This document shows positions 1 through 64,000 of a stretch of 64,000 nucleotides of DNA, piece by piece. The position numbers and the translations under genes were made by a program. Under the pieces are notes generated by a model. The model was not told the DNA's origin, did no database searches, and saw nothing but the letters and a program-made list of their open reading frames with translations. Every line of letters starts with the position of its first letter. Positions within the stretch are counted from its first letter, which is position 1. The stretch is from Henricia sp. BOLD:AAB3569 (Eukaryota; Echinodermata; Asteroidea; Spinulosida; Echinasteridae), in assembly GCA_037783545.1 (NCBI GenBank), contig JBBELK010000096.1, positions 1,922,001 through 1,986,000 on the forward strand, in the 5' to 3' direction.

Positions 1-999
1 ATTGCACACGTGACAAAGGGTTCCAAATCCTTTTCTATTGAACAACAATGCTACTGTCAATCACTCTTGGTGGTTTGGAGCTTACCCTGCGGTATGTGGG
101 TCTTTTGAGCTTGGGTTATGATCGACGTTGTTTGTCTTTAATATTGTAGCGTGATTTTCTTTGGTTGCTGTTTTTTTTTTAAATTGTACTTTTTATAATT
201 ATCAAGTTTTGACTTTAATTAAAAACTGTCATAAAGTGCAATTCAAGAGTTTTTAAAATGTTCAATGCCTGAATCTACCCTGGTGTTAATGTTTTCACTC
301 TTTTATAATTATCAAGTTTTGATTTCAATTCAAAAAACTGTTGTAAGTAATAACATGCAAATCACTAGTTTTGAAATTTTTTAATGCTTTTCAATGTGTT
401 CAGTTTGGCATTGTTTTGGCAGTAATAAAAAAAAAACAATTTCGCATTGCTTAAAAAAGTAGGCTCAATTCTAACCTGTGGAGAAAACAAAATAAATGTA
501 ATTTTTTATTAATCATTAATTTCCGTTTTTATTCTGCCTTTGATGCAAATCTTGACCAATCTCTCTTGTAGATACGGGGATACGGCTTTTCCTTTGCAAT
601 GAAAACAAAACTATGTAGATCCCTATACGATAGATTTTTAATTGGTTTATTGTGTTATTCCAGTGTTATATTTTTTCAATATGAGTTTTAAAAATTCAAA
701 AAGGGAAAACAACCTTAATAAAAACGGGAACCAAATGTGTTTTCCCAAAGGATTTTTCGCCGCTAGAGGGCCCACATTCGGTAGCTATACTGTGCGTGAA
801 TGCGCGCCACCGCATTGGTCGAGACTTCATCAGAATGATTCGAATGATTGACAGTGAAACAGACAACCAGTACTATAGGACGCAATATTAATCCCTGGGA
901 ACTTGATACGTACATCTCTATGATGATGCCGCGCGTCGGTGACTAACAGGAGCGGGTTTGCATGACTGGCTTAATCTCCTTTGTGCATCATAATTGACT
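1..999. other. AT-rich upstream flank, no gene recognised
   Basis: I see no coding exon or recognisable mobile element here. The stretch has long A and T runs and two loosely similar blocks, each containing ttataattatcaagttttga (about 195 and 303). A short upstream ORF (ATG at 962, stop at 995-997) lies just before the TRAPPC4 exon 1 region. The promoter of TRAPPC4 should lie here, but I cannot point to a specific element. Confidence 0.5.
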
Positions 1000-1079
1000 G
1001 GGTACGAAACGACTTGGGTACGAAACGACCAGGGTACGAAACGACTTGGGTACGAAACGACCAGGGTACGAAACGACCT
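1000..1079 (+). repeat. 5 x 16-bp tandem repeat just upstream of TRAPPC4 start
   Basis: Five adjacent copies of gggtacgaaacgacNN run from 1000 to 1079. The last two bases alternate tt / ca / tt / ca / ct, so the array also has a 32-bp higher-order period. It ends 40 bases before the TRAPPC4 ATG, so it is in the 5' UTR or core promoter. It may bind a factor or simply be a young minisatellite; the sequence does not decide this. Confidence 0.9.
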
Positions 1080-1119
1080 GCTTCGCTTTTTTTTGCTCGA
1101 GATTTATAGAAACAAGAAA

Positions 1120-1296
1120 ATGACCATTTACAGTGTGTATGTTATAAACCGGGCCGGTGGCCTAATCTATCAAATGGACCATAATCAACCGAAGACTGAA
1201 GTGGAAAAGACATTCAGTTTTCCTTTGGAACTCGCGCTCAAAATTTACGACGAACGGGTGATCGTTTCGTTCGGGCAGCGCGGGACGGCATTAAAG
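1120..1296 (+). CDS. TRAPPC4: TRAPPC4 (synbindin) exon 1
   Basis: The first 59 codons encode the start of TRAPP complex subunit 4, a Sybindin/longin-type subunit of the vesicle-tethering and Rab1/Rab11 GEF complexes at ER-Golgi membranes. Diagnostic pieces are [14 protein letters not shown] near the N-terminus, EKTFSFPL in the middle and [11 protein letters not shown] at the end, all typical of the animal protein. The ATG at 1120 gives the family's usual start. A good donor follows (aaag/gtaagg at 1297). One oddity: exon 2 needs a phase-1 junction, but this exon ends in phase 0. The bases gacggcattaaag before the donor would read DGIK in the expected phase, so one base seems missing, or two extra, in the G-rich stretch at about 1279-1284. 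This could be a real frameshift or an assembly error in a G run. Exons 2 and 3 are far downstream on the same strand. Confidence 0.9.
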
Positions 1297-4061
1297 GTAA
1301 GGGAAGGATCAAGGATAGGAATTCTGTACCCGGACGTTACCCCTAGAATGTGGGATAATGTATCCCCCATAGGTAATGTTGTTTTTTTCCAATATGGCAA
1401 CTCCGGCTTTTACCGAATGCCTGGATCATGCATGTAGACGCATCGCACATGTTCCCGTTCATTTCCCAACATTTTTTAGGAGAATTTAATGGACAAATGG
1501 TACCGAAATTCCGTAGACACACGCAAGGTAAGTGTCTCAAGAACTATCAGACGGAGTTTGGTGGCGATTGGGCAGCGGATTATTGCGCTAGCCGAAAACG
1601 TTTTAGGCCATCGGAATGAAAGTCATCAGTCAGTCCGCAGCGCGCACAAAAGTGCTTCCTTTTATGTGCACAGTATGCACGCGTGACTTCAGCCAGTTGC
1701 AGTCTTGCATATTTAATGAGCTTGAACAGCCTGTCGAAAACCAAGGATTTCTCATTCATTTCTAGGGATCTGAACAATAAGAGTAGTATTTTCGGTAAGA
1801 TGAGAAACATATCTGTCGTCGAGTATCACTATTTTATGTTTTTTTTGTATTTTGAGTTGAGAAATATTCAAGAAAAAACACGTCAAAAAAGACGACAAAA
1901 GACACCCAAAACATCGGCAAATATCTCCCTTTGTCACTACTTGCAGCAGTCCATGTTTACCTTTTATACAAAGAATATGTAATATTCTATCCATAAATAA
2001 TGAAAATTGTACGTACTTTTGTCTAGTCCAGTCAGGAAACAGCGAAATCCAACCGCATTCCCAAAAAACACAAACCCAAAATTACCGCCGTGGCACCGCA
2101 TAGTTTCCCGTAGTCCGATTGGCTAACGATGACGTCATTGCTAGTTCCAGATTAGACTGGTTTCAAGTCCACCAATGTTTTCGTGGGTTGTACCATGGAG
2201 CTATAGTTATTGAATGCATGTATAGGTCTACCTTGATTTCCTTTTCTCCTCTTCGAACAGTATAGTTAAGCCCCCATAAATCGAGTTAAATTCAAACCGG
2301 TGTAAAAAATTCTCAAAGCATAGCCAAGTGTGTATTCAATCTTAGTTTTGATCATTTTTTCCTAAAAATCACTTAGCTAGGATCTGAAGCTTGTTTTAAT
2401 GTTTACACAAGATTGAAGTAATTTCCTAATCTTCTGGTTCCTTGTTCTATGCCTCCATCTGTAAAAATAAATTTTAAACAGTAATCAGTCTAGTTGGGAA
2501 AAGGATTATATGACACAGGAAACATGACAGATTGTTAACGGTTCTTTTTAATTTATTCAATGTCACACATCTTTGGATACTACACAGCAACTGATAAATA
2601 AATCTGTTAAAACAACTACATGACTTATGATTGACATATGGTGGATTTCAAAACCGTTATTATTGCAAAAAATGTAACCATAATGAAAAACCACGAGCGG
2701 AATAGTCACAACAGGTTCTGTTGTTGCAGAGAGTGTATAATTACATAAATATTATAAAACGTTTTTTAAAACTTGATAACTGCCACACATGTAAACACTG
2801 TCTGATTAGAGTTGCTAAAGTATACTGGATCAACTGTAAAAGACAAATACATGTATGACGATACAAAATATATGGTTCATTGCTTGTACATGTATTTCAA
2901 GCTGCACAGATCCCAAAAATAAAATATTGGTTGTATCTCTCATCAGCTGGTTTAAAATCATATACAGGTACATGTACATCTAAACTCTAGGTGGGACTTG
3001 CACTAACATGCATAACAAACATGAAGTACAAGTTATTAATATCAGTTGACAATTTTGACATACATTGTAATTAAAATAGCACACTGGTACAAACCCTGCA
3101 AAAAAAGTCTTGCATAAATACACACACTGCCACATTTCTGTATAGGATAAGTACTGCAACTTAATTACCGGTAAATGTATGTTTTTTAGTTCCTTGGCAG
3201 AATGCTTGACACTATGTCAAAAGACAAGTGAGTGAGTTAGAATGACTAAAATTACCAGGGATAATTGCCGGAGTCTCTGTGAAGTTGTCAGGAGATGACT
3301 GTGTCTCAGATGAACTTTGCCATTGTGCTTCTGATTCTGCATACATGTACATAATAGCAGGTCCCCATGATGACCACTGCAGTAATTTAAAATAGTTAAA
3401 ACAAAATTAGTGAGCACTAATAATAAATCAAGGGGAGGGGGAGGGGGTGTTGTGCCGTGCAGATTTAACTAACATTTTGAGTGGGGAAAATTTAACATTT
3501 CCTGAGGAAATACTTAAAAAATCGCAGTGGCTATATATAGTTACCTGTAAACCATAACGCGTTAAGAAATGCATATAGTTACGGTATTGCAACTGCGTAA
3601 ATCACTGCATCGATGATATCAGGGGGCGAGTCGGTCGGGGGGCGAGTTGGAAAGGGGCCGAGTACATAAGGTGGCGACTTGACCTGATTCCAACTTAATT
3701 ACCAATAGGCATACCTTATGAAAAACATAAGTGGGATAAACAAATTTAAGATTTCTTTTAAATTGTGTGAAGAAAGACTTAACAATTTGTCAGCCTGACT
3801 CGTATGTTTTGCACTCAAAGTCTAAAGCCATGATCGACTCCCCAAATTTCCCTCAACTTTGAAGTCGAGTCGGTCAACGGACGAGTTGGTCCAATGGTCG
3901 AGTTGACTGTCATGAATGTGTTTAGGCGCATTTCTACAATGTCTGCGTGCGTACGTACGTGTGCAGCCACAGTAACATCGCACTGCTAAAAGGGTGAAAT
4001 CTCGCGGTAAAATCGTAGCGCAAAAACATTGAAAAAACTCTTTCAGCAAGCCACATGGCAC
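1297..4061. other. Start of TRAPPC4 intron 1, no gene recognised
   Basis: No coding exon is seen. A stretch at about 1325-1420 (a cggacgttacccctagaa block followed by tgggataatgtatccccc) matches the reverse complement of about 24360-24435, and gttttaggccatcggaatgaaagtcat (near 1600) matches the reverse complement of about 24325-24355. This is therefore probably an old dispersed repeat. A short motif ttttgtctagtccagtcagga (about 2018) recurs near 23435. The rest (2200-4060) is AT-rich intronic sequence. Confidence 0.5.
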
Positions 4062-4182
4062 GTAGACTTGGTTCCAAGTCCGAGATCCTGTTTTGTTTTC
4101 CGTTTCCGATTTTTGAAATGTATGGACAGGGAACTAGTCTATTTCGGTTCAGGATCTCGGACTTGGGAATCCTGCACGCCAG
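4062..4182. repeat. Small palindromic repeat (MITE-like), copy 1
   Basis: The block begins ggttccaagtccgagatcctg and ends with the inverted aggatctcggacttgggaat. The reverse complement of the whole block occurs at about 23250-23372, and again in the duplicated segment at about 61220-61342. No coding capacity. It lies about 230 bases upstream of the helicase start codon. Confidence 0.75.
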
Positions 4183-4412
4183 TTGTACACGGTCTATGGG
4201 AATTAAGTCCAAAACAGGACGTAACGATATGATTGGTCGATGTCGCAGGGAGCCTTACGTTTAATGAATATTCATTAGAAATCTCCTAGAGGATGCATTG
4301 TACGGGTACGAACTTTTTCTTATAATCCGTGTCGGCTGCACTATATCGCGTCGAGTCATTGGAAATTCTTCCTACGCGCGAATGAAAACAGTCAATAAAA
4401 CCAAGTTTACAA

Positions 4413-4601
4413 ATGGATAAACCGGACAAAAATGTAATGAAATCAGCAATTGAGACGGTGAAAGCATCTGCAGGTATTAAGCATGACTTGAAGCCTCAAC
4501 AAATAGATGCACTTAAAAGCTTTCTGCGTGGTAACGACACTTTCGTCAACCTTCCGACTGGCTTCGGGAAATCACTGATTTACCAATTAGCGCCAACATG
4601 T
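4413..4601 (+). CDS. RecQ-like helicase exon 1, 5' part
   Basis: 63 codons from the ATG at 4413 (aaATGgat context), rich in Lys and ending in the Walker A region (residues about 47-60). The frame runs into the LTR at 4602 and would terminate about 25 codons later inside the element. The downstream remainder of this exon (9 codons) is at 10575-10601. Confidence 0.85.
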
Positions 4602-4874
4602 TGTAACGGGTTCTTTGTTACCTTAAATTGCTCAGGCACACAAACAGGAGTCCTAATACGAGTTTGTAAAGATTAAAACACGGAATTGGAACATTCATTT
4701 ATTTAACCTCGAGATTCAGCGATCTTCCATCTTTTGCCACAACAGGAAGAACTATCCCAGCATGCTTTGCTATGCTGACCTAGAATCTTATTAACATAAA
4801 GGGCAAACTAATTAGCATACAAGGTGGACTGTTCCATTAGCATAAAGTGGGTGTTACTTAAGTAGACCGCTACA
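4602..4874 (-). repeat. LTR of element A (3' LTR in element sense)
   Basis: Starts tgtaacgggttctttgtt and ends gtagaccgctaca. Direct repeat of 10293-10570, which has an extra gtaac-type 5-bp stretch. Confidence 0.95.
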
Positions 4875-4886
4875 CTCCCCCCTCCT
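4875..4886 (-). other. Polypurine tract of element A
   Basis: On the - strand this reads aggaggggggag immediately before the 3' LTR, the position expected for the plus-strand primer. Confidence 0.85.
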
Positions 4887-5378
4887 AGACTGTGTCTCAA
4901 AAATTGAAATACATGTAGATATGGGAGTGATTTGAATAACTTCCTTAAGAAAAACCTGAAAACATTCACAAAATAAGGTTCGCTTAAGAAATGTATCATT
5001 AATAAATACAGACATGTACAGTTCAATTGTTTTCACCTATTTAAACAAAAAAATTGGCTGACTTTAGCCTTTTACTACATCAATGACTCTGTATTTGCTG
5101 GCAAAATTTAGTGTTTTTTTGTTTTGTTTTTTGTTTTTTAAAACTGTCCAGCAAGTTATACAAGTTTAAATGTTCATTTAGCATAAAGTTAGTATATGGA
5201 TCATGATGTTCAATAAAGTAGAAAATCACTTTTTTGTTTCACTTAAACAACATTCAAAACAGAGTTAGAGACTCATCTTAGTGTACTAAAGAATAAGTAA
5301 CATTATAAACAAGTTATAATACATGTTAAAACACTTGAAAACATGTATAAGTGTCTTGTGTACAGTCATTAAAGGGGC
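4887..5378. other. 3' untranslated part of element A
   Basis: AT-rich sequence between the integrase stop and the polypurine tract. No ORF of note. Confidence 0.6.
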
Positions 5379-6868
5379 TCACACTTTGAGTGGTTTGATC
5401 TGGCCAACATGCACAACAAGCTCTTTGTGTGGCTGCTCAGCGTGTTTGAGTTTGACATTAACCGGTGTTAGCACTTCTTTTACTACGAACGGTCCCATCC
5501 ATGGTGGCGCTAACTTGGCACTGAACGACTTCGCAGCATCTGATTGCGGGTGAGTGCGAACCATCACATGATCGCCGGGTTTCACTGCGCATTTAGTGCG
5601 AGTCTTATCATAATAGTGTTTGCGCTTGCGCTGAGCCTTTTGTGCATGTTCGCCGGCCTTCTCGCGAGTTGTCTGAATGTCCGGCTGTGAATTGTCCAGA
5701 TTATCAGTGTTCCATTTGTTCGCGAGTGGGGTTCTCAGGCTGCGTCCAAACATCAGCACGGCGGGCTCCACACCCGTGCTCTCGTGCATTACAGAGTTGA
5801 GTGCGTATGCGAATTCCGCGATGTGCGTATCCCATGCGCGATGGTCGGAGCCGGTATACGCTTGCATCATGCATTTGATGTTGCGATTGACGCGCTCTAC
5901 CCAGTTACTTTGGGGGTGGTAAGGGGAAATGAAACATTGTTCTACACCCCAGTCGGCGCAGACAGTTGCGACGACACGACTCCTTAGCTGGGGGCCATTG
6001 TCGGACAGGAGCGACTGTGGCGGTCCGTAGCGACAGAAAAGTTGTCGTACCAGGGTGCAGGCAACCGTTTTCCCTGTGGAGTTATTCAAGGGGAAAATCT
6101 CGGTCCATTTAGTATAGTGGTCTACTGCGACCAATAAGTATTCGTGGCCACCGTGGCTTTTTGGGAGAGGTCCCATAAGGTCTATGGCCACGACTTCCCA
6201 GGGGGCGCTCGATCGCATGGAGAGCATGTAGCCTGCTGGTTTCTGATTGGTTGGTTTTGTGCTTTGACACGTGCGACATGCGCGGACGAAATCTCTCACA
6301 GTTTTCGAGATACCTTTCCACCACAGGTGCTGACTGGCTATGCGGTGTAAAGTCTTTGTTCTGCCGAGGTGTCCTGAAAGTGGCTTAGCGTGACATTCGA
6401 CGATAACGTCTTTCTGTAGCGATTGTGGTACTACGACAGCCCATGCAGAATTAACATAGCGAAGAAGAACGTCATTGTGGACGCGATATTCCCTGGCTTC
6501 CTTGTCAATGCGTTTCGCTTTGTCCGATTAAGATGGCAAATCTTTGTCGTCAAGGAATTTTATGAGGTGACAAAGGTTGAGATCGTCCTTTTGTGCCTGC
6601 TTGAGTTGCTCGCGATTAAACGATGTAGAGCGATAAGCGGTGTTGGTGTTTGACTGACACGTTTTGTTCCATTCCAACTGCTTGTGGTTTTCCCAGCGTT
6701 GTTTTTTGCAAGCTGGACAGGAGTATTGAGGCATAGCGAGGGCGCGTTTGGGTCGCACATGGACGCATTTCTGGTGGAACCACGCGTTACAATCGTCACA
6801 CTGGATCCAATTGATTACTGTTCCGCGAGGTTTTAGACACGGGTTAGCTGCACAGGTAGAGTTGTCAT
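5379..6868 (-). pseudogene. Element A: PHD-type finger and integrase region of pol
   Basis: In element sense, the frame after RNase H (one base shifted near 6890) encodes a Cys4-His-Cys3 finger at 6854-6708, with WIQCDDC and WFHQKC, typical of PHD fingers. The integrase follows in the same frame: an N-terminal His2Cys2 zinc module (H...GH...CRTC, about 6410-6265), then the DDE core with AIDLMGP, LSDNGPQ and a WVERVNR glutamate region, then a basic C-terminus ending at 5379. A single in-frame TAA at 6530-6528 interrupts the linker before the zinc module. The integrase would insert element cDNA. The PHD-type finger could read histone tails and guide integration, but that is inference. Confidence 0.85.
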
Positions 6869-8773
6869 CCTGTACAGAGTCTGAGGGTAAATAAACGTTG
6901 GTCTGGATAACTCCAACCGTACGATATTCGGAGTTTCTGCGATTCTGGAAAGCGCGTCAGGTACGCAGTGCTGCTGGCCTGGCCTGTATACTACGTCAAA
7001 CGAGAAATCCTGCAATCGCAGAACCCAACGGGCTAGTATGCCAGTTTGTTTCGCTTTGCGAAAAAGCCAACACAAGGCCTGATGATCTGTGACCACGCGA
7101 CAACGATGACCCTCCAGATAAGGGCGCCACTTTTCCATTGCCCAAACGACCGCGAGGCATTCTCTCTCGGTCGCGCTATAGTTACGTTCTGCGGCTGACA
7201 ATGCTCTGCTCGCAAATGCCAGTGTGCGTTGGGAGTCGCCTTGACTCTGAAGCAGTACCGCACCCAATCCGCAGTCACTCGCGTCTGTATGTACAGCGAA
7301 ATTTCCATCTGGAGCTGGGTACCAGAGAATAGGCTCTGATGTAAGCACATTGCGCAAGTCGTCGAACGCAGCTTGACATGCCGGAGACCATTCCCAGTTG
7401 GTGTTCTTTCTACGTAGCTGGTACAAAGGCTCTGCTCGTTCGGCAAAATTGGGGATAAACTTCGCGTACCATGCCACCATCCCGATGAAGCGTTGGAGCT
7501 GCTTCAGCGTATTGGGCACGGGGTATGCGAGGATAGACGAGACTTTGTCCGGGTTTGGGCGAATTCCATCGGCGCTCACGATATGACCAAGGTACAGCAT
7601 TTCTGTGCAGCCGAAGTTGCATTTTTCGATGTTAACTGTCAAGCCCGCGTTATGAAGTCGCGTCAATATTTCGCGAAGGTCGCATAAGTGTTGTTCCACG
7701 GTCAACGAGTAGCACACTATATCGTCGAGATATACGTAGCAGTTTCGACCGACAAGATCACCCAATATCTCGGACATTAGTCTTTGAAAACTGGCTGGGC
7801 CGTTCACGACCCCAAAAGGGAGGACGGTGAATTCAAACAGTCCTTCCTCGCAAATAAAGGCAGTTTTTTCAGTGTCTTCAGCAGCGAGGGACATTTGCCA
7901 ATATCCACTACGAAGGTCGAGTGAACTGAAGACTGCTGCTCCATGTAGGGAGTCCAATATCGTGTCTATTGTGGGCATAGGATACGAGTCGAGTTTAGTA
8001 ACGCTGTTCAGTTTGCGATAGTCGATGCAAAATCTGTAACCTCCGGTTTTCTTTGGAATCATCAGAACCGGGGCTGCCATGGGGGATTTCGATGGGATAA
8101 CCTTTCCCGAAGCAATGAGTTTTTTGAGCTCGTCATGTAGTGCGCTTTTGCGTTCGGGTGATAGGGGGTAAGGGGGACAGCGCTGTGGTGGCGCGTCACC
8201 AATGTCGATGTAGTGCCTGGCCACTTCTGTATGGCCTGGTTGGTCAGAGACGACGTCGGCAAAATCACTTAGGAGAGCATCGATTTCGTTTCTGAGATCT
8301 ATGTCCGTCTCCAGTGAGTTGTATGTATCAGTTACAGCTTCCGCGACAAGGTTTGGGGGCTGCGCCGGAATTCCTTGAAGAGGGAACTTGATGTGATGAT
8401 TATCGCCGGTACTTTCGGACCAGTAACAGTTATCGCTAAAGTCCAGAATTAAGTGCGCCTTTTGTACGAAGTCCACTCCAAGCAGAATGGGTGCGGGTAG
8501 GCGGGCAACGCGAAGAAGTTGAATTTGAGTTTCACAACCGCCCACACACAATGTTGCCTCAACAGCACCGTGCGTGTTAAGTTCGCTTCCATCCACCATT
8601 AGGAGGGGCTCGCTTTTGGCCTGGTCAGTGTCAAGAAACGTGAAGTCACGGCAGGTTGATTCAGCTATCAACGAAAGACTAGAACCTGTGTCCACGAGTG
8701 CAGTGGTTTTCTGGTCGTCAATGGTTACGTCGACCAGGGGGGCCTCCAACGTGAAATGGCGTTGTTTGCACAA
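6833..8773 (-). CDS. Element A pol: protease, reverse transcriptase, RNase H
   Basis: 646-codon open frame. An aspartic protease active site DTGSS lies at residue about 28. The RT follows with CIDYRKLN, SSLDLRSGYW and YLDD (about residue 348). RNase H has HTDAS (about residue 493) and TDHQAL. The ORF overlaps the end of gag by about 55 bases in another frame, consistent with frameshifted gag-pol expression. It closes at 6833 because of a one-base shift in the linker, after which the PHD-integrase part continues in a different frame. Confidence 0.93.
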   Translation of the reverse strand: MCKQRHFTLEAPLVDVTIDDQKTTALVDTGSSLSLIAESTCRDFTFLDTDQAKSEPLLMVDGSELNTHGAVEATLCVGGCETQIQLLRVARLPAPILLGVDFVQKAHLILDFSDNCYWSESTGDNHHIKFPLQGIPAQPPNLVAEAVTDTYNSLETDIDLRNEIDALLSDFADVVSDQPGHTEVARHYIDIGDAPPQRCPPYPLSPERKSALHDELKKLIASGKVIPSKSPMAAPVLMIPKKTGGYRFCIDYRKLNSVTKLDSYPMPTIDTILDSLHGAAVFSSLDLRSGYWQMSLAAEDTEKTAFICEEGLFEFTVLPFGVVNGPASFQRLMSEILGDLVGRNCYVYLDDIVCYSLTVEQHLCDLREILTRLHNAGLTVNIEKCNFGCTEMLYLGHIVSADGIRPNPDKVSSILAYPVPNTLKQLQRFIGMVAWYAKFIPNFAERAEPLYQLRRKNTNWEWSPACQAAFDDLRNVLTSEPILWYPAPDGNFAVHTDASDCGLGAVLLQSQGDSQRTLAFASRALSAAERNYSATERECLAVVWAMEKWRPYLEGHRCRVVTDHQALCWLFRKAKQTGILARWVLRLQDFSFDVVYRPGQQHCVPDALSRIAETPNIVRLELSRPTFIYPQTLYRMTTLPVQLTRV

Positions 8774-9965
8774 AATTGATCTTGTTCGGGCCTTGACTCT
8801 GCGGCTTGCTTTCTGTCTTGTTTACGAAAGGTGGTGGTTTTGGGCTCGCTTGCGATTCTAAAGGTGGAGGGTATGGGCACTCCTGCACCCGATGACCCAT
8901 CTGTCTGCAACGGAAGCACACCATAGTGAACTGGCTTGGGCGTGAAGCGTTGAAAGTCTGTGGCATAGGCCTAGCTGCAGATGGTGGCAGTTTATTGACA
9001 AGTGAGAGCACTTTATTTGTCGACAGTGCCTGAGGAGGGTTAGCACTCCTTACAGTACCAAACGTCGTATTGTTAGTGACAGGAGTAGGGTGAGAGCGCT
9101 GATGCAGAAGCAGTTCATCAGCTGCTCTCGCAACCTCTTCTACAGTTGAGAGCTTTTTCTCCTGTAGTTTACAGCGCATGTTGTCATTGCGTACGGTCGA
9201 CAAAAACTGATCGATTATTATGCGGTGGAAACATCGCTTAACTTCAGGGGTATTCGCGAAGTCTTCCTCAACTTCCATCCACTTATTGAAGTGCTGGTGG
9301 AGGCGGTTTGCGTAGTCCTCAAAAGTTTCATCGCTTGTCTTGGTGTCCGATTTAAACAGTTGACGATAAGCCTCTGGTGTGCGGAAGTAACGCCGTTCGA
9401 TTGCTGCGACAATCGTATCAAAGTCCTTTTTGTCGGATTCACTTAACGAGTAGAATACTTTTTGCGCTTTACCCGTGAGATAAGGCTCGAAAAGTCTGGG
9501 CCAGTCTTATTTCGACTTTTTCGCGGCTGTCGCGAGTCGCCTGAAAGTCTCAATATAACAAGTGATGTCGTCATCATTACCGAGCTTGGGGAAGTCTGGG
9601 AGCTTAGGGCCGAGTTGTACGGGGGGCTTGTTCGAAGCTTTACTCACCGCTGCAGTAAATGACTCACACAGACGGTCAGTCTCCTCCCGACGGTTAATTT
9701 CGAGCTCACGAATGAGCTGCACGAGGTCTGTTACCCCGAGGCTTTTTGACTCAGCACTAGTAGTGTCTTCTATCAGGTGCGGTAGATCACACAGACACGC
9801 GATACGCTCATCTTTGGTCTTTACCTCTGCTGTATCAATATTGTTCAAATTGCACAATCTGCCTATATGCTCAGCAGTGAATCTGCACAAGTATACAGCT
9901 CTACTTGCATCTGACAATGACATGTTTGCAAAAGTTGTCAAAACAACACAATCATGAAGGCACAT
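8718..9965 (-). pseudogene. Element A gag
   Basis: One reading frame from ATG 9965 to stop 8718, interrupted by a single in-frame TAA at 9509-9507. The N-terminal part is capsid-like (LPDFPKL...CYIETF, then ARLFEPYL...FYSLSE after the stop). The C-terminal part holds one CCHC zinc knuckle (CFRCRQMGHRVQEC, near 8920) for RNA binding. About 415 codons in all. Confidence 0.85.
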
Positions 9966-10275
9966 GTACGAAGTGGGCGGAGCTTACAGCAGTCGACGGA
10001 CACTAGAGGGCGGTCACTAAACTGTGCAACAACCCGAAGTCCACATTTACTTAGGCTTCAAGAGTTTGCATATATAACAACGTGAGAGAAAGATTTTCTC
10101 GATCAAAAATAAGTTACTGACTTGGGCGAGGCCTTTAGTAACTAAATGTTTGTACAAAGTTTTCCGATGCGACGTGATCGGGATTGGTTGACGTACGTAC
10201 GTTGACGAAAATGTTCAGTTCAAAACTTCAATCCGATATAATCCACACAAAAATCGTTGGCCCTTAGTGCAATAC
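9966..10275. other. 5' untranslated leader of element A
   Basis: Non-coding sequence between gag and the primer binding site. Confidence 0.6.
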
Positions 10276-10291
10276 CCTGCCGACTACGCCA
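10276..10291 (-). other. Primer binding site of element A (tRNA-Ser-like)
   Basis: On the - strand tggcgtagtcggcagg starts one base inside the 5' LTR. It is complementary to the 3' end of a tRNA finishing CCTGCCGACTACGCCA, which is the acceptor/T-arm end typical of animal tRNA-Ser with its GTAGTCG 5' end. Confidence 0.8.
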
Positions 10292-10292
10292 G

Positions 10293-10570
10293 TGTAACGG
10301 GTTCTTTGTTACCTTAAATTGCTCAGGCACACAAACAGGAGTCCTAATACGAGTTTGTAAAGATTAAAACACGGAATTGGAACATTCATTTATTTAACCT
10401 CGAGATTCAGCGATCTTCCATCTTTTGCCACAACAGGAAGAACTATCCCAGCATGCTTTGCTATGCTGACCTAGAATCTTATTAACATAAAGGGCAAAGT
10501 AACCTAATTAGCATACAAGGTGGACTGTGCCATTAGCATAAAGTGGGTGTTACTTAAGTAGACCGCTACA
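10293..10570 (-). repeat. LTR of element A (5' LTR in element sense)
   Basis: Direct repeat of 4602-4874. It abuts the second ATGT duplication at 10571-10574. Confidence 0.95.
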
Positions 10571-10574
10571 ATGT

Positions 10575-10601
10575 GTTGATTATATTAATGGATCAAATAA
10601 G
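10575..10601 (+). CDS. RecQ-like helicase exon 1, 3' part
   Basis: Nine codons (VDYINGSNK) that continue the frame of 4413-4601 once the element and one duplicated ATGT are removed. A consensus donor gtaagt follows at 10602, and the next exon begins in the matching phase 0. Confidence 0.8.
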
Positions 10602-10788
10602 GTAAGTCGTGTGCATGTACAGGTACGAAGCATTCGATTTTGATTTTCGGCCACTTCGCCTCATTTCCGCTTTTGAAACATGCATGGCATATGTCATTAA
10701 GTTCGCCCCATCTGCCCATCATGTCCGTAAACATTACGGTGATAACCGATTACCACTTCGCCCTAGGCTCAGGGCTAGAGTGTGGTTG

Positions 10789-11625
10789 AAACTCGGAGGT
10801 AAGCCGGAGGTAGAATTGTTTGTGACCGTGTACCGTAGTACATGCAACAACCTACCTCCGGCTTGTTATTTACTGTCAAGTAGCGCCGGGTTTACCCTCA
10901 ACGTAGCCCCGCGAGCAGTGCTTCGGAAAAACCCTCGGCCCTGTTGCCTAATCTACCCCAAATCTGTGGCAAACTCACGCAAATGAAATTTGTTCCATGG
11001 CTCTGATATTTGCTCAATAGGTGCACTCACCCCAGTTTGCAAATATTCCTTAGAGTACACATCGATCCGATGTCTATTTTCGGTGAAATCGTGGGGAAAG
11101 TTTGAGACCTTCCGTGCGATAAAATACCGATTCTTTGACCAAAAATCAAATATGCGCATGCGCGAGAGCGGAGAGGTCAACACAATCTAGACTGGTTCGC
11201 TGTCCTCATATTTACTTCCCTTCATCTTACGACAAAGGGAAGTAAATTGAGGATGTGGAACCAGTCTAGTGTTGACCTCTCCGCTCTCGCGCATGTGCAT
11301 ATTTGATTTTTGGTCAAAGAGTCGGTATTTTATCGCACGGAAGGTCTCAAACTTTCCCCACGATTTCACCGAAAGTAGACATCGGATCGATACGTACTCT
11401 TCGGAATATTTGCAAACTGGGGTGAGTGCACCTATTGAGCAAATATCAGAGCCATGGGACAAATTTCATTTGTGTGAGTTTGCCACAGATTTGGGGTAGA
11501 TTAGGCAACAGGGCTAAGGGTTTTCACGAAGCACTGCTCGCGGGCTACCCTCAACGCACCAACTACACTTTAGTAAAAAAAACATCTACCTCCGTGTACC
11601 TCCGACCTCCGTGTACCTCCGAGTT
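10789..11625. mobile_element. Foldback element (family 1) in RecQ intron 1
   Basis: Two long inverted arms meet at about 11218 around ttacttccctt...aagggaagtaa. The inner arms (about 10904-11200 and 11220-11546) match closely, for example gcgagcagtgcttcgg against its inverse. Outer ends carry aactcggaggta and its inverse. Each arm shows a spurious, nearly identical ORF, one per strand. Related sequence occurs at 25294-25700 and 63264-63670. No transposase, so it is a non-autonomous foldback/MITE. Confidence 0.85.
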
Positions 11626-11706
11626 TTAAAAATTTCCTTCGCCCTATAAAATAAAAATTCAGACAAATTAAATTTTAAATCTGAATTGGTTTATTTTTTC
11701 TACCAG

Positions 11707-11999
11707 GATGGCTCCGTTGAGGGACTTGCAATTGCAATAGTAATTTATCCGCTAATTGCACTGATGAGAGACCAGGTGAAGATACTTAAACGAAGTGGCA
11801 TCAACAAGGCTGGATATGTTGCTGACATGAAAGAAGATCCACAAGAAATGCAACAGCTGTTAAATGGACATGTGACACTTGTGTTTGCCAGTCCTGAGAT
11901 TCTCCTTGGTCCGTTGGGAAGACGACTTCTTTGCTCTCCACCATACCAACAAAATCTGTGTGGATTTTTTATTGATGAAGGACACTGTGTTGCCAAGTG
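11707..11999 (+). CDS. RecQ-like helicase exon 2
   Basis: Acceptor ctaccag at 11701-11706, donor gtaagg at 12000. It encodes motif Ia (YPLIALMRDQV), FASPE and motif II as DEGHC. Most RecQ proteins have DEAH here; Gly in the third place is unusual but still DExH. The exon ends in phase 2, so Trp is completed by the first base of exon 3. Confidence 0.9.
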
Positions 12000-12012
12000 G
12001 TAAGGCACCTAT

Positions 12013-12305
12013 CAATAGACCGATCCAGTAAGCTCCGCCCATTTATAAATTACCTAGCAACATGCCACACGTGTGAAACACGGATAGTCTTATACAGTCC
12101 ATTTTAAACCGGCTAGGGTCCTCTGCGCTGATAACAATTATGTTTATGGTGTTTTTGCGTCACTCGTGCTGCAATTCGCCGTAGCTCTGTGCACAAAATT
12201 GAGGACTCGGGTAACCAAAATGGAGATCCACTTTTTGGCTACCTCAACCTGAAGCTATGATTGGTCAATTCCAAAATGGGCGGAGCTTATTGGATTGGTC
12301 TATTG
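12013..12305. mobile_element. MITE with 28-bp terminal inverted repeats in RecQ intron 2
   Basis: Left end caatagaccgatccagtaag... (12013-12040) matches the inverse of 12278-12305 with two or three changes, including the shared agctccgccc. About 293 bp, no ORF. Confidence 0.8.
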
Positions 12306-12528
12306 TTCCATATCCCTTTCTGCCCCTGGGCATGGGGCGAAATAAATTAGTGGTGGGCTATACAGGGGTAAAAAAAGTGACATTATAGATTCCTAAGAGA
12401 ACCAGCTTATTTGATGCAGTGTGATCTCCTGAGCATTTTGATACAATTTTTTTTCAAAATTGGCCTAAAAATGAGTTAGTGCCACCCAAAAAACTGATTT
12501 GGGGGCGCAGGGTGGATTTTTTTTAAAA

Positions 12529-13160
12529 ATTGCCAACAATTTTCATAAATTCTTTGTTAATTCTGTATCCTTTTCTGTTGATTTTGGTGTTGATTTCTAT
12601 GTTTTTTAGGCCAGGGAATCCAATGAGAGGAATTAAATTCCCTCCAGAGTGTGTTAATTATATGTAAAATTATTTTCATTATTTTTATAGTTGTTATCAT
12701 GTCCGGAGGTCACATGCCCGGATTAAAATCTGTAAGGAACTTACTACATGTACATTTTTAAACAAACCTTTAAGCAATGATGTGGTTGGCAATGACGTGG
12801 TTGTACAATGACAGTGCAACATAGCAACAATGCTTCACCACTTGCACATTACAAACATACAAGAGTGAGCTACTTTTTCATGCTTTAAAGGGGGACGTAC
12901 ACACAATTTAGGTTTTGGTTAGGCACAATAAGTTTTTATTTTTTATTGATTTTTGAGCAAAAATCTATAGGTTCTGCATGATTGGGGCGGGTAATAGGAA
13001 ACACGGCAATTTTTTCTCTTGGCCTACATGTAAAAGGAGCAGTTTGGAGGAAAATTAATTACTCCCAAATGTTGGATTCTTTGGCTTATAGAACATATAA
13101 ATCAACACCAAAATCAACAAAATAGGGTACAGAATAACAGTTATGAAAATGTTTGGCAAT
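12529..13160. mobile_element. Inverted-repeat-bounded element in RecQ intron 2
   Basis: Arms of about 80 bp, 12529-12611 and 13082-13160, are inverted copies of each other. They share attgccaa, ttgattttggtgttgattt and a ctgtac/ctgtatcc stretch. The about 470 bp between them are non-coding. Probably a non-autonomous DNA element. Confidence 0.65.
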
Positions 13161-13169
13161 TTGTGGACA

Positions 13170-13192
13170 CCCCCCCCCCCCCCCCCCCCCCC
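13170..13192 (+). repeat. Poly-C tract (23 C)
   Basis: Uninterrupted C run followed by tccccctt, 45 bases before the exon 3 acceptor. Likely length-unstable and hard to assemble. Confidence 0.9.
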
Positions 13193-13237
13193 TCCCCCTT
13201 AAACATTTAAACATTTGTTGATAATGTTTTGTTACAG

Positions 13238-14528
13238 GGAATTCAAGTCTGGGAAGATTGATGCATTCCGGCACAGCTACAGCCGCCTAGCTGAGCTCAG
13301 ATCGCTCGTGCCAAGTCATGTTCCAATGGTTGCCCTGACAGCAACAGCATCGCCAGATGTGAAGGACTTGATTGTGAAAACACTAGGAATGACTGATGTC
13401 ACCTGTGTACAAGTTTCCCCGGAACGATGCAACATAAAGTACTCTGTTGTTAACACCACAGAGAAAGACCCATTAAGGCAGTTTGGATGGCTCCTGGAAC
13501 ATCTGAAACAACATCAGAAAGAAACCCCCAAACTGATCATATATTGTCAGTCACATAGGCAATGTAGAGAATTGCATGGATGGTTTGAGGAAGTTCTTGG
13601 CCGCGACATTGCTGTTTACGTTGCTATGTTTCACAGCTGTACCGAGGAGAAACGAAAACAGGACATACTAAATGACTTCACCCAAGTTGATAGCAATATT
13701 CGTGTGCTCATTGCAACTGTAGCTTTTGGCATGGGAATCCATGTTGAAAACCTCTATAGTGTCATTCTTTTTGGTCCATCGAGAACTATAAATGACTATT
13801 TTCAGGAAACAGGACGCATTGGAAGGGATGGCTTGCAAAGCCATGCAGTCCTTCTAATGTACCCAGGATGCTTCTCCTCATGTAAGATTGAACAATCGAT
13901 GAAAGACTACTTGAACAGTACAGAATGCCGGAGGAATACTCTACTGAGATACTATGGGTATTCTACTCAACTTGATGTTGCTAAACACACCTGTTGTGAC
14001 AACTGCTCTTCTTCATGTAATTGTGAAAATGAGCATTGCCATGTCTCAGAACAAAATGAGGGCTGGTGCTTCACAAACTTGAAGAACATAAAGTTGCATG
14101 ATGCCACTCAAAAGGAGGGTGGATGTTCCAGAATAGTCAGTGAACTTCAAAAACAGGAACTTCGCCAGAAAATTCTGGATTACAGAGCATCCCTGTTAGA
14201 GGGAGTTGACATCGCAAGTGGCATTCCCTTGTCTCTAATCGATACCATTGTTGCTGACTGCCACACAATCTCTATTGAACAGTTAGAGAGATATCCCTTT
14301 TTCAGCACATCTGTCGCACCCAAAATGTGGTCAATAATAATAGATACACTGGGAACTGAATGTGAACCATCACCTCTCACCATTGAAGCAGGTATTGTTG
14401 ATTCAGATGAGTCTTCAACTTCATTAAACTCTCCATCTGTCAGTGAAGAGGACTACACTAGACCTGTGTTGTGGTTTTCAGAATCCAGCAGCACTGACAC
14501 TTCAAGCTTAGATGGTGATGACATTTAA
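13238..14528 (+). CDS. RecQ-like helicase exon 3 (C-terminal)
   Basis: Acceptor gttacag ends at 13237. It encodes motifs III-VI: ALTATA at residue about 202, LIIYCQSHRQC, VLIATVAFGMGI and QETGRIGRDG at about 359. A RecQ zinc-binding segment with paired Cys follows (CCDNCSSSCNC), then a Ser/Asp-rich C-terminus; stop TAA at 14526-14528. The exon is fully open, with no internal damage. Confidence 0.92.
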
Positions 14529-14609
14529 AACAAGTTGTTTATACTCTTCACACCAGTGAACACATAACTTTCCCCCTCTTTTCCAAAAAGGACAAGGCAA
14601 TACTTTTTA

Positions 14610-14615
14610 AATAAA
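14610..14615 (+). promoter_or_regulatory. Probable polyadenylation signal of RecQ-like gene
   Basis: AATAAA about 80 bases after the helicase stop codon. Confidence 0.6.
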
Positions 14616-14685
14616 CATTGTACTTTTATAAATCATTGTATGATGCCCAGTATTATAGCAATACTACAGTGCTCTTGAAGTGCCA

Positions 14686-14852
14686 TCCGACTTGTTTAGA
14701 TTCCGTGATAATTTATTGCAGGACGACGACATAATTAGTGCAGAATGTCATCATCCCATGATAATTAACTCAGGAAGGTAAGATGACGTTTTACACTGAA
14801 TATGTTGTCATTCTGTGATAATTTATCATGGGATTTCAACAAGTCAGATATG
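14686..14852. repeat. Imperfect palindrome (MITE-like)
   Basis: The left end (catccgacttgtttagattcc then gtgataatttat) is the approximate inverse of the right end (ataatttatcatgggattt then caacaagtcagat). No coding function seen. Confidence 0.55.
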
Positions 14853-15954
14853 GACTTGCAGAGCTCCGTAGTATTGTCATAGGAGTACACAAAGGAGTTC
14901 TTTGCAAAAACATAATTCCTTGCCCAGTGTCTGGACAAAATGGTCGCCCTCATAAGCCATTCTATGTGAAGTTCGTTGCTAAGCTAACAAATCATGAAAA
15001 TGCATTTCTGTCCAAGATGGTACTTTCTGTGGGAAAATAAAAACTGAAGATTTGTTTCTTTAAAGAAGAATATGTGCACAGACATTTTTACCATTCACTT
15101 AACACAAGGCCTTTGAACCATCTACATGTATGTAGCGTAAACTTGTGTCTGCAGGCTACAACATGCAATTTACCAACATGTTATGCCCTTTTTCCAGGAA
15201 TCCATAAATAGTGTCATCTTCCAAATGACACATGTACATTTGGCTTAAAGTGTGATTTTTCTGTCAGATGTAACAATTTACCAAAATTAAAGACATGCAA
15301 TTAAAACTGATAAAATAGTAAATGAAACCTACGATTTGTCACAAACTCACTATGTAATGTATTATCATTGAAACACTGGAGGTTGGAACATGTTTTATTC
15401 CATTTGTTGTCAATGAAGTGTCCATGTATTAAAAACCCAGAATGTTTAGTTTTTCAAGTGCAAAATCTCTTTATGTTTTTTAAATTTGAAACTCAATAAT
15501 TGTATGTGGCAGTTGCAAATTAAGTAAATGTTAAAACAAGTTTAAAAAGAGATGTGCATTGAAGTTATCTTTCAGAAATTTTAAATTTTAACTGAATGTT
15601 GCTTTTTACTTGTGAAAATGTCTTTTACCATTCATTCATGCACAAAAACCGTACTTGGATTTTTCAGGTATTCTGAAGTATTACTGCATCTGTGTGGCTG
15701 AAATTTCTACAACGCAATTTATCAACATTACACCTTAAAGTTGTTCCTACATGTATTTTTAAAAGTTTGCCAATCATATAATGATTTAAAAAGTGCAATG
15801 CTTAATGTATCATGTACATCACTTGGCAGACATTCCAGGACATAAGGCGGGTGCTGCATTAGTTTCTAAATAATAAAATGGGGAAAATGGAAAATGTTTT
15901 GGATACACTGTACACATGTACTGAAAAATAAAGACTGACGCGTATCCTCTAATA
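14853..15954. other. Non-coding stretch between RecQ-like gene and next MITE
   Basis: AT-rich, no exon recognised. An open frame at 14828-15040 has no recognisable domain. Confidence 0.5.
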
Positions 15955-16297
15955 TACCGGGTGTATCAGAAAAAAGGTATACATTTATAAATTTTAGATA
16001 AAATGGAAATTGTATCATGTTGGGAATTTGTCGCCTGACTGAACAGGGGCTAGTTTTAATCTCATGGTTCAAGGATCAAGCATGAGAGGTCAATTCGACA
16101 CGTCCTTTCTTTGCTATCTGCTTACAAGACATCCCCTTGTTCAGTCAGGCGTGAAATTCCCAACATGATAACGACTTAATGAAAACTTCAAACCTATGTC
16201 TACCGATAAGTGTGAGCCAATTTCATAAATAAAATACAATTTCTATTTTATGTACAATTTTATGAGTGTACATATTTTTTTTCTGATACACCCGGTA
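15955..16297. mobile_element. Tc1/mariner-type MITE with TA ends and nested palindrome
   Basis: Ends ta-ccgggtgtatcagaaaa and the exact inverse at 16266-16297, flanked by TA on both sides, as for Tc1/mariner-type insertions. A second inverted pair lies inside (catgttgggaattt / aaattcccaacatg, with cgcctgactgaacagggg and its inverse), so the element can fold into two nested stems. No ORF. Confidence 0.85.
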
Positions 16298-16601
16298 GAA
16301 AAACGCCGAATTTCTATGGAGTGTGGTTGGACCAAACACCGCAGTGTATAGACCATGTGACATTTCTTTACATGTGTGCTCACATCATGCTTTGCATAAT
16401 TTAGCTGTATAATTCCAAGCCAATATGACTGCTGAAATTTCCAAATTTATGCACATCATGATGCATGTACACAGAGACTGCCATTAGTTTTCATGCCTGC
16501 AATGACGTCAGAGGTCACACTCTATATATTTTCCGAATAAACATTGTTAAATATTGACACAATCATTACATCTTCAATGCTTTACTGATACATGTCAGTC
16601 A

Positions 16602-17542
16602 TCACTCTTTTTGGAAAATCTTAAGCCTGCACAATTTCTTTAGTGTCGTCGTCATCCACTTATGAAGTTCCCTCTGATCTAACTGGGCCAGGGTATTCCG
16701 AGGAAAATCTGGAAATGCATGTAGCCTTCGTCCTGCCTTCAATGTGAACACTTCTTCTTGGTGCATCAGTTGAACTAAAGCCAAAACATCTTCCTTGGTG
16801 TCCTTTTTGGTATGCTTCCCTGATGATTGATTGAGTTTCGCCGCTTTGTCAGCACAGTACAAAATCTGGTCAAGGGTGTGTGCTGCTTGTCCTACTCGGG
16901 CCACAGATGTTTCTGTCACTTTCCCATGAAAGGAACGACACTCTTGCTTGAACAGCTTATTTTTGTGTTCTAGTGACCTATCCATCTCGACATTTGTGTC
17001 GTTCTGTCCCTTCAGGTTCACAAACTTGTTCCACTTCAGCTGATGGGCCATTCTAGGCGTCAGAAGGTGTTGCTGTTGAGCAAGGATTCTCAGAGTATGA
17101 TAGGCGTACTTACTCTTTCCAGCAGCTCTGAAATGGAGCATCATGAACTTGTAGAGAAGCATAATGCGGTCACCATCTCCGCACCTTCTAGCAATTTGGA
17201 AATCCCAAGGCTACGCAGCTATAATTCCTCACTGTATCCTTGTCTGGGTCTTCTGGTGTTGCGACTTTCATTTTCATCCCTTTGTGTTGTTGGTTGAAGT
17301 GTCTCTTCAGAGTGTTCATTTGCTGGTAGGTTTTGTCACACTCTGGGCATTTTAGACGCTTCTCAAGAGTAGACAATGGAACAGAACAGATAGCCAAATC
17401 ATCAATAAGGTGACCAATTGCATCGTTGGCATATTCATCGTAGCTGCAGGAGCCATCAAACATGTGAGAAGTTATTCTCCCTTTTGTGCTCTCCATGCCA
17501 AAGAACTCCAGTGCTGCAGTCACGATCAGAGCTTCTGAATAC
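16602..17542 (-). CDS. DUF6589-type gene, last exon with C2H2 finger
   Basis: Acceptor cttcag just before 17542; the first base completes an Arg codon. The first frame encodes YSEALIVTAALEFFGM and a C2H2 finger (C-x2-C-x12-H-x4-H). It hits a stop at about 17188, while the conserved continuation (GDGDRIMLLYK...KSKYAYHTL) reads one base over. The exon is 940 bases after the split codon, one more than a multiple of three, which agrees with a one-base insertion. This exon is absent from the second copy at 55643-64000. Confidence 0.7.
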
Positions 17543-20500
17543 CTGAAGATTAACAAACACAAGTTTGACTTGGGTTTTAATGTGAAATAATAATAATAAT
17601 ATTAATATTTTATTCTTACAAAGTGCATACAGGTATGCATTTTACTTTACCCCTTGGTCATTAGGCTCAATAATGTCATTCATTAATCCTTCTCAACTCC
17701 CTGTGGAGCATGCATTCCAGGGACTAATCAAACAATTACTGTTCACTACCCTTGCCAGGACCAATCTTGAATCTTCTCTCTTGGGTGGAGAGGAGCATAT
17801 GCCTTGCCCAAGAGCACATAACATGCACTATGGATGGGCTGGGATGAGATTTGAGCCCACAACATGTGGATTAACCAAAGTCTCGGCTTCAGTGTGCTAC
17901 AACACTATTGTGCTCCACCTTCATACTTTGGTACTACATGCTTTCAAAACTGTTCAAGTTCAGTGATTTTCTAAAGTTTGAGCAAAGTGATTCCCACACC
18001 AATGAAATGTGACATTTCCTGTTTGTGAGAGAATCTTGTAGTTAAAACAATTTTGTTGGCTTTCAACCTTATTGAAATTGCGTTTGATGAGCTACGTGTA
18101 AACTCTGGAGCCGTGTGTCTCAAAAACAGCTCTAGCAGTGCAGGTTCTCAGGAAGAACTTCAGGCAAAGTGGCGCACCCTGCATCAGCAGCTCTTACAGA
18201 GGCTGATGCAGTCAGCCTTGCCCAAGAGCACACACACCATGGACAAGCCGGGATGGGATTCGAACCCACGATCTGTGGATTTACTTGGTGTAAAAACATA
18301 TCTGACACATTTAAAGTTGATTTACCTTTAAACTACATTTTGTAACATATATTGCACCTTGACTATGGTACATGTACACTCAATATGAAATAATTTTGTT
18401 TGATGAAGTTTGGCTGCCTAACAATAAATTATTCACGCTTACGCAACAAGCAATTTCTTTTTTGTCTGGTCACATGGGTGGTTTCTTGGTGGTGAGCAGA
18501 CCTGACTGGAGTAATGCCGTAGCCCCTTCCTTTTTTGTGTGACTAACCCCATCAAACAGTCATTACATAATAAAGAAAAGACTTTAGCAGCCATTTCACT
18601 ATGTTCACAACAGAGCAAAGGATTTTTAGTCAAAGTTGAAATTGATCATTTGCAGGCATTAAATTGAGGTCTCTGCTCAGGGAAGGCAGAAAAACAGTTT
18701 AACAAAGAAATTGCTTGTTATGTCAATGAGTAAATGAGGGTTATGCAACCAAACTTAACCAAACAAGTCTTTTACATTAAGTATACAGCAGCCAATGCTT
18801 AATATGTTTCAAAATATAGTTTACAAGTTATTAAATTGTAAAAGTGTCAAATATAGTACATGTATTCATTTGCTCCTTTTGTCTTCCTTTGGGGTTTAAA
18901 TATTATATTTTGCAATAAGGTGGTACGTTTTAAGAAATAAAAAAAACATAACAGAAATGAAGTATGTGTAACAGACAGTTGTATCCCCTATTACCTGTCA
19001 ATGAGTTCACTACATGCATTGAAATTCTTCATTGGGTCTACAGGAACATTGTGTGTCTTCAGGAAATTTCTTGAAGCATAAAGCGTTCCAACATCCCTTG
19101 ATCCAGCTGGTTCAGTTGAATAAAGGTATTTCCACATAACCTACATGCATACAACAGCAATTTTTTTTTTGGTAAATTAAATGAAGTTCTGCTTGTTAAT
19201 AACTGTCACTATTTTTATCATATACCAAAATTTGCTTTTTAAAGTCCCGTGCACGGGACTTTTTTACCATTTACTTGTACACAAAATCTATATATAGATT
19301 TTCAAGGTTTTCTGAAGCATTGGTGCATCTATGTAGCTAAATTTTCTGCAAGCTAGTTTACAAACATTCTTCCTTATATATGTTACACTCTTATTCCACG
19401 AATTTGTACAAAGTTTTATCTTGCAAATGATATATATGGCCTTTAAGACTTATCTACATCATGAAATATTGAAGTCTTCAGATAGAGTCGGACATCAAAC
19501 AATATTCTACATGCCTGGTAGAAATTGCCAAGTGCATGGAAATCCTCGATAACTGGTATTAGGCCAGCCCAGCGTGCCTTTCTTGATGAGTCTCTCCTGT
19601 CCTCTTGGATGTTTTCTTGTCTTTCACAGGTAAGTTGGTCCCCTCCACTTAGTATTTCAATGGGGCTGTCAGTATCCGAATCTGGAACATACTTATTGAT
19701 GTACTCCATTATCTTCACCATTCCTTCGTTGGTATTCTCGTTTTCTGTTATCACTCCTAATCCAATCTACACAAATATTTAAACATACAAAAGGTAAGAA
19801 AAAGATATTAAACAAATTATTTCACAGCAACATGAGGGCCAATGTCAGATGAGGCTACACAAGTTTATGTTACAATAATTTATATGCACACTGAAGTAAA
19901 ATCTCACCACTTCCGACTTGGTGCAAGACTCTTTGCTGTACGCATGAGATCTTGAAGTTGTGGGTTTTGAGAAGGCTGGTAGATAATCAGAAAGGACTCG
20001 TCTGATTATATCAACCCATCCATCCCGGAGCTCCATGTTGTCTTGAACACTTGGCACAAATAATGATAGGTCCATCTCCTTTCTGATTGGTGCATCATTG
20101 GGCAAGTGACTTCCTGAAACCTGAAATATACAGAGATAATATGATGTACACAGTGTTAATTATCTATGTTGAATTCTTGGGAAAGCAACTTAAAAACATG
20201 TTTATGAAATTAAAGTACCGTGGCCTAGTGGTTCAGGTCACTTGGGTCATACTCGGTGAAAACTTTAGGTTGCTGGTTCGATACCCTGCCATGGTAATTG
20301 TGCTGTTGAACATGGCATCTAACCACAATTGCTCCATCCTTCGGAAGGGATGTAAAGCCGTTGGTCCAGTGTGTTGAGTAACACACTAAAAAGATCCCAG
20401 AGGCACTCTTTTGTGAGGAGTAAAAGGGGATTCTCCGGTGTCTGTGGTCATGGGCTGCCAATGGCGCCACCCACTTATGTATCGCTATGTTAGTGGAAGA

Positions 20501-22588
20501 TACCTGTAAGCTTCTGTAAACTCAAAATAATGTACATGCTCACATGGAATGTGTAATCTTAATAATAATAAGTATACCTTATTCTTCACTGCCATGACAT
20601 TACAATAATGCAAATCTCTGTTGCCTTGTTGCCTGGTCACTTGTCGTGGAGAGATTCTCAGATCAACATTGTCAATTACAATTTTGAACCCTGGTTGCAT
20701 GTTGAGCAAGTGTTGTTTAAGACTTTCTTCTGCTTCTGTTAAGGTGCTCGGTTCCCTCTCGTCCACGTTTTCTTTTGGTTTCATTTCTGTCAGGTTTGTG
20801 ATTTTTTGTCTCAGTTCTTGTTCAACTTTCCTGTCCTCTGACATTTGAGCTGCCCATTTCTTTACAGGAGCATCAAAGTCTTTCCCTAAAGCAACTTGGC
20901 ACTTGATGATGGCTTTGTATGATACAGACAATCCTCTGCAATGTAGTCTCTCTATTGCTTCTTTTGTAACTCCTCCCCGTTTTAGTTGAAGTCCTGTGAG
21001 TGTCAAATGGCTGTTCATGTTGCAGTTGCGACAATACAGGAGTGTTCCCACCGCTGATAGAAGACATGGCAAAATGGTCTCCTTTGTCTTCACTTTAGTC
21101 CTCTTTAATGATTTCTCATTCACTGCAACTGCTTGAAGGATGTGATGAAAAACAGGTGCTTTTTCTTTAAGTTCCATCTCCTGGTTGATGTAGGACCAAT
21201 TCTGAAAAAGGGCATTCTAAGAATGGGTAAGTTACATTTTGTTACTCTGCTTCATTGATTAAAATCTCAAGAACAAAATGAGATGTGATGCATTTGTATG
21301 CTTGGAGGCTACAATTTTTGCAAAATCAGAATGATCAGGAAACCACTTTTGTTGATAATTTCTGTTGCTAAAATGTGGTGAAAAAACCTGATGATGCAAT
21401 TATAATTTACACATTTACATAAAAATATATTTGTGCAAAAAATGGATCACCTCAAGAGCATCTTTGTCTGTCCGTTGAAAAAGAGATTCCACATCCTTCT
21501 TGCAAAGTCCATCAACCTCTCTTACTACAATGTCTGTGACTGCCTGTGGACAAATCTATAAATGTTAGATAGATGTTTAATAAGCTGTGTACGTGTTCTT
21601 TTAATGTTTCATTTTTATGGTAAAGTAGGTTACCCCCTCCTCCCTTCACCTAATACCAAAACACACAAAACCAACACTAAATACCTGGAATACATGGAAT
21701 GTCCAGTGGAATACAAATTAAGGGCAGACCGTTTGTTTTATTTTTTTTGTAAGTTTAAGCAATGTTCAGTTGGCTTAATTACCGGTTTAGAAAAGTGCTA
21801 GTTTAAATTGTCAAGAAAAATTAGAAAAATACAATTGTTATGCACATTTACAATTGACTTTCAGAGTTTTATTGTCACACCAAAAACGTGAAATAACTCG
21901 GAAACAACACTGAGATTTGATATTCTTCATTGTTGCTAATAATAGGGAATCTGAGTGGAGAATTTAATCAATCAAATTTATCGTTTCTGTTGGCTTGGTA
22001 ACAACAGATTACTAAAGTGTGATGTCAGTTGTCAGGGTAACTGGGTCTAAACATTCACGGATAATCTGAAAGGTCCATTGCTAAAGTGCAGGGAAACAGT
22101 TCACTGTTTTTTGTGTAGACCCAAAGGACAATGAATGCCAATACATGTACCTTCAGATAATGTTGAGGTAGATGAACATTGACTGTTTTGGCATGTTGGC
22201 AGGGTGATTTTGAAACGTCAAATGACAATTTCTTTCGAGGTCTCTGTTTGTGTGGAGATGGCGACGGGCTTGAACGGAACCTTTTACAGCTTAGCCGCTT
22301 CTCGTCTGGTGTTTTGCATTCTCGCTTCACTTTCAAATCTGCATGATATTCCGCAAAAACCTTTCTCAGATCTCTCGCCAAACCCTCTAGCTTTTCAATG
22401 TTGACAATTTTTGTATGGCAAGGTCCGCACACACGTTCAGTTTGGCTTGTCAAAAAATATGTCACGTCTTGCCCCAGGATTGTTTCTACTCTTGATTGAA
22501 GGTCGGATCTGTGAACCAGGAAGTACTTTCGACTCGAAAGAATCTGTTGCTTGCATATTAAGCATTCACGCCACTTTTGAGTCTCCAT
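16602..22588 (-). CDS. DUF6589-type protein gene, seven exons
   Basis: Exons in coding order: 22588-22151, 21543-21451, 21201-20578, 20120-19908, 19766-19515, 19140-18995, 17542-16602, giving about 900 residues. Exon 1 carries Cys pairs (CLICKQ, CGPC) that look like an N-terminal zinc module, then a basic stretch. Exon 3 holds IVIDNVDLRISPRQ...NRDLHYCNVMAV, which I recognise as typical of DUF6589 proteins, large multicopy proteins of unknown function in invertebrates and fungi. Exon 5 (GLIPVIEDFHALGNFYQ) and exon 6 (DVGTLYASRNFL...NVPVDPMKNFNA) continue this pattern. Exon 7 has one C2H2 finger (CPECDKTYQQ...H...H), then the conserved YHTLRILAQ region. Two oddities: exon 5 best ends at a GC donor (cag/gcatgt), and exon 7 has a one-base frameshift near 17215-17190. 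The function is unknown; a mobile-element origin is possible. Confidence 0.75.
20215..20452 (+). mobile_element. tRNA-derived SINE, + orientation
   Basis: Starts taccgtggcctagtggttca (A-box-like) and has ggttcgatacc (B-box-like) about 50 bases on, followed by an unrelated body with ggatgtaaagccgttggtcca. A relative is at 40938-41176 on the - strand, and an identical copy at 58185-58422. It lies in intron 3 of the DUF6589-type gene. Confidence 0.8.
20578..21201 (-). CDS. DUF6589-type gene, exon 3
   Basis: 208 codons between acceptor tttcag and donor gtatac, phase 0 at both ends. It includes CRNCNMNS, a charged coiled region (EDRKVEQELRQKITNLTEMK) and the IDNVDLRISPRQ signature. Confidence 0.75.
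22007..22130. repeat. MITE related to 51525-51695
   Basis: Shares actaaagtgtgatgtcagttg, gggtctaaacattc, cagggaaacagttcactg and gtgtagacccaaa with the complete palindromic element at 51525-51695. Located in intron 1 of the DUF6589-type gene. Confidence 0.7.
22151..22588 (-). CDS. DUF6589-type gene, exon 1
   Basis: 146 codons, ATG at 22588, donor gtacat in phase 0. Cys pairs at residues about 9-12 and about 55-58 suggest a zinc-binding module. An Arg/Lys/Ser-rich segment follows that could serve as a nuclear localisation signal. Confidence 0.7.
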
Positions 22589-24036
22589 AATTATTGCAGC
22601 GAATACGGAATAGTCTCATATACTCACATAATAAGCACGTGTGTATGTTTACATACATCCACTCGAGAACTCGTACAATAGATTTGTACAATTCCCCTTG
22701 TCTCCAGGAATTTCACATGGCGTAAAGTTATATTAAACAAATAATTACATGCGATCATTTTCAATCCCTTTTTAAGTGTTTCATGTTTTATCTTTTCTTT
22801 TTGAAAAAAAAATCACTTATTTATGTTACTTTTTTGAATATTGAAAACTGGTTAATGATACATGCATTTGCGAAAAAAATGGAGCGACAGCTTCAAGTTT
22901 AATATAATTATCTCCACAGGGTCACGTCTAAAACACATACAATGAAAGTACAAGAAGCGACAGTTCCATTCTATCAAAAGGTAAAATATTGGTCACACCG
23001 TAGCAAGCGTACATTTTAGTGTCATTTTCGTTCACACGATTACAATATTTCGTACTTTAGTAATGAAGTCTACAGGAGAATAGTAGATAGAAACTGAAAC
23101 ATGTTTTTGGAAATGTGCCGCGATAAAATGTTAAACCAACTCCCACCTGTGAAAAATCGACGCGACCAACCGGATTTTCATACGCCCCAATTGGCTGTCG
23201 CTACGGAAACCGCGCTGTATGTAAATCCAACTGGTGAATACATGAATGTAGCTGGCGTGCAGGATTCCCAAGTCCGAGATCCTTAACCGAAATAGACTAG
23301 TTCCCTGTCCATACATTTCAAAAATCGGAAACGGAAAACAAAACAGGATCTCGGACTTGGAACCAAGTCTACATGGCACGTTAAACGAAAGCACTTGTCT
23401 TCATCTATCAGAAAAACGCTATTGTTTTCCAAAGTTTTGTCTAGTCCAGTCAGGAATCACAAACCAATTGACACCCTCAAAATCCACGATACGACCCATC
23501 ACTTCAGATTTACACAATTACCAACTAAACAATGACCCAAATTGTGACAAAATATACATCAATCGAAAGAGGAAGAATTATTCTACAAACTTACCCCGCC
23601 ATCTTGGCCACCAACTACTCGTTAAAAACGCTTGCGAGCAACGAAATAAGGCCAACGAAATCTCGCGAACATCCCGGACTTTCTCGAGGCGCGTTCACGC
23701 CAATGAGCTGTGCAGATAAAATTGGGCATTTGACCTCATTATCGGGGGCGCTGCGGACTGACTGTCATAGAATACCGTCCGGAAGATTTCAAAAACACAT
23801 GAGGCTTTTTTTCATTATTCATTTTTCATTATTTTGTAAAACAGGTGCCCGAGGGGTACATAGACAATGATAGAGGTGCACTTCCGTCTTCAGATCGTTT
23901 TCACGTCTGCCATCATTGCATGACAGGCAGACACCGATGAGACGTAATTTTTCATTGGCCAAAATTCGATGTCGCGATGGCAACAGCCAATCAGATGACG
24001 GAATACATAAGTGTACAGAACGTCCGAAGAGAGATC
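22589..24036. other. 5' flank of DUF6589-type gene, no gene recognised
   Basis: It contains a second copy of the small palindromic repeat (about 23250-23372). Open frames at 23357-23870 show no known domain and both copies are identical, so I do not call them genes. The promoter of the DUF6589-type gene should be here. Confidence 0.45.
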
Positions 24037-24152
24037 GGGGGCGCGTTCAATAGCACAATACATACGTACGCCTGTATGGGTATTTTCCTATACCTTCACC
24101 GTTGAAGGTATTGTCGGTATGCATATACGTATTGCGCTATTGAACGCGCCCC
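24037..24152. repeat. 116-bp hairpin element
   Basis: Begins ggggcgcgttcaatagcac and ends with the inverse tgctattgaacgcgcccc. The interior pairs further (aatacatacgta / tacgtatt). Duplicated at 62007-62122. Confidence 0.85.
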
Positions 24153-24615
24153 GGGACTTCAGTCGGATTTGCAGTCTCGCGCGGCTACACCGAAACACGA
24201 AAAGTGGAATTGTGTGTCAGAACTTGGATCTCGCGCTCAAGACTATCGTCTGCCGTCTGATTTCGAAAAATCTGGTTGATTGGTCGGAATTTCTCAGCGG
24301 CGGCCATTTGGTCATGCGGGCGGAGGACGGTATTCTATGACTTTCATTCCGATGGCCTTATGTCCGATCTTATTAGTTTAGGCGCCGCCATATTGGCGGG
24401 GGATACATTATCCCCCATAGTTCTAGGGGTACCCGACGTCACTTTTTTTTGTTTTGTGGGCCTATACATTGAACAAATATTTTAAGGAAATTTACTCCTG
24501 ACTAGCTGGAATCAACATAGGCCTATCATCAACTTCTAAGTAAGGCTAGGCTACTTCCCACAGTGACTAGCTGAGGCATGAGCATGGTGAGGTTACCATG
24601 TTACCTTTAAAGCCC

Positions 24616-25290
24616 TACTTCCAAATACTGAAAGGCACCCAGGCCTGTTTTTTTGCTGATATATGCTTCTGCTTGGCGGCATGGGTGACTTTCAAGATCA
24701 GCACTTTTTTTTCCCCATCAAAATCGTTGCTCAAAATGGAATCTTTAGACAAGTCTTTTTACAGGAAATTGCCATTTTTTGGTAAAATCAAAATCTCTAC
24801 ACGTTCTACATACCTCCCTGGTCGTAATTCTCTGAAAACTTACGTACATACCTTACGTTTTTCTCAAATTCACAAACTCACCTCGCGTGCGTGCAGAACC
24901 CTGTTAAACATGGTGGATGGCTGCCGCATTGAATTATGGGATGACACAATGGCTCGATCCGAATTAGTGGCTTTGGCTGTGGCTATGGCTGTTGCTATGG
25001 ACGGACAATGAAAATCAATTATGGGATGGTGTCATCCCATAATTCAATGCGGCAGCCATCCGCCATGTTTGACAGGGTTCTGCACGCACGCGATGTATAT
25101 AGAACGTGTAGAGATTTTGATTTTACAAAAAAATGGCAATTTCCTGTAAAAAGACTTGTCTAATAATTCCAATTTGAGCAACGATTTTGATGGGAAAAAA
25201 AAGGTGATGATCTTGAAAGTCACCCATGCCGCCAAGCAGAAGCATATCAGCAAAAAAACAGGCCTGGGTGCCGTTCAGTATTTGGAAGTA
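24616..25290. mobile_element. Foldback element (family 2), about 675 bp
   Basis: Arms of about 320 bp are inverse copies around a centre near 25000 (tatgggatgacac / gtgtcatcccata). The outer ends read tacttccaaatactga and its inverse. Related fragments occur at about 30440-30581 plus 37681-37780 (split by the Gmr1-like element) and at about 39700-39960. No transposase. Confidence 0.9.
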
Positions 25291-25293
25291 ACC

Positions 25294-25845
25294 TTAGCCC
25301 TAGCCCCGCGAGCAGTGCTTCGGAAAACCTCAGCCCTGTCGCCTAATCTACCCCAAATCTGTGGCAAACTCACGCAAATGAAATTTGTCCCATGGCTCTG
25401 ATATTTGCTCAATAGGTGCTGAGTGCACCTATTGAGCAAATATCAGAGCCATAGGACAAATTTTGCAAATTTGCAAATTTGCAGTTTGCAAATATTCCGA
25501 AGAGTACGCGTCGATCCGATGTCTAGTTTCGGTGAAATCGTGGGCAAACTTGAGACCCTCCGTTGTTTGGTTTGCCCAAAAATCAAATGTGCGAGAGCGG
25601 AGAGGTCAACACTAGACAGTTCCACATCGTCAATTTACTTCCCTTCGTCGTAAGATGAAGGGAAGTAAATATGAGGACAGCGAACCAGTCTAGATTGTGT
25701 TGACCTTGTACGTCTGAGTCGTCAGGTGTGCACTTCAGTCGGTTCGTACGTGATAATACTACGTACGTACTTGATAATTTAATGCGTACGTACGTGATAA
25801 TAATACGTACGCACATAATATTACATGTATCACGTACGTACTTAC
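25294..25845. repeat. Degenerate foldback (family 1) and acgtacgt-rich tract
   Basis: Sequence related to the foldback in RecQ intron 1: cgcgagcagtgcttcgg, the inverted pair atttgctcaataggtgc / gcacctattgagcaaat, and ttacttcccttcgtcg with its inverse. It is followed by acgtacgt-type words interspersed with tgataat (about 25745-25845). The second copy is at 63264-63815. Confidence 0.75.
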
Positions 25846-26399
25846 TAAAACAAAAAACAAAAAAATATTTATAAATGTCCCCTCTGGGTCTTCGTATGAA
25901 AGGGTTTACCGACGGCTGATTTGGAATGTAAGGTAAGGTCGTGTAGCATGATTCAACATGGCGAATGGAGTGAAATTGGTGAAGGGCTAAAAGTGATACA
26001 AAATGGTAATGTCCCAATGTAAATGTCAGAAAATCAGTTTTAATTAGCCTTCTAAAAGTAGACTAGTTCCATAGCACATATTTCATTGATATATAAACAC
26101 CATTTCATGGCTTTAATGCAAAGTTGTTTCACAGCCTGATGAATATTAATTTTGAATATTGAATAAATTAATATTATATTTGAATATACATGAGGTAGAA
26201 TGAATGTTCAAAAATCGTGCGATAAGGGACAGGGTAGAACCTCATCTTTCCCAATCTGGTCATGCGCACATGGCAACAGACCGTACTTAGATTTTGCAGC
26301 TGCGGTTTTGTCACGATGCACTCGGAAACTTGGCTCAAAGTACAACTTCTTGTTTTCGGATTTTGCTGGTCGCGGTCTCATTTTCTTCCTCTTCTTAGG

Positions 26400-26481
26400 C
26401 TATACAAGGTAAAGTACAAGCTATACAAGGTAAAGTACAAGGAAAGACGACACCTTCAGGAGAGGAAAGACGACACCTTCA
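26400..26481 (+). repeat. Short tandem duplications in LINE leader
   Basis: ctatacaaggtaaagtacaag is present twice in tandem (26400-26441), then ggaaagacgacaccttca twice (26441-26481). They lie about 90 bases upstream of the LINE ATG and may be part of its 5' UTR/promoter. Confidence 0.8.
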
Positions 26482-26573
26482 CGCGGGCCTCTCTGTAAGT
26501 ACCAACTGAGTTGGGAAACTAACGTCGTCAAGGATTGCGAACTGACAACCGCATATAGAGTTTTTACTCTACC

Positions 26574-29500
26574 ATGTCTACCCTTCTTCAAATAAGACAC
26601 TGTACTCGTCACCCGCGAGCACCACCATCTCCCCAGCAACTTTCCATCGCCACATGGAATGTGAGAGGCCTTGCAGCATCATCGAAAAGGCAAACGCTCG
26701 GAGAAGACTGCGAACATTACCAGGTCGACATCGCATGCATCCAAGAGACCAAAGTCACAATGCAATCAGAACAAACCTTGCACACCGGGCACAAACTAGT
26801 ACTGATGCAACAAAAGCACACTGTACACCATGGACTGGGATTTGTCATCGGCTCCAGACTATTAAACCATGTCATCAGCTATGGATATGTAAGCGACCGC
26901 ATTGCAACCATTGATCTGTCACTTCCCCTGAGAAATGGCTCAACTGCCAAATGTCGCATAGTAAACGTCTACGGTCCTACATCAGAAAGAGCTCGGGAAG
27001 ACCCATCACTGCTAGACACTCTCTACGAAGAACTGGCTTATGCCATCGATGTGCCATCTAGATGGCTCCTCTTCGTATGCGGCGATTTCAACTCCAAACT
27101 TGGCAAACTAAACCAGTTAGACATTGGATCAGGACTAGGCTCATGCATGGGATTGCATGGAACAGGCACCCAAAACAACAATGGTGATTGTTTGGTACAA
27201 TTCATTAGTAGCCATGGCCTATTTGCAACAAACACGGCCTTCAAACACCCATGTCGACACCGTACAACTTGGACCGGACACATCGCTGCCCCCAAAAGAC
27301 GGCCCAACTCCAAAGCAACCATACCGGTCTTCAACCAAATAGACTTTGTGCTTTGCAAACAGACAACTAAACCCATGCTACACGATTCTCGTTCTTATGG
27401 AGGATGCGATCTCAACTCCGACCATAAACTGGTAGTTACACGGCTGCAACTGAATCGCATATGCCTGACACATAAATATCGCCCGAAAGGACGTGGTCCA
27501 GTCAGGTATGACCTTTACAGGCTTGCAAGTGATGCCTCAACCCAAAATGCCTACAGACATAGTCTGCAGGTCAACCTGGAAGGTATCCTTACTGGCCGTG
27601 ACAATAATGATGCCCTGTCAAATGTACTGAAGCAAATGGAAACATCAGCTACTGAAACTGTTGGAGTCTTGACAAATTGCCGTGGCAGACGCCACACTGA
27701 AGACCAATTGGTGAGAGACCTGTCACTGCAACAAAAGGCTATGAGACTCCGCATCTACCAAAGCAGCGTTAGTGAAGATCGTTCGAACATACGCAAGGAA
27801 CGAAATGTTCTACTACGCAAGATCAAGAAGCGCCTGCGAGAACTCGCAGTTGAACGAGCAGATGCCCTGGCAGATGACATCACATCTACAGACGACTGTC
27901 GCAAAATGTTCCGAGCTGCACGTGCTCTTAAGGTAACTGGTCCGACACCAACACTCACAGTACATAATGCTGATGGACAATTCATGGGAACTGACCAAGG
28001 CAAGGCCGATACCATTCGCGAATGGTTCAGCAAACAATTTACAGACCCAGACGACGACGGTTTAGAGCCTTTTACTGGTGATCCAAGGCCACTAACGGCC
28101 CCCATCACAAACGGGGAGGTTGGCAAAGCTATAACATCCCTGAGAAACTGCCGTTCACCTGGACCTGATGGAATCCCAAACGAATTGTTCAAATATGCCA
28201 ACGATGTTGTGTCACCACCTATTGCTTCCATCTTTAACTCAGCATTCCATCACCACGTTTCAATTGAATCTACCGGACAAGGCACACTAATAGCATTGCC
28301 AAAACCCAAGAAGGCTCCTGGCCCACCTGCCAACTTGCGACCAATCGTCCTACTGAACAGTATCCGTAAAATCCTGTCCACAATAACGCTAAATCGTATC
28401 CGGGAGAAGATTGACATCTTTACTGGCCCATATCAAAGCGGTTTTAAGAGAGGTAGGAGCTGTGCTGACATAGTCTGGGCACAACGTATGCTCGTTTCAG
28501 TAGTGATGTCAAAACACTGGGATTTCTTCAAGATGGGCATAGATATGTCCAAGGCTTTCGACACCATAAAGCGCTCAAGAATACTAGATGTTCTCCATCA
28601 GGCAGGCTGCAATGACGACGAATTACGACTTGTGAGGCTAGTACTAGCAAATACCAAGCTGAAGGTCCGTGTCATGAAGACCTACTCGGCTGAATTCGTC
28701 ACATCTATCGGCTCGCCACAGGGAGACAGTCTTTCACCAGTGCTCTTCACATGTTACCTCGCTGCTGCCTTGTCATCCGTTAGAGAGGCTTCTACTAGAC
28801 CTAACCCTCCTATCTCATCACTTGGAATGCCACTAGAGATGGAATATGCAGATGACGTAGACTTCATAGACGAGGAAAAAGAAACACTGGACAACGTACT
28901 CCCTATCGCTGCAGCCAAATTGAAAGATGTGAACCTGTTCATGAATGAGACCAAAACGGAATTCACACATGTCTATCTGTCAGACAACCGTGCAGGAGAC
29001 GACGAGGACGATCCTGTGAGAGGGGACGAACAGTGGAGAAAAAGCAAAATTCTTGGCTCCCTACTTTGTAGTTCGTCAGATGTATCTGCACGTCGTGTTA
29101 TTGGCAACATAGCCTTCCAGTCCTTTTGGAAAATCTGGATCAGAAAGTCAAAAATCCCACTGTCAAAAAAGCTACGACTCTACGATGCAACGTGTGTCTC
29201 CATAATGCTGTACAACTGCAACAGCTGGGCCGCTCCAAAAGCAGTCATGGACAAGCTGGACGCCTGCCACCGTAGACACCTACGGATCATCACGGGACAC
29301 CGATGGCCAAATAGTTTGATCTCTAACGATGCTCTGTATGAAATGTGTAACACAGTTCCACTGTCTACCAGAGTAGCCAAACAAAGATGGTCAATGTTTG
29401 GTCACATATTGCGCATGCCAGAGTCTGTACCAGCTCAGACGGCATTGAATTTTGCAGTGATTGGATCCAGTCAGTACCGAGCACGTAAAGGCCGCCATTG

Positions 29501-29636
29501 CATGAACCTCCTTGGTGTTCTCAGGGCCGACCTCAAAACGTCAGGACTTGGAACCCTAAAATCTCGAAAGAAACTGAGGGAGCTCAGGATGCTCGCAACC
29601 GATAAGAAGCAGTGGCTTCAACTGAAGAAGGACTGA
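26574..29636 (+). CDS. APE-type non-LTR retrotransposon polyprotein (LINE), intact ORF
   Basis: A single 1,020-codon open frame. The N-terminal apurinic-type endonuclease has ATWNVRG (26-32), CIQETKV (about 55), CGDFNSKL (about 169) and NSDHKL (about 290). The reverse transcriptase has SPGPDGIPNELFK, LRPIVLLNSIRKILS, YQSGFKRGRSCAD, GIDMSKAFD, GSPQGDSLSP and YADD (758-761). The C-terminal part (NSWAAPKAVMDKLDACHRRHLR...) is the post-RT region. The protein would nick target DNA and prime cDNA synthesis there. A one-ORF element of this size resembles RTE-like clades, but I am not sure of the clade. No stop or frameshift was found, so it may be a recent copy. It lies in TRAPPC4 intron 1 in the same orientation. 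Confidence 0.93.
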   Translation: MSTLLQIRHCTRHPRAPPSPQQLSIATWNVRGLAASSKRQTLGEDCEHYQVDIACIQETKVTMQSEQTLHTGHKLVLMQQKHTVHHGLGFVIGSRLLNHVISYGYVSDRIATIDLSLPLRNGSTAKCRIVNVYGPTSERAREDPSLLDTLYEELAYAIDVPSRWLLFVCGDFNSKLGKLNQLDIGSGLGSCMGLHGTGTQNNNGDCLVQFISSHGLFATNTAFKHPCRHRTTWTGHIAAPKRRPNSKATIPVFNQIDFVLCKQTTKPMLHDSRSYGGCDLNSDHKLVVTRLQLNRICLTHKYRPKGRGPVRYDLYRLASDASTQNAYRHSLQVNLEGILTGRDNNDALSNVLKQMETSATETVGVLTNCRGRRHTEDQLVRDLSLQQKAMRLRIYQSSVSEDRSNIRKERNVLLRKIKKRLRELAVERADALADDITSTDDCRKMFRAARALKVTGPTPTLTVHNADGQFMGTDQGKADTIREWFSKQFTDPDDDGLEPFTGDPRPLTAPITNGEVGKAITSLRNCRSPGPDGIPNELFKYANDVVSPPIASIFNSAFHHHVSIESTGQGTLIALPKPKKAPGPPANLRPIVLLNSIRKILSTITLNRIREKIDIFTGPYQSGFKRGRSCADIVWAQRMLVSVVMSKHWDFFKMGIDMSKAFDTIKRSRILDVLHQAGCNDDELRLVRLVLANTKLKVRVMKTYSAEFVTSIGSPQGDSLSPVLFTCYLAAALSSVREASTRPNPPISSLGMPLEMEYADDVDFIDEEKETLDNVLPIAAAKLKDVNLFMNETKTEFTHVYLSDNRAGDDEDDPVRGDEQWRKSKILGSLLCSSSDVSARRVIGNIAFQSFWKIWIRKSKIPLSKKLRLYDATCVSIMLYNCNSWAAPKAVMDKLDACHRRHLRIITGHRWPNSLISNDALYEMCNTVPLSTRVAKQRWSMFGHILRMPESVPAQTALNFAVIGSSQYRARKGRHCMNLLGVLRADLKTSGLGTLKSRKKLRELRMLATDKKQWLQLKKD

Positions 29637-30119
29637 TTGCCGCTGCAGGATGTTTCTACTACTGCAGCAGCAGAATACAGTTTATCATCATTAAATGTAA
29701 ATTCCGCCTTAGGGTGTCCTTGCACGGTAATCGACCCGCACGCGTGAATGGTAATATCTTGTGCATGCACTAACTAATAATTTTTGAAGGAGAAAATGTG
29801 ATTTTTCTACAGAAAAGCAACATTTGCGACAAAAGTGCAAGTGGAAAGTACACGTATACATGTATATCGTAATTTTTTACATTATCTGATCTGTTGATTC
29901 CAGGAGGGAATTTCCTTAAAATCTTTGTTCAATGCCTTAATATGACTTACATGTATTAAGCATCAATAAGTGCAAATCTAATGAAAAAAAATAAGCAATT
30001 TGAGGGGAAAATTTAAATGTTACTAACTAGGAAATTGTTTTTCGAGTTGTCCCATTAGTTGAATGCAGGAGGGCTTATATGACGTCTGACTTGTAAATTC
30101 TTTCCCTTATTGATTACAG
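29637..30119. other. LINE 3' end and last part of TRAPPC4 intron 1
   Basis: The LINE 3' UTR probably ends near 29694 (tatcatcattaaatg). The remainder is intron up to the acceptor tgattacag at 30111-30119. Confidence 0.5.
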
Positions 30120-30294
30120 TTGGCCACACAATTCTCGCAATCAACGGCGACCCAGTCCGTGGCAGACAGCTCGAAGATGGACGAGACGTCCTGGAGATGA
30201 TAGCAAATCCCGAAAACTACCCCATAGCCATCAAATTCGGTCTTCCAAAACTCTCAACAAACGAACGCATTATGCTTGCCAGTATGTTCCACTC
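30120..30294 (+). CDS. TRAPPC4: TRAPPC4 exon 2
   Basis: Acceptor attacag/TT, donor CACTC/gtaagt. With one base from exon 1 it encodes [16 protein letters not shown], then [12 protein letters not shown] and [21 protein letters not shown], matching the middle of TRAPPC4 (AING...NPxNYP...[12 protein letters not shown] in the family). The ends are phase 1 (5') and phase 2 (3'). Confidence 0.95.
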
Positions 30295-30439
30295 GTAAGT
30301 ATAATAATATTATAGTTACTAAGACTGGTTCATGTTAGATTGCTGAAAGTGTACTGTCATTATTTTCTTTAATTTAGTGGACATTTAGTACTTCCAAATA
30401 CTAAAAGTATTAGCCTTTTTATTGTTTTTATTGACAATT

Positions 30440-30581
30440 ATATCATTATTATTAAGCTCTTACTTTCATAAATGACAATTTTTTCCTATCAAAATCGTTG
30501 CTCAAAACAGCATATTTAACCAATTCTTCTTACAGGAAATTGCATTTTTTAAAGTTAAAATTAAAATATGTACACGCTCTA
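30440..30581. repeat. Fragment of foldback family 2, left of Gmr1-like element
   Basis: cctatcaaaatcgttgctca, ttacaggaaattgca and tacacgctcta follow the order seen at 24715-24815. The same repeat resumes after the LTR element at 37681 (ctctacatac...cctccctggtaat), so the element landed inside a copy of this repeat. Confidence 0.75.
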
Positions 30582-31672
30582 TGTAACCACTTGACCCTTT
30601 ACTATTATACTAAGTGCTTGCAAGTGGCTACCCCGGGTCCTTACACCAAAACCAATAATTATTATACGAAACAAATTTGTATATTGCTTTAAGTATTTTA
30701 TTTACGTATTTACAAAATAATGATAATGGATTCCAATTTATACTAATATAATTCTCAAGGCAACTTTAACTCTTTCAATTCAAATCTCCTTATCAAATAT
30801 AGTTAGCCTTAAGTCGTCCGTTATCAATTCTCCGATTACTCACTTTCCAATTATACTTTGATCAACCGTAAATCAATTTATCCAAAGTTCTCAATTCCTA
30901 ATCAACTCACTATAACCATAGTACTTGCTACGGGCCGTCTAACTACACTTTGAAATACGATACTGGTTCACACTTATTCAGTCAGTTTACTCAAAGTTCT
31001 GTCCATTGCTTGTCAAGCCTCAGTCCATTGCTTGTCAAGCCTCAGTCCAACGGCGTACACGACAGTCCTCTAGTCCGCGAGTCAGGCACGTCTGGTTTCG
31101 TGACTACTCCAAACTTGGCCCCGCTGACACTCCCGGTCAGATCACGGTCGCACGGTGGACTTGGGCTGCACAATGGTATACCGTCAAAATGAACCGTCTC
31201 AATGACGTCATTCAAAAGCCATAGTTATCGACGATAGTTCGGCAGACTGTGTGTCGCAGAAACAGCAGGTTCAAACTTGGGGCGGTAGAAATCTGGAAAT
31301 CGGCGCTGATTTCTGCCGATCAAATCCAGGCATCGCGTTCCGGGACAGAATTCACCGGGCGATCATCCCTTGCAGAATCAGAGGGTTTCAGGTGGCTGAT
31401 ACCGGCCCTAGTCACTGACGCACACGTCCACACAAACGTTCTCGATCTGACGAGACTTACTGACCGACTGACACACCCTTCTACCACTTTCCCACACTAC
31501 ATATTTCATGACGTCACACTAACATTCTTTATCACGCACACGTTTTCTCAAGAATATGTCTGGAATGTGAGCCGTGAGAACGTTTATGCAAATGACTAAA
31601 ATAAGTAAACTGAGCATGCGCGATAACTACATGTATGGCAAAAGTACAAACGTTTTAAAACTTATTCTGACA
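30582..31672 (-). repeat. LTR of element B (3' LTR in element sense)
   Basis: Starts tgtaaccacttgaccc, ends cttattctgaca. Relative to the other LTR it has an extra tandem 21-bp ttgcttgtcaagcctcagtcc unit and a few bases (acatg) near the end. It contains several tgacgtca-like words. The apparent ORF at 31249-31599 is an LTR artefact. Confidence 0.95.
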
Positions 31673-31689
31673 ATTTCCCCCTCTTTTTG
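31673..31689 (-). other. Polypurine tract of element B
   Basis: On the - strand aaaaagagggggaaat lies directly beside the 3' LTR. Confidence 0.8.
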
Positions 31690-33127
31690 AAGAAATGCAT
31701 TGCATTTTCAAACAGAAAAACAAAACCTTTCCCGAGTTAAAAAAATAAATATAAACTAAACCAACTATGCCGGAAATCGAACCCTTGACCTCTCATGTTC
31801 GAAACTCCGTTCATCGATTTGGGCAATTTATTCACAGCTACGACTTAAGAAATCTGCCCCGACGTTATCGGATCCCTTTATGGCACGAAGTTGAATATGG
31901 TAAGGTTGCAGAGCAAGCGCCCAACGCATTATTCTAGCGTTCTCTACCGGGTACCTTAGCTTTGTTAATGTAAATCAGCGGCTGGTGGTCCGTCTCGAGA
32001 ATGAACAGTTTACCATAGAGATACTGACGGAACTTCTGAACTCCGTATACACGAATCCGGTTGCTAAGGACTCCTTCCCTGCAAGTCCGCCATTACTGGG
32101 GGCCATCCACTCCCATGGACTGGACGCTTTGTCTTGTTGTTAAATCGAACAGCGCACAACGCATACGCGTACACGGGCTTCGCAAGCAAATAAACGCGCA
32201 AAATTGTTCGAAGTGACAACATAATATAACAGCATATCATCAACACAAAACCCACAGTTCATGGCACTGGATGGCCCCCAGCTATGGCGGACGTACACAG
32301 ACCATGACTTTGCAGCTCGGATTGGTGTATAGCAACCCCAGACATTCTTTCTCCATGACGGAATACGCGCATTCGCGACGTAGTAACTTTCGGCTTGCGT
32401 ACGCTATGGGAAAGTTCTGACCATCATATTCTTGAAAGAGGACTGCTCCGACGCCAATGTCTGAAGCATCTGTCCTAAGAGTAAACTGATGCTCGAAGTT
32501 TGGTAGATGCAAGATTGGCGGGTTAGACAATTTATCTTTCAATGTAGTAAATGCATGTTTTGCACTTTGTGTCCACACAATTTTGTTAGGTTCGGTATTC
32601 TTAGTTCTATCCGTAAGAGGCACGGCGATAGCTGCGTAATTGGGGATAAACCTACGGTAATATCCACTCAGTTGCTTTTTGTTTTGGGGAAGCGGCGCAC
32701 ACTGAATTTTGCTAATTTTGTCCATTTGATGCGCTAACTGTCCTTGCCCAACGACATGACCTAAGTACTGCACGCGTTCCATCCCAATTGTGCATTTACT
32801 AGGTTTCGCAGTCAAGTTTGCCTGTTGTAAGCGCATGAGCAGTTCGTTCAATACCCGTACATGAGTTTCCCAAGTCTGCGTATGGATAAGAATGTCGTCG
32901 ATATAATTATCGATATGCTGCAAACCATGTAAGAGGGAGCGCATAATTCGAGTGAACGTTGCCGGAGCATTCACTAATCCGAATGGCATGACCCGAAAAT
33001 GAAACAATCCTGTTGATGTTACAAAGGCCGTTTTGTTTTTGTCTTTCTCACACATGGGAACTTGCCAAGTATTGATCATTCGAGAGTTTGGCAAACATTT
33101 CCTCTTGGTCAGGGATGGGTTCTGCAT
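31690..33127 (-). pseudogene. Element B: rest of RT and RNase H, damaged
   Basis: In element sense the 33127-32282 frame gives RT after motif A (FRVMPFGLVNAPATF, YIDDILIHT as the YxDD box, YLGHVVG) and RNase H (RTDASDIGVGAVLFQ). RNase H resumes at about 32065-31985 with FRQYLYGK and LETDHQPL after a palindromic insertion. The frame differs from the upstream integrase ORF because about 30 bases are lost at the join (33060-33070), including the motif A aspartate. Confidence 0.85.
32082..32295. mobile_element. Small palindromic insertion inside element B RNase H
   Basis: Arms agtccgccattactggggg...ggccatccac (32084-32117) and its inverse at 32261-32295. It separates two halves of the RNase H coding sequence that are otherwise collinear with the family, so a MITE-like element inserted after element B was coding-competent. 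Confidence 0.7.
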
Positions 33128-36100
33128 CGAACACCGTTATTTTGTTTAACTTGCGAAAGTCAATGCAGAATCGATTACTGCCGTCCTTTTTCTTGACTAG
33201 TACTATGGGAGATGCGTATGGGGAATTCGTTTTCTCGATGATGTTTAAATCGAGCATCTCCTGAATCTCGTGATTGACAGTTTCTCTCATAGAGTACGGT
33301 AGTGGGTAAGGCTTACTCCTGATTGGGTCATTTGTAGTGAGTTCAATAGAATGCTCGCCGAGATTAGTTTCACCGGGTAAATCGGTCATAACGCTCTTGA
33401 AGTTCCCTAGGATGCGTTTAACACGATTTATTTGCTCAGGTTCCAAGTCAGGGTTTATGTTTACGTCAACAATAGTTTCTGTGCGTTTTAGCGAGGGCAA
33501 CACTATGACGTCTTCATTGTCTGTTAAGATGTCATCACGGCGCGCCTCGATCTCGTCTAGCGGAGCTTCACATTCCAAGACTGACACGCTTGCGCATTCG
33601 AGTAGGCCGACAGTTTGTGGTTGAGGCGTGTCGTTTGCGTTTTGTGGATCTGACCTGGGAACGTATTGCTTTAGCAAATTGGCATGGAATATCTTAGGCT
33701 TCCCATTTAAGTCTATGCGATAGTCCACGCTACCTATTTTGCTCATGACGCGAAACGGTCCCTTCCATTGCAAGAGTAACTTGTTTTTGTCGGTTGGAAG
33801 CAGAAGGAGAACGTAATCCCCAACCTTAAATGATCGGACACGAGCCTTGCGATCATAGTAGTGCTTTGCAGTTTGCGCTGCTTTGTTCAAATTCTGTTGC
33901 GCTAACTGGCAAGTACTTTCCAAACGATTACGAAGATCTATAACGTATTGATAGGTGGTTTTTGTCACTGAATCTGCTACCTTATCTGTCCAAAGCTCCC
34001 TTAGGATGGTCATTGGCCCTCGTACTGCTCTGCCGTAGATTAATTCGAACGGAGAAAATCCGAGACTGTCTTGCGGCGTTTCGCGGTAAGTGAACAGGAG
34101 AGGCGCAAGGTACCTATCCCAGTCACGTGGTCTGTCCGCGCATAGTCGCTTTAACATTTGTTTTAATGTCGCATTAAAGCATTCGACTAGGCCATTACAA
34201 CTAGGGTGATATGGTGTTGTAGTTAATTGCCGGATTGAGAGGAGTCTACTTATCTCCCTCATTATTTCTGACGTGAATTGGGTCCCTTGATCAGTGAGTA
34301 TTTCATTAGGAACACCAATCCTAGAGAACACACTTACCATGGCTTCGGCAACTATAGGTGTATCGATGCGTGACAATGGGACAGCTTCCGGATATCTAGT
34401 TGCATAGTCTACTATGACTAGAATAAATCGATTGCCACTTTCGGTCATAGGTGAAATTAGGCCTACAATGTCACATGCGATTCTCTTGAAGGGAGTATCG
34501 ATGATAGGCATTTTCCCTAGGGGGACTTTTGCAACTCTACCCTTAGAGATGGTTCTTTGGCAGATGTCACATGATCTACAATATCGTAACGTATCTGCAC
34601 TAATGCCAGGCCAGAAAAAATTGCTCAGTATTTTTTCAGTGGTTTTTCTAGCACCCTGATGTCCACCGAGCAATGACTCGTGAGCTAGTCTCATGACAAT
34701 CACTCTATATTTCTGAGGTACAATCAATTGTTGACAAACCTCATCATGGTCATATTTTGGTGAATGAAATTCTCTGTAAATTAGTCCGTCTCGATACAGG
34801 AATCGAGATTTTCCATATCGAGTGCACTTTTCTTCACCAGTTTTGGCCAACTCCCTAATTTTATGGAGGGCGAGGTCGGTTTTCTGAGCATTCTGTATGT
34901 CAGTTTTCTCTACCTCGGGAAGGCCTTCAGGAACTTTCAATTTCCTTAGTGGCTTACCCTCTGCAAGTTTTTGCGATCTAGTCTGTACTGCATTTATGTG
35001 AACCTGATCGCTCGACACTTCAGTAAGTTTGCAAGTGGGGTGTGTTTCAGCGTTACTTTTGTCATGTTGAAGTGCTGTTTGAGTTTCTTGAGGCACCCAA
35101 TCAGAATTGGGCTCACCGGGGTTTCTAGCGCCATCAATGTTACCCAAAATCACGTCATAGACGGGACTTTTCATGCATAGGGCTTCTACTTCACCCACAA
35201 AATAAGGTGAACTTAGACTGATTATTGCTACGGGCGTCGTCCTCACGGTTCCATCTACTAAAACGCAGGACTTTTCCGTACCGGTATACTGATTAGGAAG
35301 TACCAAATCATTGCGTATAACGACGCCGCTGCATCCGCTGTCGCGTAATACAGTTCCTACTTTGCCATTGATTACGCCTTTAGTTACGGGCATACCCCGA
35401 ACGTCAGTGCTTCTGCATGCAGCGCTCATAATGGGCAATTCGTGGCCACATTCGAGTTTTACCGAACCGTTTTTAGCGCAGCATTCAGACAATATCCGAT
35501 ACGATGTGGATGGAGGAGCAAGCACGCATGCTACGGTCTCATGGGGAAAATCACTTGTTTTGGGCACCGAGTGCGCGTTTTGCGTATCATTACCCGATAG
35601 ACGCGCTTTCTCTACGTTGCTTGGCTGCACAGTACCGTCATCATGCAACACTTCGACCAGAGCAGAAGTAATGGCATTTGCGACTCGAGACAATTGCATG
35701 TTCTTTCTGCAGTCGCGGGCTATGTGACCTGGTTTGTGGCACAATAAGCACGTTCTCATTGGTTTATTTTGTGACCAAGTAGCGTGTTGTTGAGCTGTGG
35801 CAATTGGCATGCTCGGTCTAGGCGTGTAATATGAGGACGCGCTTGGCTTAGGCAAACTTTGACGCATCTGCGGCTGTATATTTTGTCGCTGCTGCGGCTG
35901 CTGCGGCTGCTGCCTGTGAGATGCGTATGGTAGCTTTTTCGCCATGAGAGAGCCAAAATTTCCATGCGCTTCAGCATACTGCTCTGCATATTGGCCCATT
36001 TCTTTTACAGATTTTGGTTTACGCTCCTTAAGAAATGTGCCTAGCTCGACATTGCAACAATCTAAAAACTGTTACCTGAGAAATAGATCTTTAAGACCCT

Positions 36101-36443
36101 CGTACGACTTATCTATGTTTGCCATGTCCACCCAACGACACAGAATATTGTCAAGCCTAACAGCGAACTGTGGAGGGGTCTCCCCGACATCAGGCTTTGT
36201 GCTTCGAAAATTTGCGCGAAAACCATCTTCCGTCAAATGAAAGCGCTTTAAAAGAGCATCTTTCAACTTGCTATAGTTAGATACATCGTCCAAGGAAAGT
36301 CGGGCATAGACTTCCAAGGCCTTGCCCTTTAATAGAGCACTTAGATTAATCGCCCATTCCCCTCTATCCCAACCTTGCGCAACCGCGTAGCGCTCAAACC
36401 TTTGTAAGTACGCGTCCAAATCATCATGATTTTCATCAAACAC
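33048..36443 (-). pseudogene. Element B gag-protease-integrase-RT(N) frame
   Basis: One frame of about 1,130 codons, broken only by a TAA at 36074-36072. The capsid part (about 36420-35960) has AINLSALLKGKALEVYARL, DYSKLK-type spacing, FRANFRS and RLDNILCRW, then EQF-type and ERKPKSVKE segments in the same order as SCAN domains. A CCHC knuckle is at 35750-35709, protease LRDSG at about 35340, and the integrase zinc module (HESLLGGH...CDIC) near 34690-34560. The integrase core has ACDIVG, LTDQGTQ and NGLVECFN. A chromodomain-free linker follows, then RT start (RSKPYPLP, SPIVLVKKKDG, CIDFRKLN). It would be translated as a Gag-Pol fusion. Confidence 0.9.
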
Positions 36444-36586
36444 AGGTAATTTTGGACTGCGTGCTTTAGCATGACCAACTGGGCCATGGTTTTCACCCGT
36501 TTGCGCTTTTGTTCCATTTTCGTGTTCACGCTCGCCTTTTGTTTATTCTAGAAAGGCAAAAGTAACACATTTTATTTCGTTTTTTT
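36444..36586. other. Leader of element B
   Basis: Short non-coding leader or extreme N-terminus of gag; the true start codon is unclear because no early ATG lies in the gag frame. Confidence 0.5.
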
Positions 36587-36604
36587 TCTTCGGACAAGCC
36601 CCCA
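36587..36604 (-). other. Primer binding site of element B (tRNA-Pro-like)
   Basis: On the - strand tgggggcttgtccgaaga lies five bases from the 5' LTR. It resembles the complement of the tRNA-Pro 3' end (tgggggctcgtccgggat) with a few mismatches. Confidence 0.6.
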
Positions 36605-36609
36605 AATAT

Positions 36610-37680
36610 TGTAACCACTTGACCCTTTACTATTATACTAAGTGCTTGCAAGTGGCTACCCCGGGTCCTTACACCAAAACCAATAATTATTATACGAAAC
36701 AAATTTGTATATTGCTTTAAGTATTTTATTTAGGTATTTACGTATTTACAAAATAATGATAATGGATTCCAATTTATACTAATATAATTCTCAAGGCAAC
36801 TTTAACTCTTTCAATTCAAATCTCCTTATCAAATATAGTTAGCCTTAAGTCGTCCGTTATCAATTCTCCGATTACTCACTTTCCAATTATACTTTGATCA
36901 ACCGTAAATCAATTTATCCAAAGTTCTCAATTCCTAATCAACTCACTATAACCATAGTACTTGCTACGGGCCGTCTAACTACACTTTGAAATACGATACT
37001 GGTTCACACTTATTCAGTCAGTTTACTCAAAGTTCTGTCCATTGCTTGTCAAGCCTCAGTCCAACGGCGTACACGACAGTCCTCTAGTCCGCGAGTCATG
37101 CACGTCTGGTTTCGTGACTACTCCAAACTTGGCCCCGCTGACACTCCCGGTCAGATCACGGTCGCACGGTGGACTTGGGCTGCACAATGGTATACCGTCA
37201 AAATGAACCGTCTCAATGACGTCATTCAAAAGCCATAGTTATCGACGATAGTTCGGCAGACTGTGTGTCGCAGAAACAGCAGGTTCAAACTTAGGGCGGT
37301 AGAAATCTGGAAATCGGCGCTGATTTCTGCCGATCAAATCCAGGCATCGCGTTCCGGGACAGAATTCACCGGGCGATCATCCCTTGCAGAATCAGAGGGT
37401 TTCAGGTGGCTGATACCGGCCCCAGTCACTGACGCACACGTCCACACAAACGTTCTCGATCTGACGAGACTTACTGACCGACTGACACACCCTTCTACCA
37501 CTTTCCCACACTACATATTTCATGACGTCACACTAACATTCTTTATCACGCACACGTTTTCTCTAGAATATGTCTGGAATGTGAGCCGTGAGAACGTTTA
37601 TGCAAATGACTAAAATAAGTAAACTGAGCATGCGCGATAACTATGGCAAAAGTACAAACGTTTTAAAACTTATTCTGACA
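36610..37680 (-). repeat. LTR of element B (5' LTR in element sense)
   Basis: Direct repeat of 30582-31672, followed by the CTCTA duplication. Confidence 0.95.
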
Positions 37681-37826
37681 CTCTACATACATGTACATGT
37701 ACCTCCCTGGTAATACTCTAGATACTGACGTACACGTGTACACACCTTTGTTTTTATCAATTTAATGATCAAATTTCCCCAAGCAGAACCTGCAGTAGCA
37801 TCATGTTTGAACCAAAATTTTGATAT

Positions 37827-39217
37827 TACAGTCAAACTTGTGTATAGTGGCCACCCATGGGACCGGGCAAAAGTGGCCACTATAGACAAGTGGCCTTTAT
37901 ATGCAGGTGTACACACAAATGCGCATGAATGTATTTGCATACCCGGTATGTGCATTGTTTATATACAATGTATGGCCATGTACATGTACATCAAGAAACA
38001 ATTGCAATTCAGCTAAATTTCAAGTGTGCAGTGTACCTGGACAAAGATATTTCCTTCTCTCAAAGTTCAAGAAAATAATCTTTAAAATGTAAAAAGTAAA
38101 ATACTTGCTCATCCAAACAACATTGTTGGTAATGTGGATTAATAATAACAAAAGACGCAGATATCGGCAGCAGGCACGGCAGGAGTTTAATTCCGAAAGA
38201 ATACCACACCCAGCCACAATGTGCTTGAGATCCCATGCACAACTTTAAATACAGGACAAGTAAGTTTTTCCAAGACCAATGAATTTCTTTTTTTTAAATC
38301 TTAATTATAAGTTTGTGTTTTTTTTTTTTAATATCAAAGTAACATTTTTACATGATTTACATGTAACCAGGATTTTTCGGAAAGAATTGAGAAGTTGACC
38401 ATCATTGCCTCAGACCTTGCATAGGCCTATACATGTAAAAAAAAACCACATGACTACTGAGCTGAAAACAAGAATTAGGCACATTTTAAGAATTAAGCAG
38501 GTTTAACAAAATAAAATAATTTTTTTATTTTTCCACAAAACAGTTCGATGGAAATTGCTGTCTCTTGGAAAATAGTAATGCATGGTCAAGTTTCCAATTC
38601 TTACCTGGGTGATGTGTTTATTTTCCATGCAAAACTACATGTAGCCTCCAAAGTTAAGAACTTTATACCGTGAATTTGTTTCCTGGCGACGCTATGCCCG
38701 ATTCCATTGCAATGTTTTTCACACCCCCTTCTGCCTTCAATTGGCCCTATGACATGTATGACACAATTTTTTCTTCCTAAGAGTAATGATCTTTCCCTGA
38801 AATTAACTGCACAATCCAAATGTTCTGTAATTGCTTCAACAAAAACGATCTAGAAAAGAGGAAACAATTGTTATCGTTCGTAACAAAACACATGACTTCT
38901 TATAGTCTGACCCCAATACTGTTTTATACAATGCTTTTATGCATAGTACGTGGGAACTAGACATTTATGCCTAAACATGGGTAACAACAGAGGGCGCCCT
39001 TCATTTTTACATGGCCTCAATACTACGGATGTTTTTGCCGTACACTGTGCACACAAAAACCTTCAACCCCGGCCGTTGGCCGCGTTATAGAGGGGCCGTT
39101 TTATCAAGGTGCGTCAATGGTTATTTTACACAGCAGTCGTTCGGTACCCAACAGTCTTGGCCGGTTTAGGCAAGTGGCCGTTTTATAGAGGTGGCCGGAA
39201 GAGCAAGTTTGACTGTA
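37827..39217. mobile_element. pogo-like TIR-bounded non-autonomous element
   Basis: The left end tacagtcaaacttgtgtata and the right end gcaagtttgactgta are inverse to each other. Both ends carry repeated ggccacc/ggccgtttta motifs. The interior (about 1.4 kb) has no transposase ORF, only AT-rich sequence. CAGT-type ends with TA resemble pogo/Tigger relatives. Confidence 0.5.
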
Positions 39218-39227
39218 TATGTATATG

Positions 39228-39622
39228 ATCCTACAGAGTCCTACCTCTTCGCTATGGCGCTCGCGTATAACAGAGTCAAGCACCAGGCTACCATAATTGC
39301 GGCCCAGCACGTACCATTTTTGGATGAGGGGTGATTTGTTTTAGCGCGCCACTGTGCGGTCAGTGAAGGGAGGATTCACTCAAAATTACCACCAAAGGGC
39401 TTTTTCTCTGAGTGAATGACTTTTCACTCCTAAAGTTACCATGCGGGTCGCTTTGACAAAAAGCCATTTGGAGTGAATCCTCCCTTCACTGACCACACGG
39501 TGGTGCCCTAAAACTAATCCCCCCTCATCCAAAAATGGTACGTGCTGGGTTGCAATTCGGGTAGTCTTGTGCTTGACTTTGTGATATGCGAGCGCCATAG
39601 CACAGAGGCAGGACTCAAGGAT
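39228..39622. repeat. Foldback element (family 3)
   Basis: Long imperfect inverted arms meet near 39424. Pairs include cccagcacgtaccatttttgg / ccaaaaatggtacgtgctggg, ggtcagtgaagggaggattc / gaatcctcccttcactgacc and gctatggcgctcgc / gcgagcgccatagc. No ORF. Confidence 0.85.
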
Positions 39623-39639
39623 TTTATGCAAATCCGAAG

Positions 39640-40388
39640 AAGAAATTCTCATATTTTGTTACAAACACGAGGAGTTTGAGGTTCTGCTTGGAGCGATGTG
39701 AATTTGATCGTCAAACTGAGACAAACTGAGGTGTGTACGTCAGTTTTGAGAGTATTACGGCTAGGGTGGTATGTAGAACGTGTAGAGATTTTGATTTTAC
39801 CCCAAAATTGCAATTTCCTGTAAGAAGACTTGGTTAAAGATTCCGTTTGGAGCAACGATTTTGATAGGGAAAAAAAAGGTTATATTGGAAGTATAGGCTT
39901 TTTAAGCATATCATATAAAAATAAGCCTATACTTTCAGTATTTGGAATTATTATATAAAATGAAGCTTTTGCCGACACCGTGCGCGTTTCTGTTACTGTG
40001 CAGCACAGAGCCCAGATTCGATGTGCGTGCAAGTTGGGCGCACTTGCCACTACAATCACACGCGTACGCGCGCGTCATGGATCGAGGGAATGGATTGCGT
40101 GCGTGTGCAACGCTCGCCAGAGTACAGTAACATAAAATACTGTACAACAGTAACAAAAGCACATGCATTTGTAAACTGACGTTTTCAACACCAAACAGAC
40201 ATAAATCTCGCGGAAATCTTTCAAAACAAAGCTTCATTTTATATAACAATAATAATATTGGATGTCTTTTCGGTTGATATGAGAATATACCGCACTCGTC
40301 ATGAAAATACCGAACTCGCCTTCGGCTCGTTCCGTATTTTCATGACTCGTGCGGTATACAATGTATTCTCAAAGCCATCCAATATTAT
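39640..40388. repeat. Cluster of palindromic repeat fragments
   Basis: 39700-39940 is a half copy of foldback family 2 (agaacgtgtagagattttga, ttgatagggaaaaaaaagg). 39946-40260 is bounded by ataaaatgaagctttt and its inverse aaagcttcattttatat. 40255-40388 is a palindrome with aataccgcactcgtcatgaaaatac-type arms (atattggatgtctt / gccatccaatat). None is coding. Confidence 0.6.
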
Positions 40389-40729
40389 ATAAGTACCGGG
40401 TATCCATTAATTCCCAGCTCTCACACGCCCCCAAAAAGCAACAGTTTTCACCTTCAAATTTGAGAAACAAATGGGTATTGAGGTTTAAGCTGAGGTGTAA
40501 TAACTTACTTACATGTACCTTTTAGGAAAAAGTGCAATTTTCTGTCCGATTTTGAGACCGATCAATCATAGTTTGCATTAACAACACGATGTGATGCACG
40601 CACTACATGTACATCCGGGGCACTTCGCTCATTTAAAATTTGTTACGTCATTATTGCTGAATTAAAATAAAGTAACTACATTGCTGAATATCAATAACAT
40701 TCAAATTGTAATTTATTTTTATTCAACAG

Positions 40730-40833
40730 CCTCTATGCCATTGGGAGTCAGCTCTCACCGGCACTAAAATCATCAGGCATTGAGGTTTTAGAGACAGATT
40801 CTTTCAAGTTACATTGCTTGCAGATGTTATCAG
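40730..40833 (+). CDS. TRAPPC4: TRAPPC4 exon 3
   Basis: Acceptor attcaacag/C, donor tcag/gtacgt. With the TC of exon 2 it encodes [11 protein letters not shown]...[22 protein letters not shown], matching TRAPPC4 after MLASMFHS. It ends in phase 1. The remaining C-terminal about 65 residues of the family (IKFVV...) were not found in the window and should lie beyond 64000. Confidence 0.95.
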
Positions 40834-40937
40834 GTACGTATTAACTATTACTTCTTTCTGGTACTGAAACCAAGGATTCCTCAAAAGTGCCCATTGCACT
40901 GTCGCTCGCAAGTGTGAGGAAACCCATGATGAATTTA

Positions 40938-41176
40938 AAACGGCCAGAGACGCCGGGGAATCCCCTTGCTCTTCACGAAAGAATGCTCTGGGATCTTTAA
41001 AGTGTTTTACCTAACACACTGGACCAATGGCTTTACATCCTTTCCGAATGATGGAGCAAGTGTATTTAAGTGCCTTGCTCAAGGGCACAGGTACCACGGC
41101 CGGGTATCAAATCCGCAACCCCAAGTTTTCACCCAAGTATTGCAATTCAGTGACCTAAACCACTTGGCCACGGTAC
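40938..41176 (-). mobile_element. tRNA-derived SINE, - orientation
   Basis: The inverse of the family seen at 20215-20452. On the - strand it starts taccgtggccaagtggttta and has a B-box-like ggatttgatacccgg, then the shared ggatgtaaagcc and gtgtgttaggtaaa-type body. It lies 100 bases after TRAPPC4 exon 3. Confidence 0.75.
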
Positions 41177-41279
41177 CCCACGGTATCACAACATGGTTTT
41201 ATCCACAATAAAATTGAGTATGAGACTACCAAACTTGGGATGAGAGAAAAATCATATGGGCCTCATCGGGATTTCAACC

Positions 41280-41385
41280 AGGGACCTCTGACAATGAGGC
41301 CCTCTGACAATGAGGCCCAATGAGGTCCAATGAGGCTCTCTGACAATGACGCCCAAAGAGGCCCACTGACAATTTGGCCCATATG
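41280..41385 (+). repeat. Degenerate short tandem repeats (ctgacaatgaggcc)
   Basis: Several imperfect copies of ctctgacaatgaggcc and caatgaggcc in a row. Confidence 0.6.
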
Positions 41386-41640
41386 AATTTTGTCTCTCAT
41401 CTTATGTTTGGTTGTTTCATTTTAACGGTGCTTATGTGGAGGGGCGCTATTTTTATTTGTTCAACGATAATTAAAGAGAAGATTTTGGTTGATTGTTATC
41501 GATTGATGATGTTCAAAAGTTATCCAACTAGCCTTGGGTCCCGATGATTTAATTACAAAGTCTGATTTCTTGATTTGACACGATTGAACAAAATCTATTC
41601 GAGGGTTCTTTGTTGGCTGAAAAATTGTTTATTGTCAGGC

Positions 41641-42812
41641 AGCTGCAAAGTGGAGCGGTGAAAGTTCCAACCGCACGACGATCGAGCACACGAGGAACAG
41701 CATGGAAAAGAACAAACAATACACCATAAGTTAAACATAATAGTCAAAAGTACACAATAAGACGAATAAAAATATCAAGCTCTTACAAGTTAAATTTATG
41801 CAACTTGTTTCAACACCAACGCATGTGCGACTGATCTGGAGTCTACAACACAAGCAGGGCTAGTGCGTGAGCACACGCACAAATTGTTATAGTACTTCTG
41901 TGCACTAGACTAGCACTAGCAGAGTCTATTTAAGTTCTAGAACTGATATACTCAAAATCAAGGAAACCTGTCAGTAAAACTTATCACCAAACTGTCGTAT
42001 GACCCAAATTTAGTGACAAAGTTCTCTTGTTATGTGACCTTTAAACAAAACTCGAAAAGCAATAGCACCTCGTGCAGTGCAATCGCACAAATTACAGTTG
42101 GTAATCCTCAAATTTACGGGGTACATGTAGATACAGTATATAGTATGTGTCACCCAGTCTGTCAAAAACAATGGAATTTGCTCACTTAAATCCTGCAGGT
42201 TTTGTGTAAATGTGCAAATAATCATTTTAAACCCAAATGCAACACTACAACCTAAAAATAATGTTTCATTTCTCATGTACCAGTCATATAAGGGTCTGGT
42301 CACATGAGGGCGCTGTTCATCTCTAACGGTGCATCAGGATAGAACTGATATGGGGGATTAACTCCATAAAAACTCTCCCATGACCAATTGCTCCTCAAAA
42401 GGTACTTGTATAAATGACTCTGAATCAAATTTAACAAGCACAAGCTCTAATTTAAACCAAAAATCGGCCGCAAGAATGTAAACGGGCCGCATAGCCACGC
42501 CCACCGGGCCGTATTCATTTGCGTAGGTCGCCATCTTAGCTTTTTGAGCGACACAAAATTACGCTAGAAAACACCTTTTTAAAACGCCACAAATAATGCA
42601 ACATACTCAATATGGACTCTGAAAGCCCAGCGGTCACTCTAGTTGATAGAAAACAGAATATTTAAGGTTTAACAAGCGAGAAATGTACCTGCAAAGTGGA
42701 GCGGTGAAAGTTCCAACCGCACGACGATCGGGCACACGAGGAACAGCCCAGCCGTCGCGTGGTGGCGATATCACTACTCCACGGTCAAGCAGGGAGCTTT
42801 ACGGGCTCCACA
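41641..42812 (-). repeat. Putative 3' LTR region of Gypsy element C
   Basis: In element sense it follows the pol C-terminus. A purine-rich stretch (aggttttggaaga, about 42813-42826) precedes tgtggagcccg, a plausible LTR start. A 60-base sequence (gcaaagtggagcggtgaaag...) occurs twice, at 41643-41702 and 42692-42750, with two or three changes. An aataaa-like word lies near the far end. No partner LTR survives, so boundaries are uncertain. Confidence 0.4.
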
Positions 42813-42996
42813 ATCTTCCAAAACCTATCCATGTCGTCGCCCCGACGACTAAATTCCTAGAAACACGTACTATAAGGCAACAATTTTAAAAAGGCAACAT
42901 TCAATAAGTAAAATCTGCAAAACACCAACTACACCTCTGTAGATGTACGTGAAAGGTTTATGCAAAATTGGGATTCGTTCTCCAACCCAGGGGATC

Positions 42997-43610
42997 CTAG
43001 TCTGAATCAGATGAGGTGTCAGTATTCTGCTCAGGAGTTACCATCTGATTGACCTGGTTCAGTAGCCTAAGTACACTGGACTGAAACCTTTCAGGTGGCT
43101 TTCCCTTAGTCGTACGCTTCGAGCGGCGAACAGGTAGCAGAGGCTCAGAAATCCCGTCATCTGTCGTGGGAGGCTCAGTCCCTCTGCAGATCATGTTAGC
43201 CTGGGGCTCCTGGGTATCTGGCGTAGGCGTAACATCTACCTTGACGTCAATAAGTACTCTATCCTCTAGGATTGATTGAGATAGGGTACCCGAATCCGAA
43301 GTATCTGCTGCAGACTGGCTCGGTTCAGAGACATGTGCACTTGGTTCAGTCTTTAGGGTGGGGGTGAGGTATCTTGGAGCGTTGCTGGGATGGGCTTAGG
43401 TGCCGAGGCATGTGCATCACTCGACGGAACACTATCTTCAACATCGGGTGGTGGCTCAACTGTCGATGACCAAGTGATGACCTTGCCAACATTGGTATCG
43501 CTGCTCGATGAAGAATGGGAGGGGTCAGTGGCAGAGGAGTCGGAGCTTGGTGACTCAGAACGTTCGGGGTGAACATCCCAGGGGCAGTGCTTCAACTCTG
43601 CACGATGAAG
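42997..43610 (-). pseudogene. Element C pol C-terminal tail
   Basis: Two frames, 43595-43353 and 43194-42997, give LKHCPWD then a Ser/Pro/Asp-rich tail and finally PVRRSKRTTKGKPPERF, a basic motif commonly seen at the end of such pol proteins. It is joined to the integrase by one frameshift near 43610. Confidence 0.65.
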
Positions 43611-45544
43611 AACCAGATCTCTCGCCCAGATGAGTTGCGGACAATGTACACAGGCTGGCCTTCAAAGGGGCGCCCGGTCACCATATATGGCTCGCTTTCC
43701 CAAAAGTCCTGGATATTAGCTCTACCCCTGCGGGTACGGTCACGGACAAGCACATGTTCGCCTCTGTTTAGTGGTCGTTCAAAAATGTCCCGGTCATGGT
43801 AGGTCTTCCTAGCTGCTGCACATTTGTCAATATTAGACGTCGCGATCTTTCGAGCATGTTCCATCTGCTTACAGTGCCTCTGGACGTAAGCGTGAGGGGT
43901 ATTCGCGCATACCTGTGGGAAATCAACGCCCAAGAGCAGGTGCTGTGGAAGACGAGAAGTCCTTCCGAACATGAGGTACGCCGGCTCATAACCAGTAGTC
44001 GAATGTGATGTATTGTTGTACAGAGCCACAAGATGGGGGAGACTCTCAGTCCACCTAGACTTCTTCTCTGCTGGGAGTGTCTTCAGGAGGTTATGAAGGG
44101 TCCTATTAAACCGTTCACATTGGCCGTTTCCTTGTGGCCGGTACGGGTTGGTGTGTGAATGGCTGACCCCATAGAGGGAGCAAAGTTCATGTACCACTTT
44201 GGCTTCGAAGCATTTCCCATTGTCTGAGTGGATTCGGAGAGGTGCTCCGAACGGGTTGATTATGTGCTTTACCAGGACCTTCGCAACTGTTTCAGCCTTT
44301 TGATTTTTAGTAGGAACAGCCCATACAAACTTGCTGAACACGTCTGTAATTACCAACACATTCTCATACCCATCGGAAGATGGCTCCAGTAGGGTGAAGT
44401 CTATTGCAAGTACTTCCATGGGTGCGGTGGCTCGCAGGGTGCCCAGAGGGGGCCGTGTGTGTCGATTTGGCGGCTTAGCAATCCCACATCTTTTGCACTG
44501 CTGGCACCAGAATTTAACCTCAGTCTCCATCCGAAGCCAGAAAAAGAGAGGTCGGATCAACCGCAGGGTCCGTTTGGCACCAAAGTGCCCTCCGTATTCA
44601 TGCAGGTATATTAGTACCGTCTTCGTAAGCTCCGCTGGAACAACCAAGCGGTCTCCTTGGACCCCATCGGGAAAGGTCCAACGACGGAAAAGAACTCCAT
44701 CCCTGAAATACGGTTGACTGCGATGCTTCAGAATTTTGTCAACATCACTCATTCTTGTTGCTCTTTCTTCCTTGGACGGCTTCTTTCCCCCTTCCAGGTA
44801 TGAGATAACCTTGCTCAGAATGACATCAGCTCTCTGATACTGTCGCAACTGAGGAGCTGTAAACCCCGGTAAGGAGCAACTACCCTTGCAATCAGACACT
44901 TGGATGTGATAACACAGTGCGGGTGGTACGTCAGTGCCCTCTGGCAGATGATCAACGATCCCTGCAATTGCAGCAGAAGTCATGTCTATGTCGCTTCCAG
45001 TAGCTCCATCCTGGGAATTAATCGGGTATTGGGCTGGCAGTCTAGAAAGGGCATCCGCTGCCTGGTTAACCTTCCCTGGCCGGTACTCCAGTTGATAATT
45101 GAAAGACGAGAGTTGCTGTACCCATCTGAGTTCCGTGACGCTTAGGTTAGCGGTGTCGATATACTTCAAAGGGTTGTGGTCGGTGTAGACTATGCATTGG
45201 TTTCCCAGAAGATAGTCATGAAACGCCTGACACATCGCCCACTTAATGGCCAACAGTTCTAGTTTGAAGGCAAAGTAATTTCGATCGACCCTTCTCAACG
45301 ATCGAGATGCATAGGCTATTACAGCCTTGGTCCCATCTGCGAGCCTCTGGGATAGCACAGCACCCAGACCAGAGGTGCTTGCGTCTGTCTCCACGACAAA
45401 CGGCAACGAAAAATCTGCAAATTTCAGCACCGGCGCTTGGATCAACTTCTGCTTGAGGGTCACAAATGCTTCCCGGGCCTTCTCGTCTAACTCTACCCTA
45501 TCCTCTCCTGCCTTACCTCCTCTCTTACCCCGAGGGCCCTGCAA
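43592..45544 (-). CDS. Element C RNase H and integrase
   Basis: 650 codons open. RNase H has VETDASTSGLGAVLSQ and YTDHNPLKYI. The integrase zinc module has HEYGGHFGAKRT...CQQCKRC. The DDE core has AIDFTLL, HSDNGKCFE and a QCERFNRTL glutamate. A GPF/GKC-like C-terminal segment is weakly visible near GRPFEGQPVYIV. Confidence 0.9.
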   Translation of the reverse strand: MQGPRGKRGGKAGEDRVELDEKAREAFVTLKQKLIQAPVLKFADFSLPFVVETDASTSGLGAVLSQRLADGTKAVIAYASRSLRRVDRNYFAFKLELLAIKWAMCQAFHDYLLGNQCIVYTDHNPLKYIDTANLSVTELRWVQQLSSFNYQLEYRPGKVNQAADALSRLPAQYPINSQDGATGSDIDMTSAAIAGIVDHLPEGTDVPPALCYHIQVSDCKGSCSLPGFTAPQLRQYQRADVILSKVISYLEGGKKPSKEERATRMSDVDKILKHRSQPYFRDGVLFRRWTFPDGVQGDRLVVPAELTKTVLIYLHEYGGHFGAKRTLRLIRPLFFWLRMETEVKFWCQQCKRCGIAKPPNRHTRPPLGTLRATAPMEVLAIDFTLLEPSSDGYENVLVITDVFSKFVWAVPTKNQKAETVAKVLVKHIINPFGAPLRIHSDNGKCFEAKVVHELCSLYGVSHSHTNPYRPQGNGQCERFNRTLHNLLKTLPAEKKSRWTESLPHLVALYNNTSHSTTGYEPAYLMFGRTSRLPQHLLLGVDFPQVCANTPHAYVQRHCKQMEHARKIATSNIDKCAAARKTYHDRDIFERPLNRGEHVLVRDRTRRGRANIQDFWESEPYMVTGRPFEGQPVYIVRNSSGREIWFFIVQS

Positions 45545-46504
45545 GTAAACATAAAGAGGCGATCTGGATGAACTTCCGGAAGAACCCCATGAAACCCAGG
45601 AATGACCGCAGTTGTTTTACCATCCGGGGCTCTGGCCAATCTTTCACAATTATCACTTTGTCAGGGTCTGGCTTGACACCCTCACCAGCAATCACCAAGT
45701 GTCCCAAGTATTTTACAACTGGCTTGAAGAACCCACATTTCTTGGGCTTTAACTTTAGCCCGAACTGCTGGAGTCGAGAGAACACAAACTCCAAGCGTTT
45801 CAAGTGCTCATCGAACGTGCTGGAGTAGACGATCACATCATCTAAATATATGAGAAGACTCTCTAGGGCCTGGTCACCGAGGCAGCGCTGCATAACTCTC
45901 TGAAATGTGGCTGGACTGTTGCATAAGCCGAAGGGTAAGCGAGTGTACTCCCACAACCCGAATAAGGGGGTCACGTACTACGAAGGCGGTTTTTTTCCAT
46001 ATCCTGCTCCGACATTGCAACTTGGTAGTATCCAGAAGTTAGATCCAATACGCTAAAATACTTAGAGCCCCCAAGTGCCTGCAGAGACTCGTCGATGCGG
46101 GGAAGAGGGAATGAACTTTTCCTCGTCACAGAGTTTAACCGACGGTAGTCCACACACAAGCGAATGGATTGATCTCGTTTTCTGACAACCACAATCGAGG
46201 ATGCCCATGGGCTGTCGCTCTCTCTAATTATGCCAGCGTCTAACAATTCTTGAATGTGTTGTCTCACCTCACGATGTTGGGATGGAGGGAGAGAACGGTA
46301 GCGTTGTTTGATAGGGGCCGAGTCTCCGGTTTCTATGGTGTGCTTAACTTCATCGAAGTACCCGAGATCTCTGTCATGTCGGGAGAACAGACAGCTGTAT
46401 TTTTGCAGCAAAAACTCAAACTGCGATCTCTGCTCCTGGGTGAGGCCTTCTCCCATGTCAACCATACCTAGGAGATCGATCCGATCCGTGTACATACCGT
46501 CCAA
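45525..46504 (-). pseudogene. Element C reverse transcriptase in two frames
   Basis: 46504-45971 carries RT motifs up to SVLDLTSGYYQVAM (motif A aspartate present). 45974-45525 carries RLPFGLCNSPATFQ, LIYLDDVIVYS and YLGHLV. The two frames abut, indicating a frameshift near 45980. A further frame change joins RNase H near 45540. Confidence 0.88.
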
Positions 46505-47362
46505 TCAATTACCGTTTTAAAATAGTATAAAGAAAAAGGAAAAACTAATCCTTTACCGTTTACCGATTTGTAATCTTTATAAAGAAAAAGGAAAAACAAA
46601 CCCTTTACCAATTACCGTTTTTCAATCTTTAAAAAGGAAAAAGGAAAAACAAAACCTTTACCAGTTACCGTTTTTCAATCTTAAAAAAGCAAAAAGGAAA
46701 AACAAATCCTTTACTGAGTATACCTTTTTTTAATCCGTAAAGCCAAAAGGGAAAAACAAACCCTTTACCAGTTACCGTTTTTCGATCTGTATAAAGAAAA
46801 AGGAAAAACAAATCCTTTACTAAGTACCTTTTTTGATTTCGTAAAAGCAAAAAAGGAAAAACAAACCCTTTACCGTTTTACCGTTTTTGGAATCGTTATA
46901 AAGAAAAAGGAAAAACAAACCCTTTACCGTTTTACCGTTTTTGGAATCTTTATACAGAAAAAGAAAAACAAACCCTTTACCGTTTGCCGTTTTTCAATCT
47001 TTAAAAAGGAAAAAGGAAAAACAAAACCTTTACCAGTTACCGTTTTGAAATTTGTATTAAAAAAACGGGGAAACGTATTAAGTTACGGTATTCCTTTTTA
47101 AAATGTGTATCCCGAAAGAACAAAGAACAAATCGCTTTCCGTTTTTTCAGTTGAAATTTGTAAATAAAAATAGCACGTAGGCCTACACTTGTATTTGGTT
47201 CATTTTATTTGACTAAGACAAATAATAGACAATTTTATTATCTATTTCCTTTTCTTTTGTAACAAAAACGTAGCGAACTAAAAACTATGACAAAATATCT
47301 GTACTGAAACAAAAAAGGAAAAAGGGTAACAGAAAAAGGAAAAACGAAACCCTTTACCAGTT
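46495..47362. repeat. Left inverted arm with about 54-bp subrepeats
   Basis: About ten imperfect units of the form accgtttttcaatcttta, then aagaaaaaggaaaaacaaac and cctttaccagtt, between about 46511 and 47060, then a unique inner part. Reverse complement of 54800-55613, which is about 54 bp shorter, that is one unit. Weaker similarity (atccgagtgcggccga-like) extends to about 47400. Confidence 0.93.
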
Positions 47363-47741
47363 GAACGCACGACATCCGACAAATTCCGAGTGCGGCCGAA
47401 GTCATCCGAAATTTCCGGAAGTTCACCCCATGCACCAATTTTTTTTATAAAGCTTATGTCGGGTCCAGTTCCGGATGTAAAGGCTAATAAATACAATCAC
47501 AATACAACAATAACATTTTTTACAACATTAATTTGTTTAAATTTTATTTGTAAAGAGGCATTGTACAAAATTATACAGCACAAACTTCCCCAGAATGCAT
47601 TGCAACACATTTCACATCCGGTCTTCAGCAGCTAGCCCTAGCCCCCGCCGCGCCCCGGGGGTGTGTTACATGATGCACGGTGGGGTCAGACTCAGACATA
47701 ATGTGCTGCATATGGGGGTAGCATACGAATTACGATACGCC

Positions 47742-47972
47742 ATGGCCGGGATGGAAGCTTTCAAAGTTGAGATTGTACGGCTGAAAGATAGCGGTTTAAC
47801 GAACAAGCAGGTTGCAGAAGTCTTGAAAAATAACCAGAGAACAAGTGGAGAGACTACTTATGGTCTTTCAGAGAGGTCAGTCCGTAGATTCTGTCAGCAT
47901 CACGGCGGGATAGGGCAAGCAACGGTCACTGATCAGGATCTGCGTACAGCTGTTGATTGTGCTGTAGAACAG
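47742..47972 (+). CDS. Transposase N-terminal exon (HTH)
   Basis: 77 codons from ATG 47742 (second ATG at 47751), donor cag/gtaggc in phase 0. It encodes AFKVEIVRLKDSGLTNKQVAEVL and YGLSERSVRRFCQHHG, a helix-turn-helix pattern typical at the N-terminus of integrase-core proteins of eukaryotic DNA transposons. It ends DLRTAVDCAVEQ, just where the YGRR-type linker and catalytic core would follow in that family. That core is not in the window. Confidence 0.75.
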
Positions 47973-49013
47973 GTAGGCCTACAGTAGTGCTAGTACTAGT
48001 GTAGTAGTAGGCCGGCCGACCTGCATCAAGCAATCACCGGATTCAGCACCACATTCAATCGTCAAATGAGCACCAGATTCAGCACCAGATTCGAATATGT
48101 GGTCCTAAAAGTAACGATTTACAGTTACTCGGACTAAGATAGCCCTACATGAGTTAAGTTAGGCCGGGAAGATTTTACTAATCAAAGGCCGGCCCCCACC
48201 AAAATTGGTCAGAAACAGCTAGATCTTGGAAAATAACCATCCATCCTTGACAACAACTTGCTAAACATGTGGCACAACCTGTTATTTTCAGATTTATGTC
48301 GGTAAATCAACAGTAGGCCTTGCCTACATGCGAACACATGAGTGGCTGTACACTACTGTGCCAAGAACAAGTAACACAGAAAACACAAACTTTCTTCCTC
48401 TACATGTACATAGCACACAATTGTCCCAAAAAATTACAAAATTCAAGATTGTGCCAAGTGTTTATACAATTCTTAACAGAAATGGATAGTTATTTGACAA
48501 AGATTTTGATGTTCCTGACAAATGTTGGTGGGGGGTATTAAAGTAAACAAATTCCATTAGGCCAAGGGATTGACAACAAGGTGAACTACATGTAGGATTG
48601 GGAAATTTCACAGTTGTATGATTTGAAAATTCACTCCTGGGTTTTGACAAAATGTATCTTGGTAAATTGTACTGAAAATGTTCAACTAATTTGTTTATGA
48701 AATACTCCAGTGGATAAAGTGTAAACACCACTCTGAGTGAATCAAGAGCAAATATTGTGGGATATTTTACTGCACAACACATTTAATTGCCATACATGGT
48801 TAAAAACCATTGTTATTAGGTCTATAACCATTTTTCTTAGGTCTGGAACCATTTTTGGAAGCTTTGGGTAGAGAAATTTTGCGTCAATTTGAGTGATTCT
48901 TGCCGAAATTTCGGTGGTCGCCGGGGAAAGGTTTTCCGTGATGTCGCCCGTTTACAGCATTCAGGGTTATTAAAATACTATCAAGTAAAATAATATCTGT
49001 TCTATTACATTAG
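47973..49013. other. Gap where the transposase catalytic core is expected
   Basis: Non-coding sequence on both strands by inspection, with no DDE/rve-like motif. Either the core exon was deleted or this is an unusually spliced derivative. Confidence 0.6.
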
Positions 49014-49330
49014 GTAGAGGCATACCAAATCAACTAGCACAACAAAGTGCGAGAGCAGCTGTGACAGCTGTGACAGCTCAGCATTTTCCACCCGCACATG
49101 TAGCAGCAGACTGGTATTCAAGGGACCTTGGCTCAACCCTCACAACTTGTGCTAAGTTTGGACAGGACCCATTCTCGACAGAAGAGGAAATGAATGGCTG
49201 TCAATTGGAAGTACAGAGAGAACTCCCTGACCTGCACCATTTGATGAATAGTGCTGTTAATCAAGACTTTGCACCCATGCAGGATGCTTTACTTAGACTA
49301 ATAGACATCACTCGTCGACATGTTGCATAA
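49014..49330 (+). CDS. Transposase C-terminal exon
   Basis: Acceptor ttacattag at 49005-49013. It encodes RGIPNQLAQQSARAAV, then DWYSRDLGSTLT, FGQDPF and a Leu-rich end FAPMQDALLRLIDITRR; stop at 49328-49330. GRGIPN..., FG.DP and the terminal IDxT motif match the C-terminus of integrase-core transposase-like proteins. The phase (needs one base from upstream) does not join directly to the 47972 donor (phase 0), consistent with loss of an intervening exon. Confidence 0.7.
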
Positions 49331-50058
49331 CAAAGTAACTGTTGAATTTCTTGGGAGTTAAATATAACTGAGAGATTCTGGGGTGCGATTTGGCGGTCAC
49401 AACCAAAAACTGGTTCAGTTGTTTCTCTTTGGTTAATTTTTTTGGGGATTTGAGTCATCGTTCAAACTATTTGAAATTTCCAAAATAATCTGCCGGCAAG
49501 AAACAACCAACCAAATTTTTGGTTTTGACTGTTTATGACCGCCAAAAATGCACCCCTGGACTAGGCTACTTTCTGTGTTAATCAGCTATGCCAAAAAAAC
49601 CTTGGATAACTTGGAATGAAATGTATTCATCTAAACAATTTTCCTCCTCCCCCCTCAAAAAAAAAAACACTCACTGAGTCTCATGTTTTGTAACATCTTT
49701 TTGAGATTTATTCCAGTTTTAACAAAATCTCTTTGACTTTAACAAAAGAAAAATATTATGAGCTTACCAATTAGAAAATCCTTACTGTTCAAGACATGTT
49801 GAAGACATGTTGGCATGTAAATTGAATAAAATTCAAACCTGTCCTTAAATAGTGAGTTTTTTATGAGTTTTCTTCAAATATGCAAAGGCACATACATACA
49901 AACAAACCTGTTAAATTATGAGAGGTTGAGTGTTAACTCGAAACAGGAAAAACATTTTGTTTAAAGAATACAGGGTCATAACAAAACAATTATGAGCATC
50001 AAATTTAGGGTCAGGCATCATGATACAATATGCACTCTGTGTAACACTCCATGTTGTT

Positions 50059-50252
50059 TTACTCCATTTTGAGGATGTTGGCAAGAGCTTTCAGTGCCTC
50101 CTCCAATCCAGTGGCCAAGGTACTGTCTCGCTCCCCTGTCTCGGCTCTACACTTGGGGCAGTGGCTGCTGGCCAAGTACCACTGTGACAGGCAAACCTGA
50201 CACGCAAGCAGACACTTGCAGCATCCTGCAAACATGGGCTTCTTCAATGGCC
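50059..50252 (-). CDS. RING gene last exon
   Basis: Acceptor ttacacag. GPLKKPMFAGCCKC...CQVCLSQW...SSHCPKCRAE forms most of the zinc module; stop TAA at 50061-50059. Confidence 0.7.
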
Positions 50253-53200
50253 CTGTGTAAAAGAAATTATTAAAACATAATTAAACATACCTTAAATAAA
50301 ATTTTAAAAAGGGATGATGTCCAATAACCAATCTATGTACCAATAAAGATGCTGGATCTCACACGCCATCTGCATCTGGCCCATGTGGTCTGGACTCGGG
50401 CCTAACAAAAGTTAGTAGTTTGTCGTCTTTCTTTATTTGCAACTAGGCTACAGCATTTTACATTTAGCTGTAATGGCATGCACTACATTTACCAACCTTT
50501 ACATATGCAGCAGGAAAAGGACTCCCTAATTGTTTTTTCCTCCCTTCTTGTCAGCTTTATCAGGATGTCATTGGATGTTGCACTGGAAATGGCATCCAGG
50601 CTCTCCTCAATAGACTTCGATTTCTCCAATAATGTGTCCATTAGGTCACTCTGCTCCTCCAGAGCCTCACTGACATCTCTGGCTGTGTCTCTGCGTCTAA
50701 AAATACGATACAAGTATACAAAAATTCATTTCAACTTAGGGCCAACTCTCTTTTTGACATACATTGATGTTTTAATGATATCTCATTATGTATTGAGTTG
50801 ATGTTCTATTCTTAAAAAGTCCCATTGCTAAATTGCTTACTTTGTAAGGCCAAAAAAAAAAGACAGTCTGTCTCTGATCCGCGCGATTTTGACCATGCGC
50901 GTCAATCCTTTTTTTTCCCAAACAATTTGGGAAAAAAAATCAGTGGTAGCTACAACAGCGTCCTATTGTTGAACTGCATCAACATAGACATTTCTTTTGT
51001 TTGTTGCACACAGTTTTGTATGGGGGTGTCATAAGGACAAAAATTCAAGCTGTAGTTTGCAACAGACTCACCTTGTCTGTACAATCCAATTTTGAAAAAA
51101 GAAGAAAAAAAACCGTCGCCGCATCAGTTCTGGTCTGAATAGAGACTAACCTACTTTTTAGTTTGGCCTAACACTGTCATAGTTATTATTTTACAATTGA
51201 CCAATGGCACGAAGAACAAAATGGTCCGTAAAAGTAAGCAAATTTATTTATTTATTTTAAAAATCTGTACAGTTATTGGAAGAGCACGGGGAGTGTACCT
51301 TTAACATTACTTTTTTTTATCTTTGGTCTTGGTTATATGGAATACTATCATTTTTAGATATTCCTTACACAATAGTTTGTAATTTGTCCTTAAAACCCAG
51401 TTGGCTGTGAGTTATTGGTTAATCCCAATTTTTCTTCTTGTTTGTACACCAGCATCTGAACATTGAGATCATTGCTTAGAAATAGATTTGTGAATTGTAT
51501 ATGTAAACATGTCATGTCAACTTTAATAGACTACTAAAGTGTGACGTCGGTTGCCATGGTTTTTGGGTCTAAACATTCGCTGGTAATCTGAAACGTGCAT
51601 TGGTATAGCGCAGGGAAACAGTTCACTGGTTTTAGTGTAGACCCAAAAACCATGGCAACGCACAAAGGGTGACGTTTTCACTTTAGTAGTCTATTGTGGA
51701 CTTTTAAACATATTTTACTTGTTTTCCATAGATCTGCTGATCTACTAATGAGAATTTGTAGTTTTGAATCCCGGCGCCCTCTGTCATACAGTGAAATCTC
51801 GATAAGTCAAACTCTGATAACTCAAAACTCCTGTCAAATCAAACAAAGAATATATTTCCTTCAGTAGTATAACAATGATACAACTTCTCTTAACTCAAAA
51901 CTCTGCTTAACTCACATTTTGAGCTTGTTTACTTGAGATTTGACTTATTGAGATTTTACTGTATGTCACTGATTTTAGTTTTCACAACCCCACTCAAAGG
52001 CATTGAGTTTAAAGTCCTGACACATGTTGGGATGGGCAAAAGCATTCCCAATTTTAGCAATATATCTAAAAAAATAAATAATAACCTGTGCTTGGTTTTT
52101 CTGCTGGTCCCACTCATGTACTCTCTGTGGGTAGAGGCCGTCATGCACAGGATCTTTCGGGTTGGTGTTTTCCAGAAGTCATGTCCTAAAAAGAAAATCA
52201 ATTATGATAGCAAAATAAGATCATGGTTGTTTCAATCTGTTGATTAGATGTACATTTTATTTTGGCAAAATCAGATGTCTTTACAAATTAAGAGTTGGCC
52301 AAGTGTGACTGGAACAAACAATTTGAATTTTTTTGGACATTGGCTTCTCACTTTGTTTGACAGTGATTCAATTTTGTTTGTTAATGGCCATGTTTGAGAG
52401 TATTTGCACCAACCTTGGGTCCCCGGGCCATCTTGGATCTCATGCCCCTTGCTATCAACGACAATGATGGGCTGCTGGGAGTCAAGCTGCTCCTGCAATT
52501 TGTCACTGACAAGCCTACATTGGCCTCCTGCTCATTCAGCCTCAAATAGATGGTCTGAATCGGCATCAGTGTGGAACCCTGGGCCTCCACAAGCTGGACA
52601 CTTCTATGTGTTGAATTGCAAAGAAATTTATATTAAATGCCAATAGACAGTATTTTCTTTTGATAAAATTGTTTTGTTATATACCAAACTTATCCAGTTA
52701 AGTCTCACTATGAGCAAAAACATGTACATGTTCATTGTAACCCCATTGTTAGTAACAATGGTGTGTGCCCAATTTCCATTGTTAGATGTTCATAGTGTCT
52801 GCATTGAAAATACTGTTTCAAGCAAGAGACTCACTGCATTGTAGCCACCAGCTATTTAGTCAGATAAAACATGGGGAGATCTTAAATAGTTATAAAGGTC
52901 ACATGATCAGTTGTGTAATTGTTTTTAATCCGAATTGGGTGAATTTGGTGATCAGTTACTGCAATACAACTGTATTTAAAAATGTAATTATATTGTCACA
53001 CAAAGTGTTTGTTGGATTTTTTTATGGACAACTTGACATGTTTACCTTGCAAAGGTTTTACTTTGCGCCCTTCTGAATGAAGGTGGGGTTGCAGCCCATG
53101 ATGGTTGTCCACCAGCTGAAGCCCCTCTGGAGCTAGAAGCAAACGAGAAGCCGCGTTGGCTCTGGCTCATTGATGGGGCTGTGGAGAATGCTGGACTCGG

Positions 53201-54385
53201 AGGTTGTTGGGGTTGGGTCGTGGAAGTGGGACCAGTTGTGTCACCATTTACTTCATAGTGGGCTTTGTCTGTCAGTAGGTGCACAGAGTAATTCCCACTC
53301 TCATCCGGGAAGATGGCTGTGTTTCTGTCATCAGACAGAAACATGGAGTCCTGGGTAACCTAAAAATTGATATCCAGGTAAAAATAAACATTTTCAAACA
53401 CAGGTCATCAGGTACAGGTATAGACCTATACTACATGTACAATGTACTAGTATGTGATGATGTGATAAGTTAAAAAAAGGTTTTTGCATTATTAAGTTGT
53501 AAAAGGTTTCAGCTTTAATTTGGGTACATGTAATTAAAACTCAAGTAATTCATTATTTATTTCAGTGATTTATTTATTTATTACATTGTTTTCAAGCTGG
53601 ATCATGGTCTAAACACTTCTAAATCTAAGAGTCATATGCACAGCTACAAGTACAGAGTGTTCGGGAGGGGGAATTTTAAAAATTAGTGGTTATTTCTAAT
53701 TCTTTTTTGAAATTATTACTTTATAAAGTTTACATCCGGAAAAGCATGTCCCCAAAAATTATAAGCATCAAAAAAATGTATACTCGCACTCTCCTTTCCA
53801 TCAATATAATAGGCCCCCTAATTAACGAGTAGAAAATATATCCATTTTTTGTTCATGTTCTTTATACTAAACTTTTTAAGTTTTTTTTTAAATAGGCCTG
53901 CTGTATTAATTTTGGGGAAACAATTGTTGTAGACCTGAGTCTACTTTTATTGCCGTTGCCACGGTGTAATTTTAGTTGAACCATAGCAGTACGTACAGAT
54001 TTGAAACTAGGCCTACTGCCTCATTACTAATGCGCCAGTATTCTGACCGCAATGCCTTGGAGGTTTGCAGTCCGGCAAGGGTCAAGACCCCACCGCTCTA
54101 CTGGGCGGAACCAGGAATGCATTTTTCCTTGCTGTAGTTTCTCATGACCAAAAGTATCGAGGCCGTCCCAGTAATTAAGGGGCAGCATGTACTTTAAAAT
54201 AACGAATTAGTCTTAGGCCTGGGCGGCCTAGGTTCTAAAAATTAAATAAATAAATAAATAAATGCAAAAGCAATGTTTACAAAAATGGTACATGGAATTC
54301 CTTTTTTCATTCAGCAGACTAGGGGCTACGGGCGTGCCCTATTTGAACACCCCCCCCCCCCGCCCCCCCCCCCCCCCCCGCCCCG

Positions 54386-54417
<32 letters not shown>

Positions 54418-54636
54418 ACCCCCCCACCCCCTCCCCCGCCCTAAGCCAAAGGCTTGGGCCTAAGCTAAGTAAATGTCAATCATGACTCGACTCATGTCTT
54501 GTACGATATTAATCGGCCTCTGATTAAAATTTTACTGTATACGCACCTGAAAAATGCGGCTTATTTTGCCCGTTGTCATATCATCGTCTCTCAGGGACAA
54601 TCTCTTGCTACCTCTAAAGAGCACGAACGTCTCCAT
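50059..54636 (-). CDS. RING-finger accessory gene, six exons
   Basis: Exons in coding order: 54636-54547, 53359-53046, 52603-52414, 52185-52086, 50696-50497, 50252-50059, about 360 residues. The N-terminus METFVLFRGSKRL...ISRIFQ leads to a Pro/Ser/Thr-rich linker. A middle part PIIVVDSKGHEIQDGPGTQ and FWKTPTRKI follows, then an acidic coiled segment in exon 5. The end is a RING-like zinc module spanning exons 5-6 (CCICKG, GCCKC, CQVC, HCPKC). Phases agree at all junctions except within exon 3, where a one-base deletion near 52530 is needed to pass from EQEAN to DKLQEQL. RING proteins are usually E3 ubiquitin ligases; its role here is unknown. Its location inside the TIR unit suggests an element-borne accessory gene. 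Confidence 0.65.
51525..51695. mobile_element. Palindromic MITE inside the TIR unit
   Basis: Ends aatagactactaaagtg and cactttagtagtctatt are inverse. The inner part also pairs (ttgccatggtttttgggtct / agacccaaaaaccatggcaa). Located in the large intron between RING exons 4 and 5. A related copy is at 22007-22130. Confidence 0.85.
51787..51963. mobile_element. pogo-type MITE
   Basis: Ends tacagtgaaatctcgataag and its near-inverse ttattgagattttactgta, flanked by TA. Inner sequence repeats aactcaaaactc. 177 bp, no ORF. Confidence 0.85.
54243..54263 (+). repeat. (AAAT)n microsatellite
   Basis: Five aaat units. Confidence 0.85.
54350..54438 (+). repeat. Poly-C tract, about 85 bp, with few G and A
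   Basis: Almost pure C from 54350 to about 54438, interrupted by single G, A or T bases. The inferred proline-rich ORFs are artefacts. It sits between RING exons 1 and 2 and is a likely assembly weak point. Confidence 0.9.
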
Positions 54637-54799
54637 CTTTGTTGTAAAATTTCTAGAAAAAGTTGAACTTGCTAAGTATAGAGTGCGCGCCAAAATGCAG
54701 CGGGCCCGCGCGCCCTCAACGATACAAACAAAGTTTTCTTTTCCGGAAACAACCGAGTCACTTTTGACAACTCGGCCGCACTCGGATTTCGTTGCGCGT

Positions 54800-55613
54800 A
54801 ACTGGTAAAGGGTTTCGTTTTTCCTTTTTCTGTTACCCTTTTTCCTTTTTTGTTTCAGTACAGATATTTTGTCATAGTTTTTAGTTCGCTACGTTTTTGT
54901 TACAAAAGAAAAGGAAATAGATAATAAAATTGTCTATTATTTGTCTTAGTCAAATAAAATGAACCAAATACAAGTGTAGGCCTACGTGCTATTTTTATTT
55001 ACAAATTTCAACTGAAAAAACGGAAAGCGATTTGTTCTTTGTTCTTTCGGGATACACATTTTAAAAATGAATACCGTAACTTAATACGTTTCCCCGTTTT
55101 CTTAATACAAATTTCAAAACGGTAACTGGTAAAGGTTTTGTTTTTCCTTTTTCCTTTTTAAATATTAAAAAACGGTACAACGGTAAAGGGTTTGTTTTTC
55201 CTTTTTCTTTATAACGATTCCAAAAACGGTAAAACGATAAAGGGTTTGTTTTTCCTTTTTTGCTTTTACGAATTCAAAAAAGGTACTTAGTAAAGGATTT
55301 GTTTTTCCTTTTTCTTTATACAGATCGAAAAACGGTAACTGGTAAAGGGTTTGTTTTTCCCTTTTGGCTTTACGGATTAAAAAAAGGTACTCAGTAAAGG
55401 ATTTGTTTTTCCTTTTTGCTTTTTTAAGATTGAAAACCGGTAACTGGTAAAGGTTTTGTTTTTCCTTTTTCCTTTTTAAAGATTGAAAAACGGTAATTGG
55501 TAAAGGGTTTGTTTTTCCTTTTTCTTTATAAAGATTACAAATCGGTAAACGGTAAAGGGTTAGTTTTTCCTTTTTCTTTATACTATTTTAAAACGGTAAT
55601 TGATTGGACGGTA
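54800..55613. repeat. Right inverted arm
   Basis: Reverse complement of 46495-47362 with about 54 bp fewer; the same aaaggaaaaacaaacc-type subrepeats in inverse form. Confidence 0.93.
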
Positions 55614-55642
55614 ACACGTTCCCGCCCACTATAGCCAATACG
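55614..55642. other. 29-bp junction between TIR unit and duplicated segment
   Basis: aacacgttcccgcccactat then agccaatacg. It is unlike the left flank of the TIR unit (element C pol) and unlike the sequence left of 17673, so it marks a rearrangement or assembly junction. Confidence 0.6.
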
Positions 55643-56964
55643 ATGTCATTCATTAATCCTTCTCAACTCCCTGTGGAGCATGCATTCCAGGGACTAATCA
55701 AACAATTACTGTTCACTACCCTTGCCAGGACCAATCTTGCATCTTCTCTCTTGGGTGGAGAGGAGCATATGCCTTGCCCAAGAGCACATAACATGCACTA
55801 TGGATGGGCTGGGATGAGATTTGAGCCCACAACATGTGGATTAACCAAAGTCTCGGCTTCAGTGTGCTACAACACTATTGTGCTCCACCTTCATACTTTG
55901 GTACTACATGCTTTCAAAACTGTTCAAGTTCAGTGATTTTCTAAAGTTTGAGCAAAGTGATTCCCACACCAATGAAATGTGACATTTCCTGTTTGTGAGA
56001 GAATCTTGTAGTTAAAACAATTTTGTTGGCTTTCAACCTTATTGAAATTGCGTTTGATGAGCTACGTGTAAACTCTGGAGCCGTGTGTCTCAAAAACAGC
56101 TCTAGCAGTGCAGGTTCTCAGGAAGAACTTCAGGCAAAGTGGCGCACCCTGCATCAGCAGCTCTTACAGAGGCTGATGCAGTCAGCCTTGCCCAAGAGCA
56201 CACACACCATGGACAAGCCGGGATGGGATTCGAACCCACGATCTGTGGATTTACTTGGTGTAAAAACATATCTGACACATTTAAAGTTGATTTACCTTTA
56301 AACTACATTTTGTAACATATATTGCACCTTGACTATGGTACATGTACACTCAATATGAAATAATTTTGTTTGATGAAGTTTGGCTGCCTAACAATAAATT
56401 ATTCACGCTAACGCAACAAGCAATTTCTTTTTTGTCTGGTCACATGGGTGGTTTCTTGGTGGTGAGCAGACCTGACTGGAGTAATGCCGTAGCCCCTTCC
56501 TTTTTTGTGTGACTAACCCCATCAAACAGTCATTACATAATAAAGAAAAGACTTTAGCAGCCATTTCACTATGTTCACAACAGAGCAAAGGATTTTTAGT
56601 CAAAGTTGAAATTGATCATTTGCAGGCATTAAATTGAGGTCTCTGCTCAGGGAAGGCAGAAAAACAGTTTAACAAAGAAATTGCTTGTTATGTCAATGAG
56701 TAAATGAGGGTTATGCAACCAAACTTAACCAAACAAGTCTTTTACATTAAGTATACAGCAGCCAATGCTTAATATGTTTCAAAATATAGTTTACAAGTTA
56801 TTAAATTGTAAAAGTGTCAAATATAGTACATGTATTCATTTGCTCCTTTTGTCTTCCTTTGGGGTTTAAATATTATATTTTGCAATAAGGTGGTACGTTT
56901 TAAGAAATAAAAAAAACATAACAGAAATGAAGTATGTGTAACAGACAGTTGTATCCCCTATTAC

Positions 56965-59900
56965 CTGTCAATGAGTTCACTACATGCATTGAAATTCTTC
57001 ATTGGGTCTACAGGAACATTGTGTGTCTTCAGGAAATTTCTTGAAGCATAAAGCGTTCCAACATCCCTTGATCCAGCTGGTTCAGTTGAATAAAGGTATT
57101 TCCACATAACCTACATGCATACAACAACAATTTTTTTTTTGGTAAATTAAATGAAGTTCTGCTTGTTAATAACTGTCACTATTTTTATCATATACCAAAA
57201 TTTGCTTTTTAAAGTCCCGTGCACGGGACTTTTTTACCATTTACTTGTACACAAAATCTATATATAGATTTTCAAGGTTTTCTGAAGCATTGGTGCATCT
57301 ATGTAGCTAAATTTTCTGCAAGCTAGTTTACAAACATTCTTCCTTATATATGTTACACTCTTATTCCACGAATTTGTACAAAGTTTTATCTTGCAAATGA
57401 TATATATGGCCTTTAAGACTTATCTACATCATGAAATATTGAAGTCTTCAGATAGAGTCGGACATCAAACAATATTCTACATGCCTGGTAGAAATTGCCA
57501 AGTGCATGGAAATCCTCGATAACTGGTATTAGGCCAGCCCAGCGTGCCTTTCTTGATGAGTCTCTCCTGTCCTCTTGGATGTTTTCTTGTCTTTCACAGG
57601 TAAGTTGGTCCCCTCCACTTAGTATTTCAATGGGGCTGTCAGTATCCGAATCTGGAACATACTTATTGATGTACTCCATTATCTTCACCATTCCTTCGTT
57701 GGTATTCTCGTTTTCTGTTATCACTCCTAATCCAATCTACACAAAAATTTAAACATACAAAAGGTAAGAAAAAGATATTAAACAAATTATTTCACAGCAA
57801 CATGAGGGCCAATGTCAGATGAGGCTACACAAGTTTATGTTACAATAATTTATATGCACACTGAAGTAAAATCTCACCACTTCCGACTTGGTGCAAGACT
57901 CTTTGCTGTACGCATGAGATCTTGAAGTTGTGGGTTTTGAGAAGGCTGGTAGATAATCAGAAAGGACTCGTCTGATTATATCAACCCATCCATCCCGGAG
58001 CTCCATGTTGTCTTGAACACTTGGCACAAATAATGATAGGTCCATCTCCTTTCTGATTGGTGCATCATTGGGCAAGTGACTTCCTGAAACCTGAAATATA
58101 CAGAGATAATATGATGTACACAGTGTTAATTATCTATGTTGAATTCTTGGGAAAGCAACTTAAAAACATGTTTATGAAATTAAAGTACCGTGGCCTAGTG
58201 GTTCAGGTCACTTGGGTCATACTCGGTGAAAACTTTAGGTTGCTGGTTCGATACCCTGCCATGGTAATTGTGCTGTTGAACATGGCATCTAACCACAATT
58301 GCTCCATCCTTCGGAAGGGATGTAAAGCCGTTGGTCCAGTGTGTTGAGTAACACACTAAAAAGATCCCAGAGGCACTCTTTTGTGAGGAGTAAAAGGGGA
58401 TTCTCCGGTGTCTGTGGTCATGGGCTGCCAATGGCGCCACCCACTTATGTATCGCTATGTTAGTGGAAGATACCTGTAAGCTTCTGTAAACTCAAAATAA
58501 TGTACATGCTCACATGGAATGTGTAATCTTAATAATAATAAGTATACCTTATTCTTCACTGCCATGACATTACAATAATGCAAATCTCTGTTGCCTTGTT
58601 GCCTGGTCACTTGTCGTGGAGAGATTCTCAGATCAACATTGTCAATTACAATTTTGAACCCTGGTTGCATGTTGAGCAAGTGTTGTTTAAGACTTTCTTC
58701 TGCTTCTGTTAAGGTGCTCGGTTCCCTCTCGTCCACGTTTTCTTTTGGTTTCATTTCTGTCAGGTTTGTGATTTTTTGTCTCAGTTCTTGTTCAACTTTC
58801 CTGTCCTCTGACATTTGAGCTGCCCATTTCTTTACAGGAGCATCAAAGTCTTTCCCTAAAGCAGCTTGGCACTTGATGATGGCTTTGTATGATACAGACA
58901 ATCCTCTGCAATGTAGTCTCTCTATTGCTTCTTTTGTAACTCCTCCCCGTTTTAGTTGAAGTCCTGTGAGTGTCAAATGGCTGTTCATGTTGCAGTTGCG
59001 ACAATACAGGAGTGTTCCCACCGCTGATAGAAGACATGGCAAAATGGTCTCCTTTGTCTTCACTTTAGTCCTCTTTAATGATTTCTCATTCACTGCAACT
59101 GCTTGAAGGATGTGATGAAAAACAGGTGCTTTTTCTTTAAGTTCCATCTCCTGGTTGATGTAGGACCAATTCTGAAAAAGGGCATTCTAAGAATGGGTAA
59201 GTTACATTTTGTTACTCTGCTTCATTGATTAAAATCTCAAGAACAAAATGAGATGTGATGCATTTGTATGCTTGGAGGCTACAATTTTTGCAAAATCAGA
59301 ATGATCAGGAAACCACTTTTGTTGATAATTTCTGTTGCTAAAATGTGGTGAAAAAACCTGATGATGCAATTATAATTTACACATTTACATAAAAATATAT
59401 TTGTGCAAAAAATGGATCACCTCAAGAGCATCTTTGTCTGTCCGTTGAAAAAGAGATTCCACATCCTTCTTGCAAAGTCCATCAACCTCTCTTACTACAA
59501 TGTCTGTGACTGCCTGTGGACAAATCTATAAATGTTAGATAGATGTTTAATAAGCTGTGTACGTGTTCTTTTAATGTTTCATTTTTATGGTAAAGTAGGT
59601 TACCCCCTCCTCCCTTCACCTAATACCAAAACACACAAAACCAACACTAAATACCTGGAATACATGGAATGTCCAGTGGAATACAAATTAAGGGCAGACC
59701 GTTTGTTTTATTTTTTTTGTAAGTTTAAGCAATGTTCAGTTGGCTTAATTACCGGTTTAGAAAAGTGCTAGTTTAAATTGTCAAGAAAAATTAGAAAAAT
59801 ACAATTGTTATGCACATTTACAATTGACTTTCAGAGTTTTATTGTCACACCAAAAACGTGAAATAACTCGGAAACAACACTGAGATTTGATATTCTTCAT

Positions 59901-60558
59901 TGTTGCTAATAATAGGGAATCTGAGTGGAGAATTTAATCAATCAAATTTATCGTTTCTGTTGGCTTGGTAACAACAGATTACTAAAGTGTGATGTCAGTT
60001 GTCAGGGTAACTGGGTCTAAACATTCACGGATAATCTGAAAGGTCCATTGCTAAAGTGCAGGGAAACAGTTCACTGTTTTTTGTGTAGACCCAAAGGACA
60101 ATGAATGCCAATACATGTACCTTCAGATAATGTTGAGGTAGATGAACATTGACTGTTTTGGCATGTTGGCAGGGTGATTTTGAAACGTCAAATGACAATT
60201 TCTTTCGAGGTCTCTGTTTGTGTGGAGATGGCGACGGGCTTGAACGGAACCTTTTACAGCTTAGCCGCTTCTCGTCTGGTGTTTTGCATTCTCGCTTCAC
60301 TTTCAAATCTGCATGATATTCCGCAAAAACCTTTCTCAGATCTCTCGCCAAACCCTCTAGCTTTTCAATGTTGACAATTTTTGTATGGCAAGGTCCGCAC
60401 ACACGTTCAGTTTGGCTTGTCAAAAAATATGTCACGTCTTGCCCCAGGATTGTTTCTACTCTTGATTGAAGGTCGGATCTGTGAACCAGGAAGTACTTTC
60501 GACTCGAAAGAATCTGTTGCTTGCATATTAAGCATTCACGCCACTTTTGAGTCTCCAT
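56965..60558 (-). pseudogene. DUF6589-type gene, second copy, lacks last exon
   Basis: Exons 60558-60121, 59513-59421, 59171-58548, 58090-57878, 57736-57485 and 57110-56965 correspond one to one to exons 1-6 of the gene at 22588-16602. The duplicated block begins downstream of exon 6 (in transcription), and the seventh exon with the C2H2 finger is absent. The reading frames are intact, but the transcript would run from exon 6 into the right TIR arm. Probably a truncated copy. Confidence 0.8.
58185..58422 (+). mobile_element. tRNA-derived SINE (duplicate of 20215-20452)
   Basis: Same sequence and position within intron 3 of the second DUF6589-type copy. Confidence 0.8.
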
Positions 60559-61219
60559 AATTATTGCAGCGAATACGGAATAGTCTCATATACTCACATA
60601 ATAAGCACGTGTGTATGTTTACATACATCCACTCGAGAACTCGTACAATAGATTTGTACAATTCCCCTTGTCTCCAGGAATTTCACATGGCGTAAAGTTA
60701 TATTAAACAAATAATTACATGCGATCATTTTCAATCCCTTTTTAAGTGTTTCATGTTTTATCTTTTCTTTTTGAAAAAAAAATCACTTATTTATGTTACT
60801 TTTTTGAATATTGAAAACTGGTTAATGATACATGCATTTGCGAAAAAAATGGAGCGACAGCTTCAAGTTTAATATAATTATCTCCACAGGGTCACGTCTA
60901 AAACACATACAATGAAAGTACAAGAAGCGACAGTTCCATTCTATCAAAAGGTAAAATATTGGTCACACCGTAGCAAGCGTACATTTTAGTGTCATTTTCG
61001 TTCACACGATTACAATATTTCGTACTTTAGTAATGAAGTCTACAGGAGAATAGTAGATAGAAACTGAAACATGTTTTTGGAAACGTGCCGCGATAAAATG
61101 TTAAACCAACTCCCACCTGTGAAAAATCGACGCGACCAACCGGATTTTCATACGCCCCAATTGGCTGTCGCTACGGAAACCGCGCTGTATGTAAATCCAA
61201 CTGGTGAATACATGAATGT

Positions 61220-61342
61220 AGCTGGCGTGCAGGATTCCCAAGTCCGAGATCCTTAACCGAAATAGACTAGTTCCCTGTCCATACATTTCAAAAATCGGAA
61301 ACGGAAAACAAAACAGGATCTCGGACTTGGAACCAAGTCTAC
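61220..61342. repeat. Small palindromic repeat, copy 3
   Basis: Duplicate of 23250-23372; inverse of 4062-4182. Confidence 0.75.
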
Positions 61343-62006
61343 ATGGCACGTTAAACGAAAGCACTTGTCTTCATCTATCGGAAAAACGCTATTGTTTTCC
61401 AAAGTTTTGTCTAGTCCAGTCAGGAATCACAAACCAATTGACACCCTCAAAATCCACGATACGACCCATCACTTCAGATTTACACAATTACCAACTAAAC
61501 AATGACCCAAATTGTGACAAAATATACATCAATCGAAAGAGGAAGAATTATTCTACAAACTTACCCCGCCATCTTGGCCACCAACTACTCGTTAAAAACG
61601 CTTGCGAGCAACGAAATAAGGCCAACGAAATCTCGCGAACATCCCGGACTTTCTCGCGGCGCGTTCACGCCAATGAGCTGTGCAGATAAAATTGGGCATT
61701 TGACCTCATTATCGGGGGCGCTGCGGACTGACTGTCATAGAATACCGTCCGGAAGATTTCAAAAACACATGAGGCTTTTTTTCATTATTCATTTTTCATT
61801 ATTTTGTAAAACAGGTGCCCGAGGGGTACATAGACAATGATAGAGGTGCACTTCCGTCTTCAGATCGTTTTCACGTCTGCCATCATTGCATGACAGGCAG
61901 ACACCGATGAGACGTAATTTTTCATTGGCCAAAATTCGATGTCGCGATGGCAACAGCCAATCAGATGACGGAATACATAAGTGTACAGAACGTCCGAAGA
62001 GAGATC

Positions 62007-62122
62007 GGGGGCGCGTTCAATAGCACAATACATACGTACGCCTGTATGGGTATTTTCCTATACCTTCACCGTTGAAGGTATTGTCGGTATGCATATACGT
62101 ATTGCGCTATTGAACGCGCCCC
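62007..62122. repeat. 116-bp hairpin element (duplicate)
   Basis: Same as 24037-24152. Confidence 0.85.
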
Positions 62123-62585
62123 GGGACTTCAGTCGGATTTGCAGTCTCGCGCGGCTACACCGAAACACGAAAAGTGGAATTGTGTGTCAGAACTTGGATC
62201 TCGCGCTCAAGACTATCGTCTGCCGTCTGATTTCGAAAAATCTGGTTGATTGGTCGGAATTTCTCAGCGGCGGCCATTTGGTCATGCGGGCGGAGGACGG
62301 TATTCTATGACTTTCATTCCGATGGCCTTATGTCCGATCTTATTAGTTTAGGCGCCGCCATATTGGCGGGGGATACATTATCCCCCATAGTTCTAGGGGT
62401 ACCCGACGTCACTTTTTTTTGTTTTGTGGGCCTATACATTGAACAAATATTTTAAGGAAATTTACTCCTGACTAGCTGGAATCAACATAGGCCTATCATC
62501 AACTTCTAAGTAAGGCTAGGCTACTTCCCACAGTGACTAGCTGAGGCATGAGCATGGTGAGGTTACCATGTTACCTTTAAAGCCC

Positions 62586-63259
62586 TACTTCAAAATACTG
62601 AAAGGCACCAAGGCCTGTTTTTTTGCTGATATATGCTTCTGCTTGGCGGCATGGGTGACTTTCAAGATCAGCACTTTTTTTTCCCCATCAAAATCGTTGC
62701 TCAAAATGGAATCTTTAGACAAGTCTTTTTACAGGAAATTGCCATTTTTTGGTAAAATCAAAATCTCTACACGTTCTACATACCTCCCTGGTCGTAATTC
62801 TCTGAAAACTTACGTACATACCTCCGTTTTTCTCAAATTCACAAACTCACCTCGCGTGCGTGCAGAACCCTGTTAAACATGGTGGATGGCTGCCGCATTG
62901 AATTATGGGATGACACAATGGCTCGATCCGAATTAGTGGCTTTGGCTGTGGCTATGGCTGTTGCTATGGACGGACAATGAAAATCAATTATGGGATGGTG
63001 TCATCCCATAATTCAATGCGGCAGCCATCCGCCATGTTTGACAGGGTTCTGCACGCACGCGATGTATATAGAACGTGTAGAGATTTTGATTTTACCAAAA
63101 AATGGCAATTTCCTGTAAAAAGACTTGTCTAATAATTCCAATTTGAGCAACGATTTTGATGGGGAAAAAAAAGGTGATGATCTTGAAAGTCACCCATGCC
63201 GCCAAGCAGAAGCATATCAGCAAAAAAACAGGCCTGGGTGCCGTTCAGTATTTGGAAGT
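62586..63259. mobile_element. Foldback family 2 element (duplicate)
   Basis: Same as 24616-25290 with a handful of single-base differences. Confidence 0.88.
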
Positions 63260-64000
63260 AACCTTAGCCCTAGCCCCGCGAGCAGTGCTTCGGAAAACCT
63301 CAGCCCTGTCGCCTAATCTACCCCAAATCTGTGGCAAACTCACGCAAATGAAATTTGTCCCATGGCTCTGATATTTGCTCAATAGGTGCTGAGTGCACCT
63401 ATTGAGCAAATATCAGAGCCATAGGACAAATTTTGCAAATTTGCAAATTTGCAGTTTGCAAATATTCCGAAGAGTACGCGTCGATCCGATGTCTAGTTTC
63501 GGTGAAATCGTGGGCAAACTTGAGACCCTCCGTTGTTTGGTTTGCCCAAAAATCAAATGTGCGAGAGCGGAGAGGTCAACACTAGACAGTTCCACATCGT
63601 CAATTTACTTCCCTTCGTCGTAAGATGAAGGGAAGTAAATATGAGGACAGCGAACCAGTCTAGATTGTGTTGACCTTGTACGTCTGAGTCGTCAGGTGTG
63701 CACTTCAGTCGGTTCGTACGTGATAATACTACGTACGTACTTGATAATTTAATGCGTACGTACGTGATAATAATACGTACGCACATAATATTACATGTAT
63801 CACGTACGTACTTACTAAAACAAAATGTCCCCTCTGGGTCTTCGTATGAAAGGGTTTACCGACGGCTGATTTGGAATGTAAGGTAAGGTCGTGTAGCATG
63901 ATTCAACATGGCGAATGGAGTGAAATTGGTGAAGGGCTAAAAGTGATACAAAATGGTAATGTCCCAATGTAAATGTCAGAAAATCAGTTTTAATTAGCCT

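Follow-up and report, generated by a model that had tools for sequence, protein, structure and literature searches.

The window, by which we mean the whole 64,000-nucleotide stretch of DNA that was analysed, carries a unit of about 9.1 kb in which part of a transposase gene on the forward strand and a RING gene on the reverse strand converge inward from opposite ends, between inverted arms (Table 1). We are confident that it represents a non-autonomous form, shortened by internal deletion, of a DDE transposon with two genes that has been mobile in this genome. As a deletion derivative, it has lost transposase exons 2-5, and with them the DDE core, and its RING exon 3 is frameshifted. An earlier sequence-only reading had recognised an integrase-type transposase here; exons 1 and 6 of such a gene are indeed present, but with exons 2-5 missing this copy can encode no complete transposase. 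Reading of the frames and homology comparison with the exons of a fuller copy found no DDE core in the window copy, and the idea of a core hidden within it was rejected, as no match was found.

The arms (46495-47380 against 54793-55613) are identical at 809 of 821 aligned bases, with a further 65 gap columns, a result on which BLAST and a repeat finder agree. Each consists of about 0.5 kb of ~53-bp repeats and about 0.35 kb of unique inner sequence outside the array. They had been described as built from about ten units of about 54 bp, which holds for the arrays (9.8 and 8.8 units of ~53 bp) but not for the inner 0.35 kb, which is not minisatellite. The array core given in Table 1 comes from 33 aligned units of two copies, and we regard the units as candidate transposase-binding sites. 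The unit had also been placed at 46495 to 55613; the inverted arms do lie there, but the true ends are 12 bp further out, with the element starting at 46483 and the terminal 12 bp of the right end absent from this copy.

Table 1. Features of the window copy, in window coordinates.
Feature	Position	Strand	Remarks
Left terminus	46478..46494	+	extra GATCC 46478-46482, then conserved end GATCCGTGTACA 46483-46494, outside the earlier start
Left terminal inverted repeat (transposase end)	46483..47380	+	
Left array	46529..47046	+	9.8 units of ~53 bp, core GGAAAAACAAACCCTTTACC..TTACCGTTTTT
Transposase exon 1 (start codon, HTH region)	47742..47972	+	231/231 nt identical to 16.8-kb copy
Deletion junction	48797..48798	+	6445 bp with transposase exons 2-5 (both D and E residue) absent versus fuller copy; without microhomology
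Transposase exon 6 (C-terminal part, stop)	49014..49330	+	identical to 16.8-kb copy
RING exon 6 (most of RING, stop)	50059..50252	-	
Deletion junction	50373..50374	-	416 bp of RING intron 5 absent; present in fuller copy and C502/C542 partial copies
RING exon 5 (first RING cysteines)	50497..50696	-	
RING exon 4	52086..52185	-	
RING exon 3	52414..52603	-	frameshift: 1-nt gap versus fuller copy
RING exon 2	53046..53359	-	
RING exon 1 (start codon)	54547..54636	-	
Right terminal inverted repeat (RING end)	54793..55613	-	last 12 bp lost
Right array	55116..55579	-	8.8 units of ~52-53 bp

The fuller copy lies on another contig (C217) and measures 16,773 bp between its inner ends, or about 15.9 kb once a small insert acquired later is discounted. 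It is 95.9-99.2% identical to the window copy by shared block, holds the DDE exons that the latter is missing, and is the sole copy found with both genes open: each gene has six exons, all ten introns (five of five per gene) are GT-AG, and the spliced open frames of the two genes are 407 and 362 amino acids long. An extra 890-bp piece of this copy has its own inverted ends and was rejected as element sequence; by eye, it looks like a MITE-like insertion that was acquired later and has a TTA repeat. When we searched for other copies joining both genes to the same termini, a DDE core and a target duplication, the C217 copy had all of these. The inward-facing genes just inside the arms, first noticed in the window, are thus found a second time, and the same pair with the same ends and a 6-bp duplication bears out the view that the unit is a real element design and not a product of chance.

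As judged from alignments and a modelled relative, the transposase is an integrase-fold DDE enzyme. All 15 relatives compared (picked among 120 listed) keep the catalytic D, D and E unchanged and match Pfam rva_4, and ten of them weakly match the IS3-type HTH_21 at E <= 1 (best 4.1e-4); in a wider set of 39 relatives, both D residues are invariant and the E is kept in at least 90%. In the alignment of the 15, a single Cys and no His is invariant ahead of the core, and the N-terminal HHCC described as preceding the core of Ginger1 (PMC10045372) was not found there. The model of a fish relative (pLDDT 88) matches IstA, TnsB, retroviral integrase and Mu transposase, IstA being the best structural match, at a low TM-score. 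A search of the PDB by sequence with the transposase returned no meaningful match, and among viral contigs none of 15 pattern matches was confirmed as a relative. Distant integrase-like frames were also seen at C829 and C598; these are at most candidate members of the family.

In the 740.7-Mb genome as a whole, an exact 25-mer of the element end is present 31 times, as against no occurrence of the same pattern read backwards as a control, so that the end pattern exceeds chance. GATCCGTGTACA stands directly before TACCGTCC (TACCG) in 32 of 35 ends, while the remaining three lack GATCCGTGTACA and include, on present evidence, no clean insertion; two 5-mismatch matches within the window were left out of these counts. 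Eleven copies have two ends, and in eight both ends come from one side of the element (six from the RING end, two from the transposase end). Apart from the window and C217 copies, eight of the other nine are foldbacks built from a single end, and since RING exon 1 is present in seven of the nine and the HTH exon in two, we read them as derivatives and not as independent satellite. The sequence-only reading had named, as a result that would refute it, arms occurring elsewhere without either gene as a simple satellite foldback; they do occur without complete genes, but the exons they carry speak against an independent satellite. Ends were typed without the C tract, in which the RING-end marker matches at L027 and L029 solely lay.

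The best PDB relatives of the RING protein are PCGF5 (6.6e-5) and Arkadia (7.8e-5), with the RAG1 RING among the weak matches (0.027), and its Pfam RING score is under the cut-off (0.034 for the whole protein, 0.0075 for a fragment). One relative was found in a tubeworm, whose model has a pLDDT of 32.5, and one in an icefish. For the RING exons, pN/pS is 0.16-0.36 when the window and C217 copies are compared with partial copies (3-6.5 synonymous and 3-5.5 non-synonymous changes), and ranges from 0 to 0.80 between partial copies. One could argue that the RING gene is a host gene trapped by chance between the arms, a passenger without a role in the element, given that RING exons 5-6 also occur at four places with no arms seen within the 3-9 kb examined, and that arms without complete genes are common. 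We consider this unlikely: all six exons are found together at just two loci of the genome, each of them within these ends, exon 1 travels with seven of the nine derivatives, and the icefish relative lies on a contig equal in size (5,384,906) to that of a transposase relative, the two genes having LOC numbers near each other (LOC117559009 and LOC117559020). The earlier concern that the RING gene might be host DNA existing outside such arms applies, in this genome, to exons 5-6 and not to the complete gene.

An exact 6-bp target duplication abuts GATCC in six of the 11 two-ended copies, the C217 copy included, and the six repeats are all different; a seventh two-ended copy has a 6-bp duplication after 5 extra bases. 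A clean duplication is absent in five, namely the window copy, L024, L027 (displaced), L026 and L028, the last two of which look like one element in two places. For L025, the outer of two right ends was used, the inner pairing giving no duplication; this copy also has a longer 9-bp repeat, at other offsets. Because the 6-bp repeats lie directly outside GATCC..GGATC, the outer 12 bp belong to the unit that moved. We find it quite unlikely that the element is instead a typical IS3EU member with TA..TA ends, the outer GATCCGTGTACA being merely a preferred palindromic target. The inner ends TACCG..CGGTA do have the palindrome TGTACA on both sides, which can be read as a 6-bp duplication, and IS3EU termini are reported as always TA..TA, with TSDs usually of 6 bp (PMC10045372). 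The six different direct repeats outside GATCC nevertheless led us to reject TA..TA as the true ends, and the ends described for fungal TET-bearing IS3EU families are TAYGG..CCRTA, not TACCG (PMC12730594). Finally, a pair of satellite or foldback arms enclosing decayed pieces of genes, and never mobile as a unit, would fit the eight copies with both ends from one side but is hardly credible beside the 6-bp duplications, the copy with both genes open and the 31 exact ends against none in the reversed control.

Building on the observed gene pair, exon structure, ends, duplications and deletions of the mobile two-gene element, a transposition cycle can be proposed. The transposase of a full element, which combines an HTH-like helical region at the N-terminus with a DDE core resembling that of retroviral integrases, would bind the ~53-bp arm repeats, pair the ends at GATCC..GGATC and insert the element by staggered cuts, which would yield the 6-bp target duplications. 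The window copy would be mobile only with enzyme supplied in trans by a complete copy. Most likely, the RING protein serves as an accessory factor of E3 type, which the element would retain for modifying either the transposase or a protein of the host.

Our broader interpretation, which we put forward tentatively as possible but somewhat short of probable, is that these copies represent an animal lineage of integrase-type transposons with two genes that has not been described before. In such a lineage, a separate protein of RING E3 type would be mobilised together with the transposase as its conserved partner, in at least this host and the icefish and perhaps also in an annelid, and GATCC..GGATC would perhaps derive from TA..TA ends of an ancestor, shifted outwards once the element had inserted into a palindromic target. 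If the RING protein were a true partner, transposition would be tied to host protein turnover; this would be comparable to fungal IS3EU elements, whose alpha-kinase and TET/JBP genes point to further interfaces with the host. Since the family is small and one copy has both genes open, the role of the second gene is directly testable. The same genome also displays a large element yielding one-ended foldback derivatives with repeat-rich arms.

The nearest described group that we found is IS3EU/GingerRoot, in agreement with the IS3EU-like affinity suggested earlier. An integrase-type DDE transposase without conserved HHCC, 6-bp duplications and long TIRs are shared; compared feature by feature with IS3EU, the window element differs in carrying 53-bp arrays in its arms. 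In Polinton/Maverick elements, the integrase is accompanied by genes for DNA polymerase B and capsid proteins; the longest stop-to-stop frame in the 16.8-kb copy, judged by frame length alone, is 142 amino acids and lies within an arm. IS3EU has been linked to bacterial IS3/IS481, and GingerRoot termini are described as mostly TA..TA and occasionally TG..CA (PMC10045372), whereas the window element ends in GATCC..GGATC, with TACCG..CGGTA 12 bp inside. Fungal TET-bearing IS3EU families are described with a transposase and an alpha-kinase gene in opposite orientation (PMC12730594), and the fungal element Styx is modelled as derived from a two-protein IS3EU element (PMC10853768); the second gene of the window element is, unlike the fungal one, a RING gene and not an alpha-kinase. 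A RING-carrying IS3EU-like element was not met in the literature searched, which is a weak negative, as this covered few subscription papers and Repbase/Dfam lay outside its scope.

At a greater distance, the bacterial IS21 (IstA) and IS3/IS481 have the integrase fold in common with the transposase of the window element. RAG1L-RAG2L transposons have a Transib-type core and a RING inside the enzyme itself; compared by description, our element resembles them as a two-protein transposon and differs in both of these respects. In TransibSU, two proteins come from one transposon, one of them being the DDE enzyme (PMC4411706). The window copy also has a foldback-type structure, with long inverted arms containing tandem repeats, and Tetris of Drosophila is described as having such arms and many rearranged forms (PMC4079207), both of which recur in our element, while Galileo, also of Drosophila, is a foldback element assigned to the P superfamily (PMC4168063). 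Unlike Tetris and Galileo, the element described here has other ends and repeats, and its integrase-type source copy sits in the same genome.

The element in the window is an incomplete copy of a two-gene transposon. The genome (740.7 Mb in 2104 contigs, the window lying on C96) matches the arm sequence in at least 43 places, and 20 stretches around arm matches were fetched for study. On contig C217, we found a 16,773-bp element between inner ends (TACCG..CGGTA) identical to those of the window copy. Both its genes are open, with six exons apiece and GT-AG borders at 5/5 introns in each, and encode proteins of 407 aa (transposase) and 362 aa (RING). By block, the two copies are 98.5-99.2% identical (95.9% for the block at the transposase end), and the transposase exons they have in common are identical across 549 bp (two exons). 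The C217 copy is longer by 6445 bp between transposase exons 1 and 6; the window copy is without exons 2-5, and its deletion junction shows no microhomology. The window copy also has a 1-nt gap in RING exon 3 and is without 416 bp of a RING intron, a piece we consider lost from it because partial copies elsewhere have it. A DDE core was not found in the window copy, whether by reading its frames or by searching for matches. The intergenic spacer is complete only in these two copies, a 58-bp piece of it also being present on contig C542.

The sequence-only reading had described a 9.1-kb unit closed by inverted arms with two inward-facing genes, and both parts of this description were borne out. 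The arms are inverted copies of each other, agreeing at 809 of 821 aligned bases with a further 65 columns of gaps, and between them the transposase exons on the + strand (an HTH and a C-terminal exon) converge with six RING exons on the - strand. The arms, which had been called minisatellite-like, are repetitive for about 0.5 kb each, as an array of ~53-bp units (9.8 copies in the left arm, 8.8 in the right), and not for the remainder. The 33 array units compared, drawn from the arms of two element copies, have a core, GGAAAAACAAACCCTTTACC..TTACCGTTTTT, in common. RING intron 1 of the C217 copy has a shorter C-rich tract at the site of the window's C tract.

Coordinates of the element and of neighboring or related features (L numbers, stretches fetched from the same genome)
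Feature	Sequence	Position	Strand	Remark
Left arm	window	46495-47380		
Right arm	window	54793-55613		
C tract, RING intron 1	window	54350-54441		long, almost pure C
Gypsy-type pol frames	window	43592-46504	-	edge adjoins element's left end
Two ~1.1-kb direct repeats around Gypsy-type pol frames	window	30582-37680	-	repeats 96.4% identical; LTR-retrotransposon-like layout
8.4-kb block, first copy	window	17668-26050		
8.4-kb block, second copy	window	55636-64000		99.57% identical to first; reaches window edge
Fuller copy	C217	698657-715429		
MITE-like insert, ~890 bp	L033 (C217 copy)	5356-6244		inverted ends and TTA repeat
Two element ends tip to tip	L031	805-833		just GATCT between GGATC and GATCC
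Intronless integrase-like frame	L075	874-2354		distant (25% identical); preceded by ~21-bp-unit tandem array
Intronless integrase-like frame	L076	993-2336		as in L075

Across the fetched stretches and the window, GATCCGTGTACA lies directly outside TACCGTCC in 32 of 35 ends, a count that leaves out two unrelated 5-mismatch matches. Genome-wide, there are 31 exact matches to the 25-mer end and none to the same pattern read backwards. Eleven copies have both ends inside a fetched stretch or the window; in six, an exact 6-bp direct repeat (CCCAAC, CATTTT, GTGCAG, GTGTAC, CCCCAC or AAGAAG) abuts GATCC..GGATC on the outside, and therefore the mobile unit ends GATCC..GGATC and makes 6-bp duplications. 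Another copy has a GTCCTC repeat displaced by 5 extra bases at one end, and another a 5-bp repeat beyond 5 extra bases. The remaining three (the window copy and those in L026 and L028) have no flanking repeat. The copies in L026 and L028 appear to be a single element present at two sites. The right terminus of the window copy is lost; 23 bp past its right end starts the second 8.4-kb block, repeating the first at 99.6%. Extra GATCC/GATCT units precede an end in L024, L026, L027 and L028 and at the window's left end. The tip-to-tip ends in L031 could be a nested insertion or an end-joined intermediate.

The ends of the 11 copies were typed by markers from each side of the element: the C217 and window copies pair a transposase end with a RING end, 6/11 have two RING ends and 2/11 two transposase ends, L022 being left unassigned. 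Arms lacking complete genes thus do occur, a possibility already raised from sequence; we read them as derivatives and not as an independent repeat, RING exon 1 being present in 7/9 and the HTH exon in 2/9.

The spliced transposase matches Pfam rva_4 (2.1e-15) and, below threshold, HTH_21 (0.011); among 15 hand-picked relatives, rva_4 was found in all and HTH_21 at E <= 1 in 10. The best 120 of 305 relatives at E <= 1e-3 are mostly teleost, plus sponges and corals, with 42-61% identity. The catalytic D143, D201 and E240 (typed-sequence numbering) are invariant in the 15 picked relatives; in a wider set of 39, neither D varies and the E stands at 90% or more. The predicted model of a fish relative (pLDDT 88) matched IstA, TnsB, a retroviral integrase and Mu transposase at E <= 0.001, with TM-scores of 0.23-0.36 of the query, and the fold in common is therefore that of the core rather than of the whole protein.

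A PDB search with the C-terminal part of the RING protein brought up RING ligases (PCGF5, 6.6e-5; Arkadia, 7.8e-5), and most of the 44 matches at E <= 10 are RING proteins; Pfam scores were all under cut-offs. Its five database relatives are two proteins of the tubeworm Lamellibrachia satsuma, two isoforms of LOC117559020 from the icefish Gymnodraco acuticeps and one other. The complete RING is covered by just one of the five, a tubeworm protein; an icefish isoform includes the later RING cysteines, and the other three stop short of the RING or lack it. The predicted structure of the tubeworm relative was too low in quality for use. The contig that carries LOC117559020, at 5,384,906 bp, is equal in length to the one carrying a transposase relative, LOC117559009, which suggests, without being proof, that the pair exists in fish too. 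In Henricia, the six RING exons occur together at two loci, both within the element's ends. Exons 5-6 are also present at four places on contigs C502 and C542 (L071-L074), about 94% identical in DNA and with flanks common to one another; no arms were seen around them within stretches of 3-9 kb. From few changes, pN/pS is 0.16-0.36 for the window and C217 exons against these partial copies, and 0 to 0.80 among the latter; the low values are compatible with selection on the RING protein, although not proof of it.

Based on the anatomy of the element and on related integrase-type enzymes, we infer that the transposase would bind the ~53-bp units and the GATCC ends, pair the ends, and then cut and insert at positions staggered by 6 bp. 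Movement of the window copy would require enzyme supplied by a complete copy. The RING protein is probably an E3-type accessory factor; its target may be the transposase or a factor involved in repair or silencing.

The IS3EU affiliation suggested earlier stands in part. IS3EU remains the nearest described group found, and IS3EU/GingerRoot elements have in common with ours an integrase-type transposase and 6-bp duplications. The termini are a clear difference: according to an excerpt of PMC10045372, those of IS3EU are always TA..TA, unlike the ends of the Henricia mobile unit. TACCG..CGGTA sits 12 bp inside the outer ends, flanked by the palindrome TGTACA, and one might speculate that an older TA..TA element lay in a palindromic target whose flanks later turned into new ends. 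We call the Henricia element IS3EU-like, a likening by features. A further likeness is with the fungal TET-bearing IS3EU families, in which, as an excerpt of PMC12730594 describes, an alpha-kinase gene is oriented opposite to the transposase; the second gene is likewise opposite in the Henricia element, where it encodes a RING protein instead.
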